From a virus, in IMG/VR virus record IMGVR_UViG_3300036401_000371, positions 1-49,289 of that record: a stretch of 49,289 nucleotides of DNA. One strand, 5' to 3'. Of this stretch, positions 1-49,289 are shown one piece after another. The translations under genes and the position numbers were made by a program. Positions within the stretch are counted from its first letter, which is position 1, and each line of letters begins with the position of its first letter. The notes below the pieces were generated by a model. It had not been told where the DNA came from and made no database searches. It worked only from the letters and a program-made list of their open reading frames with translations.

Positions 1-94
1 CGATCGATTTTTTACACGCCCGGTCGCGGACTTAGCGTATTTTGCAAGCGATCGATTCTAAAAGGATTTGACACATACGGCGAGCGGGGAGCAT
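1..94. repeat. Terminal direct repeat, left copy
   Basis: The first 94 bases recur at the right end (49196-49289) with one difference, C17 against T49212. This is what a circular or circularly permuted phage genome looks like after linear assembly, so the unique genome is about 49,195 bp. The repeat contains two CGATCGAT sites (1-8 and 49-56) and the -35 of the early promoter. Being only 94 bp with a mismatch, it is more likely assembly overlap plus population variation than a true packaged terminal repeat. Confidence 0.9.
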
Positions 95-97
95 AAC
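68..97 (+). promoter_or_regulatory. Early promoter, TTGACA-N18-CATAAC
   Basis: A perfect -35 (68-73) is followed after 18 bases by CATAAC (92-97), four of six matches to the -10 consensus. Transcription would start near 104, ahead of a GGGGAGG ribosome site at 105-111, and would drive the plus-strand replication arm. A CGATCGAT element sits just upstream (49-56). The call is from sequence only. Confidence 0.6.
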
Positions 98-118
98 ACT
101 TGACGGGGAGGCGTGCCA

Positions 119-328
119 ATGCCGATTGATTCAGGGGATAGTAAGGGGCCTTGCTGCAAATGGTGCAGCGCGCTAATCCGCACTGAGGGGTGGAATCGCT
201 TTCCGCCTACTGTGTGGGCCGCGTGGATCGCTGGCTACTGCTCTCCGTACCATCAGGCGCGCGGCGCCAAGGATGTGGTGGAGCGCGGCGAAGCATGGTG
301 GCAGGATAACAGCGCGAGCCGTCGTTAA
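119..328 (+). CDS. Small Cys-rich protein, unknown function
   Basis: This is a 69-residue first gene of the plus-strand arm. The ATG at 119 is chosen over an in-frame GTG at 113 because GGGGAGG (105-111) lies seven bases before the ATG. The protein has a CCKWC motif near its N-terminus and a second YCSPYH site, suggesting one zinc-binding unit. Its stop overlaps the next start (TAATG), so the two are translationally coupled. No family is recognised. Confidence 0.7.
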   Translation: MPIDSGDSKGPCCKWCSALIRTEGWNRFPPTVWAAWIAGYCSPYHQARGAKDVVERGEAWWQDNSASRR

Positions 329-513
329 TGCGTACTTACATCCGCCTCGTGGTTGAGGTGGCGCGCGCTGAGACGCGCTGCGATTTCTGCCCGTGGGTGA
401 TCGCTGAGTACTCGTCAGTGTACATGCCCACGATCGGCGCTGTGCCCTTGGGGCGCTACTGCAATGCGGACCATGCGGAGCGTTCGCAGAGCGCAGAGGT
501 GGTTGCGCCATGA
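328..513 (+). CDS. Small putative zinc-binding protein
   Basis: The product has 61 residues. The motifs CDFCPWVI and, about 25 residues later, YCNADHAE give a C-x2-C...C-x3-H pattern typical of a single zinc knuckle. It overlaps the upstream stop (TAATG), and its own stop overlaps the next ATG. Function is unknown; DNA or RNA binding is an inference from the motif and the replication context. Confidence 0.7.
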   Translation: MRTYIRLVVEVARAETRCDFCPWVIAEYSSVYMPTIGAVPLGRYCNADHAERSQSAEVVAP

Positions 514-950
514 TTCCCATCAGTGCGATGCAGATCGCGGCGCTGCGTGCGCTCGCGAATGGCTCCAATGGGTTGGAGTTTCACGCGGCCACATCCAACG
601 GGCTGCTACGTCGTAGGCTCATTGAGCTGTATGTGGATGGCTGGCGCCTCACGGAAGCTGGGCGCGCTGAGGTGGCGAAGCTGCCCGAGCTACACACCGA
701 TCCGCAGCCTGTGACGCGTATGGGCGCCATTCAGGAAGTGGTGGCAGAGCGCGAAGAGGAAAGCATGGTACCCACGCCCATGCCTTCATCGGTGGATGCA
801 ATGCTACTGGAAGTGTGCTGTGACGAATTCGACGCGGCAATACAGTACCACGTGATTGCCCGTAGCAAAACCGTCACGTTGACGTATATTGGCTATCCGG
901 GGCGCTACTGGTCCATTTCGTTTTGCCCTTTCTGCGGCGCGAAGCGATGA
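510..950 (+). CDS. Hypothetical protein with C-terminal zinc ribbon
   Basis: The product has 146 residues. The N-terminal 60 residues look like a small winged-helix fold (LRALANGSNGLEF...LTEAGRAEV), reminiscent of DUF-type HTH proteins that sense end-of-gene coupling partners. The C-terminus is ISFCPFCGAKR, a rubredoxin-like CxxC knuckle. Another cysteine pair (EVCCDEF) lies mid-protein. The start overlaps the previous stop. Function is unknown. Confidence 0.7.
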   Translation: MIPISAMQIAALRALANGSNGLEFHAATSNGLLRRRLIELYVDGWRLTEAGRAEVAKLPELHTDPQPVTRMGAIQEVVAEREEESMVPTPMPSSVDAMLLEVCCDEFDAAIQYHVIARSKTVTLTYIGYPGRYWSISFCPFCGAKR

Positions 951-1129
951 GGCTGACATATCCGGGTGGCTGCCCTGCGCCGGGACACAGCGCGTTTTGC
1001 TGGGGTGCCATGCAAATGTGGTTGCGTTGGTTTCGTCGACCGCGCACGGAGCAAAACGCAGCGCGGTTGGTACTCATTGAGCCTGAGGGCGATCGTTGCT
1101 TGGCCGATTGCGTGGGGAAAGTCGCATGA
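947..1129 (+). CDS. Small Cys-containing protein
   Basis: The product has 60 residues. The ATG at 947 overlaps the upstream stop (ATGA), and its own stop overlaps the helicase start at 1126 in the same way. Four cysteines are spread over the chain (PGGCPAPGHSAFCW and DRCLADC). The basic stretch RWFRRPRTEQ may bind nucleic acid. No homology is recognised; the call rests on coupling at both ends. Confidence 0.6.
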   Translation: MRLTYPGGCPAPGHSAFCWGAMQMWLRWFRRPRTEQNAARLVLIEPEGDRCLADCVGKVA

Positions 1130-2802
1130 AACAGATCGCAAAAGAGTGGTGGCGCATCGATTGGCGGCCCATCTATGAGCGCACGGGCCTCGCGCCAACG
1201 CAGGTGCCCGGCGTTCGCTGTGCGCCCGGTAGCGTCTGGGCCGAAGTCCACTTGACGCACTTGAGGCAGCTCGGGTTGGCCGTGCCGTCAATCTCTTTGC
1301 CAGGTACGCGCGCGCTTGAAGATGCGGGCTATTTGTTTCGCGATAAGCTGCGGCCGCATCAGGTGGATGGGCTGCGCTACATCCGATCGCGCCGCGGTAC
1401 TCTCCTCGCTGATGAAATGCGCGTCGGTAAGACGGCAACGACGATGTACAGCCACGATTCGAATGATGGAACCATGTTCATCATCGGGCCGCTTGCCGCT
1501 CGCGCTGTTTGGCACGAATGGGCCGCGCGTCGGTTTGGGTGGTGCGGCGACGTGGTTTGCAGCATTTGCCGTCGAGTGCGCTCTGACTTAGTTGGTGCGA
1601 CTGCGCTGAAAGACGCCCCTGTTTCGTTCGTGGCGCTTGAAAGTCGCTCACCGACGGAGGCACAGGTTACGGCCGCGCAGAGCGCCAAGGTGGTTTTCTG
1701 CCACTTCGCAATCATGCCAGCATGGCGGTTTTTGTTCGAACACCTCCGCATCGGTACTCTCGTGGTTGACGAGATCCACCTCCCACAGAGCGGGATGCAG
1801 TCGCGCAAGAGTGAGACGGGCGGCGCGATTCGCTTCATGAATACCGTCGCCAAGCGCGCCGTGTTCCTGAGTGGCTCCCCGCTATGGAACAAGCCAAAGG
1901 GGCTGTGGCACATCCTGGACATGCTCAATCCGGGGGCGTGGGGCGATTATTGGACATTCTGCAAGAGGTATGCGGATGCGAAGCCGGGTGCGTATGGGTG
2001 GCGTGCTGAGGGCAGCTCACACGAAGAGGAGCTGCGGACGCGGCTACAGGAAACCATGTTGCGTCGCACGTGGAAGGATATCGCGAGCAATCTTCCGCCA
2101 ATTCAACGCGGAGTTGAGATCGTTCCACTCAGCGACGCCACTCGTGATCGTGTCGAGGAATCCGCGGCGCGATTGCGGGCTGGTACTGCGTCGACAGTTG
2201 TGGGCGATCTTGCTCGCTTGCGAAAAATGTATGCCAAGGAAAAAGCAAACGCGGCGATGATTAAGGCGCGCGAGGCGATGCAGGATGGCCACAGCGTCAT
2301 TGTGTGGACGTGGCATCGTGAAGTGGCTGCGGAGCTGGCCACGACGATCGCAAGTGTCTCCGATGCGAGTACGGTTCACATCGATGGGGATACGCCCCCG
2401 AGTGAGCGCGAGCGCATCATCGAGCATGCGCGAACCATGGCCGCGTCGCGCCCCGTGTGCCTCGTGGCAACCATGGGTGCCTTGGCCACAGCCGTCAATC
2501 TCAGCTTCGCCGATGTGGAGATCTTCGCTGAGCTGGATTGGAACCCCGATTCCATCGCTCAGGCGGAAATGCGCCCCTACGACGGCACGCGCCCGATCGC
2601 GTCGGTGTTTCTCGTCGCTGATTGCGAAGTGGAGCAAAAACTCATGGATGCGCTGTTATCAAAATTCGAGGTGAAAGATAAGTTGGGCGTCGCTCCTGGG
2701 GTGGGCAGCGTCGCGGATGTGCTGCAAGCCTCGATCGGCGTGGAGAGCGCGCGTTCACTCGACGCGCTTGCGGCGGCTGTCATGGCGGAGGTGTGCGAGT
2801 GA
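1126..2802 (+). CDS. SNF2/DEAD-like superfamily 2 helicase
   Basis: This is a 558-residue ATP-dependent DNA translocase, probably acting in phage replication or recombination. An SNF2-type Q/motif I region (LRPHQVDGLRYI, then LLADEMRVGKTAT with GKT at 101-103) is followed by motif II DEIH (215-218), motif III SGSPLWN (249) and a C-terminal RecA lobe with QAEMRPYDGTRP as motif VI. The usual Q-x2-R-x-H-R-x-GQ of SNF2 proteins is altered there. A CSIC pair near residue 145 is an unusual insertion. The ATG at 1126 (ATGA overlap) is preferred over an upstream TTG at 1096. PD-(D/E)XK nuclease and ATPase genes follow. Confidence 0.9.
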   Translation: MKQIAKEWWRIDWRPIYERTGLAPTQVPGVRCAPGSVWAEVHLTHLRQLGLAVPSISLPGTRALEDAGYLFRDKLRPHQVDGLRYIRSRRGTLLADEMRVGKTATTMYSHDSNDGTMFIIGPLAARAVWHEWAARRFGWCGDVVCSICRRVRSDLVGATALKDAPVSFVALESRSPTEAQVTAAQSAKVVFCHFAIMPAWRFLFEHLRIGTLVVDEIHLPQSGMQSRKSETGGAIRFMNTVAKRAVFLSGSPLWNKPKGLWHILDMLNPGAWGDYWTFCKRYADAKPGAYGWRAEGSSHEEELRTRLQETMLRRTWKDIASNLPPIQRGVEIVPLSDATRDRVEESAARLRAGTASTVVGDLARLRKMYAKEKANAAMIKAREAMQDGHSVIVWTWHREVAAELATTIASVSDASTVHIDGDTPPSERERIIEHARTMAASRPVCLVATMGALATAVNLSFADVEIFAELDWNPDSIAQAEMRPYDGTRPIASVFLVADCEVEQKLMDALLSKFEVKDKLGVAPGVGSVADVLQASIGVESARSLDALAAAVMAEVCE

Positions 2803-2987
2803 TCGATCGTGAGTTTCAGGCATGGCTAAAAAAGAGTCGCGCTGCGGTTACGATCGATGCGAACGGTGCGTCGGTAGATACGAAGTGGTGCGCGACTGCG
2901 CGAGATCTGACACGTGCGTATTACGCGTATGGCCGCACGGCGCGGCTTGCGATTCGCGCCATGATGCGTGGATGGGGGCGGATATGA
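2799..2987 (+). CDS. Small basic protein, unknown
   Basis: The product has 62 residues, starting with GTG in a GTGA overlap with the helicase stop. The chain is basic and helical (REFQAWLKKSRAAV, RLAIRAMMRGWGRI) with one cysteine. Its stop overlaps the ATG at 2984. No family is recognised. Coupling to the helicase suggests an accessory role. Confidence 0.6.
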   Translation: MIDREFQAWLKKSRAAVTIDANGASVDTKWCATARDLTRAYYAYGRTARLAIRAMMRGWGRI

Positions 2988-3160
2988 TCCAGCCTGTGAC
3001 GCTGTGGCTGCGAATCGTGTGCGCTGTGCGCGGTCACAATTGGTTTCGCCTGTGGGCGTTGCAATACATTTCCCCATTCGAACGGCGGCAACATCGCACG
3101 TACGGATGGGTGTGTAGCCGCTGCGCAAAAAAGGTTGACGACATCAATAAGGCGCGGTAG
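2984..3160 (+). CDS. Small protein with C-terminal CxxC
   Basis: The product has 58 residues. It starts in an ATGA overlap with the preceding gene. The body LRIVCAVRGHNWFRLW is followed by YGWVCSRCAKK, so H and C residues form a likely zinc site. The general pattern (G-H-x-W ... C-x2-C) is common in tiny phage zinc proteins of unknown role. Confidence 0.6.
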   Translation: MIQPVTLWLRIVCAVRGHNWFRLWALQYISPFERRQHRTYGWVCSRCAKKVDDINKAR

Positions 3161-3186
3161 CGTCTGTTTTCTGTGAGGGCGAGACG

Positions 3187-3393
3187 ATGAAGAAAAGCAA
3201 AGACGAATTTGTCCACCTGACGATCGAATTTGTGCCCGGCATTTGCTGCGCACACGAATGGCGGCCCAGCCGCTTCCCCGGTCACGAAGAGTGCGCGAAG
3301 TGCCCGGCCACGTGCAACCGCGGCAAGGATGGCAAGATCGAGCATTATTCCAACAGCCGCGTTGATTACGCGATCCCCAAGCTGGTGGGCTGA
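3187..3393 (+). CDS. Small zinc-ribbon-like protein
   Basis: The product has 68 residues. Cysteines and histidines are arranged as CCAHEW...GHEECAKCPATC, a probable zinc-binding cluster. A purine-rich GAGGGCGAGACG precedes the ATG by a few bases. The stop overlaps the next start (TGATG). It lies directly upstream of the nuclease and may work with it, but no function can be assigned. Confidence 0.65.
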   Translation: MKKSKDEFVHLTIEFVPGICCAHEWRPSRFPGHEECAKCPATCNRGKDGKIEHYSNSRVDYAIPKLVG

Positions 3394-4454
3394 TGGGCAC
3401 GCCGATCGAAGCGGGGGATTTCACCCTTGATATGCCGCTCGATTTCGAGGCGCGGCTGTGCCAGCCCATCGAAGCCGCGATCGAGCTGGTGTGCAATGAG
3501 CTGGATCTCCCTCTCATTGGCGGCCCCTCGGGCAAGGGTTGGAGTCGCGTCTCTACTGCGCAGCGCTGCCCGCGCCTCTTCTCCATTGAGCACGTGATCG
3601 GTGCGGGGCAAGAGGCGCGCAATCCCGCTGCGCCGTTGCAAATCGGTGCGCTCTATCACTTCTTGCAGGCGCTGTATTACGCCGCGGGCCTCGGCCCCTG
3701 CGCGCTCAGTGACAAGGGCCTCATCGCTGAGGCAGCGATCGGACATCGGCGTGGGAAGCGCCCCAAGTTTTTCGAAGTGCCTCCGAACGCAGCCGATGAG
3801 GCGTTGAAGCTCCTCAAAGAAATGTCGACGCCGCTTGAAGCGGACTTGCAGGCGACGGTGGAGGGTACGGAGAAGTCTCCGCGCCCATCGGCCAAGATCG
3901 TGGCTGAGGCGGAGCGCTGCTTTGACGCTCACACGCAGTATTACGGTGAGGGCAATGAAGACGTGATCCCGCTCGCGATCGAGTGGTGGGCGAACAATGA
4001 TCCGCTCGATTACACGTGCCGCTACGACATCATCGCGCGCCTGGGGGAACAGGATCCGCTGTGTTCGGATGCGTTGCCGCCGGGTAGCGTGGTGGTGTTC
4101 GAACGCAAAACGGCGGCATATCTGAGCGAAATGGCGCAGAGCGGTTGGTTTCTCGACGGCGAAATTCTAGGTGAGCTGTTGAATTGGCAGCCCAGCGGGT
4201 GTGAGGCATTGTTCGGCCCCCTCGCCGCTGTCGTGGTGGATATCGTCACCAAAGCCAAGAAACAGCAGTTTCTGCGCGTCGTGGTGCCTCCGACGACGCC
4301 AGCCGTCGCCAATCACGGCAAGTGGATTCGCTACATGCAAGCCGAAATGCATCGGTGGGAGGCCACTGGTGTCTATCCGCAGTATTTCACGCAGTGTTTC
4401 GATAAGTGGGGCAAGTGCGGCGCCTTCGACCTTTGTGCAGGCGGTGGCAAATGA
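3393..4454 (+). CDS. Cas4/RecB-like PD-(D/E)XK nuclease, Fe-S type
   Basis: This 353-residue putative exonuclease probably processes DNA ends for replication or recombination. The N-terminal STAQRCPRLF (C59) matches the S-x4-C-P-R signature of Cas4/AddB nucleases. Catalytic residues are D212 (RYDII) and E237-x-K239 (VVFERKTA). The C-terminal FTQCFDKWGKCGAFDLC supplies three more cysteines (about 335, 342 and 348), completing a likely 4Fe-4S cluster with C59. The helicase-nuclease-Sak4-SSB order is a recurring phage recombination module. Start and stop are both coupled to neighbours. Confidence 0.85.
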   Translation: MGTPIEAGDFTLDMPLDFEARLCQPIEAAIELVCNELDLPLIGGPSGKGWSRVSTAQRCPRLFSIEHVIGAGQEARNPAAPLQIGALYHFLQALYYAAGLGPCALSDKGLIAEAAIGHRRGKRPKFFEVPPNAADEALKLLKEMSTPLEADLQATVEGTEKSPRPSAKIVAEAERCFDAHTQYYGEGNEDVIPLAIEWWANNDPLDYTCRYDIIARLGEQDPLCSDALPPGSVVVFERKTAAYLSEMAQSGWFLDGEILGELLNWQPSGCEALFGPLAAVVVDIVTKAKKQQFLRVVVPPTTPAVANHGKWIRYMQAEMHRWEATGVYPQYFTQCFDKWGKCGAFDLCAGGGK

Positions 4455-4603
4455 GCGATTGGTACGTTTTTATACTGCAATTGTTATTCGTCGTCGGTTG
4501 CCATTTTTATTGGAGGCTGGGCGCCGATGCGGAGCGTGAAAAAGAAGCGAAGCGACGCGCCGATGCGCAGCGCTACAACGTCGAGGAGGGGCCTTACCGA
4601 TGA
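4451..4603 (+). CDS. Small single-pass membrane protein
   Basis: The product has 50 residues. One hydrophobic segment (VFILQLLFVVGCHFYW, residues 5-20) is followed by a charged, Arg/Glu-rich tail (EREKEAKRRADAQRYN), so it is predicted N-out or N-in with a cytoplasmic helix. The ATG overlaps the nuclease stop (ATGA), and its stop overlaps the next ATG. Why a membrane protein sits in a replication operon is unclear; anchoring the replisome is one guess. Confidence 0.6.
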   Translation: MSDWYVFILQLLFVVGCHFYWRLGADAEREKEAKRRADAQRYNVEEGPYR

Positions 4604-4848
4604 CGGCGTGGATGGAGTACGCAGGCAAGGCGCCATTCTTCGGCCAAAAGGTGTATCGCGTCGGGCCTCGCACCGTGTCGACGACGGGGAAGCTTGCCGT
4701 GGGCACGGCTGGGGTGGTGGTTGCGGAAGGTGAGCAAGGCGCGTTGAAAATCACTCGCCTCGTGTGCGTTCACCTCTTCGCGGATACCGTGTTCCAAGTT
4801 GATGAAGGCGGCGCTTTCTTTCCTGAGCCCAATGCGGAGGGTAAATAG
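4600..4848 (+). CDS. Small beta-rich protein, unknown
   Basis: The product has 82 residues, predicted as mainly beta strands (TVSTTGKLAVGTAGVVV, ALKITRLVCVHLF), with an SH3-like look (G-x-V-x-G-D style turns). It ends in PNAEGK; the following small gene ends in PDAEGK. The two genes share identical 3' ends and downstream start sequences through a 24-bp repeat. Confidence 0.65.
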   Translation: MTAWMEYAGKAPFFGQKVYRVGPRTVSTTGKLAVGTAGVVVAEGEQGALKITRLVCVHLFADTVFQVDEGGAFFPEPNAEGK

Positions 4849-4857
4849 ATGCCTCGT
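4834..4857 (+). repeat. 24-bp direct repeat at a gene junction, copy 1
   Basis: An identical 24-base sequence spans 4834-4857 and 5014-5037. Each copy covers the last codons of one gene (AEGK-stop), an SD-like GGAGG, and the first codons (ATGCCTCGT, MPR) of the next. The unit between copies is exactly one small gene (4849-5028), which looks like a gene insertion or duplication through the repeat. Confidence 0.85.
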
Positions 4858-5028
4858 GATTATACGAACGTGCCGCTGGGCGAGTTGAATTGGTCGTCGC
4901 TGAAAGTGGGCGACCGCGTGCGCTTACCTGATGGGCGTTTGGCGACGGTGCGCAAAGAATATTGGTACGACGAAACGAAGGCGCTTCCACAGCAGTTGGA
5001 AGTGGAACCTGACGCGGAGGGTAAATAG
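4849..5028 (+). CDS. Small KOW/SH3-like protein, unknown
   Basis: The product has 59 residues. The ATG follows the upstream TAG directly, with GCGGAGGGTAAATAG ahead of it as ribosome site. The segment SLKVGDRVRLPDGRLATV has the V-G-D-x-V shape of small SH3/KOW beta barrels. The gene is bounded by a 24-bp direct repeat, so it could have been gained or could be lost by recombination. Confidence 0.65.
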   Translation: MPRDYTNVPLGELNWSSLKVGDRVRLPDGRLATVRKEYWYDETKALPQQLEVEPDAEGK

Positions 5029-5037
5029 ATGCCTCGT
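5014..5037 (+). repeat. 24-bp direct repeat at a gene junction, copy 2
   Basis: This is the second copy of the junction sequence described at 4834-4857. It joins the end of the small SH3-like gene to the start of the Sak4-like ATPase, so both downstream proteins start with MPR. Confidence 0.85.
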
Positions 5038-5802
5038 ATCGATTTATCGAAGCCTCCGCAGACGCTGATCCGTACAAGCTTCGTGTATGGTGCGTACGGA
5101 GCTGGGAAAACGGATTTCTGCGCCACGTATCCAAAGGTGGCGTGGATCGGTTCCAACCGTGAGGGTGGCGCGGAAACGATGCGGTGGATGGACCGCAGTC
5201 GCTGGTATGAGCCCAACGTGGCGCCTGATGTCTACGCCGTGGAGAACATGGCGCAGATGCTCCAACACCTCAACAAAGACATCATGCCCAAGGTGCAGGA
5301 AGGGCGCATCAAAACGATCGTGTTGGAGCTTTCTTTTTACACCGACGATTTGATCCGCTCCGCCCCGGAAGGCGCCACGGGCTGGACGATCTACGGCGAT
5401 CTTGAAAAACACATCATCGGCAAAGATGAGCAGTGGAAGCGGATCCCCGGCCTTCGCATCGTCTACAACGCCTTAGCCAACCCTGAGCCCGACGACAAGA
5501 AACCGGCAGGGCCACTCATGGCTGGCAAGGCGCTCGCGCGCAAGCTGCCCGCCATTTGCGATCTGATCGGCTACCTGCGTACGGAAGAGGTGGGTGGGCA
5601 GCTTGATCGCATCCTGCACTTGCAGCCCTATTCCAATTTCCCCGCGCGGCATCGCTACGGTACTCGGTTGCCTGCCTTCATTCGCAACCCGACGTATCGC
5701 ATGCTGGAAGATTTGATCAATGGCCGTGCAGTCGCTGACGCGCAGGGTGTGGTGTCGCCGAAGGCGCTTACGGCTATTCCGGGGTTGCCTGCACTGAAAT
5801 AA
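5029..5802 (+). CDS. Sak4-like RecA-fold ATPase (AAA_24)
   Basis: The product has 257 residues. The P-loop GAYGAGKT (21-28) and a Walker B-like IVLELSFYTDD near residue 100 match short RecA/Sak4 single-strand annealing ATPases. These promote recombination with a partner SSB. The C-terminus has RHRYGTRLP and NPTYRMLEDL, typical of the phage AAA_24 group. The next gene is a DUF669-like SSB, the usual partner. The first aspartate of Walker B is replaced by E/L in IVLELS, so activity may be altered. Confidence 0.8.
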   Translation: MPRIDLSKPPQTLIRTSFVYGAYGAGKTDFCATYPKVAWIGSNREGGAETMRWMDRSRWYEPNVAPDVYAVENMAQMLQHLNKDIMPKVQEGRIKTIVLELSFYTDDLIRSAPEGATGWTIYGDLEKHIIGKDEQWKRIPGLRIVYNALANPEPDDKKPAGPLMAGKALARKLPAICDLIGYLRTEEVGGQLDRILHLQPYSNFPARHRYGTRLPAFIRNPTYRMLEDLINGRAVADAQGVVSPKALTAIPGLPALK

Positions 5803-5806
5803 TCGC

Positions 5807-5835
5807 TTGCATCTATTTTGCGCGTACGGTACGCT
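5807..5835 (+). promoter_or_regulatory. Possible promoter, TTGCAT-N17-TACGCT
   Basis: The 108-bp gap before the SSB gene is one of the larger gaps in the plus arm. TTGCAT (5807-5812) and TACGCT (5830-5835) are 17 bases apart, but the -10 match is weak. A second, SSB-specific promoter would suit an abundant protein. A purine-rich leader (AAAAGGGAGAAAAAGAACG) gives a strong ribosome site before 5911. Confidence 0.3.
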
Positions 5836-5910
5836 GGGGAGGTTGGAACGCAGAAAAAGCTGTAGTGAAGCAAAAGCAAAGAGAATCAACGAAAAGGGAG
5901 AAAAAGAACG

Positions 5911-6882
5911 ATGAGCAAGGAAAAGCAGCAAGTGACCGATTGGGCGTTGGATGTTTCGGATGCGGAGCTGTCGAAGGCCAATCCGAACAATTTCGGCGGT
6001 GAGTTTCGGCGCGTCCACTACGGCGATCCGTACACCCTCGAAATTGCCGACGCTCAGCAGGAAGCCAAGGAAGGCGCCAAGCCGCACGTGATGCTCGTGC
6101 TGACGTGGAAGGTCGTTGCCGCGGGCTTCGACGCGGGCAAGGATTACATCGGCGACAGCATCGTGGCGCGCTACGCGGGTAGCCCGCAGTCGCCCAAGCT
6201 GATGCAAGACAGCCGCGCGCGTCTCTTCGCCGCGCTGAAGCTGGGCCCCGGTCAGCACAAGCGTTCGGCCCTCATCGGCAAACGCGTGGACGCGGCGATC
6301 GTCTGGAATCTTGCCGCGCCGTACACCAATCAGGAGACGGGCAAGATCAGCCGATCGGTGTTCGCCAACGTGACGGGCGAGCGCCCTGTGGGTGGCCAGT
6401 GCCCGCCCACGCTCGATCCCGAGAAGATGAGCGCCAAGGCGGCGGCGTGGATCGAGGAGAACTATGGTGAGGAGAGCGACACGGGCGGCAGCTCGGATAC
6501 CCCGGCGTGGGAACAGCCTGCGACGGCCGTGGGCAGCGAGGCGGACGCGGGCGACGCGGGCGATACCGCTCCGTCGTGGCGCCCTGAGTCGGAGATCACC
6601 GATCCGGGCGTCTTCACCTACCGCGCCTTGATCAAGCTCGGCCACGAGCACGCCGATGCGGCCCGCGAGGGTCTCACGCAGCTCGGGTTCGATCCCGATG
6701 GCCCGGTTGACGTCGCCCAGCTTTCCGGCGAAATCGCTGAGCAGTACAAGGCGAAGTTTGCGCCGGCCAAGCCCGCGGGCCTTCCGGGGCTGCCCAGCCT
6801 CGGCGCGAGCAACGGGGCGGCTGCCGGTGGCACGGCCGCTGCGCCCGCGCGCCGCACGGGCACCCGTTCGAAGTCCGCGTAA
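5911..6882 (+). CDS. Single-stranded DNA-binding protein, DUF669-like
   Basis: The product has 323 residues. The N-terminal 180 residues form a beta-rich domain (YTLEIADAQQEAKEG, VMLVLTWKVVAAG, GDSIVARY, LIGKRVDAAIVW) of the kind found in DUF669 proteins that accompany Sak4 ATPases. An acidic, Ser/Asp-rich linker follows (about 185-230), then a second small domain (ITDPGVFTYRALIKLG) and a Pro/Ala tail ending RRTGTRSKSA. It would coat single-stranded DNA at forks or annealing sites. Assignment rests on pattern and neighbour, not on a strict motif. Confidence 0.7.
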   Translation: MSKEKQQVTDWALDVSDAELSKANPNNFGGEFRRVHYGDPYTLEIADAQQEAKEGAKPHVMLVLTWKVVAAGFDAGKDYIGDSIVARYAGSPQSPKLMQDSRARLFAALKLGPGQHKRSALIGKRVDAAIVWNLAAPYTNQETGKISRSVFANVTGERPVGGQCPPTLDPEKMSAKAAAWIEENYGEESDTGGSSDTPAWEQPATAVGSEADAGDAGDTAPSWRPESEITDPGVFTYRALIKLGHEHADAAREGLTQLGFDPDGPVDVAQLSGEIAEQYKAKFAPAKPAGLPGLPSLGASNGAAAGGTAAAPARRTGTRSKSA

Positions 6883-6884
6883 GC

Positions 6885-6905
6885 CCTATCCGGTAGCCGG
6901 ATAGG
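6885..6905 (+). terminator. Perfect hairpin after SSB gene
   Basis: CCTATCCGG, loop TAG, CCGGATAGG forms a 9-bp stem two bases after the SSB stop codon. There is no T-run, so it is not a classic intrinsic terminator. It may stabilise the 3' end or act with another factor. Confidence 0.45.
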
Positions 6906-7035
6906 CCGCGCGTAGGTATGGCTGCGCGCGAATAAAATCCACGGGGTGAAGCTGAAAATGGTCCGCGTCACAGGGCGTCGACGGCCCCAGCAACTGTGGT
7001 CGCCATGGGGGTAAGGCGTGAATCCCCCACTTTTC
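6906..7035 (+). ncRNA. Structured non-coding stretch upstream of tRNA-like element
   Basis: No credible ORF starts here. Two strong hairpins are visible: GGCCCCAG-CAA-CTGTGGTC (about 6979-6998, one mismatch and one G-U) enclosed by GGCG/CGCC, and TGGGGG...CCCCCA (about 7010-7029) with a 12-13 base loop. Together with the tRNA-like 3' half that follows, the whole 6906-7127 segment may be one structured RNA. No known RNA family is recognised with certainty. Confidence 0.35.
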
Positions 7036-7127
7036 GCAGCGGACGCTAGGGCGTGCGCAACGGTGGGGCTCCTGCCCGTAATGGCGCAGTATCCGTATGG
7101 CGGTAGGTTCGAATCCTGCCCGCTGCA
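7036..7127 (+). tRNA. tRNA-like element, non-canonical 5' half
   Basis: The 3' half is textbook: T-stem GTAGG (7103-7107), loop TTCGAAT, CCTGC, then acceptor strand CCGCTGC (7120-7126) and discriminator A. GCAGCGG at 7036-7042 pairs with the acceptor strand over all seven positions, giving a 92-nt molecule with room for a long variable arm (ATGG...CCGT, 7081-7096). However, position 8 is not T and no normal D-arm is seen. The best anticodon arm (CTCCTGC loop, CCT) has a mismatch. An alternative start at 7057 gives T8 but a poor anticodon arm. No CCA is encoded. It may be a degenerate tRNA or a tRNA mimic. Confidence 0.4.
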
Positions 7128-7130
7128 CTG

Positions 7131-7328
7131 ATGGATCGTCGGCAATACTTCCGGGATCGCCGTCGTGCGAAACAGGCATACTACGTGCCACAGGCGCGCG
7201 GTCGCCTCACCGACGAAGATAGGCAAGGTATCCGCGCGCTTTTGTCGGTAAACGTGCGGCAACGGACTATTGCACGCGTGTATGCAATAACGCAGGCGCG
7301 CGTATGGCAAATCGGGAGGAACAAATGA
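7131..7328 (+). CDS. Small HTH DNA-binding protein
   Basis: The product has 65 residues. A basic N-terminus (MDRRQYFRDRRRAKQAYY) leads into a helix-turn-helix, LTDEDRQGIRALLSVNVRQR and TIARVYAITQARVWQIGR, resembling the resolvase/sigma-like HTH found in small phage proteins. The start lies four bases after the tRNA-like element. The stop overlaps the ATG of the dTMP kinase. It could regulate transcription or bind phage DNA; the target is unknown. Confidence 0.7.
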   Translation: MDRRQYFRDRRRAKQAYYVPQARGRLTDEDRQGIRALLSVNVRQRTIARVYAITQARVWQIGRNK

Positions 7329-7933
7329 TTGTGGCCATTGAGGGGATCGACGCGTCGGGCAAGGCGACGCAGAGTAAGTTGCTCGCTGACAAGCTCGGGG
7401 CGAAGCTGATTAGCTTCCCGAACTATACCACGCCGTCGGGCATTATGATCGGCAAGATGTTGCGGGAACAGATGTGGGTGTCGCCATCGATGCACGACGC
7501 TTGGACGCTACAGGCGCTCATGACCGTCAATCGCTACGAAATGTGGAGTGTGATCGATTCGCTCCGCAAGTTGGGTAAGCACATCGTCTTTGACCGTTAT
7601 TACGCGTCGTCAATCATTTACGGCAAGTACGATGGCGTTTCTGAGGATTGGATCAAGCTCATCAGTGATGGCCTCCCGCAGCCCGATCACCACGTGCTGA
7701 TTGATGTCTCCATTGGTGAGACGCTTCGCCGTCGCCCCGAGGCGCGTGACAAGTATGAGCGGGATCGCCCTGTGATGGAGCGCCGCCGAGAGCTGTATCT
7801 CAAACTTTTCAACCGGATGCGGCGGTTAAATTACAAGGGCGAGGATCCACGCCTTGCCCCTTGGCACATCGTCGACGGGCATGCTAGTATCTCTGACGTG
7901 CATGCGCGTATCTGCGCTGCCGTTGGAGTGTGA
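7325..7933 (+). CDS. tmk: Thymidylate kinase (dTMP kinase)
   Basis: This 202-residue enzyme would convert dTMP to dTDP in the cytoplasm for phage DNA synthesis. The P-loop region IVAIEGIDASGKATQSKL lies at residues 2-19, the DR(Y/H) motif FDRYYASSI at about 90, and a lid-like RRRPEARDKYERD at about 140. Length matches the family. The ATG at 7325 is chosen because GGGAGGA sits five bases ahead; an upstream in-frame ATG at 7304 lacks one. It overlaps both neighbours. Confidence 0.9.
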   Translation: MIVAIEGIDASGKATQSKLLADKLGAKLISFPNYTTPSGIMIGKMLREQMWVSPSMHDAWTLQALMTVNRYEMWSVIDSLRKLGKHIVFDRYYASSIIYGKYDGVSEDWIKLISDGLPQPDHHVLIDVSIGETLRRRPEARDKYERDRPVMERRRELYLKLFNRMRRLNYKGEDPRLAPWHIVDGHASISDVHARICAAVGV

Positions 7934-8217
7934 TGGCTTGGGATCCCCACACGCTGCGCGCTGAGATACAGCGCGAGTTTACGGCGCACGAAGAGAGCGC
8001 GCAGGATTACGACGGTCGTTGGGATTGGAACGTGCTTGGGATTCGCGCTGAGGCGCCGCGAGGCGCGCGCAGGTACGTTTCAAAGCCGATACCGCCGCGT
8101 GTGACTGCACCGCGTATTGCCCGTAAGCGGCAAGGCTTGTCGCGGCCGTGGCGCTGCCGTTGCCGGCATCATCGCGGGCAGCTCCACTTCCCCTTTTTCC
8201 ACGCGCCCAATGTTTAA
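7933..8217 (+). CDS. Hypothetical protein with basic Cys/His tail
   Basis: The product has 94 residues and starts in a TGATG overlap with tmk. The N-terminal third is acidic and helical. The C-terminal half is strongly basic with SRPWRCRCRHHRGQLHFPFF, a possible metal or nucleic acid binding patch. Its stop overlaps the polymerase start (ATGTTTAA). No family is recognised. Confidence 0.6.
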   Translation: MAWDPHTLRAEIQREFTAHEESAQDYDGRWDWNVLGIRAEAPRGARRYVSKPIPPRVTAPRIARKRQGLSRPWRCRCRHHRGQLHFPFFHAPNV

Positions 8218-11200
8218 CGACAATCGCGATACGTCGCGGCTCAAGTTGCAGCTCTTGGCCGATGGCGCCGACTGCAAGCATTGTCCGCTGAGCCGTCACG
8301 GACAGCCTCATCGCCCCGTCGCAACGGAGCTGTTGAGTAAAGCGCCCCTCGTGGCGCTCGTGGGTGAGGCGCCTGGCAAGCGTGAAACGCAGGTTGGCCG
8401 GCCCTTCATTGGGATCAGCGGCAAGATTCTTGATCAAGCCATTCAGCGTGGAGGCGTCGCTCGCACGGACTTCGCCGTACTCAACGCCATCGCCTGTGGG
8501 CCCATCCCTTCCCAAGCCGATGGGATGAAACAAGAGGCCATGCTTGCATGTCGCCCGAGGCTCCTACGTGAGCTGGCGCGACTGCAACCGAAGGTGATCT
8601 TGGCCGTCGGTGGCTACGCTCTCAAGTCGCTGGGCGCTACTGAGGCGGGCGTCACTGCCGTGCGCGGCGCCACTTTGAAGCTCAAGCCTGATGTGATAGA
8701 TTTTCTCGGGGCCGAAAGGGATCCCGCAGCGCTCGCGTGCAGTACCGAAGTTGAACCGTGTCAGGATGCGAGCGGAGGCGGTAAAGCGAAGAATCCGACC
8801 TTTTTACGGTTTCGGTCGGGGGAGCCTACGATCCCACCCCACTTTCTAGCGACGCTGCATCCGGCGCACATCGCGCGTGGAGGTGATGGCGACGCAGCCG
8901 ACGCGCCTGGGGGCGACTCGGGCCCAGCCGTCGATCTGCTGTTCTACTTTTTCATGTACGACGTGGTCAAGTCGGTGCGGCTCGCGCGTGGTGAGATCCA
9001 ACCGTGGACAGACAGCCTTGATCTATTCGCGTGGCGCGGTGGTCTCGTCAATCCCGTATTTGACGACGACGACAACGTGGTGGGCTGGGATGCGGCGCCG
9101 GCTGACGCCATGGATGCGGCGATCGATCACGTGTACCGCGAGTCTCGCGAGGTGGGGGAATTTGCCGTCGACGTTGAGACGGACAGCAAAGACGCGATGA
9201 CGGCTAACCTCACAGCCATCGCCTTCGCCACCATCCACGGCGGCATGTCTGCCACCTGGGAAGCGTGGCAGAGCAAACCTACAGCGAAGGCGCGCGCAGC
9301 GGAGTTGCTCGCGGATCGTAAAATCGCCGTCATCATCCAAAATCGGATCTACGATACGATCGTTCTCCCGCGCCATGGGATGCCCATCGGTGGCATCGTC
9401 CACGACACCCTGCTTCAACATCATGCCGCGTTCCCAGGACTACCCCACAAGCTGCAAGCGATTGCCACGCAATTCTTCGTCACTCGCCCCTGGAAGGATG
9501 AATTCCGCCGCACAGAGAAGGATGAAGGATCCCTAATCCTCTACAACGGCCGTGACACGGTGGCCACGGCGCGAGCCAAACCCGTATTGGAGAAGATGAT
9601 CGATGCTCATCGCACAGCTAAGGTGTACGAAGCTGATCGGCAGCAATTTTCTGTTGCCACTCATATGCGCCGCGTTGGGTATTTTGTGGATCGCGTCGAG
9701 CAAAAGCGGCAGTCCGAGATCCAACATGCGCGCCTGGCCTATATGCGAGACTCTCTCATCACCGATTTCAAATCCATTGAGGAGCCTTGGCGCAAAGCCC
9801 TCGCGCGAATTCTGGCCTCCACCGCGCGCAAGAAGGATCCCGAATCCTACTTGGATCGTGTTCAGCTCCGATACAATGAAATCGCTGAACGCGAGCGACG
9901 CGAAACAGATATTGGGCTATTCAAGCCGAAGGCGCACAAAGACGTTCTAGCGCTATTCGAGATCTTGAAGGTGCCTATTTTGGACTACACCAAAAAAGGC
10001 GCGCCAAAGACGGATAAAAAGGCGATGGAGGCGGCTGCGGGGCGGCATCCGCTCCTACGCAAGATCATCCACCTCCGCGAAGCAAAGCACCTGCTAGCGA
10101 CGTATATCGATGGCTTGCCGATACTCGCGGATGGCCGCGTTCACCCGGACTGGTCGCCCAAGATCACCGGCCGATGGGGTGCAGGCAAGGCGCAGAATTG
10201 GCCGAAATTCGTGCAGGGGTGGCCCCCTGAGAAAGACGCAAATGGAGACTTCAAGCGCCGTCCGTCCGGTGAGCTTGTCACGCCGAAGGAAAATCCACGC
10301 CGCATTGTTACGGCGCCCACTGCCGTGGAGATCATCCGCATTGGCGTCGCTGGTGTCCCTGCGATCGTGTATTTGCGCGCCTTGCAGGGATTCGGCCGGA
10401 TGCTTGTCGGAGCGGATTTTTCTCAGTTGGAGTTGCGGATCGCCGCGTTCCTCGCGCGCGATCCGTTCTTGCTTGGCATCTTCCGCCGCGGTGAGGATCC
10501 GCACGCGGCGTTCGCCCGACGGGCGTTTCCGTCGCGTTTTCCTGAACTAGAAAGCCTGTTCAAAGAGCGCTGCGCGGCTCTTGGGCGCGAGATCAAGATC
10601 AAGGCGAATCTGACTAACCCCCAAGGTGAAAAGTACGTGGAGGGCCTCGACGACGCGGATCGCAAGCAACTGGCGTCGTGGGCCGCGCAGTGGTCTCGCT
10701 TGCGCGATCTTACCAAGCGAGCTGAGTACTGCGGTATCTACGGTGGCGAAGCAAAGACGGTCTATGACTCGATCGTCAAAGACTTCCCCGAAGTGCAGCT
10801 TGCGGATCTTGAAAAGCTCGTGGCCTCCGTCAACCGCGAAATGGCGGGCGTCGTCGCGTGGCGCAATCGCCAAGAGGAATGGGCGCACGCGCATCGCGAG
10901 ATCCGGGAGAGCATTCTCGGGCGCGTCCGCCTGTTCCCGCTGGGCAACTTCAATCCCAACGTGGTGTACAATTTCCCGATCCAAGCGATGGCCGCGACGT
11001 TGCTTGCCCTCGCGATCTTCCGCTTCACCGCGCTCACGCAGCCGCATTTGCTGGAAATCGATCGCCTCTACAGGTTTTCCTTGCTTGACGCCTCGTGGGT
11101 GGCTAGGATGCGAGCTGAGGGCTTCGACAAATGGCGGGCGCCAGTTGATTTGATCCTCAACGGGCACGACTCGCTACTAGCGGAGAGTGACGAAGAGGAT

Positions 11201-11323
11201 GCAGAAAAATGCACGGTGTTTATGGAAAAGTGCATGCATCAAGAATTGTACATGCCCGAGCTGAAAGAGTCGGTTGTATTCATTGGGGAAGCGGCCAAGG
11301 GCCGCAGATGGAGCGACACATGA
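8210..11323 (+). CDS. UDG-DNA polymerase I fusion (family A)
   Basis: The replicative polymerase has 1037 residues and three modules. Residues 1-260 are a family 4-type uracil-DNA glycosylase with CKHC (22-25), GEAPGKRETQVGRPF (52-66), C96 and C114 as likely Fe-S ligands, and LHPAH (216-220). Residues 310-470 are a 3'-5' exonuclease with DVETD (321), QNRIYD (377) and YNGRDT (445). Residues 480-1037 are the polymerase with motif A DFSQLELR (736), motif B KRAEYCGIYGG (836) and motif C HDS (986). All catalytic positions seem intact. The ATG at 8210 gives a natural N-terminus and overlaps the preceding stop. UDG-polymerase fusions are known in some phages, but the pairing is uncommon. Confidence 0.92.
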   Translation: MFNDNRDTSRLKLQLLADGADCKHCPLSRHGQPHRPVATELLSKAPLVALVGEAPGKRETQVGRPFIGISGKILDQAIQRGGVARTDFAVLNAIACGPIPSQADGMKQEAMLACRPRLLRELARLQPKVILAVGGYALKSLGATEAGVTAVRGATLKLKPDVIDFLGAERDPAALACSTEVEPCQDASGGGKAKNPTFLRFRSGEPTIPPHFLATLHPAHIARGGDGDAADAPGGDSGPAVDLLFYFFMYDVVKSVRLARGEIQPWTDSLDLFAWRGGLVNPVFDDDDNVVGWDAAPADAMDAAIDHVYRESREVGEFAVDVETDSKDAMTANLTAIAFATIHGGMSATWEAWQSKPTAKARAAELLADRKIAVIIQNRIYDTIVLPRHGMPIGGIVHDTLLQHHAAFPGLPHKLQAIATQFFVTRPWKDEFRRTEKDEGSLILYNGRDTVATARAKPVLEKMIDAHRTAKVYEADRQQFSVATHMRRVGYFVDRVEQKRQSEIQHARLAYMRDSLITDFKSIEEPWRKALARILASTARKKDPESYLDRVQLRYNEIAERERRETDIGLFKPKAHKDVLALFEILKVPILDYTKKGAPKTDKKAMEAAAGRHPLLRKIIHLREAKHLLATYIDGLPILADGRVHPDWSPKITGRWGAGKAQNWPKFVQGWPPEKDANGDFKRRPSGELVTPKENPRRIVTAPTAVEIIRIGVAGVPAIVYLRALQGFGRMLVGADFSQLELRIAAFLARDPFLLGIFRRGEDPHAAFARRAFPSRFPELESLFKERCAALGREIKIKANLTNPQGEKYVEGLDDADRKQLASWAAQWSRLRDLTKRAEYCGIYGGEAKTVYDSIVKDFPEVQLADLEKLVASVNREMAGVVAWRNRQEEWAHAHREIRESILGRVRLFPLGNFNPNVVYNFPIQAMAATLLALAIFRFTALTQPHLLEIDRLYRFSLLDASWVARMRAEGFDKWRAPVDLILNGHDSLLAESDEEDAEKCTVFMEKCMHQELYMPELKESVVFIGEAAKGRRWSDT

Positions 11324-11994
11324 CCTTTGATAAAGATGCCTTCGACAAAATGATCGACGGTTGCGATATCGTCATCAACGGCGACACAGGGAGCTATCAG
11401 ATCGAGGAGTTACGAAAGCTATTTCCGGGACGGAAAATCGGTGTGCGCGGATCGCTGCGCATTCTTCCCGTCGAAGGCCCACGGCCGGACGATTACCAAA
11501 AGCTGGCGTTGCGCACGGAGAAAACGCCCGCTTTCATCGATCCCGCTTGGGCGGGTAGCCCTGAAAACGCGATGCGACTCGCGCGTATTCTCCATGGCTT
11601 GCTCGGATGCATGACGGAGCTGGGCGAAGCCGCGGACATCATCAAGCGCCACCTGATTTACGGCGCGTCGCTCGATTTGACGCACCTGATGGAAGAGGCA
11701 GGCGACAAGCAATGGTATATCGCGTTGATCCTCGACGCGTCCGGTTTCACCATGGAAGCCGCGCAGGCGCGCAACATTGCCAAGCTGCGCGCGCGCTACC
11801 CGGAAGGCTTCACCGAGGAGAAGGCGCTCACGCGGGATCTCGAATTCGAGAAACGCGCGTTGGGCTACGTGGAAGCGGAGCGCGCCGCGTTGGGCGATGA
11901 GTTTTCAATGGGCCTTGCTTGGGAGCATCATCGCCCCGGTGCTGGCGTGCAGTGTCCGACGTGCAACGCGGAACCTGGAAAGGCTTGTACATGA
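11320..11994 (+). CDS. MazG-like NTP pyrophosphohydrolase with zinc tail
   Basis: The product has 224 residues. The central segment RLARILHGLLGCMTELGEAA (about 85) followed by LMEEAGDKQWYIALIL matches the metal-binding E-x2-E...E-x2-D pattern of MazG nucleotide pyrophosphohydrolases. These hydrolyse (d)NTPs or ppGpp-like molecules. The N-terminal 80 residues are a separate small domain. The C-terminus VQCPTCNAEPGKACT has the CP-x-C-x-A-x-PG-x2-C zinc motif seen in phage and actinobacterial proteins. The ATG at 11320 overlaps the polymerase stop; the next gene overlaps in turn. Confidence 0.8.
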   Translation: MTFDKDAFDKMIDGCDIVINGDTGSYQIEELRKLFPGRKIGVRGSLRILPVEGPRPDDYQKLALRTEKTPAFIDPAWAGSPENAMRLARILHGLLGCMTELGEAADIIKRHLIYGASLDLTHLMEEAGDKQWYIALILDASGFTMEAAQARNIAKLRARYPEGFTEEKALTRDLEFEKRALGYVEAERAALGDEFSMGLAWEHHRPGAGVQCPTCNAEPGKACT

Positions 11995-13016
11995 GCCTGC
12001 CACCGCTGAAAGGATTGCCGCCCCTCAAGCCGTCGTGCAAGGCGTGCCGTAAGGGCTCTACGCGTCTCGTGCAAACGGCCGTGGGTGTCTTTCACCTATG
12101 CGACGCGTGCGAGCCTCCCGACGTCGTGCCGCGCGGGCCCATGGTGGCGTTGCCCGTGCTGAGCCGTGAGCTACCGCCACTCACGTTCACAGCGAAGCTC
12201 GCGGGATCGCCTCTGCCGCCGCTGGGGGCGCTGCCGCCGTTGTCTGCGCCGAAGGCCCCCAAGCGTTACGGGGAAGTCAGCGCTACGGCGCAGATCGAAG
12301 TGGCGCCCGCCGATATCACTGCTTTTGTGAAGGGCGTGGCCTCGAAATCGCTCTATCCCGATTGCCCGCCCGCGCGCATTCTCGTCGCCGATCCGCCGTG
12401 GCAGTTTGGCGACAACACGCCTCACAAGGGTGCGACCGATCACTACAAAACGATGTCCATTGAGGAGCTGTGCGCGTTCCCACTGCCGCCGCTTGCCGAT
12501 GACGCGATTCTGTTCATGTGGCGCGTCGCGGGTGGCAGCGCCAAAGACGGCAGCCTCGGGGAGCAAGCCTATCAGGTGATGCGCGCGTGGGGCTTCACGC
12601 CGAAGTCTGAAATGGCGTGGATGAAGACGCGGGAATGCAAGACGTGCGACGGCAAAGGCCACGCTACGTCATTCGGCACGCTCGCGGGCGCGACGAAGGC
12701 GGAACAGCTCAAACTGTGGTGCGAGGATTGCCACGGCCGCGGTTACAAGCTCGCGCTTGGGATGGGCCGCTACGTGCGTGGGACGCATGAGGTGTGTCTC
12801 ATCGGCACGCGGGGCAAGCCGATCTTCCCCGAGCTGAAAAACGTGGCCAGCTCGTTTAATTCGCATCGGCTCTCACACAGTGAAAAGCCGCTGCGATTTT
12901 TCGAAAAGGTGGCGCAGCTTTACCCGATCGGGCCGCACGTGGAGCTGTTCGCCCGGCGTCATCGTGAGGGCTGGCATTGTTTTGGTGATCAACTCCCGTC
13001 CAAGGAAGGGGTGTAA
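11991..13016 (+). CDS. MT-A70 adenine methyltransferase with DnaJ-type zinc insert
   Basis: This is a 341-residue N6-adenine methyltransferase. The catalytic DPPW is at 134-137. HYKTM, FMWRVA, HEVCLIGTRGKP, HSEKP and VELFARRHREGW follow in MT-A70 order. N-terminal CKAC (16-19) and CDAC (37-40) form a probable zinc ribbon, followed by a Pro-Leu-rich linker (LPPL repeated). Between the core strands are CKTCDGKG (216-223) and CEDCHGRG (244-251), two copies of the DnaJ CxxCxGxG repeat, which is unusual in this family. It probably methylates phage DNA for protection or regulation. Confidence 0.88.
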   Translation: MSLPPLKGLPPLKPSCKACRKGSTRLVQTAVGVFHLCDACEPPDVVPRGPMVALPVLSRELPPLTFTAKLAGSPLPPLGALPPLSAPKAPKRYGEVSATAQIEVAPADITAFVKGVASKSLYPDCPPARILVADPPWQFGDNTPHKGATDHYKTMSIEELCAFPLPPLADDAILFMWRVAGGSAKDGSLGEQAYQVMRAWGFTPKSEMAWMKTRECKTCDGKGHATSFGTLAGATKAEQLKLWCEDCHGRGYKLALGMGRYVRGTHEVCLIGTRGKPIFPELKNVASSFNSHRLSHSEKPLRFFEKVAQLYPIGPHVELFARRHREGWHCFGDQLPSKEGV

Positions 13017-13018
13017 AA

Positions 13019-13267
13019 ATGAGCAAGTTGGATGATTTGGCGAAGGTGTATCGCGAAAAGATGAAGGTTGCTGCCGCAGCGGCAGAGGACTTCAAGAAAA
13101 CGCGTGAGGAACATGCGAACATTCTTCGTGAAAAAGCAATTGTGTTGGACACTGCGTATCTTGCAGCGCGCAATGCCCAGGAAGACGTTTGGCATGAGGT
13201 GGAAGGCAAAGACGCGCCTGAGTTTGATTTCCTTTTGGTGTCATCTGCACGGCACTTGACAAAATAG
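13019..13267 (+). CDS. Small coiled-coil protein
   Basis: The product has 82 residues, almost wholly helical, with heptad-like spacing (LDDLAKVYREKMKVAAAAAE, FKKTREEHANILREKAIV). It starts two bases after the methyltransferase stop. The -35 of the next promoter lies inside its last codons. Function is unknown. Confidence 0.65.
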   Translation: MSKLDDLAKVYREKMKVAAAAAEDFKKTREEHANILREKAIVLDTAYLAARNAQEDVWHEVEGKDAPEFDFLLVSSARHLTK

Positions 13268-13284
13268 ATCCCGCCGTCTAGTTT
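13256..13284 (+). promoter_or_regulatory. Promoter TTGACA-N17-TAGTTT for a leaderless gene
   Basis: A perfect -35 (13256-13261) and TAGTTT (13279-13284) are 17 bases apart. The expected start site (about 13291-13292) falls at the ATG at 13293, and no ribosome site precedes that ATG. The downstream mRNA is therefore probably leaderless or has a 1-2 base leader. Confidence 0.6.
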
Positions 13285-13292
13285 CGTTATCT

Positions 13293-13880
13293 ATGACCAT
13301 TCACGACGAAGATCCCGGAAAAATGATGGAGCGATCCGATTCGCTCCGCGATGAAGCCTTGGCGCTCGAAAAAGAGGCCATCCGTAAGGCGGCTGGCTTG
13401 GCGAGCGGCAACCTTGCGCATGCGGCGGCAATCCTTGGCCGGTCGCCGGGCGTGCTCGCGCGCGCCATTGAGCAGCGAGGCGGGCGCCACAAAGAGCTGT
13501 GGAAGGCGTTTTCCCACACTCGCGGGCGCCCGCCTCTGAAGCTGGAAGTGATCCAGAAGCGCGCCACGAAGCTGCCCAAGGGCCTCCCGCCGCTCTTGCC
13601 GGCCACGACGAAGGGCAAGGCGAAGGCCCCGGCCAAGGTGGCGAAGCCCGCGCCGAAGGCAGCCAAGGCGGCCGCGGCGCCCCTGGCCAAGCTGACGGAA
13701 GCGCAATGGACAGACGTCATCGAAGCGTGGATCGAAGTCCGCGCCAACGGCGGCAATCAGAAAGAATTCGCGGCCAAGCATGGCGTGGGCGTCTCCACGC
13801 TGCGTGAGCGCACGGCCGCGTATACGGCCGCCATGAAGGCCCCTGCCGCGCCCGCCGTCGCTGACGATCCGGTGATGTAG
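13293..13880 (+). CDS. Two-HTH DNA-binding protein with histone H1-like linker
   Basis: The product has 195 residues. The N-terminal RKAAGLASGNLAHAAAILGR resembles a Fis-type helix-turn-helix. The C-terminal IEVRANGGNQKEFAAKHGVG and VSTLRERTAAYTAAM form a homeodomain-like HTH. Between them (about 75-130) lies a Lys/Ala/Pro-rich linker (KGKAKAPAKVAKPAPKAAKA) like bacterial histone H1 mimics. This bipartite form suggests a nucleoid-type or transcription regulator. Its own leaderless promoter makes it a candidate regulator of phage timing. Confidence 0.75.
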   Translation: MTIHDEDPGKMMERSDSLRDEALALEKEAIRKAAGLASGNLAHAAAILGRSPGVLARAIEQRGGRHKELWKAFSHTRGRPPLKLEVIQKRATKLPKGLPPLLPATTKGKAKAPAKVAKPAPKAAKAAAAPLAKLTEAQWTDVIEAWIEVRANGGNQKEFAAKHGVGVSTLRERTAAYTAAMKAPAAPAVADDPVM

Positions 13881-13881
13881 G

Positions 13882-14079
13882 TTGGCTACCCGGCGAAGAG
13901 GCACGCGGCATCAACATGGGGGTGTCCGCGTGTCTCTTTACTTCCCCGATGGCCTCTTGGAAGAGATCAACCGCGAGGCCGATCGGCTCGATCGCCCGCT
14001 CAGTTGGGTGATCCGCAAGGCGTGGGAGTTGGCCAAGGCGGATGTGGCTCGCATTCCATCGCCCGACGAAAACGAATAA
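13882..14079 (+). CDS. Ribbon-helix-helix protein
   Basis: The product has 65 residues from a TTG start. The segment VRVSLYFPDGLLEEINREAD then LDRPLSWVIRKAWELAK is the beta-helix-helix of CopG/Arc-type DNA-binding proteins. The TTG directly after the upstream TAG is favoured, since a later GTG (13930) would cut the beta strand. It could be a repressor acting on the CGATCG-containing promoters, but this is untested. Confidence 0.7.
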   Translation: MATRRRGTRHQHGGVRVSLYFPDGLLEEINREADRLDRPLSWVIRKAWELAKADVARIPSPDENE

Positions 14080-14093
14080 CTCAGGGGGTTTTT

Positions 14094-14651
14094 ATGCGTC
14101 GAGTTCAAGTTGAATCGCCGTTCGCCTCGCGCACGCCGAAGGATGAAACGGCGTGCGTTCACAATTCACCGGATATCTGCCGGTGGGAACAGTCGGAGGG
14201 TAGCGGCGTGCGCGCCTGTGGCGCCTGTGCGAATCGCCGCCGGGTGGAGCGTATTCGCGTTTACGAGTCACAGCTCCACGCGCGGTACCTCGCGCTCTGC
14301 CTGCGCGACTGCATCGAACGCGGCGAAACGCCCTACGCCAGCCACGCGATCCTGACGCTGCCCGGCGTGCTGCGCGATGACGTGCCCGAGGAGCGCGTGC
14401 GCGGCATTGCGGCCGGCTTCACCATGCGCCGCGGGATGCACACCACCGTGATCTACGTCGATTGCTACGTCGATGAGTGGATGTCGAAGGGAATGGCGCA
14501 AGGGGCTAAAGACGCGTATGCGCTTCAAGACAAGCGCCGTGAAGATATATGGGTTGGAACGGGCGCCGAACGCTTTCAACACGGATTAGAAATGCGCCGC
14601 CTGCGCGAAACCAACCCGCTGTGGGTGCCCGTCGAGTACAAAGCGCCTTAG
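14094..14651 (+). CDS. Hypothetical protein, last gene of the plus arm
   Basis: The product has 185 residues. The start at 14094 follows CAGGGGGTTTTT, a good ribosome site. Cysteines in CVHN, DICRWE and RACGACANRRR suggest an N-terminal zinc unit. The rest is mixed helix and strand (VRGIAAGFTMRRGMHTTVIY) with no recognised family. Its stop codon overlaps the stop of the convergent minus-strand gene by four bases. Confidence 0.7.
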   Translation: MRRVQVESPFASRTPKDETACVHNSPDICRWEQSEGSGVRACGACANRRRVERIRVYESQLHARYLALCLRDCIERGETPYASHAILTLPGVLRDDVPEERVRGIAAGFTMRRGMHTTVIYVDCYVDEWMSKGMAQGAKDAYALQDKRREDIWVGTGAERFQHGLEMRRLRETNPLWVPVEYKAP

Positions 14652-15049
14652 CGCTCGTGTTCTTCCATCGCAGGCAAATGCAGCGTGTGGGCGATTTGGT
14701 GGTGGTAGAGAAATTGAATGGCCGACCACAGGATCCCCATCGCTGCCAAGATCACCCACCGCACGATCTTGCGCTGCGTCCGCTTCGATAGCTGGATCTG
14801 ATCTGTCTCTTCAAAACCCGGCAGCTTGAATTTTTTCGTATCCTCGATCGAGTCACGGCGGCGCCGTGGCGCTGCGGCGTGTAGCTCGCCCCGCATCCCG
14901 AGTAGCATTCCTTGCAATTCCGAATGTCGGTTGTTTTCTCGGGTAGCTGCGAGGCTGAGCCCCATGGCCAGCTCAGCCGTTGACTTGGCGGAGAGCCTCT
15001 GCGCGTCGCGGATCTGCGTCAGCAGGATCTTGATCTCGTCGTCGCTCAT
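14648..15049 (-). CDS. Membrane protein with long cytoplasmic helix; promoter-proximal
   Basis: The product has 133 residues. Residues 1-50 look like an amphipathic helix (IKILLTQIRDAQRLSAKSTA). A basic hinge (APRRRRDS) and IQLSKRTQRKIVR precede one transmembrane segment (WVILAAMGILWSAIQFLYHH, about 98-117) near the C-terminus. The gene lies after the endolysin, but unlike other late genes it has its own near-consensus promoter. It could be a lysis accessory, or a constitutively made superinfection-exclusion or takeover protein. No family is recognised. Confidence 0.7.
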   Translation of the reverse strand: MSDDEIKILLTQIRDAQRLSAKSTAELAMGLSLAATRENNRHSELQGMLLGMRGELHAAAPRRRRDSIEDTKKFKLPGFEETDQIQLSKRTQRKIVRWVILAAMGILWSAIQFLYHHQIAHTLHLPAMEEHER

Positions 15050-15075
15050 TTAGATAGGACTCGCATACGCGTTGC

Positions 15076-15103
15076 ATTATAACAAAAATTTCATCGGTGT
15101 CAG
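15076..15103 (-). promoter_or_regulatory. Strong sigma-70-type promoter, CTGACA-N16-TATAAT
   Basis: On the minus strand a perfect TATAAT (15081 to 15076) is preceded, 16 bases away, by CTGACA (15103 to 15098). The expected start is about 15069, 20 bases before the ATG at 15049. It is the best -10 match found in the window and serves a single membrane-protein gene. Confidence 0.65.
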
Positions 15104-15126
15104 TGTCTTCCATAGTGGTCGGACCT

Positions 15127-15666
15127 TTACCCGAGTGTGCGCAGTTTTTCGAGAGCGATGGCGACGCGCGTCATATACCCCGGCCAATCCCAGCCGCAGC
15201 CCGTGGGACATTTCGTGTGCGTCGTGGTTTTGTCTGCTTCGTTGTGCCCGAGGATTCCAACGCGTGAGGCGGGAATGTTGAACGCCTTGCATAGCCACGC
15301 CGCGAGGGCTGCGGAGGCGTCGTAGAGCTTGTCGGAGGGTGGCAGCCCCGGATCGTTGGTGCCCAGCTCCCCAGGGGTGCGGGCGCTGTGCTCAATGCCG
15401 ATGCTGTAGGCGTTGGCCTCGTGGGCGTGCCACGCCGTATCTTGCACCCTCACGCATTGCACGATCAGCCCGTCTTGACCGACTCCGAAATGGAATGACG
15501 TGGGCCTTTCCATTGGCCGTGCGATCATCGCTGCCGTGTTGCGGATCTCGCCGTGGCCGTCGGTGCAATGGATGACGAGACGGGTGGGCGCCTGGACTGC
15601 ACGCCCCTGTCTGAAGTTGCTGTGGTGGGCCGGAAGCCAAAGGGCTGCCGGGTAATCGCTGTTCAC
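15127..15666 (-). CDS. Endolysin, N-acetylmuramoyl-L-alanine amidase (Amidase_2)
   Basis: This 179-residue lysis enzyme would cleave the amide bond between muramic acid and the peptide stem of murein. Zinc ligands fit H33 (RLVIHCTDG), H141 (ILGHNEAD) and C153 (HTKCPTGCGWDWPGY). SFHFGVGQDGLIVQ and YSIGIEHSA are further family signatures. There is no signal peptide, so export would need the holin. It overlaps the lipoprotein gene (ATGA) in a holin-lipoprotein-endolysin cassette. Confidence 0.92.
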   Translation of the reverse strand: MNSDYPAALWLPAHHSNFRQGRAVQAPTRLVIHCTDGHGEIRNTAAMIARPMERPTSFHFGVGQDGLIVQCVRVQDTAWHAHEANAYSIGIEHSARTPGELGTNDPGLPPSDKLYDASAALAAWLCKAFNIPASRVGILGHNEADKTTTHTKCPTGCGWDWPGYMTRVAIALEKLRTLG

Positions 15667-16064
15667 GAGACGTGGCGCGAGTCGCAGCTCACGCCTTTGT
15701 GGAGGCTAAGAAACTGACGGGCGATGTCGGCGGCGTGCCACCGCTGTTGATCGGCGGCAGAGGTGAGGAGCGCCGCCTTTGTGCTGATCGTGGTGGGCTC
15801 AGCGGGGCCCGCCTGCTTCGCCCAATAGGCTTCCAGTGCGGTCACAGCGCAAACGACTTGCTGTTCCCCAAGCTGCAACGCGGCGCTTTCCAGCTCGGCC
15901 ACGGTGCCCGCGGGATTGGAAAGAATCGCCTGCACGGTGGCCGTGACGATCTGTGATTCCTTGGGCATCGCGCCCAGCTCACACGTTTTCAGCGCGGCGC
16001 AGCCTGCCATGAGGAGCGCCACCGTGAAACCGAACGCGCCGACGGCAAGCGCCGCGCGCGTCAC
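15663..16064 (-). CDS. Lysis-cassette lipoprotein (candidate o-spanin)
   Basis: The product has 133 residues starting with GTG in a GTGA overlap with the holin stop. Residues 1-25 are a lipoprotein signal with lipobox LMAG-C. The mature part is helical (SQIVTATVQAILSNPAGTV, VVCAVTALEAYWAKQ). Its place between holin and endolysin suggests an outer-membrane spanin subunit, though Rz1-like proteins are usually shorter and proline-rich. It may instead be an i-spanin-less lysis accessory. Confidence 0.65.
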   Translation of the reverse strand: MTRAALAVGAFGFTVALLMAGCAALKTCELGAMPKESQIVTATVQAILSNPAGTVAELESAALQLGEQQVVCAVTALEAYWAKQAGPAEPTTISTKAALLTSAADQQRWHAADIARQFLSLHKGVSCDSRHVS

Positions 16065-16243
16065 TGGTCGCCCCCCTTCTGAATGAGCGGCTTGACAGCG
16101 GTGAAGCCAAGCACGTTGAGGAATGTGGAAGCCGCGAGGCAGCCGATCGCGACCTTCCAATTGCCCTGATACTGCAAGGCAACGACGGGGCACACCGTCG
16201 CGAGGGTGATGCCGAAGGCGCTGAGGATCTGATGCTTGGTCAT
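16061..16243 (-). CDS. Holin-like two-helix membrane protein
   Basis: The product has 60 residues with two hydrophobic stretches: ILSAFGITLATVCPVVALQY (5-24) and WKVAIGCLAASTFLNVLGFT (29-48). A charged C-terminus (KPLIQKGGDQ) follows. Small size, two membrane helices and position before the endolysin fit a class II holin that opens the inner membrane. GGAGG lies ten bases ahead of the ATG, and a promoter is seen upstream. Confidence 0.7.
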   Translation of the reverse strand: MTKHQILSAFGITLATVCPVVALQYQGNWKVAIGCLAASTFLNVLGFTAVKPLIQKGGDQ

Positions 16244-16269
16244 GGCGAGTTTCCTCCCTGTTGGACAGC

Positions 16270-16299
16270 AATATAGCATACAGAATTCAGAGGCTTCAA
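16270..16299 (-). promoter_or_regulatory. Putative lysis promoter, TTGAAG-N18-TGCTATATT
   Basis: Reading the minus strand, TTGAAG (16299 to 16294) and TATATT (16275 to 16270) are 18 bases apart. The -10 is extended by TGC. The start site would be about 26 bases before the holin ATG. The -35 overlaps the stop of the upstream gene. Confidence 0.45.
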
Positions 16300-16694
16300 G
16301 ACGAAATGGAGGCAGGCAAAAGCGAGACGAAAGCGAAGGGCAGGATCTGAAGTTTGTTGCCGCTCACGTCGGTGACAAAAATGTCTAAGCCGTACGTTTT
16401 CGGCGCGAGCGCGAGCGTATCCGCTGACGCGATTGTGACCGTGGCCTCCCCGTCTGTGGGCGCCCCCACGATCGTTCCCACCTTGCTTATGAGGGGCGGA
16501 TGTACGGGGAGCTGGTAGACGTCAAGGTCGCATATCGCGAGTGTCACCGTCGCACCCGTCAGATCGAAGGCGGAGCGATCGGCGTTTTGCAGTGTCAGAT
16601 TTAGCGCTGTCGTCTCGCCCACTGCGAACGCAGGCGCGTCGATTTGCTGCCCGTAGATTGTCAAACCGATCGATCGAATGGCATTAGCCGGCAT
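16296..16694 (-). CDS. Ig-like tail fibre/baseplate accessory (BppU-like)
   Basis: The product has 132 residues, beta-rich. The stretch GETTALNLTLQNADRSAFDL then TGATVTLAICDLD resembles the N-terminal Ig-like domain of BppU-type baseplate or fibre proteins. DGEATVTIASADTLALAPKT fits the later strands. The start at 16694 has AAAGGACAC ahead. It probably mounts or decorates fibres encoded just upstream. Family call is by pattern only. Confidence 0.55.
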   Translation of the reverse strand: MPANAIRSIGLTIYGQQIDAPAFAVGETTALNLTLQNADRSAFDLTGATVTLAICDLDVYQLPVHPPLISKVGTIVGAPTDGEATVTIASADTLALAPKTYGLDIFVTDVSGNKLQILPFAFVSLLPASISS

Positions 16695-16708
16695 GGTTTT
16701 GTGTCCTT

Positions 16709-18268
16709 TTAAAACACCGTGAAATCGAAGCCGCGTTGAGTACCGTCGGGCGGCGTTTGCAGCCACGCTTCGCCAATACCCTTAGCCGTCTGATATGTCG
16801 CGTCGGTCGCGTCGATCTGTAACGTTGCATCGGTGTAGACTTTGATCGACGATCCGGCCGTGACCACACGCAGCAACGACCATGAGGCAAGCGGCGGGAT
16901 GCCCACAGCCGCGACGATCGTGCGCGCGCCACCGTCGTAGCGGAACAGGTATAACGTGGAGTCTGCCGTTGCCCCTGCCGTGCCCGTCAAGTTGTCGTAG
17001 AACACCGCCCAACCCGACGTATCCGAGGCCATGCGAAAGCACATGCCGATGGCGCCCGACGACGTGGTGCCTAGCGCGGGACGCCGCATAATGCGTTCAT
17101 CAACGTCGCCTGAGTCACCTTGGACCGTAGCGCACAGCGGTACCGTGCTGAACGCGACCATGGAGCGGTTGTAGATCCCCAGCGGATACGCGAAGAGGTT
17201 TGTACCGCCGTCGATGAAAGCGGCGTGCCACGGCAGCGGGCCGAGGCTGCCGCCTTCGGTACTTCCCGGCGTCGGATGGCCAACGTGCGCGTACTCCTGA
17301 TCGGGCCGGCTAAACGAGTCGTAGATCTTGGCGCCCATCGGTACCGCCTTCGGCGTATAGCCGCGGTTGGGCGGCGCGTCGACGTAATTCGGATCGAAGG
17401 GCGCGTTGTGGACGTAAACCACCTGTGGCAGTGGATAGATTGGCGGCTGCGTGTTGCCGGTACCGTCGAGTTGCGAATCCACCGTCGCGACAAAGCCAGG
17501 GTGCGTGTTGGCCGTCGGATATCCGCCCGCGTAGCCGCGCGAAAGGTCGGGGTAGATACCCACGACGGGCGCGATGTACGAAGTCAGGAACGATGCCGCG
17601 GTCCCGGCGCCGTCGTCAGCGTTGAAGAAACGCATTGGGTAGAATGGCTGCGCGAAGGCCCAGCCAACCGGCGCCGTTGAATCGAAGGCGCGGATCATGG
17701 CGATGTCACCGACGAAATTGGAATGGTCGCTGCCGCCGATGTAGAGCACGCCTGAGCCGACGCCCGCGGTCATGCTCGGCCACGGGATTGCACCGCCGGG
17801 AACAAGGTGCAGCCCCGTCGGCACACCATTTTGCCACGTAGCGATCCAATTGTTGCCATACGCGTCAGCGATGAGCCCGACGGCAACGTGGGACATCACG
17901 CCCTCGGGCGGTGGATCGTCGCTGCCGAATGGAACGATTTGGAGCGCGGCACCGTCATAAAACGTCGCGTTGCCGCTCGTGCCCGACCACAACAGCCGAT
18001 GCCAGCCCGCGTAGCCGTCGCTTACAGGATAGCCGCTTGGGTTCCACGGCTGCCCCATGGCCCACATTTCCCACAGGAAGCCGCCGCCGAGGACCGTCTC
18101 AGGCTTCCAAAACTCGCCATGGTCGACGTGCTGCGCGTTGCCCGCGAAGTGCAAGACGGGGACGCCAGCGTGGCCCATGTCGACAGCCGCGGCGCGTGAC
18201 TCGTCGGGAGAGAGCGCTACGGACGGAGCGCAGCCGATGAGCAGTAACGCGAGAATTGAGGCGCGCAT
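16709..18268 (-). CDS. Large lipoprotein in the tail-fibre cluster
   Basis: The product has 519 residues. It starts with a lipoprotein signal (MRASILALLLIGC, lipobox LLIG-C). The mature protein has tryptophan- and glycine-rich beta segments (GFLWEMWAMGQPWNPSGYPV). The C-terminal 180 residues resemble a LamG/concanavalin-like sheet (KIYDSFSRPDQEY, GICFRMASDTSGWAVFYDN-like pattern, then WSLLRVVTAGSSIKVYTDAT). It could be a receptor-binding or host-surface protein. A lipidated protein among fibre genes is unexpected. The ATG overlaps the upstream stop (TAATG). Confidence 0.75.
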   Translation of the reverse strand: MRASILALLLIGCAPSVALSPDESRAAAVDMGHAGVPVLHFAGNAQHVDHGEFWKPETVLGGGFLWEMWAMGQPWNPSGYPVSDGYAGWHRLLWSGTSGNATFYDGAALQIVPFGSDDPPPEGVMSHVAVGLIADAYGNNWIATWQNGVPTGLHLVPGGAIPWPSMTAGVGSGVLYIGGSDHSNFVGDIAMIRAFDSTAPVGWAFAQPFYPMRFFNADDGAGTAASFLTSYIAPVVGIYPDLSRGYAGGYPTANTHPGFVATVDSQLDGTGNTQPPIYPLPQVVYVHNAPFDPNYVDAPPNRGYTPKAVPMGAKIYDSFSRPDQEYAHVGHPTPGSTEGGSLGPLPWHAAFIDGGTNLFAYPLGIYNRSMVAFSTVPLCATVQGDSGDVDERIMRRPALGTTSSGAIGMCFRMASDTSGWAVFYDNLTGTAGATADSTLYLFRYDGGARTIVAAVGIPPLASWSLLRVVTAGSSIKVYTDATLQIDATDATYQTAKGIGEAWLQTPPDGTQRGFDFTVF

Positions 18269-19212
18269 TAGGGCACCGTCAGCGTAGGCCCAACGGGATA
18301 CAGCCCAGTCACAGGCGTAGCAGGCATTGCGTTACCCGCAGAAAAGCCGACAGCGAATAAGTCAACTTGCGCGCCTAATGCATACACAGGCTGTCGCGTG
18401 ATGGAATACTGCGAGGCGAAAGACGTGCCCGATGTTTCCCAAATGGTGATCCAATAAAGCGTGTACGACGTGGCAGAGAACGCCGATGCGAACGTGCCTG
18501 TGTAGAGGCCCGCGCCCGAGGTTACAACGTCTACCGTTTTGAGCGCGGATCCTCCTGAGGACCATAGCGTTATGCGGATAGTTACCGCGCTGCCGCTATT
18601 CCAAAAAAAGGTGCCACCTGTGATCGTTGCGTTCGCCGTCGTATAAAATTCAGTGCCGACTGTGTTGGATCCCGCAGAAATACCCGTGCCCTGTGCTTTA
18701 ACGACGGTGGCGGGCGCCATAGAATCCCAAATCGCGTTACCGCCCGCGCTGCCGTTGCTCGCGGATGTCAAGCGCCCTTGCGCGTCGACGGTGATATTCG
18801 CGCTTGTGTAGCTGCCGGGTGTGACGGCAGTGTTAGCGAGCGAAACGGTACCGCTGCCAACGATGGGGTTGGGCGCGCAGCTCATACCTGTGCCGCACGC
18901 AACGCTGGTGACGGTGCCGACGCCGCCAACTGCGATCCAACTTGCGTTAGTTCCGTTGGTGGAAAGCACCTTGCCGTTTTGCCCGGTTTGCACGGGGAGT
19001 GCTGTGGTGGTCTCCACACCGCCGTCGCCCGTGTGCCATGTGGGCACACCGTTTTTATTGTAGAGGCCATCGCCAGTTGATGCGCCCGTGGCCGCATTCC
19101 AGCTCGCCACGCTGCGGAGGCTGATCGCACCACGATAAACGGTGGCGCCAAGGGGAAGCGCAACGAAGAGACTGACGACAACGGAGAGCCAAATAACTTG
19201 CTTGCGTGTCAT
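18268..19212 (-). CDS. Tail fibre protein with N-terminal signal/membrane segment
   Basis: The product has 314 residues. Residues 1-28 (MTRKQVIWLSVVVSLFVALP, then LGATVY) look like a Sec signal peptide with an A-x-V/A-type end. The middle carries phage fibre repeats (GQNGKVLSTNGTNASW, VTSVACGTGMSCAPNPIVG, GSYTSANITVDAQGRLTSAS). The C-terminus is a beta-rich tip. Fibres normally assemble in the cytoplasm, so the signal is odd; it may act as a membrane or baseplate anchor instead. The ATG at 19212 follows AGGTG; a TTG at 19233 is less likely. Confidence 0.75.
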   Translation of the reverse strand: MTRKQVIWLSVVVSLFVALPLGATVYRGAISLRSVASWNAATGASTGDGLYNKNGVPTWHTGDGGVETTTALPVQTGQNGKVLSTNGTNASWIAVGGVGTVTSVACGTGMSCAPNPIVGSGTVSLANTAVTPGSYTSANITVDAQGRLTSASNGSAGGNAIWDSMAPATVVKAQGTGISAGSNTVGTEFYTTANATITGGTFFWNSGSAVTIRITLWSSGGSALKTVDVVTSGAGLYTGTFASAFSATSYTLYWITIWETSGTSFASQYSITRQPVYALGAQVDLFAVGFSAGNAMPATPVTGLYPVGPTLTVP

Positions 19213-19214
19213 TT

Positions 19215-20582
19215 TCACACCTGTGCTTTCCAAAAGATGACGCCCTGAAAGTCATCAATGATGTTGATCGTGATGTTGGCGAGCCCCGGCGTACCCGCGA
19301 TGGTGGCGGGCATACCAACCACGCCATCGGTGCGCGCGATCGAATACTCAAAGACGTAGCCGCCCACCGACGGCGCCGCAGCGGCAAAGGGCGTGGCAAA
19401 CGTGATCGTCTTGCTCGTGTCGCCGCTGTTGACTGCAACAAAGCCGCGCTCATCGTGCGTCGTCGCCAGCGTGAGCGAAGTTGCAGCGGCGCCAAGGTTG
19501 AAGGGGTATAGATGCCCCGTCGCGCCTGCGAGGCCCGCAGTACCGCTGCCGTGCCCTGCCGCGCCAGCTCCACCCGGACAGTTGGTAGCCGATGAGAAAA
19601 CCAATCCAGCGGTAGCCGCATAATAGATGAGAAGTAGCGTACCGCCGCCACCGCCACCACCACCGCCCGTGTTGCCCGTCGTACCCGCCGCGCCGCCGTT
19701 GCCGCCTGCACACGTGATATCGCTCGCGGATGCGAGCGCGAGGTTACGGAAGGCAACCACTCCCGAGTATCCGCCGTTACCGCCGCCACCACCGAACGTA
19801 CTAGAGACGCTATCGGCTGCGCCGCCACCACCGCCTGCGCCGCCGCCGATTTGCGTAACCGCGGGCGATGCGCCGTTGCCCACCACGAAGCCAAGCAAGA
19901 AGGGCAGCACGGCCGGATTGCCCTTGTTGGTGGTAAACGATGTGCTGCCGCCCGCAGCGCCACCGCCGCCGCCACCCAAGCCGCCCGTGTTGCCATTGCC
20001 GCCGTTGCCGGTGATGCTTTGGCCGACTGTGGGCGCTAGCGTGAAGGTTCCGCCGTTGCCGCCCGTACCACCCGCGGGGAGTACAGAGCCCGTATCTGCC
20101 ACAGCCACGCCGCCCGAGTTGCCTGGCGTTCCTGTGCTGCCGTCGCCCGACACCTTGCCATTGGGCGACCCTGCGTTAGTTGTAAGCGTGCCTTGGCCGC
20201 AGAGGCGGCATCCGCCCAATTTGAGCGTAACGCCTGCGTTGATCGTCAAGTTGACGAGGGCGACGTCACGGCTCAGCGTATACACGCTGCCGACGCGCGA
20301 GGCCCACGTCACCGACGAAACGCCATCAAGTACCGCGCTGCCATCGGATCCGTTGCCGAAGATTGAAATCGACGCAACGCTGTCGAGATTATCGATCCAC
20401 TGCCCGTGATTGTTCAGGATGAAATTTAATTCATCGGCGGCAACGGGATTTTCAGGCTCAAAGCCTGTGCCCACTTTTCCCGCGCTTGGCTGCGATTTGT
20501 TGGGCTGGCTATTCCACGGGCGCCCGCCCGCGGGATAGTTAAGATCGGTCGCCCAATCAGGTAGGACTGTCGGTCGCGTCAT
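19215..20582 (-). CDS. Tail fibre/adhesin with polyglycine blocks
   Basis: The product has 455 residues. The N-terminus (WATDLNYPAGGRPWNSQPNK and LNFILNNHGQWIDNLDS) is the baseplate-attachment form common in receptor-binding fibres. Residues about 150-330 are packed with Gly-rich runs (GGNGNTGGLGGGGGGAAGG), as in T4-type gp38 adhesins that form glycine sandwiches for receptor contact. The C-terminal part returns to beta structure. It is the likely host-range determinant. Confidence 0.75.
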   Translation of the reverse strand: MTRPTVLPDWATDLNYPAGGRPWNSQPNKSQPSAGKVGTGFEPENPVAADELNFILNNHGQWIDNLDSVASISIFGNGSDGSAVLDGVSSVTWASRVGSVYTLSRDVALVNLTINAGVTLKLGGCRLCGQGTLTTNAGSPNGKVSGDGSTGTPGNSGGVAVADTGSVLPAGGTGGNGGTFTLAPTVGQSITGNGGNGNTGGLGGGGGGAAGGSTSFTTNKGNPAVLPFLLGFVVGNGASPAVTQIGGGAGGGGGAADSVSSTFGGGGGNGGYSGVVAFRNLALASASDITCAGGNGGAAGTTGNTGGGGGGGGGTLLLIYYAATAGLVFSSATNCPGGAGAAGHGSGTAGLAGATGHLYPFNLGAAATSLTLATTHDERGFVAVNSGDTSKTITFATPFAAAAPSVGGYVFEYSIARTDGVVGMPATIAGTPGLANITINIIDDFQGVIFWKAQV

Positions 20583-20595
20583 TCGCCTTGCCCTT

Positions 20596-21225
20596 TCAAG
20601 TCATAATTCCGGCAACCATACCACCAGCGTCACCGCCCATGGTAGCGTCGCCCGACCAGCCCAACGACTGCGCCACCGTCGGCACCGTCGTACCATTCGC
20701 CTGCGAATAGCCCCACATGAGCGTATTAGCGATCGGCGTCAGTGTCCAAGTGAACATGAGATACACGCCCGCCGCTGCGGCAGGAATTAAAAACTGATTG
20801 CCGATCAAATAGGGATCGAAGCCAACCGGACCTTGCGGAACGATCATCACCGACGCAGGCGGCATGTCGTAGACGGTGATCGGCGTGTTAGGAATCAGCA
20901 GCCGCGCGATCTTGATGAGCGGTGCGCGCTGCGCCGATGAGCGGTTGACGAGAATGCGCGCGGAGATCAGCAACGCATAGTTGTCGTTATTCTGCCCTTC
21001 GCGATTCTGCCCAACGATTTTGCCGATCTTGTTCAGAATGTCCGTCGTCAGATTGCCGCCGCGGAGCATGCGATCGATGTACACCGCCCAAATCGCGTCT
21101 TCCAGCTCCTGGATCTCTTGCAGGTAGCTCGATAGCAACGCGATGTTGCGCGGCTTGCGGAGCATCACCAGCAAGCGCGCGACGCCCTCAGCAACGACGG
21201 CCGTTTTCTGCTGTAGGTTACTCAT
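20596..21225 (-). CDS. Baseplate-fibre connector (DUF2612-like)
   Basis: The product has 209 residues. It lies right after the J-like wedge gene, where Mu gp48/DUF2612-type proteins occur. LQEIQELEDAIWAVYIDRML followed by LNKIGKIVGQNREG and DNYALLISARILVNRSSAQR are typical of that group. The C-terminal half is beta-rich and Gly-rich. It likely links the baseplate wedge to the fibre. Its start lies eight bases inside the previous gene. Confidence 0.75.
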   Translation of the reverse strand: MSNLQQKTAVVAEGVARLLVMLRKPRNIALLSSYLQEIQELEDAIWAVYIDRMLRGGNLTTDILNKIGKIVGQNREGQNNDNYALLISARILVNRSSAQRAPLIKIARLLIPNTPITVYDMPPASVMIVPQGPVGFDPYLIGNQFLIPAAAAGVYLMFTWTLTPIANTLMWGYSQANGTTVPTVAQSLGWSGDATMGGDAGGMVAGIMT

Positions 21226-22474
21226 TGACCACCGTAACGAAGATGCGCGCGGAGTCGAAGCTCGCGATTTGCCGCACGCTCACGGGCACGTTTGTGGTGC
21301 CTACGGGCACGGGATTGGTGTCACAGGTAAACGAGGTGTAATCGTCGACACCCGGAACGCCCTTGGCGGGATCGAGCGGATCGGTGAAAACGCTGCCCGC
21401 GAGCGCTTTTAAAAACACCGTACCGCCGGGGGCGTACTCCACTTGCCCATACGCAAGCAACGCGTTGGCGACTTGCGCGGCGCCGTCGCTTGGGAAATTC
21501 TTGTTCACCACGACGGTGATCGCGATGTACAAAATAAGCGGCGTAGGACGCGTATATTTGATCAGCGTCTGTATGCCTTGATCATCCGTGCTCAATTTCG
21601 ACGCGAGGCCATACGTACCGATGCCCGCCGCCTTCGATGCGAGAATCAGATCGGCAAGCTTCTGATCGTCGTTGCCCGGCCCCACGCTCGTGTTGCCGGG
21701 TTGATAGGCGATGACTTCCACACTATGCGGCGGGACATTGTTCGCGTCGGTGTAATCCGTGTCGTTGTGCAACACGGTGCAGTTGATCGTATCCGTCGTG
21801 GTGAAGGGCGTGATCAACGTTTCGAGCACGTCAGCACGAATCGCGTCCGCTGTCGTGCTGCCTGCCGCTGAAAGCTCTTGATTACGCTTTTGACGGAGCT
21901 GCGGATCGGTTTCGATGTTGTGGCCGGGGATGCCATCCGTGGGATTCGTGATGGTATTCCACCCCGCGAGCGGTTGCGCTTTGACCGTCAGCGTGCCCGC
22001 AAGGCACTGCGTGGGTCCCGTACTCACCGCGACGAAGGTAGACGGCACATCCGCCGGAACGCCGCCCGCATTGTCCACGGCGGTTTCGTTGGTGAAGACG
22101 GCGGCGGCATTGCCTGCGATGGAGGCGAACATGGTGCCTGGATCGGCGTGGAAGCTGGCGTTGACGTTCACGCTGACAGCCACAACGGTGGCATCCGCTG
22201 CGCTGCGCTCCGTGCCGCTGATGAGGCACACGTTATCGAGCTGATCGCCTGCCGCCTCATCGGGATCCATCCCGTTGTAGACGGCGCCGATGGCGGCCCA
22301 CGCTTCGCCCAGCTCATCGGCAAAGATGCCATTGTTTTGCCCGATCAGTGCGGTGGGCTGCACGTCGAGGCTAGGGCTAATCTCCTGTAGCTGTCGTTGC
22401 TGAATGCTCGACAGAATATCGTCTGTCGTTTTGACGTTGAAGCCTTCGTCTACGACACCAAAGGGGCCGGCCAT
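21218..22474 (-). CDS. Baseplate J-like wedge protein
   Basis: The product has 418 residues. FNVKTTDDILSSIQQRQLQE, SGTERSAADATVV, VSVNVNASFHADPGTMFA and TDPQLRQKRNQELSAAGSTT are signatures of the Mu gp47/P2 J family, which forms the wedge arm of contractile baseplates. C-terminal strands (PTPLILYIAITVVVNKNFP) fit the family. The length is close to usual. Confidence 0.9.
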   Translation of the reverse strand: MAGPFGVVDEGFNVKTTDDILSSIQQRQLQEISPSLDVQPTALIGQNNGIFADELGEAWAAIGAVYNGMDPDEAAGDQLDNVCLISGTERSAADATVVAVSVNVNASFHADPGTMFASIAGNAAAVFTNETAVDNAGGVPADVPSTFVAVSTGPTQCLAGTLTVKAQPLAGWNTITNPTDGIPGHNIETDPQLRQKRNQELSAAGSTTADAIRADVLETLITPFTTTDTINCTVLHNDTDYTDANNVPPHSVEVIAYQPGNTSVGPGNDDQKLADLILASKAAGIGTYGLASKLSTDDQGIQTLIKYTRPTPLILYIAITVVVNKNFPSDGAAQVANALLAYGQVEYAPGGTVFLKALAGSVFTDPLDPAKGVPGVDDYTSFTCDTNPVPVGTTNVPVSVRQIASFDSARIFVTVVNE

Positions 22475-22477
22475 CGA

Positions 22478-22888
22478 TCACGCTCCTGTGGGGGTAGGGA
22501 TGACGTACGCGGCGAAATCAGCGGACGTCAGCGTTTGTCCGTTTTGCAACTGCGCTTGGAAATTCACTTGCAGCCCGCGATTTGGTAGGCGGGCAATGTT
22601 GAACGTAGTAAGCGCCTTCACGCCTGGGCACGTGGTAATGATGCGCTTGAAGATCTGCGAAAGGATCGCAAGCGGCGTTTTCTTACCCAGGATGCTTTGC
22701 AGATACGGGGCGCCTGCGTTGGGATCGAGAAACCAATCCCCTTTGAAGAAACGGAAGCGGATGTATAGTTCTTGTGCCACCGCCTCTTTCAAGTCGGCAG
22801 TGAGCCGCGGTGAGCCATTCTCAAGATACAAATCCCCCACGATGGGGTTATTCGCGTCGATTGCGAGAGTGATCTTGATGTCCGCCAT
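22478..22888 (-). CDS. Baseplate wedge protein, gpW/gp25-Mu gp46-like
   Basis: The product has 136 residues. AVAQELYIRFRFFKGDWFLD and PNAGAPYLQSILGKKTPLAI match the lysozyme-like gp25/W group, here in the Mu gp46 form. It would lie at the sheath-baseplate contact. It begins in a TGATG overlap with the spike gene. Confidence 0.85.
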   Translation of the reverse strand: MADIKITLAIDANNPIVGDLYLENGSPRLTADLKEAVAQELYIRFRFFKGDWFLDPNAGAPYLQSILGKKTPLAILSQIFKRIITTCPGVKALTTFNIARLPNRGLQVNFQAQLQNGQTLTSADFAAYVIPTPTGA

Positions 22889-23589
22889 CAGTCATTCGCT
22901 TTCAGGTTGGAGCTTGCGACGCTTCCAGGGGCGCTGAGTGGTGCTGTCGGTTGCCCCGTGTTTGGCGTGCCTGCCGGGTGAATATGCGTGTTGAATCCTG
23001 ATACGATCGCATTCAGGGCTGACAACACCTTGTCAGACATGGCGACGAAGTTGGAGGCGGTGGCGCCAGCCAAGATCATCGCTGGGCGGATAACGAGACG
23101 CCCCGCGGGATTTGAATCGCTGCCTATGACGATACCTGTGGCGTCTGCGCTCTGCGCGGTTTTCGCATCCGGTTGCAGCATCGGGACGAAGATCGCGCCG
23201 TCGAGCGTATGCATGCCCACGTCGCCGGGATCGCCTTGCTGCCCAGTCGCACGCCACGCGCCGATCGGGCGCTCACTGAAGATGAGCACGCCCGTATCGC
23301 CCACCGTCACAGGCAAGGCGATGATCATCCCATTCGCAACCATGTCTGCGATGGGCACGTCTTTGAGCTGCGGCAGCGGCTCACTGATGAGGTTGCCCGC
23401 GCCGTCGGGCACGTAGCGATTGACGCCCGGCGTAACCGTCACGGTGCGGCCGTTCACCTCTGTGACGGTGCAAGGGCAGCACGTGTGCAAGTCGCTCTGC
23501 GCTGCTGCGATGAAGGCGTCGTAAAGCTCTGCATCGGTGATTTCTTCAAGCGCAGTTTCTTGCGCGCTATCTGTCTCGTGCTCGGCCAT
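22888..23589 (-). CDS. Baseplate spike, gpV/Gp138-like
   Basis: The product has 233 residues. An OB-fold start (CPCTVTEVNGRTVTVTPGVN) is followed by the membrane-piercing beta-helix region (DVGMHTLDGAIFVPMLQPDA) and HIHPAGTPNTGQPTAPL, a usual ending for phage spikes where paired histidines can bind metal at the tip. Gp138_N/Mu gp45-like. It punctures the outer membrane during injection. Confidence 0.85.
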   Translation of the reverse strand: MAEHETDSAQETALEEITDAELYDAFIAAAQSDLHTCCPCTVTEVNGRTVTVTPGVNRYVPDGAGNLISEPLPQLKDVPIADMVANGMIIALPVTVGDTGVLIFSERPIGAWRATGQQGDPGDVGMHTLDGAIFVPMLQPDAKTAQSADATGIVIGSDSNPAGRLVIRPAMILAGATASNFVAMSDKVLSALNAIVSGFNTHIHPAGTPNTGQPTAPLSAPGSVASSNLKAND

Positions 23590-24525
23590 TTAGTACACCC
23601 GCGCGATCATTGTGCAGTGCCAATCATTCGACCAGCTTTGCCCTTGGTATTCTACCTCAGTGATGTAATACCCCCCATTGAAATCGCGCGATTGCAACAC
23701 GATCTTACGACCGGGCACGAGTCCAGGAATCATCAGCGCGCGCAATTTCAAAATACTTGAATCCTTCGGCTTGGGCGGCTTGGCCACTTTCTGCGCCGCG
23801 TTCGCCGCAAACTGCTGTGGGTTGCCCAAGCTCACGGTGGAATCGATCGACGCCTCGGGGCTGCCGATCAGCCCCGTCTGCGGCGACAGAAGGATCGCGC
23901 TCAGCCCCAAGGGCTGTCCCTTCTGTGCGATCTGCAACGCCCCGCGCTGAATGCTCCACGTAAGTCCGATGGAAGTCAGCACGCGCGTCAGCGCCTGCGC
24001 CGCGTTCCCGCTCAGCGTCATCGTATGCGGCAGCGAGCTACCAAGGCCCGCAATCGTGGCTGTGGCTTCAAAGTTGGCCGCGTTGCCCAGCCCTACACCC
24101 ATCGCTGTCGCGGCTTGCTGCAAGATGAAGCTGATCGGCGTGCCCTTCGCATAGCACGCGTTGATGCGCCCTTCGCGATATGCGCGCCCGCCGTCGTCGC
24201 CACTAAGAACAGTTTTCCAACCTGTGCGGTCGCGCTGTGAGCCCACCTCGCGTAAGTCGCCACTGAAAATCACCGACGTGTTATCGATGTAGCCAGCTTC
24301 CACTTGCACGGGGATACCGACGATCTTAGATGACGCCGCGCCTTGCGGCCGGTTGCGCTTCAAGAGCTGCGCGCGATGATCGTCGTTTAGATTCCACACC
24401 GTCAGTACGCACTTGTTGGGCTCGGCTTTAATCGTCGCTGTCGCGCGAAATTCGATATCCAACGCGGACACGTCGAGGGTATCAACTTGCACTTTCCAAC
24501 TGCGGCGAAAAAGCGCGTCGCTCAC
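23590..24525 (-). CDS. Baseplate hub protein
   Basis: The product has 311 residues. RATATIKAEPNKCVLTVWNL, VQVEAGYIDNTSVIFSGDLR and ISFILQQAATAMGVG are features of the tail hub group (Mu gp44/gpD-like). IVLQSRDFNGGYYITEVEYQ near the C-terminus is also typical. It forms the central ring above the spike. It starts with GTG in a GTGA overlap. Confidence 0.85.
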   Translation of the reverse strand: MSDALFRRSWKVQVDTLDVSALDIEFRATATIKAEPNKCVLTVWNLNDDHRAQLLKRNRPQGAASSKIVGIPVQVEAGYIDNTSVIFSGDLREVGSQRDRTGWKTVLSGDDGGRAYREGRINACYAKGTPISFILQQAATAMGVGLGNAANFEATATIAGLGSSLPHTMTLSGNAAQALTRVLTSIGLTWSIQRGALQIAQKGQPLGLSAILLSPQTGLIGSPEASIDSTVSLGNPQQFAANAAQKVAKPPKPKDSSILKLRALMIPGLVPGRKIVLQSRDFNGGYYITEVEYQGQSWSNDWHCTMIARVY

Positions 24526-24896
24526 GCGAACGCCTCAGGATTGGCGAACACGTCATCATCGCTGGTAATGTACGTGAGCGGGTAATTACCATTCAGATCA
24601 GACGGCACTTGAAGATCCAACTCTGTACCCGCTAAGTCAGAGACGATCAGCAGCCCCTTCGGCAACCGAGGATCTTTGAATTTGCGCAACAGGCTGACGC
24701 CGCACACGAGGCGAATCCAAAGCGCGATGTTATTTCCATCCTGATCGTAGATGTTCAGGTAGTACGCGTTTTCTCGCTTGCTCCAATAGAAGCTGAACAC
24801 GTAGCTGAAATCTTCAAGTTGGACCAATTGATCCCACTTCAAGACGCTGCCATCGGAGAGAGAAAAATCTGTCTCTGCGTCAATTGTGATTACCAA
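24522..24896 (-). CDS. Baseplate plug-type protein (Pam3 gp18-like)
   Basis: The product has 124 residues from a probable TTG start inside the last codons of the Dit-like gene. YVFSFYWSKRENAYYLNIYD and LVCGVSLLRKFKDPRLPKGL match the small beta protein that sits between Dit-like and hub genes in Pam3-type baseplates. The start is uncertain, since no ATG is available; GGGGTGG upstream supports the TTG. Confidence 0.7.
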   Translation of the reverse strand: MVITIDAETDFSLSDGSVLKWDQLVQLEDFSYVFSFYWSKRENAYYLNIYDQDGNNIALWIRLVCGVSLLRKFKDPRLPKGLLIVSDLAGTELDLQVPSDLNGNYPLTYITSDDDVFANPEAFA

Positions 24897-25569
24897 GATC
24901 CACCCCGAACAAGCCTTTGAGGATCGCGTGTGCGACGGTCTGCCGCACCTTCGCGGTTGTCGCTGCGTCTGCCTCTTTGCCCGACTTTGCGCCACGGTGC
25001 CGCGGTGTCACCTTCGCTGGCAACGCCGCAACCGTCTGCGTCGTCACGAAGTTGATGTGTTGCAAGTCCATCGTGAAGCGCAGCACGTTTCCATTCTGCG
25101 CGTTGCGTGGCACGACGAAACTAGTGCAAGCCATGTTCTCATACGTGGCCAGTGTCGTGGTGACGGTGAAGACGCCAGCGCTTTGGATCGCGTTGGCGAG
25201 ATCTCCGAACACCTCTTTAACTCGATCAAAAAACGAATCGAATTTAAATGCACTGTAGGTGATGGTTTTTCCACCTACCACGCGTGACACGGATTGAACG
25301 CTGCCCGTGACGCCATTGAGGTAGCTACTCACGCCGCCGATCGGCGTGTTACTCACGAGACCTTCAATCGTCAATTTCTGTGGAATGGGCCGGATGTGAT
25401 CGGTGATGTCCGCGCCCGTCTCCACCTGATGCAACGTGACTTCGGCCGTCGTGGTGTGCTGCTCATTGATCGAGGCATCCAAGATGAGCTGGCCAACGCC
25501 TGGATCCTGCCCGCCCGTAGCGGGGAGCTGCCACGTCATCACCACACGCTGTGGCTGCTTTGCGCTCAC
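24880..25569 (-). CDS. Dit-like tail-tip/baseplate protein
   Basis: The product has 229 residues. LILDASINEQHTTTAEVTLH then ETGADITDHIRPIPQKLTIE and GLVSNTPIGG form the N-terminal signature of Dit-like proteins of contractile baseplates. It starts with GTG overlapping the tape-measure stop (GTGA). It is likely a ring around the tube end. Confidence 0.85.
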   Translation of the reverse strand: MSAKQPQRVVMTWQLPATGGQDPGVGQLILDASINEQHTTTAEVTLHQVETGADITDHIRPIPQKLTIEGLVSNTPIGGVSSYLNGVTGSVQSVSRVVGGKTITYSAFKFDSFFDRVKEVFGDLANAIQSAGVFTVTTTLATYENMACTSFVVPRNAQNGNVLRFTMDLQHINFVTTQTVAALPAKVTPRHRGAKSGKEADAATTAKVRQTVAHAILKGLFGVDLGNHN

Positions 25570-27188
25570 TGTTCCACCGCCTTCCGCTGCCGCGTCGCGA
25601 GCGCCGCTCGATTGCGCTCTTTGAGCACTTTGTGGACTGCCTGCCCTGCGCGCTCGCCAGCGATGCGCCCGAGTTTTTCCTCATCCATGCCGGGCGCGGC
25701 TTGCACCGTCATCGTCACCAGTGGCCCGCCGACGTCCGCCCCTTGCGCGGCGAAGTCAAAGGGCGCGGGCGCAGAGGGGCCGAACGTGTCGGGGATGCCC
25801 GGCCCGACGCGCGGCAGCGTGTTGGTGGGTCGCAGCTCGCGCGCGCGCGCCTGAATCAGCGCGTACATTTCTTCTCGCGACACACCCGCGGGCACTTCTG
25901 TAACGCCCTCCCAAGGCTTCCCGATGGCCGCTGCGTTGACTTTCGCCTGCGCCTGCTTCGTGACACTGGCCTCTGTCGCTTCGCTGCCAATCGCGCCGCC
26001 AACGACCTTGCGCGCGAAGCTGTATTCTTTCTCGCGGATGCCCGCGGTCCAATTGGAAAACTGTGCCAACTTATCGCCGATGTCTCCCCAGCGTTCCACG
26101 ATGAATTTGAAAAAGCCCCACGTCTTTTCCACCCACGGCCACATTTCACGGAACGCCGCGGTCACACCTTCCCATGCCGCCTTGATGTCTTTCACCACCT
26201 CGACGTGGGCGTCTTTGCCGAAGATGCGATCGATCACATCGCCGATCACGCTCTCATCGCCCGTGAGCATGCCCACGAAATCCTCAATGATGAGGATCAG
26301 TGCAGCGATGGCCGCGGTGATGAGCAGGATCGGCGCGTTGGCGATGGCCATCGAAATGGCGAACGCTGTCGCTGCCGCCGTCAGTGCGCCGAAGGCAACT
26401 TCAAGAATGTGGCTGTTCTCCGCGGTTTCTTTGAGCCACTTCGCTGCCTGCGTGAGATATCCCACGAGCTTGGAAAGCAACGGCAACAGCTTCACGAGCA
26501 CGACGTTTTTAAACGACGTCATGACGAGATTTAGCCGCGCTTGCTGTATTTGAAAGCGTGCGCCCGCTTCGATCGCTTGCTGCGTGTACCCGCCGCCCAG
26601 CTCGCGATACTGCGCCACGAGATCCGCGAAGCCTTCGCTGCCTTCTTTCAAGAAGGGCAAGAGCGCGCGCCCCTCGCGGCCGAAGATCTTCGTTGCAATG
26701 GCCGCTTGCACGCTCGCGTCCGTCTGATTTTTGATACCGTCAGCGACGGCCAAAAACAGATCGTCTGCGTTCTTATATTCGTTCTTGAGCTGTGCCGTAG
26801 TGATGTGCAGCGCAGCAAACGCTTTCGTCTGCTCTTGGCTCCCTTGGATGGCCTCTTGTTGCATAACTTGCATGCGGCCCATGAGGTGGAGCAACCGATC
26901 TGCGTCGTCGCCCATGGCGCGGCTAGCAAACTGGAATTCCTGCACGCGATCGGTAGTGATGCCCAACGCGTTCGCCGTGTCGTCCAAGCGATCGAGCAAC
27001 TCCGCTTGGGCGTCAGCGAATTCGTAGATCTCTTTGATGGCGAAAGCTGCGGCGATGCCTTCGGCGACGCGTTGAACCTTGCCTAGAAATTTGTCGAGTT
27101 GGCTTTCCCCCTTCTCCAACTCTTTGGTGTCGACGCCAAAACCGAAGATGGCAAGCAACTCGCGGGCGACTCCACTATCATTTGCCAT
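25566..27188 (-). CDS. Tail tape measure protein
   Basis: The product has 540 residues, helical, with a coiled-coil N-terminal half (ELLDRLDDTANALGITTDRV, LMGRMQVMQQEAIQGSQEQT). A hydrophobic segment follows (AISMAIANAPILLITAAIAA, then LILIIEDF, about 285-315), as in tape-measure proteins that enter the host membrane. FGREGRALLPFLKEGSEGF is a common tape-measure motif. At 540 residues it is short, pointing to a tail of about 80 nm if helical spacing is used. The start lies 11 bases inside the frameshifted chaperone product. Confidence 0.85.
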   Translation of the reverse strand: MANDSGVARELLAIFGFGVDTKELEKGESQLDKFLGKVQRVAEGIAAAFAIKEIYEFADAQAELLDRLDDTANALGITTDRVQEFQFASRAMGDDADRLLHLMGRMQVMQQEAIQGSQEQTKAFAALHITTAQLKNEYKNADDLFLAVADGIKNQTDASVQAAIATKIFGREGRALLPFLKEGSEGFADLVAQYRELGGGYTQQAIEAGARFQIQQARLNLVMTSFKNVVLVKLLPLLSKLVGYLTQAAKWLKETAENSHILEVAFGALTAAATAFAISMAIANAPILLITAAIAALILIIEDFVGMLTGDESVIGDVIDRIFGKDAHVEVVKDIKAAWEGVTAAFREMWPWVEKTWGFFKFIVERWGDIGDKLAQFSNWTAGIREKEYSFARKVVGGAIGSEATEASVTKQAQAKVNAAAIGKPWEGVTEVPAGVSREEMYALIQARARELRPTNTLPRVGPGIPDTFGPSAPAPFDFAAQGADVGGPLVTMTVQAAPGMDEEKLGRIAGERAGQAVHKVLKERNRAALATRQRKAVEQ

Positions 27189-27372
27189 CGTCGTTTTTCT
27201 CCCGATCTAGCTCAATCGCGTCTAAGACATCGTGCGCCTCACAAAGCTGATCGAACGTCATCGCCTCAGCTTCGCGGGGCGACACGCTACCGTGCATCGC
27301 AGCGTGCGTTATGATTCGCCACTTGAAGTTGATCCAGGGATCGAGCTGGGCGACGGCGCTTGCACTTCGCTG
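27178..27372 (-). CDS. Frameshift extension of tail assembly chaperone (GT part)
   Basis: This reading frame is open but has no good start. It encodes AQLDPWINFKWRIITHAAMH and FDQLCEAHDVLDAIE, the form conserved in the second part of chaperone pairs such as lambda G/GT. It would be reached by a -1 shift from the upstream frame at GGGGGGC (27378 to 27372), giving a fusion of about 226 residues. The T8 run at 27438-27431 is an alternative site. The stop overlaps the tape-measure start, as usual. Confidence 0.75.
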   Translation of the reverse strand, partial: QRSASAVAQLDPWINFKWRIITHAAMHGSVSPREAEAMTFDQLCEAHDVLDAIELDREKNDDGK

Positions 27373-27857
27373 CCCCCCTCCGTCGTCTCCGCTGCGGCCG
27401 TGCGCGCGTTGACTTCGGCCATGATGCCAGAAAAAAAACTGGCGAAATTCACCTCCACGCAGAAGATGAGCCAACGGAGAAAAGGCATGTACCGTTGAGT
27501 AAAGTGAAGGTTGCGATCGGCATCCTTCGCCAGTGAGCACCATTTGGCGTCATCGTTGAGGTAGCTACTCTGCGCGCCAAACGCCTTGGCGAACGTCGTC
27601 AGATCTTCCGTCTGCAACGTAGACGGCAAGACAGCCATGAGCCCAGCGCCCATGGCTGCCAACTGCCGTTTCTTCTCTGCCGCCGTTGCAGCCTTGCCCC
27701 CATCGCCCGCGCGCAGCGTGGCAGCCAACGCAGGCGCGGCGATGTCCATCAGGCGTTTGAGAATGGGCAGCCCTTGCGCGAAACCGAGGGGCACCGTGCG
27801 ATACGTGACTCCATCGATTTCGCGCTCATTGAACGGGCTGTTGCTCTCAGCTTCCAT
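27309..27857 (-). CDS. Tail assembly chaperone (G-like)
   Basis: The product has 182 residues. It lies between tube and tape measure, where the chaperone that coats tape measure is always found. The N-terminal REIDGVTYRTVPLGFAQGLP and RLMDIAAPALAATLRAG are typical. The C-terminal linker is low complexity (AAAETTEGGSEVQAPSPSSI). The last coding region contains two slippery sequences in the correct phase for -1 frameshifting. Confidence 0.8.
   Translation of the reverse strand: MEAESNSPFNEREIDGVTYRTVPLGFAQGLPILKRLMDIAAPALAATLRAGDGGKAATAAEKKRQLAAMGAGLMAVLPSTLQTEDLTTFAKAFGAQSSYLNDDAKWCSLAKDADRNLHFTQRYMPFLRWLIFCVEVNFASFFSGIMAEVNARTAAAETTEGGSEVQAPSPSSIPGSTSSGES
27372..27378 (-). promoter_or_regulatory. 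Candidate -1 frameshift site GGGGGGC
   Basis: On the minus strand, codons GAG GGG GGC allow both tRNAs to slip back one base (G GGG GGC), then reading CAG CGA. This joins the chaperone linker to the frame with the conserved WINFKWR block 15 codons later. A second possible site, T TTT TTT, lies at 27438-27431 but would add a less natural linker. Confidence 0.6.
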
Positions 27858-28288
27858 TAGTTGCCCGCCTCTTCACGGGTGCCGTTGGCGACGTGGATTT
27901 CCCATTCGCGCGACTTGGCCGTGCGGTCCATCGAAGCGGACGGAATTTCCGTCACCCACGACTCAGCGCCGAAGGCGATGGAGCCCCCAAGCGTGTCTTC
28001 CATCTGAAACTCAAACGTGATGCCAGCGGGATCGTTCACATCGTCGTTGTGCAGCGACGACAGAATCGGGTTGCTCTGCGACGTCTGAAGCAACTTGATC
28101 ACCACCTTCAAGCGCTTGTCGCTGGTGCGCGAGCGGGCCACTTCTCCATCAGTGCCCACCACCTCATCAAAGCTGGGGGTCATTTGCTCGACGGTGATGA
28201 ATTCGCCGTCAGCGAAGCCCTGAATGAGCACGCCACCGCAAGTGATCGAAACCTGATCCGGGTTGTATTTCGCCAAACGAGGGGGCAT
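27857..28288 (-). CDS. Tail tube protein
   Basis: The product has 143 residues. YNPDQVSITCGGVLIQGFAD, EVARSRTSDKRLKVVIKLLQ and GITFEFQMEDTLGGSIAFGA are characteristic of the DUF3277/KPP10-type tube proteins that follow DUF3383 sheath genes. It forms the inner tube of the contractile tail. It directly overlaps the chaperone start by one base. Confidence 0.88.
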   Translation of the reverse strand: MPPRLAKYNPDQVSITCGGVLIQGFADGEFITVEQMTPSFDEVVGTDGEVARSRTSDKRLKVVIKLLQTSQSNPILSSLHNDDVNDPAGITFEFQMEDTLGGSIAFGAESWVTEIPSASMDRTAKSREWEIHVANGTREEAGN

Positions 28289-28300
28289 CGGAAACCTCCG

Positions 28301-29650
28301 TTACAGACTGATATTGCCGCGAATAATGACCGTCTGCACGCCGCCCGCGGAGTAGGCAACGAAGGTCAAACCACGCATGATACGGTTTTTCTTGTCCGTC
28401 GCGGTTGCCGTCTTAGGATCGGGCACGTTCACAACGAATTGCTGATCCACATCGTCGCTGAGAAAGCCGCTCGTGGTGAACGCCTGCAAGCTCGCGCGAA
28501 CCTGCCCAGCCATGGAGCTGTAGCCCTTGCGCGTGCGCGGAATGCGCTTGCCCGCCTGCGAAGCCGCTTGCATCGCGGCGAAGATGCGAAGCTGAATATC
28601 GCGCGTCAGCGCATCAATACCGCGCTGAATATCGATGAAGAGGCCCGACGCCGCGAGGCCCGTCAGCGTCACGTTTTCGCCGAACACGCCCGACGCGTAG
28701 ACGTTGCCGTTATTCGAGGGCGCGCCTTCCAGACTCGTGGCCGCGCTGATCTGATTCGGCGTGAGCGCATCCGCCGCGACAGCGGACAAGTTGACGCCCC
28801 ACCATGTATCGCTACCCGGATCGTTGGTGAAGCGGTTGGCCATGAGCGCCGTGGCGCCGTAATTGGCCGGGGTGCCGCTATACTGCCCGTACGTGCGATT
28901 GTACGCGCTAGTCTTGAACGTGTTGAAGATGCCGCTACCCAGCGTCAAGTTGTCGGTGTCTGCGGTGGTGTACGCGTGCAGGCGCTTGTTGCTTTCCACC
29001 CACGTGGCGATATCGGTGATGTTGGCAGGGCTCAGCCATGCGCCGCTCACGCCGTAGAAATCGCTGTCAATGAGCGCAGCCGCGGCAAGGTCCGCCGAAG
29101 GCGTCGCGGAGGTGGAAACGTCGTGGTAAACGCCGCCGTTCATCGCAGACGGGTACCAAATGGCGCCCGACGCAGTGACGGTGATATTCACCTGCGTGTT
29201 ATCCACGCCGTCAACGACGAGAGTCAAGCCACTGACGACGATCGCTGCAAGCGCCGTGGCAACCTGCGCCGCCGTCTGCGCAATGATGGTGATGTAAAGC
29301 GCGTGCGTCACGCCGCTGGGGTCCGTCAGCGTAAGCCCCACCTGCGTACCAGGCACGGGGCTCGCGTTCACCTTGAAGTGGTGAACCTGCGCCACGCTGG
29401 TGCTACCGCGAATGATCTTGAATTTGTTGATATGCGGATTTTGCGCCGCGCCCGCAGCCGCCATCAGATACAGCGGCTCAGTGGTGGTGAAGCCATCCAC
29501 GAGCATATCCGCGGGATCGAAGTACGTGCGGATGCGATCGGGCCAATGGGTGTGGTAACCGATGTACGCGGGCGTATCGGTGCCCGGCAAACTCGGCGCG
29601 TTGAGGCTCGCCGAAATGCTGACATCGACAATCAAATCAGCGATTGCCAT
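28301..29650 (-). CDS. Tail sheath protein (DUF3383-like)
   Basis: The product has 449 residues. The C-terminal half has SGLFIDIQRGIDALTRDIQL then RIFAAMQAA and IPRTRKGYSSMAGQVRASLQ, as in DUF3383 sheath proteins; its end (TVIIRGNISL) supplies the strand for sheath interlinking. The middle contains a less conserved beta domain (about 110-190). Contraction of this sheath drives injection. Gene order sheath-tube-chaperone supports the call. Confidence 0.9.
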   Translation of the reverse strand: MAIADLIVDVSISASLNAPSLPGTDTPAYIGYHTHWPDRIRTYFDPADMLVDGFTTTEPLYLMAAAGAAQNPHINKFKIIRGSTSVAQVHHFKVNASPVPGTQVGLTLTDPSGVTHALYITIIAQTAAQVATALAAIVVSGLTLVVDGVDNTQVNITVTASGAIWYPSAMNGGVYHDVSTSATPSADLAAAALIDSDFYGVSGAWLSPANITDIATWVESNKRLHAYTTADTDNLTLGSGIFNTFKTSAYNRTYGQYSGTPANYGATALMANRFTNDPGSDTWWGVNLSAVAADALTPNQISAATSLEGAPSNNGNVYASGVFGENVTLTGLAASGLFIDIQRGIDALTRDIQLRIFAAMQAASQAGKRIPRTRKGYSSMAGQVRASLQAFTTSGFLSDDVDQQFVVNVPDPKTATATDKKNRIMRGLTFVAYSAGGVQTVIIRGNISL

Positions 29651-29654
29651 CTAT

Positions 29655-30260
29655 TTACTCCTCTTTCACGTCGAAGTTGACCGCGATGGGATTGCCCCCA
29701 TCGGGCGTAACGGTGCCGCTGCCAATGACTTCGCCGATCCAGCCGCCCGCATCCGGCGTGGTGTCGGTATCGTTATCCGCGGTGAGACAGAAGAAATCTG
29801 CCACATAGCGGTTTATCAATCGCCCTTCCTTGTCACGATACGGAACGCGCTTTGTGCCGCTCCAATCGCTGATCGCGTACCACGGGGTAAGCGCCTCGAT
29901 CGAAGTGGTGCGACCCAGCCGCGTTTTCAGATTTTCCAAGATGAGCTGCGCGCTCCGCTTGTCGCCGATGTCTTGCACGATGCTTTCAACGGCAACAGTC
30001 AACGTGAACGTGCGTGGGCCGCACACGATCACGGTGACGTCGTTGGTGGGGCCGCCAACGTCTCCCGCTGCGCTGTCGTCTTGCCGTTCTTCGTCCTGCC
30101 CAATCGTGTTGCCCAGCGTGATAGTTAGCTCTGCGTGCGGATCCTGCGTCCAGGCGCCGCCTTCCGCTTCATCACTCCAACGGAGCTGCGCGAGCGTAAG
30201 GCCCATGAGCCGCGCGAATAGCGGCGAAGTGGCGCGCTTGAGGCCAGCCCAATCGATCAC
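29655..30260 (-). CDS. Neck/tail completion protein (LIC_12616-like)
   Basis: The product has 201 residues from a GTG in a GTGA overlap. The middle region (TNDVTVIVCGPRTFTLTVAV then ESIVQDIGDKRSAQLILENL) matches tail terminator/neck proteins found before sheath genes. The C-terminus is beta-rich. It likely caps the tail before head joining. The family call is by position and pattern. Confidence 0.65.
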   Translation of the reverse strand: MIDWAGLKRATSPLFARLMGLTLAQLRWSDEAEGGAWTQDPHAELTITLGNTIGQDEERQDDSAAGDVGGPTNDVTVIVCGPRTFTLTVAVESIVQDIGDKRSAQLILENLKTRLGRTTSIEALTPWYAISDWSGTKRVPYRDKEGRLINRYVADFFCLTADNDTDTTPDAGGWIGEVIGSGTVTPDGGNPIAVNFDVKEE

Positions 30261-30799
30261 ATCGACACCATTTTTCCATCCACCTCAGCGCGGATGCACG
30301 CCACGATCTGCCCGATGGCGAAGAGGGGTGGATCTTCGCTGAGGCCCGCATTGCGTCGCTGACGCTTCGTGCTGTCCGCCAACGGCGCTAGCCCTGCTTC
30401 GCTAGTTGTGATCCACGCGCGCATTTCGTAGGCCCACCGCGTGGCCAACAGCTCCACGGCGGTGGTGTCCCCTTGCCGCTCCGCTTGCATCGCCGCTTTC
30501 ATTTGCTTGCGGTTGCGCTCCGTGTTGCGGTCAAACCACGTGCGAAACCACGAGCGCATGGGTACGCCCGCGCCATACTCGTGCGCGAGCGCGACGTATG
30601 AAACGGTCACGTCGCCCTCTTCGCCCGTGTACTTGATGATCTTCTGCGCGCCGTCCGCTTCGTTGATACCGACGCGCGCATCGTGTTGCTTCACGCGCTT
30701 GCCTTGCTCCGCGAGCTTCGCCTTGACGCGGGCCACCGCGCGATCGTCTACAAAATACGTCGCGTTGACCATTACCTTTGGTGACTTGCCGCGGCTCAC
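30257..30799 (-). CDS. Neck/minor tail protein, HK97 gp10-like
   Basis: The product has 180 residues from a GTG (GTGA overlap). YVALAHEYGAGVPMRSWFRT-WF is the E-(F/Y)-G-x3-P-x-R-x-(F/W) block of gp10-like and virion-morphogenesis neck proteins. A later ATG at 30772 would lose nine residues and break the overlap, so GTG is preferred. Confidence 0.75.
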   Translation of the reverse strand: MSRGKSPKVMVNATYFVDDRAVARVKAKLAEQGKRVKQHDARVGINEADGAQKIIKYTGEEGDVTVSYVALAHEYGAGVPMRSWFRTWFDRNTERNRKQMKAAMQAERQGDTTAVELLATRWAYEMRAWITTSEAGLAPLADSTKRQRRNAGLSEDPPLFAIGQIVACIRAEVDGKMVSM

Positions 30800-31077
30800 G
30801 TGACGCGCGCCCCACTGGAAACGATGAGCTGGACTCGACGCAAATCCGCGTCGTAGTTTGTTTGCCCCGCAGCATTGGCCAGGTTCATCTTGCGGCCCCA
30901 CGGCGTGAGCGCGAGGAAACGGGCAGCATAGAGGAACGTGCCCTCTTGCTGCCATTTCCCCCACGGACACAACGGCGTGTACTGCTGTGCCTGCGTCAGC
31001 TTCGCCGAAATTAATGGCGCACCCGCGTCTTTAAACTCGGGGTACTGCGCCAAAAACGTGGGCACGTCAATCGCCAT
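30796..31077 (-). CDS. Head-tail connector (DUF4054-like)
   Basis: The product has 93 residues. IDVPTFLAQYPEFKDAGAPL followed by AARFLALTPWG is the pattern of DUF4054 adaptor proteins that bind under the portal. It starts one base after the upstream stop. Confidence 0.75.
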   Translation of the reverse strand: MAIDVPTFLAQYPEFKDAGAPLISAKLTQAQQYTPLCPWGKWQQEGTFLYAARFLALTPWGRKMNLANAAGQTNYDADLRRVQLIVSSGARVT

Positions 31078-31078
31078 G

Positions 31079-31564
31079 CTACTTGCCCAGCGGCGGCAGC
31101 CCGCGACGCGTCTTACCGCCACCCGCAGCCGTCAGCGCGGCAATGCGCGCGTCCAGCTTCGCCGTAACGGCCGGGCGCGATTCCGTCTTGCGCCACGCCG
31201 TCAGGAGCGTGAGGTTTTCCTCACCCTCCACGACGATGAGGGCAGTGGCTTCGTTGAGGCGTTCAAGCGGATCGATTTCCAGCTCATCGCCAAGCTGCCC
31301 TTCGCTCAGCGACAGCCATCCCTTGCGGAGCCACGTCACCACCTGGGAATTGGCCTTCACCTTATCCCAGTAGCCGCGGTCAACGGCCGTCGCCTGGGGG
31401 CGGCCGTCCTTCTCACGCGGCGCACTGGGCGGAATCGGCTTGCCGTCGTTGAGGCACACGGTGGCGAGCCCCGTGGCGCTCTCCACTCGCTTCATGGTGT
31501 CGGGCAAGTGGAAGATCCGCGGCTGATTGTTGGTGATGAAAACAATATCTTTCTGAGCGTTCAT
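31079..31564 (-). CDS. Head-region protein, unknown
   Basis: The product has 161 residues; ATG at 31564 follows AGGGGAAAAG. The N-terminal IVFITNNQPRIFHLPDT is a motif of small proteins lying next to capsid and connector genes in this kind of phage. The rest is charged and ends in GGGKTRRGLPPLGK. Virion location is inferred from context only. Confidence 0.65.
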   Translation of the reverse strand: MNAQKDIVFITNNQPRIFHLPDTMKRVESATGLATVCLNDGKPIPPSAPREKDGRPQATAVDRGYWDKVKANSQVVTWLRKGWLSLSEGQLGDELEIDPLERLNEATALIVVEGEENLTLLTAWRKTESRPAVTAKLDARIAALTAAGGGKTRRGLPPLGK

Positions 31565-31584
31565 TTTCTTTTCCCCTATTCCCC

Positions 31585-32094
31585 TTAGTAGCTCGGATAC
31601 CACTTCGTCGTGGTTGGATCCCAACACTCCGTGATCACTTTGCTGACGACGGCGGTAGTGGCCAAGGCGATGTTACCAGACGTGCCCGTCGCGAAGAGGC
31701 CATCAGGAATGATGTTGATGCAGCCCGATCGGCCACCGAATGGCGAGTTGATGGTGTTGATCTGCGTCACGCCCGTGACGTGGAAGGTGTTACCGCCCGT
31801 GGGCGCGCTGATCGTCGCGGCCGACGCGACAGCCGTCGGCAACGTGGGCGGCCCGACGTCGAGCAACCCGCCGATGTCCAGCGAGCGCGTGGCCGAATTG
31901 TAAACGGCGCCGTCGAGGAAATTGAAGTACAGAATCGACGGCACCTTGCGGAAGTAGCTCACGCCCGTACCAAAGCTCTTGACGTCCAAGAGCATGACGG
32001 GACTGGTGACAGCCGCATACGCGGCGCGCGCGCCCATAAGGCACGCCGCCGCAATGAGGCACGCCACCGCAATATTGCGTGCGTAGCGCTTCAT
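31585..32094 (-). CDS. Exported beta-rich protein in head cluster
   Basis: The product has 169 residues. It starts with a clear Sec signal (MKRYARNIAVACLIAAACLM, cleavage after AYA-A near 28). The mature part, with NTFHVTGVTQINTIN, NIIPDGLFATGTSGNIALA and TTTKWYPSY, is the beta module seen in phage fibre or decoration proteins. A signal peptide on a head-cluster gene is unusual and suggests an envelope or cell-surface role. Confidence 0.7.
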   Translation of the reverse strand: MKRYARNIAVACLIAAACLMGARAAYAAVTSPVMLLDVKSFGTGVSYFRKVPSILYFNFLDGAVYNSATRSLDIGGLLDVGPPTLPTAVASAATISAPTGGNTFHVTGVTQINTINSPFGGRSGCINIIPDGLFATGTSGNIALATTAVVSKVITECWDPTTTKWYPSY

Positions 32095-32095
32095 T

Positions 32096-32401
32096 TTACT
32101 GTTCTCCCTTCGGCAGCGTAGGAAGCGGCGGCAGCTTGATCACCTGCAACTGACCTTCCGCCTCGCGCTCCTCGCCGCCTTCACTCTTGTCGTCTTCCGT
32201 GGGCGCCTCGTGGATCTCGTCGGTCACGTCCACGAGCTTGCCCGCCTCCACCCACATTTCGACGGTGGCGTTTTCAAGCGCGGCGAACCATCGCCCTTCG
32301 CTAACCAAAGTCACGCCCGGCAACAGCGTGACTTCCGGCATGCGCCGCGCAGGCGGCAAGTGAATCGCCGCGGTGTGCGTATTCTTGATCAACTTGAACA
32401 T
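32096..32401 (-). CDS. Small protein between capsid and connectors
   Basis: The product has 101 residues. HLPPARRMPEVTLLPGVTLV and RWFAALENATVEMWVEAGKL resemble small head-associated proteins with a PG-x-(N/T)-x-V turn. The C-terminal third is acidic (EAPTEDDKSEGGEEREAEG). The start is one base after the capsid stop. Function is unknown. Confidence 0.65.
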   Translation of the reverse strand: MFKLIKNTHTAAIHLPPARRMPEVTLLPGVTLVSEGRWFAALENATVEMWVEAGKLVDVTDEIHEAPTEDDKSEGGEEREAEGQLQVIKLPPLPTLPKGEQ

Positions 32402-32402
32402 G

Positions 32403-33527
32403 TTACGACGAACCATCCATGTAAACCGCCGACAGCGGGTAATAGAACACCACGCCACCGATGCGCGCGTGGCAGGGGATTTCGTACTGCATCCCTTCGA
32501 GCTGCGGCGCGAATTGCTCAAACTCCTGGGGGATTTCGAGCGTGAGCGCGTTCTCATCGCGGCGGTACACCACGATACGGCCACCCGTGCCACCCGCATT
32601 TTGATTCGTCAGCTTCGACCACTGATCGATATTCTTGCAGTACGGGTTGTTTTCCATAAACGACCGCATCGCAGTCTTATCGAGGAGCGCCGAATAGGGC
32701 GTTTGCGAGAAAATGGCGAATTCGTTGATCGGCAGGATCGCCGTGTCAGCCACTTCGACGCCATTCGACTGCGTGATCACCTTGCCAAAAGCGGCGTTCA
32801 TATCGCCGATCATGTCGAGCGCCGTGGCCGTCGCCCACGCGCCCGTGGGGGCCGCCATCACCGGGACGCTGGCATTGTTGATGATACCAGTGAAGCCCGC
32901 TTCCGTGAGGCCCACGGCCGCGATGTCGTCAATGCGCGCCTCGATCACGCGACGAGCGGCAGCCGCACGCTTGTAATCGAGCTGGCCGCCACCCTGGGGC
33001 GCGGCCATCGCCACACGACGCATATCCTGAATCGTGTACGTATACTTCGCGCCAAGCGATTTGATGTTCGTGACCACTTCCGTTTTCCAGACGTCCACGC
33101 TTTCGAAGTCGGTGGCGTAGTTGGCAATAACCTTCGCCATGCCGACGAGATCCCACGACCAGAAAGACCACTGCTCAGCGCCCGGCGGGACTTCATGGCT
33201 CACGGGCAGGAAGTCACGCGCGCGGAACATGGTGTACTTGACGTCGAAGGTGCGCGCCTTGATGTAGAGGAGCTGGCGCGTGATGAACGCCGTTTCCCCC
33301 GCGTCGAAGCGGCGCCCGTCGGCGCGATGGCCGATCTTGCCGTGGCGAATCTGATCCTCCACGAAAGCCGCCGTCTCCTGATAATCCGCGTCTTCCGTGT
33401 CAATTCGAAAATTCTTGAACGACGGGAAACGCCCGCTCGTGCGCTCATCGCCGCGATACGAGCTACCACCGCCAAAGGATCCAAGATCCTCGTGGCGATC
33501 CATCAAAATACGTGCAAGGCGATTCAT
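32403..33527 (-). CDS. Major capsid protein (DUF2184-like)
   Basis: The product has 374 residues. VKYTMFRARDFLPVSHEVPP, TYTIQDMRRVAMAAPQGGGQ, LDYKRAAAARRVIEARIDDI and the end VVFYYPLSAVYMDG match DUF2184 HK97-fold capsid proteins. ATG at 33527 is coupled to the cement gene stop (TAATG). It follows protease/scaffold and cement genes in the usual order. Confidence 0.9.
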   Translation of the reverse strand: MNRLARILMDRHEDLGSFGGGSSYRGDERTSGRFPSFKNFRIDTEDADYQETAAFVEDQIRHGKIGHRADGRRFDAGETAFITRQLLYIKARTFDVKYTMFRARDFLPVSHEVPPGAEQWSFWSWDLVGMAKVIANYATDFESVDVWKTEVVTNIKSLGAKYTYTIQDMRRVAMAAPQGGGQLDYKRAAAARRVIEARIDDIAAVGLTEAGFTGIINNASVPVMAAPTGAWATATALDMIGDMNAAFGKVITQSNGVEVADTAILPINEFAIFSQTPYSALLDKTAMRSFMENNPYCKNIDQWSKLTNQNAGGTGGRIVVYRRDENALTLEIPQEFEQFAPQLEGMQYEIPCHARIGGVVFYYPLSAVYMDGSS

Positions 33528-34090
33528 TACCACACCTCCATGAGAGCCAAGCCAGGCGCAGAAAGAGTCATGAGCCAACGGCCGTGGGGAAACTTGACCT
33601 TGCCGGTACCCGCGCCAAAGCCAAATTGGCCAAGCGGGTTATTCGTCTGCGCCGTGGTATACACGTAGACGTCGCCATACTGCGTCGGCGCCTCCGCGGC
33701 GAACACCCACAGCTCGCCCTTGCGCAGCATGGGCACGTCCATCTTATCGAGATACGTGCTGTAGGAAAACGTACCCTGCGACGCAGTGCCGATGTTATCG
33801 AGCTGCCCGCGCGAGGTATCCAGAATCGGGATACCCTCGAACACGCTGTCGATCATCGGATCGGCCACGAGGCCCGCGGGAAGCGCCTTGATCGTACCCG
33901 CCTGACCGCTGCCCGGCGTCGACACGAGCGGAGCGGGAACGCTCTCACTCTGCGCGCCTGGCGCCACGAGCAAGCCAACACCGACGGCACCTTCCGCCAC
34001 CTTCGAAAAGATGCGGGTGCCTTCGGTCCAACGAACCATACCCGCCAATGCGGCGGGCGGGTTATTCGCGTAGCTAGTCTGCTGTCCCAT
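33527..34090 (-). CDS. Structural cement protein
   Basis: The product has 187 residues. It lies between protease and capsid, where cement proteins are found. AEGAVGVGLLVAPGAQSESV and WVFAAEAPTQYGDVYVYTTA match the beta-rich form of Gp24-like capsid stabilising proteins. It should bind capsid surface gaps. Confidence 0.75.
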   Translation of the reverse strand: MGQQTSYANNPPAALAGMVRWTEGTRIFSKVAEGAVGVGLLVAPGAQSESVPAPLVSTPGSGQAGTIKALPAGLVADPMIDSVFEGIPILDTSRGQLDNIGTASQGTFSYSTYLDKMDVPMLRKGELWVFAAEAPTQYGDVYVYTTAQTNNPLGQFGFGAGTGKVKFPHGRWLMTLSAPGLALMEVW

Positions 34091-34111
34091 TTCTTTTACC
34101 CTCCGCGCGCG

Positions 34112-34801
34112 TTAGCGCATCGTCTCCAACATGGAACCCTGCACGGCCGGATAGCCGTCGATTTCACGATTCGGATTGCTCTTGCTCATCGCGAGCGGGC
34201 GGCGGTGGCGCTCCTCTTCGGCGGCGTCACGGCGCATGCGGTAATGCTCCATCGTCGGAGCGCCGCCTTCGTCGTTGCGCTGGAAGCCCTCGGGCGGGCG
34301 ACGAAGATGCGCAGGCACGCGGCCACCCTGCACGCGATTGTTGCCGTCGAGGCGCAGCCCCTGGCCATCCTTGCGGGTGGCGCCGTCGGGCTGCGCGGGG
34401 ATCGCACGGAACAGCCCGTCGAGGTAATCCTTCGACTTGCCGTCAAGCTTGATCTCCGTGTGGTACGCCTTGATCGCCAACAGCTTGATCGCGGGCACGC
34501 TGAGGCCATCAAGCTTCGTTTCCTTCGGCAGCACGACGCGCGCGCGACGGATCACCGCGTCGCGAACCTGCACGGCGCGGTCAAGGCGCTGCGGCGAATT
34601 CGCCGTGGCGAGCGCCTTTTGCGCCTTCACCAAATCTGCCGCGGCAGCGTCGGCGCGCGCCCTTTCCTTGTCCCGTTCCTTGATGAGCTGCGCCCGAGTG
34701 GCGGCGGCATCCTTGCGCGCCTTGGCGCGACGCTCCACCGCCGCCTTATGGGCGTCGGTGCCCACTTCGTACTTGGTACCGCCGATCACTTCGATTTCCA
34801 T
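34112..34801 (-). CDS. Nested scaffold protein (internal in-frame start)
   Basis: An ATG at 34801 (codon 191 of the polyprotein) is preceded on the minus strand by AAAGAGGAGCGAAAC, a strong ribosome site at ideal spacing. The 229-residue product MEIEVIGGTKYEVGTDAHKA... would be the scaffold without protease, needed in many copies. Nested scaffolds are established for lambda Nu3 and Mu Z; here the site itself is visible. Confidence 0.7.
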   Translation of the reverse strand: MEIEVIGGTKYEVGTDAHKAAVERRAKARKDAAATRAQLIKERDKERARADAAAADLVKAQKALATANSPQRLDRAVQVRDAVIRRARVVLPKETKLDGLSVPAIKLLAIKAYHTEIKLDGKSKDYLDGLFRAIPAQPDGATRKDGQGLRLDGNNRVQGGRVPAHLRRPPEGFQRNDEGGAPTMEHYRMRRDAAEEERHRRPLAMSKSNPNREIDGYPAVQGSMLETMR

Positions 34802-35371
34802 GTTTCGCTCCTCTTTGTCCCGTCGTTGATTTCCCTTTGCGTCGAGTCTCAGGCGCACTTCCGGCCCGGCCCGGCCATCCGGGACAAGCGCCACGTGGTT
34901 GTATCGGATGTTGCGTTGAATGCGGTCGTAGCGCTCACCATCGGGCGCGACGCCCGGCGTTTCGTCGACGTCGCAGTTGTAGCCGCAGCTCAGCTCACGG
35001 GTACCGTTGCGAATCGCGTCGACAGCCTCTTGCGCCTGCCAAACGGTGCGCGCGGCGATCTTGTCCCCGTCCTGCTTCACCGTGCCGCTTTCCACGTGCC
35101 CCATGTTGTGCTTACGGTGCATCTTGGGCGTCATGGGATCGGTGGGGTGAAGATGCGTCAACGGCGCGTTGGGAAGCGTCGCGAGGCTGTCAGAATTGAA
35201 AACCTCTTCGGGTGGGCGATACTCGCGGATGACGGTTCCGTCATCCTGCACGTAATCGAAAACACCCGTACGCGTCAGATATGCGGGGATGCTGAAACCA
35301 CCTTGTGGCGTGATGGTAACTTCGCCCAGCGTACCGACGTCGAAGCGCTGACGCCCTTTGATGAGTCCCAT
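34112..35371 (-). CDS. Prohead protease-scaffold polyprotein (DUF2213-like)
   Basis: The product has 419 residues. Residues 1-180 are a serine protease of the DUF2213 type: LTHLHPTDPM with candidate catalytic H75, TRELSCGYNCDVDE with S128, and IRYNHVALVPDGRAG. Residues 191-419 form a helical, charged scaffold with a coiled coil (VERRAKARKDAAATRAQLIK and following). The arrangement copies lambda C/Nu3 and Mu I/Z. Little ribosome site is seen before ATG 35371. A second start inside is described separately. Confidence 0.85.
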   Translation of the reverse strand: MGLIKGRQRFDVGTLGEVTITPQGGFSIPAYLTRTGVFDYVQDDGTVIREYRPPEEVFNSDSLATLPNAPLTHLHPTDPMTPKMHRKHNMGHVESGTVKQDGDKIAARTVWQAQEAVDAIRNGTRELSCGYNCDVDETPGVAPDGERYDRIQRNIRYNHVALVPDGRAGPEVRLRLDAKGNQRRDKEERNMEIEVIGGTKYEVGTDAHKAAVERRAKARKDAAATRAQLIKERDKERARADAAAADLVKAQKALATANSPQRLDRAVQVRDAVIRRARVVLPKETKLDGLSVPAIKLLAIKAYHTEIKLDGKSKDYLDGLFRAIPAQPDGATRKDGQGLRLDGNNRVQGGRVPAHLRRPPEGFQRNDEGGAPTMEHYRMRRDAAEEERHRRPLAMSKSNPNREIDGYPAVQGSMLETMR

Positions 35372-35424
35372 TAATCGATTATGGAAGCAGATTTTCCGAA
35401 GGGTTGCAAGAGGTTGGGCGGGAT

Positions 35425-35480
35425 ACAGCGAATAACCTAAGAGCTGCGATCGGTTACCAAAGCGGTTGCTTATTCGCTGT
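35425..35480. repeat. 11-bp inverted repeat in gap before protease gene
   Basis: ACAGCGAATAA (35425-35435) and TTATTCGCTGT (35470-35480) are perfect inverted copies 34 bases apart. The right copy includes the stop codon of the head morphogenesis gene. A CGATCG lies between them (about 35447). It may be a weak stem at the 3' end of one mRNA or an operator for the next gene; no promoter is clear. Confidence 0.5.
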
Positions 35481-36345
35481 CGTCTTCCCCTGCGCCGAAG
35501 GCGGACTCAATAGCGGGCACAGCGACGCACCGACAGTTGTAATCGTCGCCGGGGTGATCGTCTTCCCCGTTGCTGGACTTGTCCGCTTTGAGGGGTGGAT
35601 CGTCCCATTGGTAAATCACATCGGGATCGTCCAATTCAGCGTGCTCGGGGCGCACGCTGCCGTCGCGGCGCGACAGCCAATGGTACCCCGTGACACCTGC
35701 CTGCTTCTGCGTCGCCTGATTCATATCAGCGAACGTGTTGCCGAAGAGTAATCGCACGCTCGTTTGTAATTGGCTCTCTGCGCCGTCGAGGGCCCCGTCC
35801 AAAAGCGTGCTGAGCGCCTCGCGCGTACGGTCCTCTTCGGCCACCGATTCCCATTCGGCAAAGGCTTGGCTGACGCGTTTCGTGGCCTCCACGGGGTAAT
35901 CCTCAAGAATCGACACGAGGCCATCCACGAAGCCGTACGTTTGTTCACTCAGATCCACTTCTAGATCGCGCGCCTTCACGCTCAGGCTCTCCGCAACCTG
36001 CGCGTGGACGTTCTTCGCCATGTCTTGCGCGATGGGCGTTACCGTCGAGCGCAGTTGCTTGCGTGCGAGGGTGCGCGGGCGTGGTGCATCCGTGCGCGCG
36101 TTGCGATGGAGCCATGCGACTTTCAGGTGCGGATTGAGCGCGCGTGCGACGCTGGCGACGATGAGCCGCAGCCTCGCTTCGATACCGATCGGATGCTTGG
36201 GCGCGCGCGCACGCAATGCCATGCGCTTCTGTGTCTTGCTCTTACGAGGCGCGTGCCTTTTGCTGCGTGCGCCAATTTGCGCAATGCGCGCATGAGCAAG
36301 TGCGGCGAATGAATTGGACGGCGCCATCTGACGTGGTTTTTCCAT
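35470..36345 (-). CDS. Phage head morphogenesis protein (Mu gpF/SPP1 gp7-like)
   Basis: The product has 291 residues. The C-terminal domain YHWLSRRDGSVRPEHAELDD ... QWDDPP ... DDHPGDDYNCRCVAVP is the hallmark of the gpF/gp7 minor head family. The N-terminal 200 residues are helical and basic. A few copies per virion are expected at the portal vertex. Confidence 0.9.
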   Translation of the reverse strand: MEKPRQMAPSNSFAALAHARIAQIGARSKRHAPRKSKTQKRMALRARAPKHPIGIEARLRLIVASVARALNPHLKVAWLHRNARTDAPRPRTLARKQLRSTVTPIAQDMAKNVHAQVAESLSVKARDLEVDLSEQTYGFVDGLVSILEDYPVEATKRVSQAFAEWESVAEEDRTREALSTLLDGALDGAESQLQTSVRLLFGNTFADMNQATQKQAGVTGYHWLSRRDGSVRPEHAELDDPDVIYQWDDPPLKADKSSNGEDDHPGDDYNCRCVAVPAIESAFGAGEDDSE

Positions 36346-36408
36346 GCGCCTTATCCTGTTTCACACGACGGCGGACATTTTCACACGGTTCAAATGGAAG
36401 CGCCTTGC

Positions 36409-37119
36409 TCATGCGTAGTGGTACCCGAATTCGGCGCGCACCGACGCGGAGGCAGTGTTACCCGGCGTGGCGTAGAGCTGCACGCGCGCGGGCCCCTGCA
36501 CGACGGCAAGCGGGGTAGGCGGGCCAAGCGAGCGCGTGCCCACGAGCCCTTGTGCTGCGAGAGTTGCCGTCAGCGCTTTGTCGGCGACGTTCGCGAGCGG
36601 GTAGCTCGTGGAGCGCAGGTTGAATTGCGTTTGCACCGTGGCAACTTCGCCGCTTTCCACTTGGATATCATCCACGAAGAGACGGCGCCCCGTGGGCACG
36701 TACGCATGGCCGATGTACGTGCGCCGGTCGCCTGCCGCGAGCGCAACGATCGCCGTGCCCGTGCCGTCGGTGGAAGGGAACAGGCTGATCGCGCCCGCGG
36801 CCACGCCGCCGCTACCGACGGTGAGCGCCTCCACTTTGTCGATCAAGCGGATAGCGTTCGCGGCATCGATTTGCACGGCCGTCGTGCCATTGAGCGTGGC
36901 CGTGTACGTGAACGGGCCAAGAATGTTGCCGCTCGCGTCCAGCGTGTAATAGGTGACCTTGATGGTTCGCACGCCCGTACCCGCGGCAGCGTCGTTGGCC
37001 GATGCGCTCTTGATGCTGAGCGGTGTGGCTGCGGCAGGCTCATTGTACGTGGCTGCATTGACGGGCACTTCAGTACCCGCGGTGAAGGCGGCTGCATTGT
37101 ATCCAAACGCGCGCGGCAT
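36409..37119 (-). CDS. Hypothetical structural protein between portal and head gene
   Basis: The product has 236 residues, predicted beta-rich (GVRTIKVTYYTLDASGNILG, TYTATLNGTTAVQIDA, RTYIGHAYVPTGRRLFVDDI). It has no cysteine and is rich in Ala, Thr and Gly, as virion surface proteins often are. A head decoration or fibre function is possible. No family is recognised. Confidence 0.65.
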   Translation of the reverse strand: MPRAFGYNAAAFTAGTEVPVNAATYNEPAAATPLSIKSASANDAAAGTGVRTIKVTYYTLDASGNILGPFTYTATLNGTTAVQIDAANAIRLIDKVEALTVGSGGVAAGAISLFPSTDGTGTAIVALAAGDRRTYIGHAYVPTGRRLFVDDIQVESGEVATVQTQFNLRSTSYPLANVADKALTATLAAQGLVGTRSLGPPTPLAVVQGPARVQLYATPGNTASASVRAEFGYHYA

Positions 37120-37134
37120 TTTCCATCCCTCCGT

Positions 37135-38760
37135 TTAGGTTTCAGTGACTCGCGGTGGCACAGGCTCAGGAGAATTCTGCGCCGTCTGCTGTTCAGCCAA
37201 CACGCCCGGCGTCGGGCCGGGATCTTCCGCGGAGGCTTGCGCGTTCTCCGCTTCCGTCTCCATCGTCTGAAGACTCGTCGCCATGATGCGCTTGCGGCTG
37301 TCAGCATCGATCTTCGTTTCGAGGCTGTATTTCCCGCCACCAAAGCGCGACAGCGCCGCCTCTTCCGGCGTTACCATGCCGCTCGTGATATTGGCCGTAT
37401 CCGCCTGCGCCTGCGTCAAGTGCATTTGCGCCTCTTCCACTGCCGTGAGCTGCCATAGCGGCGGGAACACCACAGACCAGTCTGCGGGGTTATCGAAACC
37501 CTGCGCAACCGCTTCAATATAGAGATACTGCTCAATCTGCGGCTTCACACCCTGCGTCTGCGTTGCCTTGATGGTGTCATACCACCAACGGATGTTGCCG
37601 TCGGCAGCGTTGCCGGCGTTCAAGCCGCCGGGCGACTCGCCGAAGAGGATTTGTTTCGGCATGCGCGCGGCGCCGCAGACGCGCGTGTAGCTCTGATCGA
37701 GCATGTCCGGGATACCATCGAACGGAGTCGCCACGCGTTCGAATTCCTCCGCATCGCCGCTTTGATCACCGGCGTCGAGGAGGATCGCGCGGAACGTGCT
37801 ACGAATCATGTCCATAAATTGGAAGCGGCTCAGCATCGTTTCTTGATCGCTGTCGATCATTTGAATCAAGCCGCGGATCTTGAAAACCGCTTGCGAGGCG
37901 TCGCCCAACAGCGTCGCTGCGCTCTGCCAATTGTCGTTGAACAATTGCAACGCGCGGTAGCATTTCTGTAGCACGCTGTAGTCGCTGCCCTGATTGGCCA
38001 ACCGCAGCCGCTTCGATGTCAAGTCGCCGCCAAACCGAATCATGCGCGACTCGTGAATCAGTAGCACTTGGCTCGTGTTGAAAATGTCGTAGGGCGCACC
38101 GACGTAAACGCCCACGGGCTGGCACAGGTAAATGGCCACGTCGCTGAATTTCGGCGCGAGCATATCCGCGTACCAACGCCACGGAGTCAAGTCGCGCTTG
38201 TCCAACACGGTGAGCGCTTCCACGTTCTTCACGTTGTCGCGGTCGAGCGGCTCCCACGGATCGCGGCCGTCGTCGGCAACCATGAAGATGCTGCCCAAGC
38301 CATAGAGGCGGCCCCACGTCATCGCCTCACGTGCCTTTTGACAAAGGCCCGTATCGTCAACGCGCTTCTGCAAGATGTTGGCTTGCTCTTGCACCGTGCC
38401 GCTCTGCTTTTTCATCGCGGCTTGGGCAATGGTGCGAATGTCATCCGTCTTTGCGTTCGGATTGGCGCGGAGGAAATCGTTAACCTCCGCTTGCGCCGAT
38501 TTACTAATGACGGTGAAGCCCTCGCGGAAAGCCTCATCAGGGACCGCGGAGACGATGCGCGCGGCAACGTCGTCGCTGTGGTAGATGGCTTCAAGCTCAA
38601 GCGGTGACAGCACAGGATCGAGGCAAGGGCGCGTATACGTCGTTTTGTCGCGCCCACCCGCGAGGCCCGTCATTGCGTTGATCCAACCGTCGGCGCGTAC
38701 ACGGAAGCGTGCCGCGGCGTCGGCACCCTCTTTCATCAACTTCTTTGCCCACGAGGCCAT
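37135..38760 (-). CDS. Portal protein (DUF1073-like)
   Basis: The product has 541 residues. YHSDDVAARIVSAVPDEAFR, ALTVLDKRDLTPWRWY, MLSRFQFMDMIRSTFRAILL and KQILFGESPGGLNAGNAADG follow the order of DUF1073/HI1409-type portals. It forms the dodecamer for DNA passage. Its ATG overlaps the terminase stop (TAATG). Confidence 0.9.
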   Translation of the reverse strand: MASWAKKLMKEGADAAARFRVRADGWINAMTGLAGGRDKTTYTRPCLDPVLSPLELEAIYHSDDVAARIVSAVPDEAFREGFTVISKSAQAEVNDFLRANPNAKTDDIRTIAQAAMKKQSGTVQEQANILQKRVDDTGLCQKAREAMTWGRLYGLGSIFMVADDGRDPWEPLDRDNVKNVEALTVLDKRDLTPWRWYADMLAPKFSDVAIYLCQPVGVYVGAPYDIFNTSQVLLIHESRMIRFGGDLTSKRLRLANQGSDYSVLQKCYRALQLFNDNWQSAATLLGDASQAVFKIRGLIQMIDSDQETMLSRFQFMDMIRSTFRAILLDAGDQSGDAEEFERVATPFDGIPDMLDQSYTRVCGAARMPKQILFGESPGGLNAGNAADGNIRWWYDTIKATQTQGVKPQIEQYLYIEAVAQGFDNPADWSVVFPPLWQLTAVEEAQMHLTQAQADTANITSGMVTPEEAALSRFGGGKYSLETKIDADSRKRIMATSLQTMETEAENAQASAEDPGPTPGVLAEQQTAQNSPEPVPPRVTET

Positions 38761-40331
38761 TAGTTCCTCCGCATACCTAGAACAGAGTATATCTCACCGG
38801 ACTTGACTTTTTCCATCGCTTTTGCGTACCGCGGGCCCATGTTGTCGTGCAGGTAGATCAGCGCCTGCGTCATGGCGTCCACGTCGTCATCGTGCCGCGC
38901 GAAGGGGAAGCCGCACAGCTCCTCTATCATTTCCTCGATCCATCCATACGTCAGTTTCGTACCGTCGGGCATTTCAAATTCAGCATCCGCAGCGGGTAGC
39001 ACGACGTCGCGCGCTTCCACGAGGGGGCTCACTGCGTTCGCGCGCGCGACTTTGCCACCCTCAGGATCAACCATGATGATGCCGGGCAGCTTGCCGCGTA
39101 ACACTTGCTCGACGGCGGTACCGTTCGCCTTATCCTCGATCAGCTTCGCGCGCGCCTTTGGCCATCGCTTGGCGAGCGCGAGCAAACACGCGATGGTGCC
39201 CGGCAGCCCCAATTTATCGTGTATGCGATCGATTAAGTAATACTTGCTATCCCAGCCCAACGCCCACACGTGAATCGCCACGTAGTCAGCGCTTTTGGTG
39301 TCTTTGAACGAACAATCCGCCGATATGGCGAGCGCGAGGATCCGCGACGGTAGCGTCTTCCAGCGCTGGGAAAACCACTCGCGCTTGAAGATGTTGCCCT
39401 CGCCGGGGCTGGGCCGCTGTTGGAGTTGGGCTGCCGCAACTTGGCTGCCCATTTCGCGCTCTAGAAATGTAACTGAATCGGTATCGAATCGCGCGGGCAC
39501 AAGTAGCTCACCCTCGACGGTACGCCGATCGCCGCCCCATTTCGTCTTACACGCCCGCTCCGCCTCGAAGCGCATGGGCAAGCAAAGCACTGTCCACGCG
39601 CCTACGTTCTTGTCCTCTTCAAGAATGCGCCCCACGAGATCCAGCTCATGAAGGCGTTGCATAATGATGACGCGCGTGAATTTTTTCGGGTTGTTTTGGC
39701 GGCTGGCCATGGTGCCACGCCACCATTGCCACGTGCGTTCTAGCGCTGCGGCTGCCGTCTCAGGGTCACCGCTCACATCTTTTGGCTTCGTGGGATCGTC
39801 GATCACCTGCCGCTCAGCGTGCCAGCCCGTACCCTTGCCTGCGACCGTGACGCTGACGCGGCGCCCCCCTTTCGACGTGCTGTAGACGCTCTGCGTGGTC
39901 TGATCGTCTTTGCTGTCCGCGATGGTAACGCCTTTGCCCCACCGCTCTTGAAACCACGTGCTGCGAACTAATTTGCGGCAGCGGAGCGCATCACGATGCA
40001 TCAAGTCTTGATCGAACGTGGCAAACATCCACTTCGTCTTTGGCTTGAGGATCCATTCCCACACTGGCCAAAGCACGCTGACGATCGTTGACTTCGTGCA
40101 GCCTGGGGGCACAGCGATGATGAGGCGTGTGCATTCGCCGCGCGTAACCGCTTCCAGGTGCGCGCAGATCTCTTCCATGTGCCACGAGGGCACGAGATCA
40201 TCAGGCTCAACGATGTGCCACGCGAGCTGGACGAATTGCCACAAGCCGCCGCGTTTCACTAACTCGACGTCGAGCGCAATATCGTTATCGATGGCTTTGT
40301 AGGCGGCTGCGTCTGAGGCGAGGAGTTGCAC
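38760..40331 (-). CDS. terL: Terminase large subunit
   Basis: This is the 523-residue packaging ATPase-nuclease. A deviant Walker A, PPGCTKST (75-82), is followed by Walker B QVIDDP (about 175-180). The C-terminal RNase H-like nuclease has ISADCSFKDTKSADYVAI, IEDKANGTA and HDDDVDAMTQAL. GTG at 40331 is the only start possible, since an in-frame stop (that of the upstream gene) lies seven codons before. No clear ribosome site is seen, so expression may rely on read-through reinitiation. Confidence 0.92.
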   Translation of the reverse strand: MQLLASDAAAYKAIDNDIALDVELVKRGGLWQFVQLAWHIVEPDDLVPSWHMEEICAHLEAVTRGECTRLIIAVPPGCTKSTIVSVLWPVWEWILKPKTKWMFATFDQDLMHRDALRCRKLVRSTWFQERWGKGVTIADSKDDQTTQSVYSTSKGGRRVSVTVAGKGTGWHAERQVIDDPTKPKDVSGDPETAAAALERTWQWWRGTMASRQNNPKKFTRVIIMQRLHELDLVGRILEEDKNVGAWTVLCLPMRFEAERACKTKWGGDRRTVEGELLVPARFDTDSVTFLEREMGSQVAAAQLQQRPSPGEGNIFKREWFSQRWKTLPSRILALAISADCSFKDTKSADYVAIHVWALGWDSKYYLIDRIHDKLGLPGTIACLLALAKRWPKARAKLIEDKANGTAVEQVLRGKLPGIIMVDPEGGKVARANAVSPLVEARDVVLPAADAEFEMPDGTKLTYGWIEEMIEELCGFPFARHDDDVDAMTQALIYLHDNMGPRYAKAMEKVKSGEIYSVLGMRRN

Positions 40332-40349
40332 GGCGAAGGTGGGGGCTAC

Positions 40350-40916
40350 TTAGAAGATGTCAGCGCCGGCTTCCCCTTCATCGTCCTTTTCTTCGTCGTC
40401 GCTCTCATCGAAGGCTTCATGCTCCTCTTCAGTGAGCATCGACTCCTCCAACGTGGACGGATCGTTGCTGCCCGCGCCCGGCAGCGTACCCGGATGCGAG
40501 CGCACAGCGTCGTCGCTCGGGGGCGCCTGCGCGGTGGGGTAGTTGGCGCCATCTGCCTCGGACTCATCCAAAAGCATTTCGTCGCTGTCTTCCTTGCCGA
40601 AATTCATTTCTTCGCCTCCGTCATCTTTTTCACCGATGGGCAACCGTTCTTCAGTCGCCAGCTCGTAATCATCGCCCTCGCCGTTGCCTGCCTTCGCGCC
40701 GCCCGACGTGTACGGCGTACCGTCGTTATTTCCGCTGCGTCCGAACATTTCACACGCAGCGTCGAGCACAGTGGGGTTCATAGCGTCGTGGGGGGTGTAG
40801 CCTTCGGATTGCATCCAATTCGCGAGCGCGAATGGATTCGAGATCTCGCTGTGGCCTTTCATGGCCTCAACGGTGCCTTCCCAACCGGGTGGTGCAGAGT
40901 CGATTCGCTCGGCCAT
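40350..40916 (-). CDS. Acidic protein upstream of terL
   Basis: The product has 188 residues. ISNPFALANWMQSEGYTPHD near residue 30 is a short motif seen in small phage head-region proteins. The rest is strongly acidic (EESMLTEEEHEAFDESDDEE). GAGGAG lies ten bases before ATG 40916. It may be a terminase accessory or a scaffold-like factor. It lies in the same reading frame as terL. Confidence 0.6.
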   Translation of the reverse strand: MAERIDSAPPGWEGTVEAMKGHSEISNPFALANWMQSEGYTPHDAMNPTVLDAACEMFGRSGNNDGTPYTSGGAKAGNGEGDDYELATEERLPIGEKDDGGEEMNFGKEDSDEMLLDESEADGANYPTAQAPPSDDAVRSHPGTLPGAGSNDPSTLEESMLTEEEHEAFDESDDEEKDDEGEAGADIF

Positions 40917-40961
40917 GTTTGTGCGCTCCTCATACAAGCGCAGCATAACCGATCGAGATTG

Positions 40962-41267
40962 TCAAGAATTGGGCGTACTGCGGGGATGAAAACCGACGAA
41001 GGTGGGGATCGAGTTGCGCCGATTCTCCAGAAACATACGAAACACTTCGAGCACGATGGGGTCAAGCGTGGCCTTGGCCGGCGCCAAAGGATCGCTCATG
41101 ATGCCCGCCGCGATGAGCAACAGCGACAGCACAACGACGCCCTGCTTTTCCCCTCTGAGCGCAGCATCAAGCGGCGCCTCCAATTTCGTGATCACCTCTT
41201 GCATTTGCTCCTGTGCCATCTGATAAAGCGACACAGCCTTCGCCCGCAACCGCTCCGCATCAGTCAT
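40962..41267 (-). CDS. Small membrane protein
   Basis: The product has 101 residues. The N-terminal half is a helix (AKAVSLYQMAQEQMQEVITK). One hydrophobic segment follows (GVVVLSLLLIAAGIM, about 44-58). It starts in an ATGA overlap. A TTGACA followed by a CGATCG lies across its stop codon. Function is unknown. Confidence 0.6.
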   Translation of the reverse strand: MTDAERLRAKAVSLYQMAQEQMQEVITKLEAPLDAALRGEKQGVVVLSLLLIAAGIMSDPLAPAKATLDPIVLEVFRMFLENRRNSIPTFVGFHPRSTPNS

Positions 41268-41704
41268 CGCTTCGCCCCTTTGTTGATTTGCTTCCGCAAT
41301 CGGAAGTAGCCCCGATCGAACGCTTCCCCTATTTGATCCTGCGTGGGCTTGCGGGCCTTGCCGTGTTTCGCAACCTTGATGCGCTCGCGCGTGTCGGCCA
41401 CGAGGCCATTGTGTAGTGTCCGAATAGCGCAGACGACGTATCCAGGGCCGCCGCCCACGGGAACAATGTCCGCCTGAGGCCACGGTGGCGGAAGGCGTAA
41501 AGCGCCATCCGCGGAAACAGCTTTGAGCACGTCAAGAATACCCGCACGGCGGCAGATCTCAGTTGCCGCCGCACGGAGCCTTTTATAGCTCGGATCATTG
41601 GGATTCCTCGCGCCGTCGAGCGCCTTGCCCAACTCAGCGATGGCGAAGTGATCTACCACCGCCATCAACTCAGGATCCTTTTCGTAATCGTCGTCGGTCG
41701 GCAC
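41264..41704 (-). CDS. Hypothetical protein
   Basis: The product has 146 residues with GTG start. The N-terminal 60 residues are helical (YKRLRAAATEICRRAGILDV). The C-terminus is basic (KVAKHGKARKPTQDQIGEA, RLRKQINKGAKR). A DNA-binding or small-terminase role is possible but not shown. It is coupled to the next gene by ATGA. Confidence 0.6.
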   Translation of the reverse strand: MPTDDDYEKDPELMAVVDHFAIAELGKALDGARNPNDPSYKRLRAAATEICRRAGILDVLKAVSADGALRLPPPWPQADIVPVGGGPGYVVCAIRTLHNGLVADTRERIKVAKHGKARKPTQDQIGEAFDRGYFRLRKQINKGAKR

Positions 41705-41707
41705 AGC

Positions 41708-42043
41708 TCAGCAACCCCCGTCAGCGTAGATGCAACTCGACGCGGGCAGGCAGTCGCGAAACTTGTGCGCCGGCCCGTCCGAGTAGCAATACCAGCCGAT
41801 CGGGCACACGAAGTCAGCGCCGCACAGCGTGCCGCAAACGCCGTCATCGCCGCACACGAGCCCCAAGGGGCAACCGCCACCATCGGCGCACCACGACGGC
41901 GGGCGCACAGCCTTGGCCGGGACGGCGCCCGTGACCGACGCAGGCGCCACGGTCGCACCCGACCAAGTATCCTTGGTCCGCGCATCATTGACGCCACAGC
42001 CCACTACGATGGAAAGCAAAGCGAACGTGAGTAGCATTTTCAT
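41708..42043 (-). CDS. Cysteine-rich lipoprotein
   Basis: The product has 111 residues. A lipoprotein signal (MKMLLTFALLSIVVGC) ends at lipobox VVG-C. The mature part holds about 14 cysteines in C-x5-CG type spacing (CPLGLVCGDDGVCGTLC, VCPIGWYC), probably disulphide-bonded outside the cytoplasm. The pattern recalls secreted proteins of Myxococcota. It might alter the host surface, for example against superinfection. Confidence 0.75.
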   Translation of the reverse strand: MKMLLTFALLSIVVGCGVNDARTKDTWSGATVAPASVTGAVPAKAVRPPSWCADGGGCPLGLVCGDDGVCGTLCGADFVCPIGWYCYSDGPAHKFRDCLPASSCIYADGGC

Positions 42044-42657
42044 GTGATGATCTCCTCTTTTTTCGCCATGAGTGGCTCAATAGCATTGAGTAGCGGACGA
42101 TCGTTGCCGTTGCGCATCCATTGGATCGCGGCGCGCTCCAACTCGCGCCACAGCGGCACGCGCTCGGCGAGGGCGCGGCCGGCGTCGCCTGCAATGGCGA
42201 GTCGAAGCGACTTGTAATGGTCGGCGAACGACGCATCCCTATGCATCAGATCGCGCGCCTCTCTTGACGTTAGGGCGTTGACAATTCCCGTAGCTGATGC
42301 GCGCAGCGCCGCCGCCTCGGCCTGCGTGCGGTTATGCGCCTCACGTTCGGCTTCAAGCTGAGAGTTGGCGATGCGCAATTCTTCGCGTAGGACGCGCTTG
42401 CCTTCTTCGCCGCTGGCCTGCGTGCGGGCGTGGGCGGCACGTTCTGTTTCGAATGAAGAATTTGCTAGCGTGGTGGCGGCTCGTGATTCATTCAACGCAC
42501 GTAGCAATTCGGTGTTACGCGCCTCCAGCTGCGCGATACGTTCGCTTTCGGCGACGACGATCGGCGGAATGCCGTTGAACAGCAACCCGCAATTGCATCG
42601 GGAGCATTTCGCCACCTGGTGCTTGTGCCCACATGAAGCGCAATCAACGTGAGCCAT
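42040..42657 (-). CDS. Zinc-ribbon plus coiled-coil protein
   Basis: The product has 205 residues. Residues 1-25 (MAHVDCASCGHKHQVAKCSR and CNCG) form a four-cysteine zinc ribbon. Residues about 40-125 are a long coiled coil (RIAQLEARNTELLRALNESR and repeated E-A-E-R-E-A). A helical C-terminal unit follows. The stop overlaps the lipoprotein start. Function is unknown. Confidence 0.7.
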   Translation of the reverse strand: MAHVDCASCGHKHQVAKCSRCNCGLLFNGIPPIVVAESERIAQLEARNTELLRALNESRAATTLANSSFETERAAHARTQASGEEGKRVLREELRIANSQLEAEREAHNRTQAEAAALRASATGIVNALTSREARDLMHRDASFADHYKSLRLAIAGDAGRALAERVPLWRELERAAIQWMRNGNDRPLLNAIEPLMAKKEEIIT

Positions 42658-42825
42658 CTACTTCCCGCCCTTCCGCGCGTGCGCCTCGGCGGCGCGTTCG
42701 GCAGCTTCACGCGTGGCGAACCGCCGCCCAATGCCATTGGCGCCGCGCAGAATCGTCCCGTTGATGGTCGCGAGCCACGGGCGCTTTCTGTTCTCGCTAG
42801 GCTGGAATGATGCGGCAGTTTTCAC
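42658..42825 (-). CDS. Small basic protein, AP2/Arm-like
   Basis: The product has 55 residues from GTG (GTGA overlap with the upstream stop). RKRPWLATINGTILRGANGI and RRFATREAAERAAEAHARK recall the three-strand plus helix form of small AP2 or integrase arm domains (W-x-A-x-I ... F-x-T-x-E-A-A). The stop TAG is followed directly by the next ATG. Confidence 0.6.
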   Translation of the reverse strand: MKTAASFQPSENRKRPWLATINGTILRGANGIGRRFATREAAERAAEAHARKGGK

Positions 42826-43310
42826 TTCGCACCATCCTCGCCGCCGGCCCGCCGCGCGTCGACCGCGTAAATTTCATCGCGAACGGTCGCAGCAATGCGT
42901 TTGACGTTCTCATCTCCTGGGGTATCGGGGTGCAGCACGTACGCGCTGAGTCGCGCAGCCTCAAGCTTGGCGTTCTCCGAGCACAGCGCCTTCACTTCGT
43001 CTGCAATCGTGGTGCGCTTCCACTCCTCGCACTCCGCCCTCACCCGGCTCACTTCCGCCAGCGCGGCGTCGCGTTCGTCCGTAACACGACCCACAGCCAT
43101 GATGGCAGCGGCAAGCGTTACGCCGTTGGCGTCTCTCATTTGCTTATGTTCGTCCCGTTCCTTCTGCATCGCCGCCAAGTCCTCTTGCAGCTTTTCGTTC
43201 TGCTTCCCCGCGGCCAACAGCTCAGCTTGTGCCTTCTTGGCGCACTCTTTCCAGAATGCAGCATCGCGCGAAGCTTCATTCAACGCGTCTGCGAATGCCG
43301 ATGTCCCCAT
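42822..43310 (-). CDS. Coiled-coil protein
   Basis: The product has 162 residues. Long heptad-rich helices cover residues 15-125 (ECAKKAQAELLAAGKQNEKL, QEDLAAMQKERDEHKQMRDA). The C-terminus is a short separate unit. A promoter and GGGAGG precede ATG 43310, so this gene may start its own transcript within the minus arm. Function is unknown. Confidence 0.7.
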   Translation of the reverse strand: MGTSAFADALNEASRDAAFWKECAKKAQAELLAAGKQNEKLQEDLAAMQKERDEHKQMRDANGVTLAAAIMAVGRVTDERDAALAEVSRVRAECEEWKRTTIADEVKALCSENAKLEAARLSAYVLHPDTPGDENVKRIAATVRDEIYAVDARRAGGEDGAK

Positions 43311-43334
43311 GTGGATCGCCTCCCGAGATCTACG

Positions 43335-43364
43335 AAACTACCACGCGCCGCTTAATTTCGTCAA
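43335..43364 (-). promoter_or_regulatory. Promoter TTGACG-N18-TAGTTT
   Basis: On the minus strand, TTGACG (43364 to 43359) and TAGTTT (43340 to 43335) are 18 bases apart. Both boxes and the following CGTA closely match the plus-strand promoter at 13256 (TTGACA ... TAGTTTCGTT). The start would be near 43328, 18 bases before an SD-led ATG at 43310. Confidence 0.6.
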
Positions 43365-43523
43365 GAAGTCACACGAGCGCGCGCGCGCCGCCACTTGGCA
43401 CTCTTGTTGGCGGCGGGCGATGTCGTACTGTGCCGATGTGCCGATAGCAAACCGCGCGCTCCCATCGCCCACATCGGAGACATACGCGCCCGCGCCAAAT
43501 ACAAATGCCATCAACGGTTTCAT
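43338..43523 (-). CDS. Short Ala-rich protein, possibly exported
   Basis: The product has 61 residues. The N-terminus (MKPLMAFVFGAGAYVSD) is hydrophobic but lacks a strong signal form. The rest (SAQYDIARRQQECQVAARAR, SCDFLTKLSG) looks protein-like with two cysteines. No good ribosome site is seen, and its 3' end is used as promoter for the next gene, so this call is uncertain. Confidence 0.4.
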   Translation of the reverse strand: MKPLMAFVFGAGAYVSDVGDGSARFAIGTSAQYDIARRQQECQVAARARSCDFLTKLSGAW

Positions 43524-43562
43524 GCGCGCCGTAGCCAATCGCAAATAGATGCGCGCAGGTGC

Positions 43563-43847
43563 TCACGGCGTGTAGGTACAAGAGGTAACGCCACCGCACG
43601 TGATGCAATCCGTGCGGAATGTCTTACCGTCGCTGTCGGTGCCCTCAGCGATCATCACCTTGCAGCACGTCTCATTGACGCACGCAGCGTGGTAACTTTC
43701 TTGAATGCGCGCGAACGTATCCACGAGCGGGCAGCAGTCGCTCACCCACTGACACGGGGCGCCTTGCTCGCTACACACGGGTGCAGGCGCGGCCGTCGGG
43801 CCACCGCAGCCAACAATCAACAATGGCAAAACAATCAAAGCGCGCAT
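43563..43847 (-). CDS. Cysteine-rich lipoprotein
   Basis: The product has 94 residues. The signal MRALIVLPLLIVGC ends in lipobox IVG-C. The mature chain has about 11 further cysteines (VCSEQGAPCQWVSDCCP, CVNETCCKVM, CITCGGVTSC), so a disulphide-rich fold outside the inner membrane is likely. It is similar in style, but not in sequence, to the lipoprotein at 41708-42043. Confidence 0.75.
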   Translation of the reverse strand: MRALIVLPLLIVGCGGPTAAPAPVCSEQGAPCQWVSDCCPLVDTFARIQESYHAACVNETCCKVMIAEGTDSDGKTFRTDCITCGGVTSCTYTP

Positions 43848-43850
43848 TTT

Positions 43851-44090
43851 TCAGCCGCCCCCATTCAACAGCGCCAGTTTGATTCGCAGCGTCTCACGCA
43901 CGTTGGCGAGCGCCAACACGCTTTGCCCCCTCGCCGCTTGCCGCTCAATTTCTGCCTGCACAGTGCGCAGCGCGAAGGCGTACGCGTCGATCATCCCACC
44001 CTTGTACGAAAGCGCCTTGATCTTCTCCTCGCGCTGTAGCTCCGTCTCAGCCTGCGCAATCGCCGCTTTCATCTTCTCGCGTGGGCTCAT
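43851..44090 (-). CDS. Small helical protein
   Basis: The product has 79 residues, nearly all helix (REKMKAAIAQAETELQREEK, RTVQAEIERQAARGQSVLAL). The ATG overlaps the upstream stop (ATGA). The middle KGGMIDAYAFALRTV suggests a small helical hairpin. Function is unknown. Confidence 0.65.
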   Translation of the reverse strand: MSPREKMKAAIAQAETELQREEKIKALSYKGGMIDAYAFALRTVQAEIERQAARGQSVLALANVRETLRIKLALLNGGG

Positions 44091-44293
44091 TTGCCATCCC
44101 CCTTGCGGTCGCGGATGCGACTCGCGACGCTCATCAGCCAATCGCCGTTGCTGCGCCGAATACGCACCAACACGTATTGCGACACGCGGATTTCGATCAC
44201 CTCACCGTTGGGTGGCGCCACGTCGCGGCGCGGCTGCACATTGATCGCCTTGGGCGGCATAGTCTTACCCGACACGTCGACGCCCTCGATCAT
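44087..44293 (-). CDS. Small protein, unknown
   Basis: The product has 68 residues, with a beta-rich core (GEVIEIRVSQYVLVRIRRSN, GDWLMSVASRI) and basic C-terminus (RIRDRKGDGK). Start and stop are both coupled by ATGA overlaps. It may be a small nucleic acid-binding fold; no family is recognised. Confidence 0.6.
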   Translation of the reverse strand: MIEGVDVSGKTMPPKAINVQPRRDVAPPNGEVIEIRVSQYVLVRIRRSNGDWLMSVASRIRDRKGDGK

Positions 44294-44502
44294 GGGTACA
44301 CCTGTAGGTTGCGAATGCAAATGCTCACCTCTTCGTCAATGGGCAGCGGCACAGCTTCGCACGCCTCAGCCGCGAGCATTTCGATATCGAAGGCGTGGAC
44401 GGTGCAGAGCGCGATGGAAAAGCTGCCATCGCCCACGCCCAGCTCGCGCCGCTTGCCTTCCTTGCGCTCTCCGCTCATGCGGCAGATCCAACACTCTTCC
44501 AT
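44290..44502 (-). CDS. Small protein with CxxC
   Basis: The product has 70 residues if started at ATG 44502, which has GGGGGTGAGG ahead; ATG 44520 would add six residues. The N-terminus EECWICRMSGERKEG has one CxxC pair; more cysteines occur later (ALCTV, AEACEA, ICIRN). A covarying hairpin lies just before the start. Function is unknown. Confidence 0.6.
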   Translation of the reverse strand: MEECWICRMSGERKEGKRRELGVGDGSFSIALCTVHAFDIEMLAAEACEAVPLPIDEEVSICIRNLQVYP

Positions 44503-44520
44503 TGGCCTCACCCCCTCCAT

Positions 44521-44546
44521 AGCGCGCCCGTCGCACCGGGCGCGCT
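44521..44546 (-). ncRNA. Hairpin element A after a stop codon
   Basis: A perfect 10-bp stem (AGCGCGCCCG/CGGGCGCGCT) with loop GTGCGA on the minus strand lies between the TAG at 44557 and the next ATG. A second copy at 45699 keeps loop and flank but changes base pairs together. See the matching element and the finding. Confidence 0.55.
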
Positions 44547-44554
44547 GTGCAGGG

Positions 44555-44725
44555 CTAGCTTTCGGCCTGGCATTTCGGGCACATCGCGGTGCCGTCGTTT
44601 CGCTTTAAGCCACACCTGTGCTCACAGCACTTCGCCTTACATGCGCGGCACGTCCATCTAGGGTGGCAATTCTTCCGAAAGCACTTCTTTCGCAGGCGCA
44701 TCGTCGTGCCCTCCGTCGTGCTCAT
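44555..44725 (-). CDS. Small cysteine-rich zinc protein
   Basis: The product has 56 residues, beginning with MSTTEGTTM, the same nine residues (and identical 27 bases) as the gene at 45879-46139. The body CRACKAKCCEHRCGLKR and MCPKCQAES contains nine cysteines and is probably a double zinc finger. It starts two bases after the upstream stop. Confidence 0.65.
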   Translation of the reverse strand: MSTTEGTTMRLRKKCFRKNCHPRWTCRACKAKCCEHRCGLKRNDGTAMCPKCQAES

Positions 44726-44727
44726 GG

Positions 44728-44892
44728 TTACTTCCCCCACGTCGAGTTGCGAAACAGGATCACCGTCGCGCCCTCGACGATGTAGTCCGGCTCAAACTGG
44801 GCTTCGACGGCCAACAGCGCGAGCGCCTTGCGCTCAGTCGCCATCAGGCTGGGCGCCTCATTCGTGTTCACCTTGCCTGCCGTCGTGCTCAT
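44728..44892 (-). CDS. Small leaderless-gene product
   Basis: The product has 54 residues (MSTTAGKVNTNEAPSLMATE, then RKALALLAVEAQFEPDYIVE). The ATG lies six bases after a -10 box, with no ribosome site, so translation probably begins at the 5' end of the mRNA. The first 13 bases (ATGAGCACGACGG) match two other genes nearby. Function is unknown. Confidence 0.65.
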   Translation of the reverse strand: MSTTAGKVNTNEAPSLMATERKALALLAVEAQFEPDYIVEGATVILFRNSTWGK

Positions 44893-44898
44893 GTTGTA

Positions 44899-44927
44899 AA
44901 TCTAATCGGACCGATCGATTTCGTCAA
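44899..44927 (-). promoter_or_regulatory. Promoter with internal operator, TTGACG-N17-TAGATT
   Basis: On the minus strand, TTGACG (44927 to 44922) and TAGATT (44904 to 44899) are 17 bases apart. The spacer holds AAATCGATCGG, beginning inside the -35 edge, and overlaps a small palindrome ATCGGACCGAT. A protein bound there would block polymerase. The start site falls at the ATG at 44892. Confidence 0.65.
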
Positions 44928-44949
44928 TAGGAAAAAAGCACGGTACCGA

Positions 44950-45321
44950 TTATTTTTCGTCGTCGCCACTCGCCAGCGCTCTCCGACGCTGTGCATTACG
45001 AATGACATTCAGGGCTTGCAGCTCATCGTTGCTGAGCTGTTCCAACGGCGGCAGCCCCGCTCCCGCGTGCCCGCCAACGCGCTTCTCTGTCACCTCCGTG
45101 CGCTGCACGGGGATACCCAGCGTGTATGCAAGCGCCACTTTCTGAGCCGCGAGCTGCGTTTGCTCATCGATCCCGTACTGCGCCAACGCCACAAGCGAAC
45201 GCCAAACGCCCTCAGCGTCGATCAGCATCTTCGCGCGGAGGCGCCCAAGGCGCTCTTGGAATTCCTCTTCGCTGATCGAGTCGAGGCCCGGATCTTCAAA
45301 TTGCAACACTTTGCCGCTCAT
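44950..45321 (-). CDS. Candidate terminase small subunit
   Basis: The product has 123 residues. QERLGRLRAKMLIDAEGVWR, SLVALAQYGIDEQTQLAAQK and VALAYTLGIPVQRTEVTEKR follow the form of small terminase proteins (helical N-terminus, then A-A-x-K-x-L-x4-G-x-P-x-Q-R). LEQLSNDELQALNVIRNAQR closes it. It lies far from terL, so the call is tentative. TAGAATCGATCGC just before the ATG may be a -10 box with very short leader. Confidence 0.5.
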   Translation of the reverse strand: MSGKVLQFEDPGLDSISEEEFQERLGRLRAKMLIDAEGVWRSLVALAQYGIDEQTQLAAQKVALAYTLGIPVQRTEVTEKRVGGHAGAGLPPLEQLSNDELQALNVIRNAQRRRALASGDDEK

Positions 45322-45426
45322 GCGATCGATTCTACAGCGTTTTGAGGGACGCTGCTTGACAGAAAATGATCGCCGTGCGAGGCTGTGAATCTGATAGGGC
45401 TTTCCCCTGAGCCCTCGCCTCCCCCG

Positions 45427-45467
45427 GCCCCCTAGCGTCTCCCCAGCGCTAGGGGGCGTTTTCTTTC
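45427..45467 (+). terminator. Intrinsic terminator on the plus strand
   Basis: GCCCCCTAGCG, nine-base loop, CGCTAGGGGGC form a perfect 11-bp stem followed by GTTTTCTTTC. The T-rich tail is on the plus strand, although neighbouring genes are on the minus strand. A smaller stem (AGGGCT/AGCCCT, 45396-45415) and a perfect TTGACA (45356-45361) lie upstream, so a short plus-strand RNA is possible. The stop of the minus gene lies inside the stem. Confidence 0.6.
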
Positions 45468-45673
45468 TGGCCGCATGCGATGACAAGATACGCATCGCGT
45501 CGCGCTTTATGCGCGCGATCCAAATCAGGCGGGCCGCCCCACCCGCCCCCGAGCGAATTTGCTCCTGGAATACGAAACGAGTGGCAAGCCTTGCCACGGC
45601 GCGCGCCGCACTCAGGGCACGCGATCGAACGCTTTTGTTCTTCGGTAACTTTCACTTTGTTCGCCATCACCAT
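45449..45673 (-). CDS. Small zinc-finger protein (CPxC type)
   Basis: The product has 74 residues. RSIACPECGARRGKACHSF and AHKARRDAYL form the C-P-x-C-x-A-x4-C...H-x3-R pattern, matching the C-terminal tail of the MazG-like protein at 11320. Two starts are possible, ATG 45673 and ATG 45667, both after GAGGAC. It is probably a nucleic acid-binding zinc unit. Confidence 0.65.
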   Translation of the reverse strand: MVMANKVKVTEEQKRSIACPECGARRGKACHSFRIPGANSLGGGWGGPPDLDRAHKARRDAYLVIACGQKENAP

Positions 45674-45698
45674 TTGTCCTCGTCATGAAATGCATAAT

Positions 45699-45718
45699 GT
45701 GCCCGTCGCACCGGGCAC
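45699..45718 (-). ncRNA. Hairpin element B after a stop codon
   Basis: A 7-bp stem (GTGCCCG/CGGGCAC) with the same loop (GTGCGA on the minus strand) and the same downstream flank as element A at 44521. The C-G pair of A becomes T-A here, so pairing is kept. It follows the TAG at 45732 and precedes the zinc-finger gene. Confidence 0.5.
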
Positions 45719-45729
45719 GCTGTGCAGAG

Positions 45730-45906
45730 CTAGAGGTGGGCCACTTTATTCAGCGCGTCCGCCACGACATTGGCGTCAAATTCACTATCAAACATCAGTT
45801 TCACTTCGGGACCTTCGACGACCCAACACGCTCCGTGATCCTCCGTTCCGCGGCCGGGCCGGACGACATAATTGGATGTCAGAGAACGTTTCCGTTTTTG
45901 TCGCAT
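45730..45906 (-). CDS. Small protein, unknown
   Basis: The product has 58 residues (MRQKRKRSLTSNYVVRPGRG; HGACWVVEGPEVKLMFDSEF; DANVVADALNKVAHL). It overlaps the upstream gene by 28 bases. The basic start and alpha/beta pattern look genuine; AAGGG lies before the ATG. Its stop is followed by hairpin B. Confidence 0.6.
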   Translation of the reverse strand: MRQKRKRSLTSNYVVRPGRGTEDHGACWVVEGPEVKLMFDSEFDANVVADALNKVAHL

Positions 45907-46139
45907 TCCCAGCCCTTAAGGTTTTCGAAGCCTTCGACGACATTCACGCCTGGGATCTCGTTAGCGAGATCGGAGGCAGTTTCGGCCTGATCGTCGTACA
46001 CCACATCGCCATTACCGAGCACCTCACCCCAGATCACGGCGAAACGAACATTGAAGATGCGGCGGCCTTCCTTCTGCGAAAAAGTCACCGTCGCGGTCTT
46101 GCGAACCTTCGTCATCGTCGTGCCCTCCGTCGTGCTCAT
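45879..46139 (-). CDS. Small leaderless-gene product
   Basis: The product has 86 residues. The first nine, MSTTEGTTM, are encoded by 27 bases identical to those of the gene at 44555-44725. The rest is beta-rich (TATVTFSQKEGRRIFNVRFA, EVLGNGDVVYDD) with an ECDKNGNVL end. The ATG is seven bases after a -10 box with no ribosome site, indicating leaderless translation. Function is unknown. Confidence 0.65.
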   Translation of the reverse strand: MSTTEGTTMTKVRKTATVTFSQKEGRRIFNVRFAVIWGEVLGNGDVVYDDQAETASDLANEIPGVNVVEGFENLKGWECDKNGNVL

Positions 46140-46146
46140 GAAATAC

Positions 46147-46175
46147 ATAATGCACGCTGCCGATCGATTTGTCAA
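46147..46175 (-). promoter_or_regulatory. Promoter with internal operator, TTGACA-N17-CATTAT
   Basis: On the minus strand, TTGACA (46175 to 46170) and CATTAT (46152 to 46147) are 17 bases apart. AAATCGATCGG fills the start of the spacer, as at 44911. The -35 is also flanked by an 11-bp inverted repeat (46155-46165 and 46187-46197), so two operator forms overlap. The start site lies at the ATG at 46139. Confidence 0.65.
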
Positions 46176-46216
46176 ACACGAAAAATGATCGGCAGCGATG
46201 TTTTTCTTAAGCTGCG

Positions 46217-46402
46217 TCACTCCCCACCGCTGTCGCTGTCGTTCCTGTCTGCGGCGGAGCCCCGACACGTAGGCGCTAGAAGGTCCCACGTGCGGCGATT
46301 TGATGCGGGCACCACTACACCGCAGTGGCCACACCTGAGCCACCGCGTAGTTGCGGACGTTCCGCGGCCAACATACGGAAACCATTCATGAGTTGACTCC
46401 AA
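46217..46402 (-). CDS. Small CxxC protein with TTG start
   Basis: The product has 61 residues (MESTHEWFPYVGRGTSATTR; WLRCGHCGVVVPASNRRTWD). AGGAG five bases before TTG 46402 supports the start. HEWF plus CGHC form a likely zinc site. It is the first gene after the AT-rich segment and has its own promoter. Function is unknown. Confidence 0.55.
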   Translation of the reverse strand: MESTHEWFPYVGRGTSATTRWLRCGHCGVVVPASNRRTWDLLAPTCRGSAADRNDSDSGGE

Positions 46403-46437
46403 TTCAGCTCCTGATTTGGTAATTACCTGCAGTGGGA

Positions 46438-46466
46438 CATATACTTACACGCAGGTATGATTTCAA
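46438..46466 (-). promoter_or_regulatory. Promoter TTGAAA-N17-TATATG
   Basis: On the minus strand, TTGAAA (46466 to 46461) and TATATG (46443 to 46438) are 17 bases apart, five and four of six matches. The start would lie about 29 bases before TTG 46402. It would restart transcription after the AT-rich segment. Confidence 0.5.
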
Positions 46467-46567
46467 GTACTTAGCTAATTTCATATTACCTAACCTATTG
46501 ATCAACCTGCGTGACCTGGGGGATCTGGGGGTGTTTTGTTCTCTACCCCTTGATTCACCATGTTACT

Positions 46568-46654
46568 CCTACATGTAGTTACTCAATAATATCCACTCAG
46601 TATCCGCCGCCCCTTAGATACTGAGTGGATATCATTAGAGACACACATGTAGGA
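46568..46654. repeat. Nested inverted repeats (potential cruciform)
   Basis: The inner arms ATATCCACTCAGTATC (46589-46604) and GATACTGAGTGGATAT (46617-46632) are perfect over 16 bases with a 12-base spacer, and pair further outward with one mismatch. The outer arms TCCTACATGT (46568-46577) and ACATGTAGGA (46645-46654) are also perfect. The structure lacks a T-run, so it is not a plain terminator. Confidence 0.8.
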
Positions 46655-46743
46655 CAAATAATATTACCCAACCCCCCAAGGCAAAATAGGCGCAGATCGC
46701 GCAGGTCTGGGGGGTACTTCGCATACTTAGCTAATTTGTAAAA

Positions 46744-46760
46744 AATTTGTCTGACAAATT
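46744..46760. promoter_or_regulatory. 17-bp palindrome, operator-like
   Basis: AATTTGTC-T-GACAAATT is a perfect dyad. It contains TTGTC/GACAA halves similar to repressor sites. It lies about 85 bases after the primase stop. No protein can be matched to it from sequence. Confidence 0.45.
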
Positions 46761-46844
46761 GGATTCGGCGGGCCAACGATTTCAACCACTTACAAACCAA
46801 TTTCAAATTCCATCGACTGCGCGTAAGGAAAGGTAGGCAAACCA

Positions 46845-49133
46845 TCAAACTAGGTCGTAGCGCCACTGTTTTTTAACATTTTCTCTAATGATTAAGCCAT
46901 AATAAGGCGATTCTTTGCCCTCCACGACGTGGACCCTGTTCTCGCGCAGTCGACGGCCGAAGGTGGAATTTGCAATTGCTCGCCTGCCCGCCTCTTCGCA
47001 CCATTTCTTAAAAAATGGGTAGATCTCCCGCATCGGCGTGCGCTCGCAATCGTCGATCACGCAGCACTCTTCCAGGAAGCTCGCCACGCTATCCACCTCC
47101 ACGCGCCACGTCCGCAACAGGGTGTGGTGCGACGCAGGTAGGGTGAAGGCCCCGCGGGCTAGCAGACGAGACGCGCCAGCGACTGCCCAAGCGGCGATGC
47201 CCGCCATTTCGGAGGCTACCAACGCCTCTTTGAGTGTGTCATCGCGCATCGGGTGCCCCGCGGGGAAAGTCCTGTTCCACTCCACGATGAGGAACCGGCG
47301 CCAAAAGGCGTTGGTGTGGTCTGCCGTGCCCGGTAGGCGGTTGCAGGCGAAGAGGTGACCGGCGATGGGGGCATGCTGGAAGGGCCGCCCAGCGGGGTTG
47401 CGCGCATCCATTTCATCGCCCGAGATCACCGCTTTGAAGCTATCGCCCGACACAATCTCTGCCTCGGGCAGCTCAGACACCACGTTGAGGCGCACACCCG
47501 CCAGCGCGGCTTTATAATATTCCTTGCCCCAGTCCTGAGGCTTGATGCTCTGCCGCTGCTCTTTTGGAAATAGCTCCGATGCCACGTGTGTGAAGACGCT
47601 TTTTCCATTTTCGCCCATCTGCCCATAGAGCACGAGAGCGCGCTGATAGCGGGGAGCAATTCCAATTAGGCAGGCGCCTAGAAACTCTTGCAACAGATCG
47701 ATCTTGTCTGCCGCATCTTCATCCCCCTCGAAGCAGGCTGCGAGATAGGCCCGCCATCGGTCGCACTTCGCATCCGGGGCGTACGCATGTGGCAACCCCA
47801 GGTTCAAGCGATTCTCCGCATCGTGGGGCACGAACGCAGCCCCATTCGGCGTCGCCATCAAGACGCCGTTGGTGAACGCCACGCCTGGGGGCGCCTCACC
47901 AAAGAAGTGGGTGTCACCGCTCAGCGTCTTTGCCGATGCGATGACGCTGTAAATACTCGCATGGTTGAGTTTTAGCGATTTCTTCCCCACCCGTTGCCCA
48001 GCGTACCGTGCAACGTGGCGGTACAGCTCACTCTCGTCGTAGCTCACCCACAGCCCCGTCGCGGTATCGTAGCGCCACAGCTCATCTTGCGTGCCCACGA
48101 TGGCCTCTTCGTTGACGCCCGCAAGGTCTGTCAAGAGGCGCTGCGCTAGCTCGATATCGTCGCCGCGAACGAACGGCGCACCGTCCGAGGCCCAGCCGCC
48201 CACCTTGTCTTTCAGCTCGGCCCAGCGATTTACATTGCCGCCGCATGAGTCGTGCCAGCAACCCGCCCAAATGCCTCCGCGCGACTGCACGCGAATCATC
48301 ATTTTGTCGACGTGGGTGGGGTTGAATACGCAGCGCTTCAGACGGAACGTGACGTCATTGATCTGCGTGTGCGGTATCTCGCGCACCGTCAGCCAAAAGC
48401 CAATTCGCTTGGCCGATGCCACGGCCGAATCAGTAGGAGCTTCGCGAGGGGCAGACGACGACAGCGCAGGCTGTGAAACCAAGGCAGCGGGTAGGGGATG
48501 GGCGGCTAAAAGTTGTTCATAGGTGTATTTCCGCTCGGGGTGCGCTTCAAGCAACGTGACGCGTTCGGGGGCTGCCCGTCGACGTTTCTTGCACTTTGCG
48601 CAGCTCTCATCAGGGCAGGGCCCGTGCATGTTCCACGTGCCCGGCAAGCGCATCACACGGTCAAGATTCACCATGCTCTTGTCGGTACCGTAGAACAGCG
48701 CGAGGTGGCGCTGTATATCGCTCCATTTGTCGATTGATTGCCCCTCAGCGAGTAGCCAGTAATAATGCCGGTTACGGCTGTTTTCGGAGCTGGCCACTAC
48801 GATCGACGGTGGTAGGCGCGGAATGGGCGGCAACGGACTCGTGCCGTCATCATCGATGAAGCAGGCGCGCACACCTGTGATCGCATGCTTGCCGCGCCTG
48901 CCCGAGTTGACTTGCAGGTAAACCGCGCGCTGCGCTGCATTCAACTTGCCGATGATGTCGGTGAGCTGTGGCAAGCTCCCGATATGCACACGGTTGCACT
49001 CTTTTCGCTTTTTCGCTGTGTCGTCGATGAATTGCAATACGAGTGTGGAAGCCTGCGATCCTGTGAGCGCAGTGATGAAGCGCTGCGCTTGCCGGAAGTC
49101 AAACGGATACTGCGGCAACATTGGCGCTAGCAT
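46845..49133 (-). CDS. Primase-SF3 helicase (D5/RepB-primase type)
   Basis: This 762-residue replication initiator has several units. The N-terminal primase-polymerase-like domain has RACFIDDDG (D94-D96), SIVVASSENSRNRHYYWLL (H123) and LDRVMRLPGTWN. A zinc-like block CVFNPTH...GCWHDSCGG follows at about 268-299. The D5_N and superfamily 3 helicase region has Walker A GQMGENGKS (504-512), LNVVSELPEAE and LFACNRLPGT. The C-terminal winged helix begins with IYPFFKKWCEEAGRRAI. It opens the minus arm, divergent from the plus arm. GGGGAATCA precedes the ATG. Confidence 0.9.
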   Translation of the reverse strand: MLAPMLPQYPFDFRQAQRFITALTGSQASTLVLQFIDDTAKKRKECNRVHIGSLPQLTDIIGKLNAAQRAVYLQVNSGRRGKHAITGVRACFIDDDGTSPLPPIPRLPPSIVVASSENSRNRHYYWLLAEGQSIDKWSDIQRHLALFYGTDKSMVNLDRVMRLPGTWNMHGPCPDESCAKCKKRRRAAPERVTLLEAHPERKYTYEQLLAAHPLPAALVSQPALSSSAPREAPTDSAVASAKRIGFWLTVREIPHTQINDVTFRLKRCVFNPTHVDKMMIRVQSRGGIWAGCWHDSCGGNVNRWAELKDKVGGWASDGAPFVRGDDIELAQRLLTDLAGVNEEAIVGTQDELWRYDTATGLWVSYDESELYRHVARYAGQRVGKKSLKLNHASIYSVIASAKTLSGDTHFFGEAPPGVAFTNGVLMATPNGAAFVPHDAENRLNLGLPHAYAPDAKCDRWRAYLAACFEGDEDAADKIDLLQEFLGACLIGIAPRYQRALVLYGQMGENGKSVFTHVASELFPKEQRQSIKPQDWGKEYYKAALAGVRLNVVSELPEAEIVSGDSFKAVISGDEMDARNPAGRPFQHAPIAGHLFACNRLPGTADHTNAFWRRFLIVEWNRTFPAGHPMRDDTLKEALVASEMAGIAAWAVAGASRLLARGAFTLPASHHTLLRTWRVEVDSVASFLEECCVIDDCERTPMREIYPFFKKWCEEAGRRAIANSTFGRRLRENRVHVVEGKESPYYGLIIRENVKKQWRYDLV

Positions 49134-49194
49134 TGATTCCCCATGGTATCCTCTTCTACTGCCACAGCCTTACGGTGCGCAATAACAAAACACA

Positions 49195-49205
49195 CCGATC
49201 GATTT
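49195..49205 (-). promoter_or_regulatory. Shared element AAATCGATCGG near the primase start
   Basis: The same 11 bases occur in the promoters at 44911-44921 and 46160-46170. By analogy, a -35-like TGTAAA and -10-like TGTTAT (18 bases apart) would lie around it and point to the primase gene, but both boxes are weak. It also lies within the terminal repeat, close to the early plus-strand promoter, so one regulator could act on both arms. Confidence 0.5.
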
Positions 49206-49289
49206 TTTACATGCCCGGTCGCGGACTTAGCGTATTTTGCAAGCGATCGATTCTAAAAGGATTTGACACATACGGCGAGCGGGGAGCAT
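49196..49289. repeat. Terminal direct repeat, right copy
   Basis: This matches bases 1-94 except T49212 for C17. It joins the upstream region of the primase gene to the early promoter of the plus arm, showing that the two arms diverge from one short control region of roughly 180 bp in the circular form. Confidence 0.9.

Follow-up and report, generated by a model that had tools for sequence, protein, structure and literature searches.

The SAS and ESAS repeats of cluster K mycobacteriophages (PMC12699233; PMC3203893) are the nearest known parallel to the phage module described here. SAS is a 13-bp consensus, GGGATAGGAGCCC, found immediately 5′ of start codons, and ESAS consists of imperfect 17-bp inverted repeats separated by a variable spacer that is mostly 4-13 bp long (PMC3203893); both are still without an established function. 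In cluster A mycobacteriophages, the operators or stoperators are a repeated phage site whose presumed reader is a single phage regulator (PMC9283540; PMC6550527). As for translation, leaderless genes make up a mean of 15.8% in the 8 of 33 delta-proteobacterial genomes that have them, with TANNNT near the -10 (PMC3160421), and Escherichia coli messages exist that have a 5′-terminal AUG as well as a ribosome site (PMC4965119). Here we describe two phage promoters, A and B, that look alike, carry paired dyads and are predicted to give messages that start at or next to an AUG, which together suggest that one regulator probably switches a swappable set of small genes. With SAS and ESAS this locus has in common that short repeats mark where several small non-structural genes, themselves exchangeable, begin, that the start repeat contains a ribosome-site motif, and that a subset of genes has imperfect inverted repeats just 5′ of it.

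Both promoters are encoded in a 49,289-nt stretch of DNA (hereafter the window) that constitutes an entire virus record, the two ends of which (1-94 and 49196-49289) share a 94-nt overlap that contains a single mismatch, as would be seen in a circular or terminally redundant genome. The gene content is that of a tailed phage: the minus arm carries genes for terminase, portal, tape measure and amidase, and the plus arm those for helicase, UDG-PolA, thymidylate kinase, a MazG-like protein and methyltransferase; no integrase was detected among the scanned proteins, which were a subset of the genes. The UDG-PolA gene (8117-11323, plus strand) is a 1068-aa frame in which a uracil-DNA glycosylase domain precedes 3′-5′ exonuclease and DNA polymerase A domains. 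Positions 40000-49289 had no near match among deposited phages, and a comparison with Rfam returned no match. The relatives used were G1 and G2 (loci L004 and L005), L034 and G3 (locus L006), with genes in these relatives called by a simple codon-score script. The primase of the window is 89% identical to those of G1 and G2 and 48% identical to that of G3, and the terminase of L034 is 71% identical. With 99.96% identity across 15.8 kb, G1 and G2 were counted as one lineage. Searches with the primase, TerL, the TerS-like gene and the HTH protein found the A/B locus in the G1/G2 lineage only, which with the window makes two independent lineages in all. In bacterial genomes the primase had weak matches only (31-34% identity), including one to a Myxococcales MAG, and no close prophage was found. 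A strong hairpin element is present in two copies (44513-44554 and 45693-45742; 82% over 50 nt), the first of which (-33.5 kcal/mol, z -6.1) overlaps the start region of gene 44290-44520 and has a version that is kept in G2. Between the primase gene and promoter B there is a 38-nt inverted repeat (46567-46654; 79% complementary, arms 12 nt apart) in a region that is partly conserved in G2.

Table 1 Positions of predicted promoter and operator elements, start cassettes, small genes and candidate regulators in the window
Feature	Position	Strand	Remarks
-35 of promoter A, TTGACG	44922-44927	minus	
-10 of promoter A, TAGATT	44899-44904	minus	identical in G2
-35 of promoter B, TTGACA	46170-46175	minus	
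-10 of promoter B, CATTAT	46147-46152	minus	TAGATT in G2
O1 of A, AAAAATAATCGG ta CCGTGCTTTTTT	44932-44957	minus	G2 orthologue 11578-11603
O2 of A, GAAATCGATCGG t CCGATTAGATTT	44898-44922	minus	G2 orthologue 11544-11569
O1 of B, GAAAAACATCGC tg CCGATCATTTTT	46181-46206	minus	top other dyad with the A-trained model
O2 of B, CAAATCGATCGG ca GCGTGCATTATG	46146-46171	minus	includes 11-mer and -10
Small gene behind A, 54 aa (MSTTAGKV...)	44728-44892	minus	ATG 6 nt past -10; G2 orthologue 72% identical
Small gene behind B, 86 aa from first ATG	45879-46139	minus	
Start cassette, ATGAGCACGACGGAGGGCACGACGATG	46113-46139	minus	27 nt, at promoter B
Second exact copy of the 27-nt cassette	44699-44725	minus	next gene behind A; preceded by GGGGGAAG
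TTGACA with CTCGATCGG	40949-40965	minus	conserved promoter; L034 without box
Promoter TTGACG-18-TAGTTT with diverged box AAATTAAGCGG	43335-43364	minus	
11-mer 5′ of primase gene	49182-49207	minus	G2-conserved stretch; single good half-site
Weak dyad in O2 register, AAAATAGATCCC g CCGTCTAGTTTC	13261-13286	plus	regulator operon promoter
Candidate 1, HTH_8 (Fis-type) protein, 195 aa	13293-13880	plus	
Candidate 2, RHH protein, putative CdbA homologue	13882-14079	plus	
Candidate 3, 65-aa protein	7131-7328	plus	weak match to late transcriptional activator family, E 8e-4

The first-pass annotation had proposed two minus-strand promoters with TTGAC(G/A), a 17-nt spacing and an ATG six to seven bases past the -10. 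Both are as it described: promoter A reads TTGACG-17-TAGATT-6 nt-ATG (ATG at 44892) and promoter B reads TTGACA-17-CATTAT-7 nt-ATG (ATG at 46139), and the elements that they share exceed chance. A sigma-70 scan of the region found 8 promoters when 4.3 were expected, which is unconvincing by itself, so the case for the promoters is made by their common elements and the conservation of these. An 11-mer, AAATCGATCGG, had been placed within the 17-base spacer of both; this is correct for A, but at B the 11-mer overlaps the final base of the -35, such that its phase relative to the -35 differs by 1 nt between the two. The distance from -35 to -10 stays at 17 even though the position of the box with respect to the -35 varies by one base, both between A and B and between lineages.

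At A, no ribosome site precedes the ATG and the start region, TAGATTTACAACATGAGCACGA, is identical in G2, and the promoter is therefore most simply read as leaderless, a reading that its anatomy supports well. Behind promoter A of G2 stands a different gene (MSTMQTETV...), and its stop shares bases with the ATGA of the gene that is orthologous to the window gene; what sets the two arrangements apart is this extra gene, which in G2 is flanked by two ATGAGCACGA repeats, and TAGATT-6-ATG is kept although the downstream gene is not the same. Promoter and first start codon appear to act as a unit, and relatives have exchanged the small genes that follow it. The gene behind B has no relative in G1-G3.

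At B, a 27-nt cassette holds the first ATG, GGAGGG (46123-46128) and, 24 nt 3′ of the first, a second in-frame ATG (46113-46115), with GGAGGG 7 nt ahead of this second start. The cassette is found exactly in G2 too and recurs ahead of unrelated small genes, and a diverged G2 copy retains GGAGG and both starts while three amino-acid-changing codons lie between or after them. A ribosome site, which had been said to be absent, is indeed missing before the first ATG of each gene but is present, as GGAGGG, before the second ATG of the B frame. The accompanying proposal of leaderless mRNAs agrees with the anatomy at A, whereas B also carries an internal start led by a ribosome site, and could be read both ways, from the 5′ AUG and from the second AUG. 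It is also possible that translation at B starts at the second AUG, in which case the stretch with the first AUG would be a short 5′ leader containing a ribosome site, and B would functionally not be leaderless. The placement of GGAGGG favours this explanation, as do the retention of GGAGG in the diverged G2 copy despite its three amino-acid changes and the precedent of the E. coli messages (PMC4965119). However, the first start (AUG or GTG) is in frame in every copy of the cassette and, at two junctions in G2, it shares bases with the stop codon of the gene before it, which is the arrangement of a coupled start. We regard initiation at the second AUG as a serious contender, a little short of an even chance.

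The window has three exact copies of the 11-mer, each on its minus strand (44911-44921, 46160-46170 and 49195-49205), and allowing up to two mismatches gave 38 matches, compared with 18.3 ± 3.9 in shuffled sequences (38 was reached in 0 of 100). The 11-mer was rejected as a complete operator; it is one half-site of a 26-bp dyad, approximately AAAAAYRATCGG-NN-CCGATYRTTTTT, with an architecture of 12+1-2+12 bp. Each promoter has two such dyads: O1, just 5′ of the -35, and O2, which spans the -35 to the -10 and at both A and B includes the 11-mer and the -10. The first half-site models were built from left boxes, with those of A O2 and B O2 among the inputs, whose own scores are hence partly circular. 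These models retrieved the right halves at A and B, as well as extra boxes 5′ of the -35. The window has four strong dyads, all of them at A and B, and five positions scored above 20 (0.05 expected from shuffles), the fifth being an alternative register of 44898-44922. Because the left boxes of A O2 and B O2 had fed the first model, we retrained on A alone. The best other dyad for the A-trained model was O1 of B, both in the window (26.2; 150 shuffle maxima had a mean of 15.4 and a highest value of 25.1) and in G2 (33.4). Conversely, a model trained on B ranked both A dyads next in the window (27.4 and 22.6). O2 of B was outside the eight best positions of the A-trained model and is therefore the weakest of the four. 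In a bare palindrome ranking the dyads were not exceptional by symmetry alone, so the evidence for them is that one half-site recurs, and does so in a fixed layout.

That arrangement is close to constant. The centres of O1 and O2 lie 52.5 and 18 bp upstream of the A of the ATG at promoter A and 54.5 and 19.5 bp upstream at promoter B; the corresponding distances in G2 are 52.5 and 18.5 bp (A) and 51.5 and 17.5 bp (B), and the centre-to-centre spacing is 34-35 bp in all four promoter copies. The dyads are absent in G3. An operator common to A and B, as had been suggested, is supported as a predicted site by the held-out dyad search and by conservation in G1/G2. Two patterns used to search viral contigs were rejected: beyond G1/G2, TTGACNAAATCGATCGG had three matches that lacked promoter anatomy and were apparently intragenic, and a pattern running from O2 to the ATG had 3 matches that lacked promoter anatomy and any detectable similarity to the phages described here.

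The case for a regulon of four sites, as first envisaged, is weaker. At 40950 and 43361 the box is absent from L034 though the promoters are conserved, and the copy ahead of the primase gene lacks a convincing second half. The promoter with the third TTGACA, at 40950-40965, is indeed conserved, but a ribosome site (GAGGAG) precedes its gene, and L034 retains the -35 and the downstream part of this promoter without CGATCGG; the site is probably not an operator. The box of the promoter at 43335-43364 is AAATTAAGCGG in the window and AAATCGATCGG in G2, and neither is present in L034. Before the primase gene the 11-mer is exact, as reported, but no TTGAC adjoins it and the gene is preceded by the purine-rich stretches AGAGG and GGGG, which places this copy outside an A/B-type leaderless promoter. 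At 45319-45366, a TerS-like gene (PHROG match, E 0.017) begins 7 nt past a TAGAAT with no clear -35, and about 40 nt to the 5′ side there is, in reversed orientation, TTGACAGAAAATGATCGC, which resembles the operator half-site and is largely kept in G2.

The sequence itself shows the dyads at a fixed spacing, the elements of both promoters, their distances to the ATG and the exchange of genes. From them we infer protein binding, a sign of regulation, a transcription start and a likely source of the regulator. We propose that A and B are sigma-70-type host promoters under paired dyads that are bound by a dimeric regulator, most likely phage-encoded; taken as a whole, we consider this explanation modestly probable. 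On O2, the regulator would cover the -35/-10 interval and the -10 and, because O2 includes the -10, should exclude RNA polymerase and so repress transcription. O1, just 5′ of the -35 and at a fixed 34-35 bp from O2, would probably aid cooperative binding. Without the regulator, or once it has been released, transcription is predicted to start on or beside the A of the first AUG, which would yield a leaderless message from A and, from B, a message with a 5′ AUG plus an in-frame second AUG led by a ribosome site. Different small genes would be swapped behind the promoter and first start codon, acting as one module.

A site just upstream of the -35 is a position used by activators, and O1 is found there at a fixed spacing. 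The dyads could accordingly bind an activator or a dual regulator, with O1 (at about -52) activating and O2 giving feedback repression, and the imperfect -10 of B, CATTAT, is in keeping with such a role. However, the overlap of O2 with the -10 fits repression better, and the -35 hexamers of A and B, both close to consensus, would need no help; we think activation unlikely. We give little credence to the proposal that A and B arose by recent copying of one promoter segment and are used by host polymerase only, with the shared boxes reflecting common descent and no regulator involved. Although A and B share 72% identity over 46-nt segments in direct orientation and the start cassette has likewise been copied, copying of a whole segment does not account for the half-site that is common to O1 and O2 within each promoter, and the dyads and their spacing are kept between the window and G1/G2 despite changes in other bases. 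That O1 is the terminator of the upstream gene rather than an operator, as its overlap with the stop codon of that gene (44950-45321 at A) and its terminal T run (at A, and also at B in G2) might indicate, is very improbable, given that O1 is predicted to form hairpins of little stability (-3.6 to -6.8 kcal/mol, z -0.06 to -1.9) next to the strong terminator-like hairpin at 45427-45457 inside the small-gene region (-26.2 kcal/mol, z -5.1), and that O2, with the same half-site, sits 5′ of the start, where it is unable to terminate.

If a dimeric regulator reads the paired dyads, there are three candidates for it. As all three are present in G2 and none in the dyad-less G3, presence or absence cannot separate them. 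A regulator among the HTH and RHH proteins, as the first-pass annotation suggested, is possible, and our best guess is a product of operon 13293-14079. The predicted promoter of this operon has a -35 (TTGACA, 13256-13261), a -10 (TAGTTT, 13279-13284) and an ATG 8 nt past the -10. The A-trained score of its dyad is 17.8 in the window, which is not significant alone, and 21.8 in G2, where it is the best after the A and B sites. We treat autoregulation of the operon as a lead rather than a finding.

Over 46 residues, the RHH protein has a match (E 1.4e-10) to Myxococcus xanthus CdbA, a c-di-GMP receptor and nucleoid protein in which K8, S10, R27 and R30 are needed for c-di-GMP binding (PMC7156744); these residues align to R, S, R and R in the phage protein (3/4 identical). 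CdbA homologues have been reported in Myxococcales only (PMC7156744), which supports a Myxococcota host. Relatives of the RHH protein were found in 56 of 141 genomes in the phylum of a Myxococcales MAG, and no match was found among 50,697 deposited phage records. The host is probably a member of the Myxococcota and the virus a phage of myxobacteria; in this phylum, few phages have been characterised, and the module gives an uncultured phage group a testable regulatory code. The motif of CdbA is a GC-rich direct repeat (PMC7156744), unlike the dyad, and this counts against the RHH protein as the dyad reader. That the phage would use host c-di-GMP to time its leaderless accessory gene set is a speculation to which we attach hardly any probability.

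Compared with SAS and ESAS, the module differs in the sequences that define them. The SAS 13-mer was not found upstream of the A and B starts, and the cassette here contains the start itself; the ESAS repeats are 17 bp long with a spacer of mostly 4-13 bp, whereas the dyads described here have two 12-bp halves with 1-2 bp between them. The sequences are unrelated, and here the dyads are paired, overlap a recognisable -35 and -10, and precede two genes only. Since the defining sequences of SAS and ESAS are not found at A and B, the module may work alike but is not a member. Cluster A stoperator sites and the dyads both overlap promoter elements; however, stoperators are asymmetric, numerous, scattered across the genome and stop elongation, whereas we find four symmetric sites at two promoters. 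The general plan of a phage promoter-operator regulon, in which the same dyad recurs at several promoters and overlaps their elements, is found at A and B. The anatomy of leaderless genes, with a -10 about 6-7 nt before the start and no ribosome site, is found at A, where it is conserved, while B has it for its first ATG alone. In messages that combine a 5′ AUG with a ribosome site, and in the leaderless lambda cI message (PMC4965119; PMC3160421), the AUG is at the expected transcription start, as it is here. In contrast to those messages, the starts at this locus are predicted from sequence and belong to a repeated, exchangeable module, and at B the two starts are in one frame, which would make B a naturally occurring example of a 5′ AUG that shares its reading frame with an internal start led by a ribosome site.
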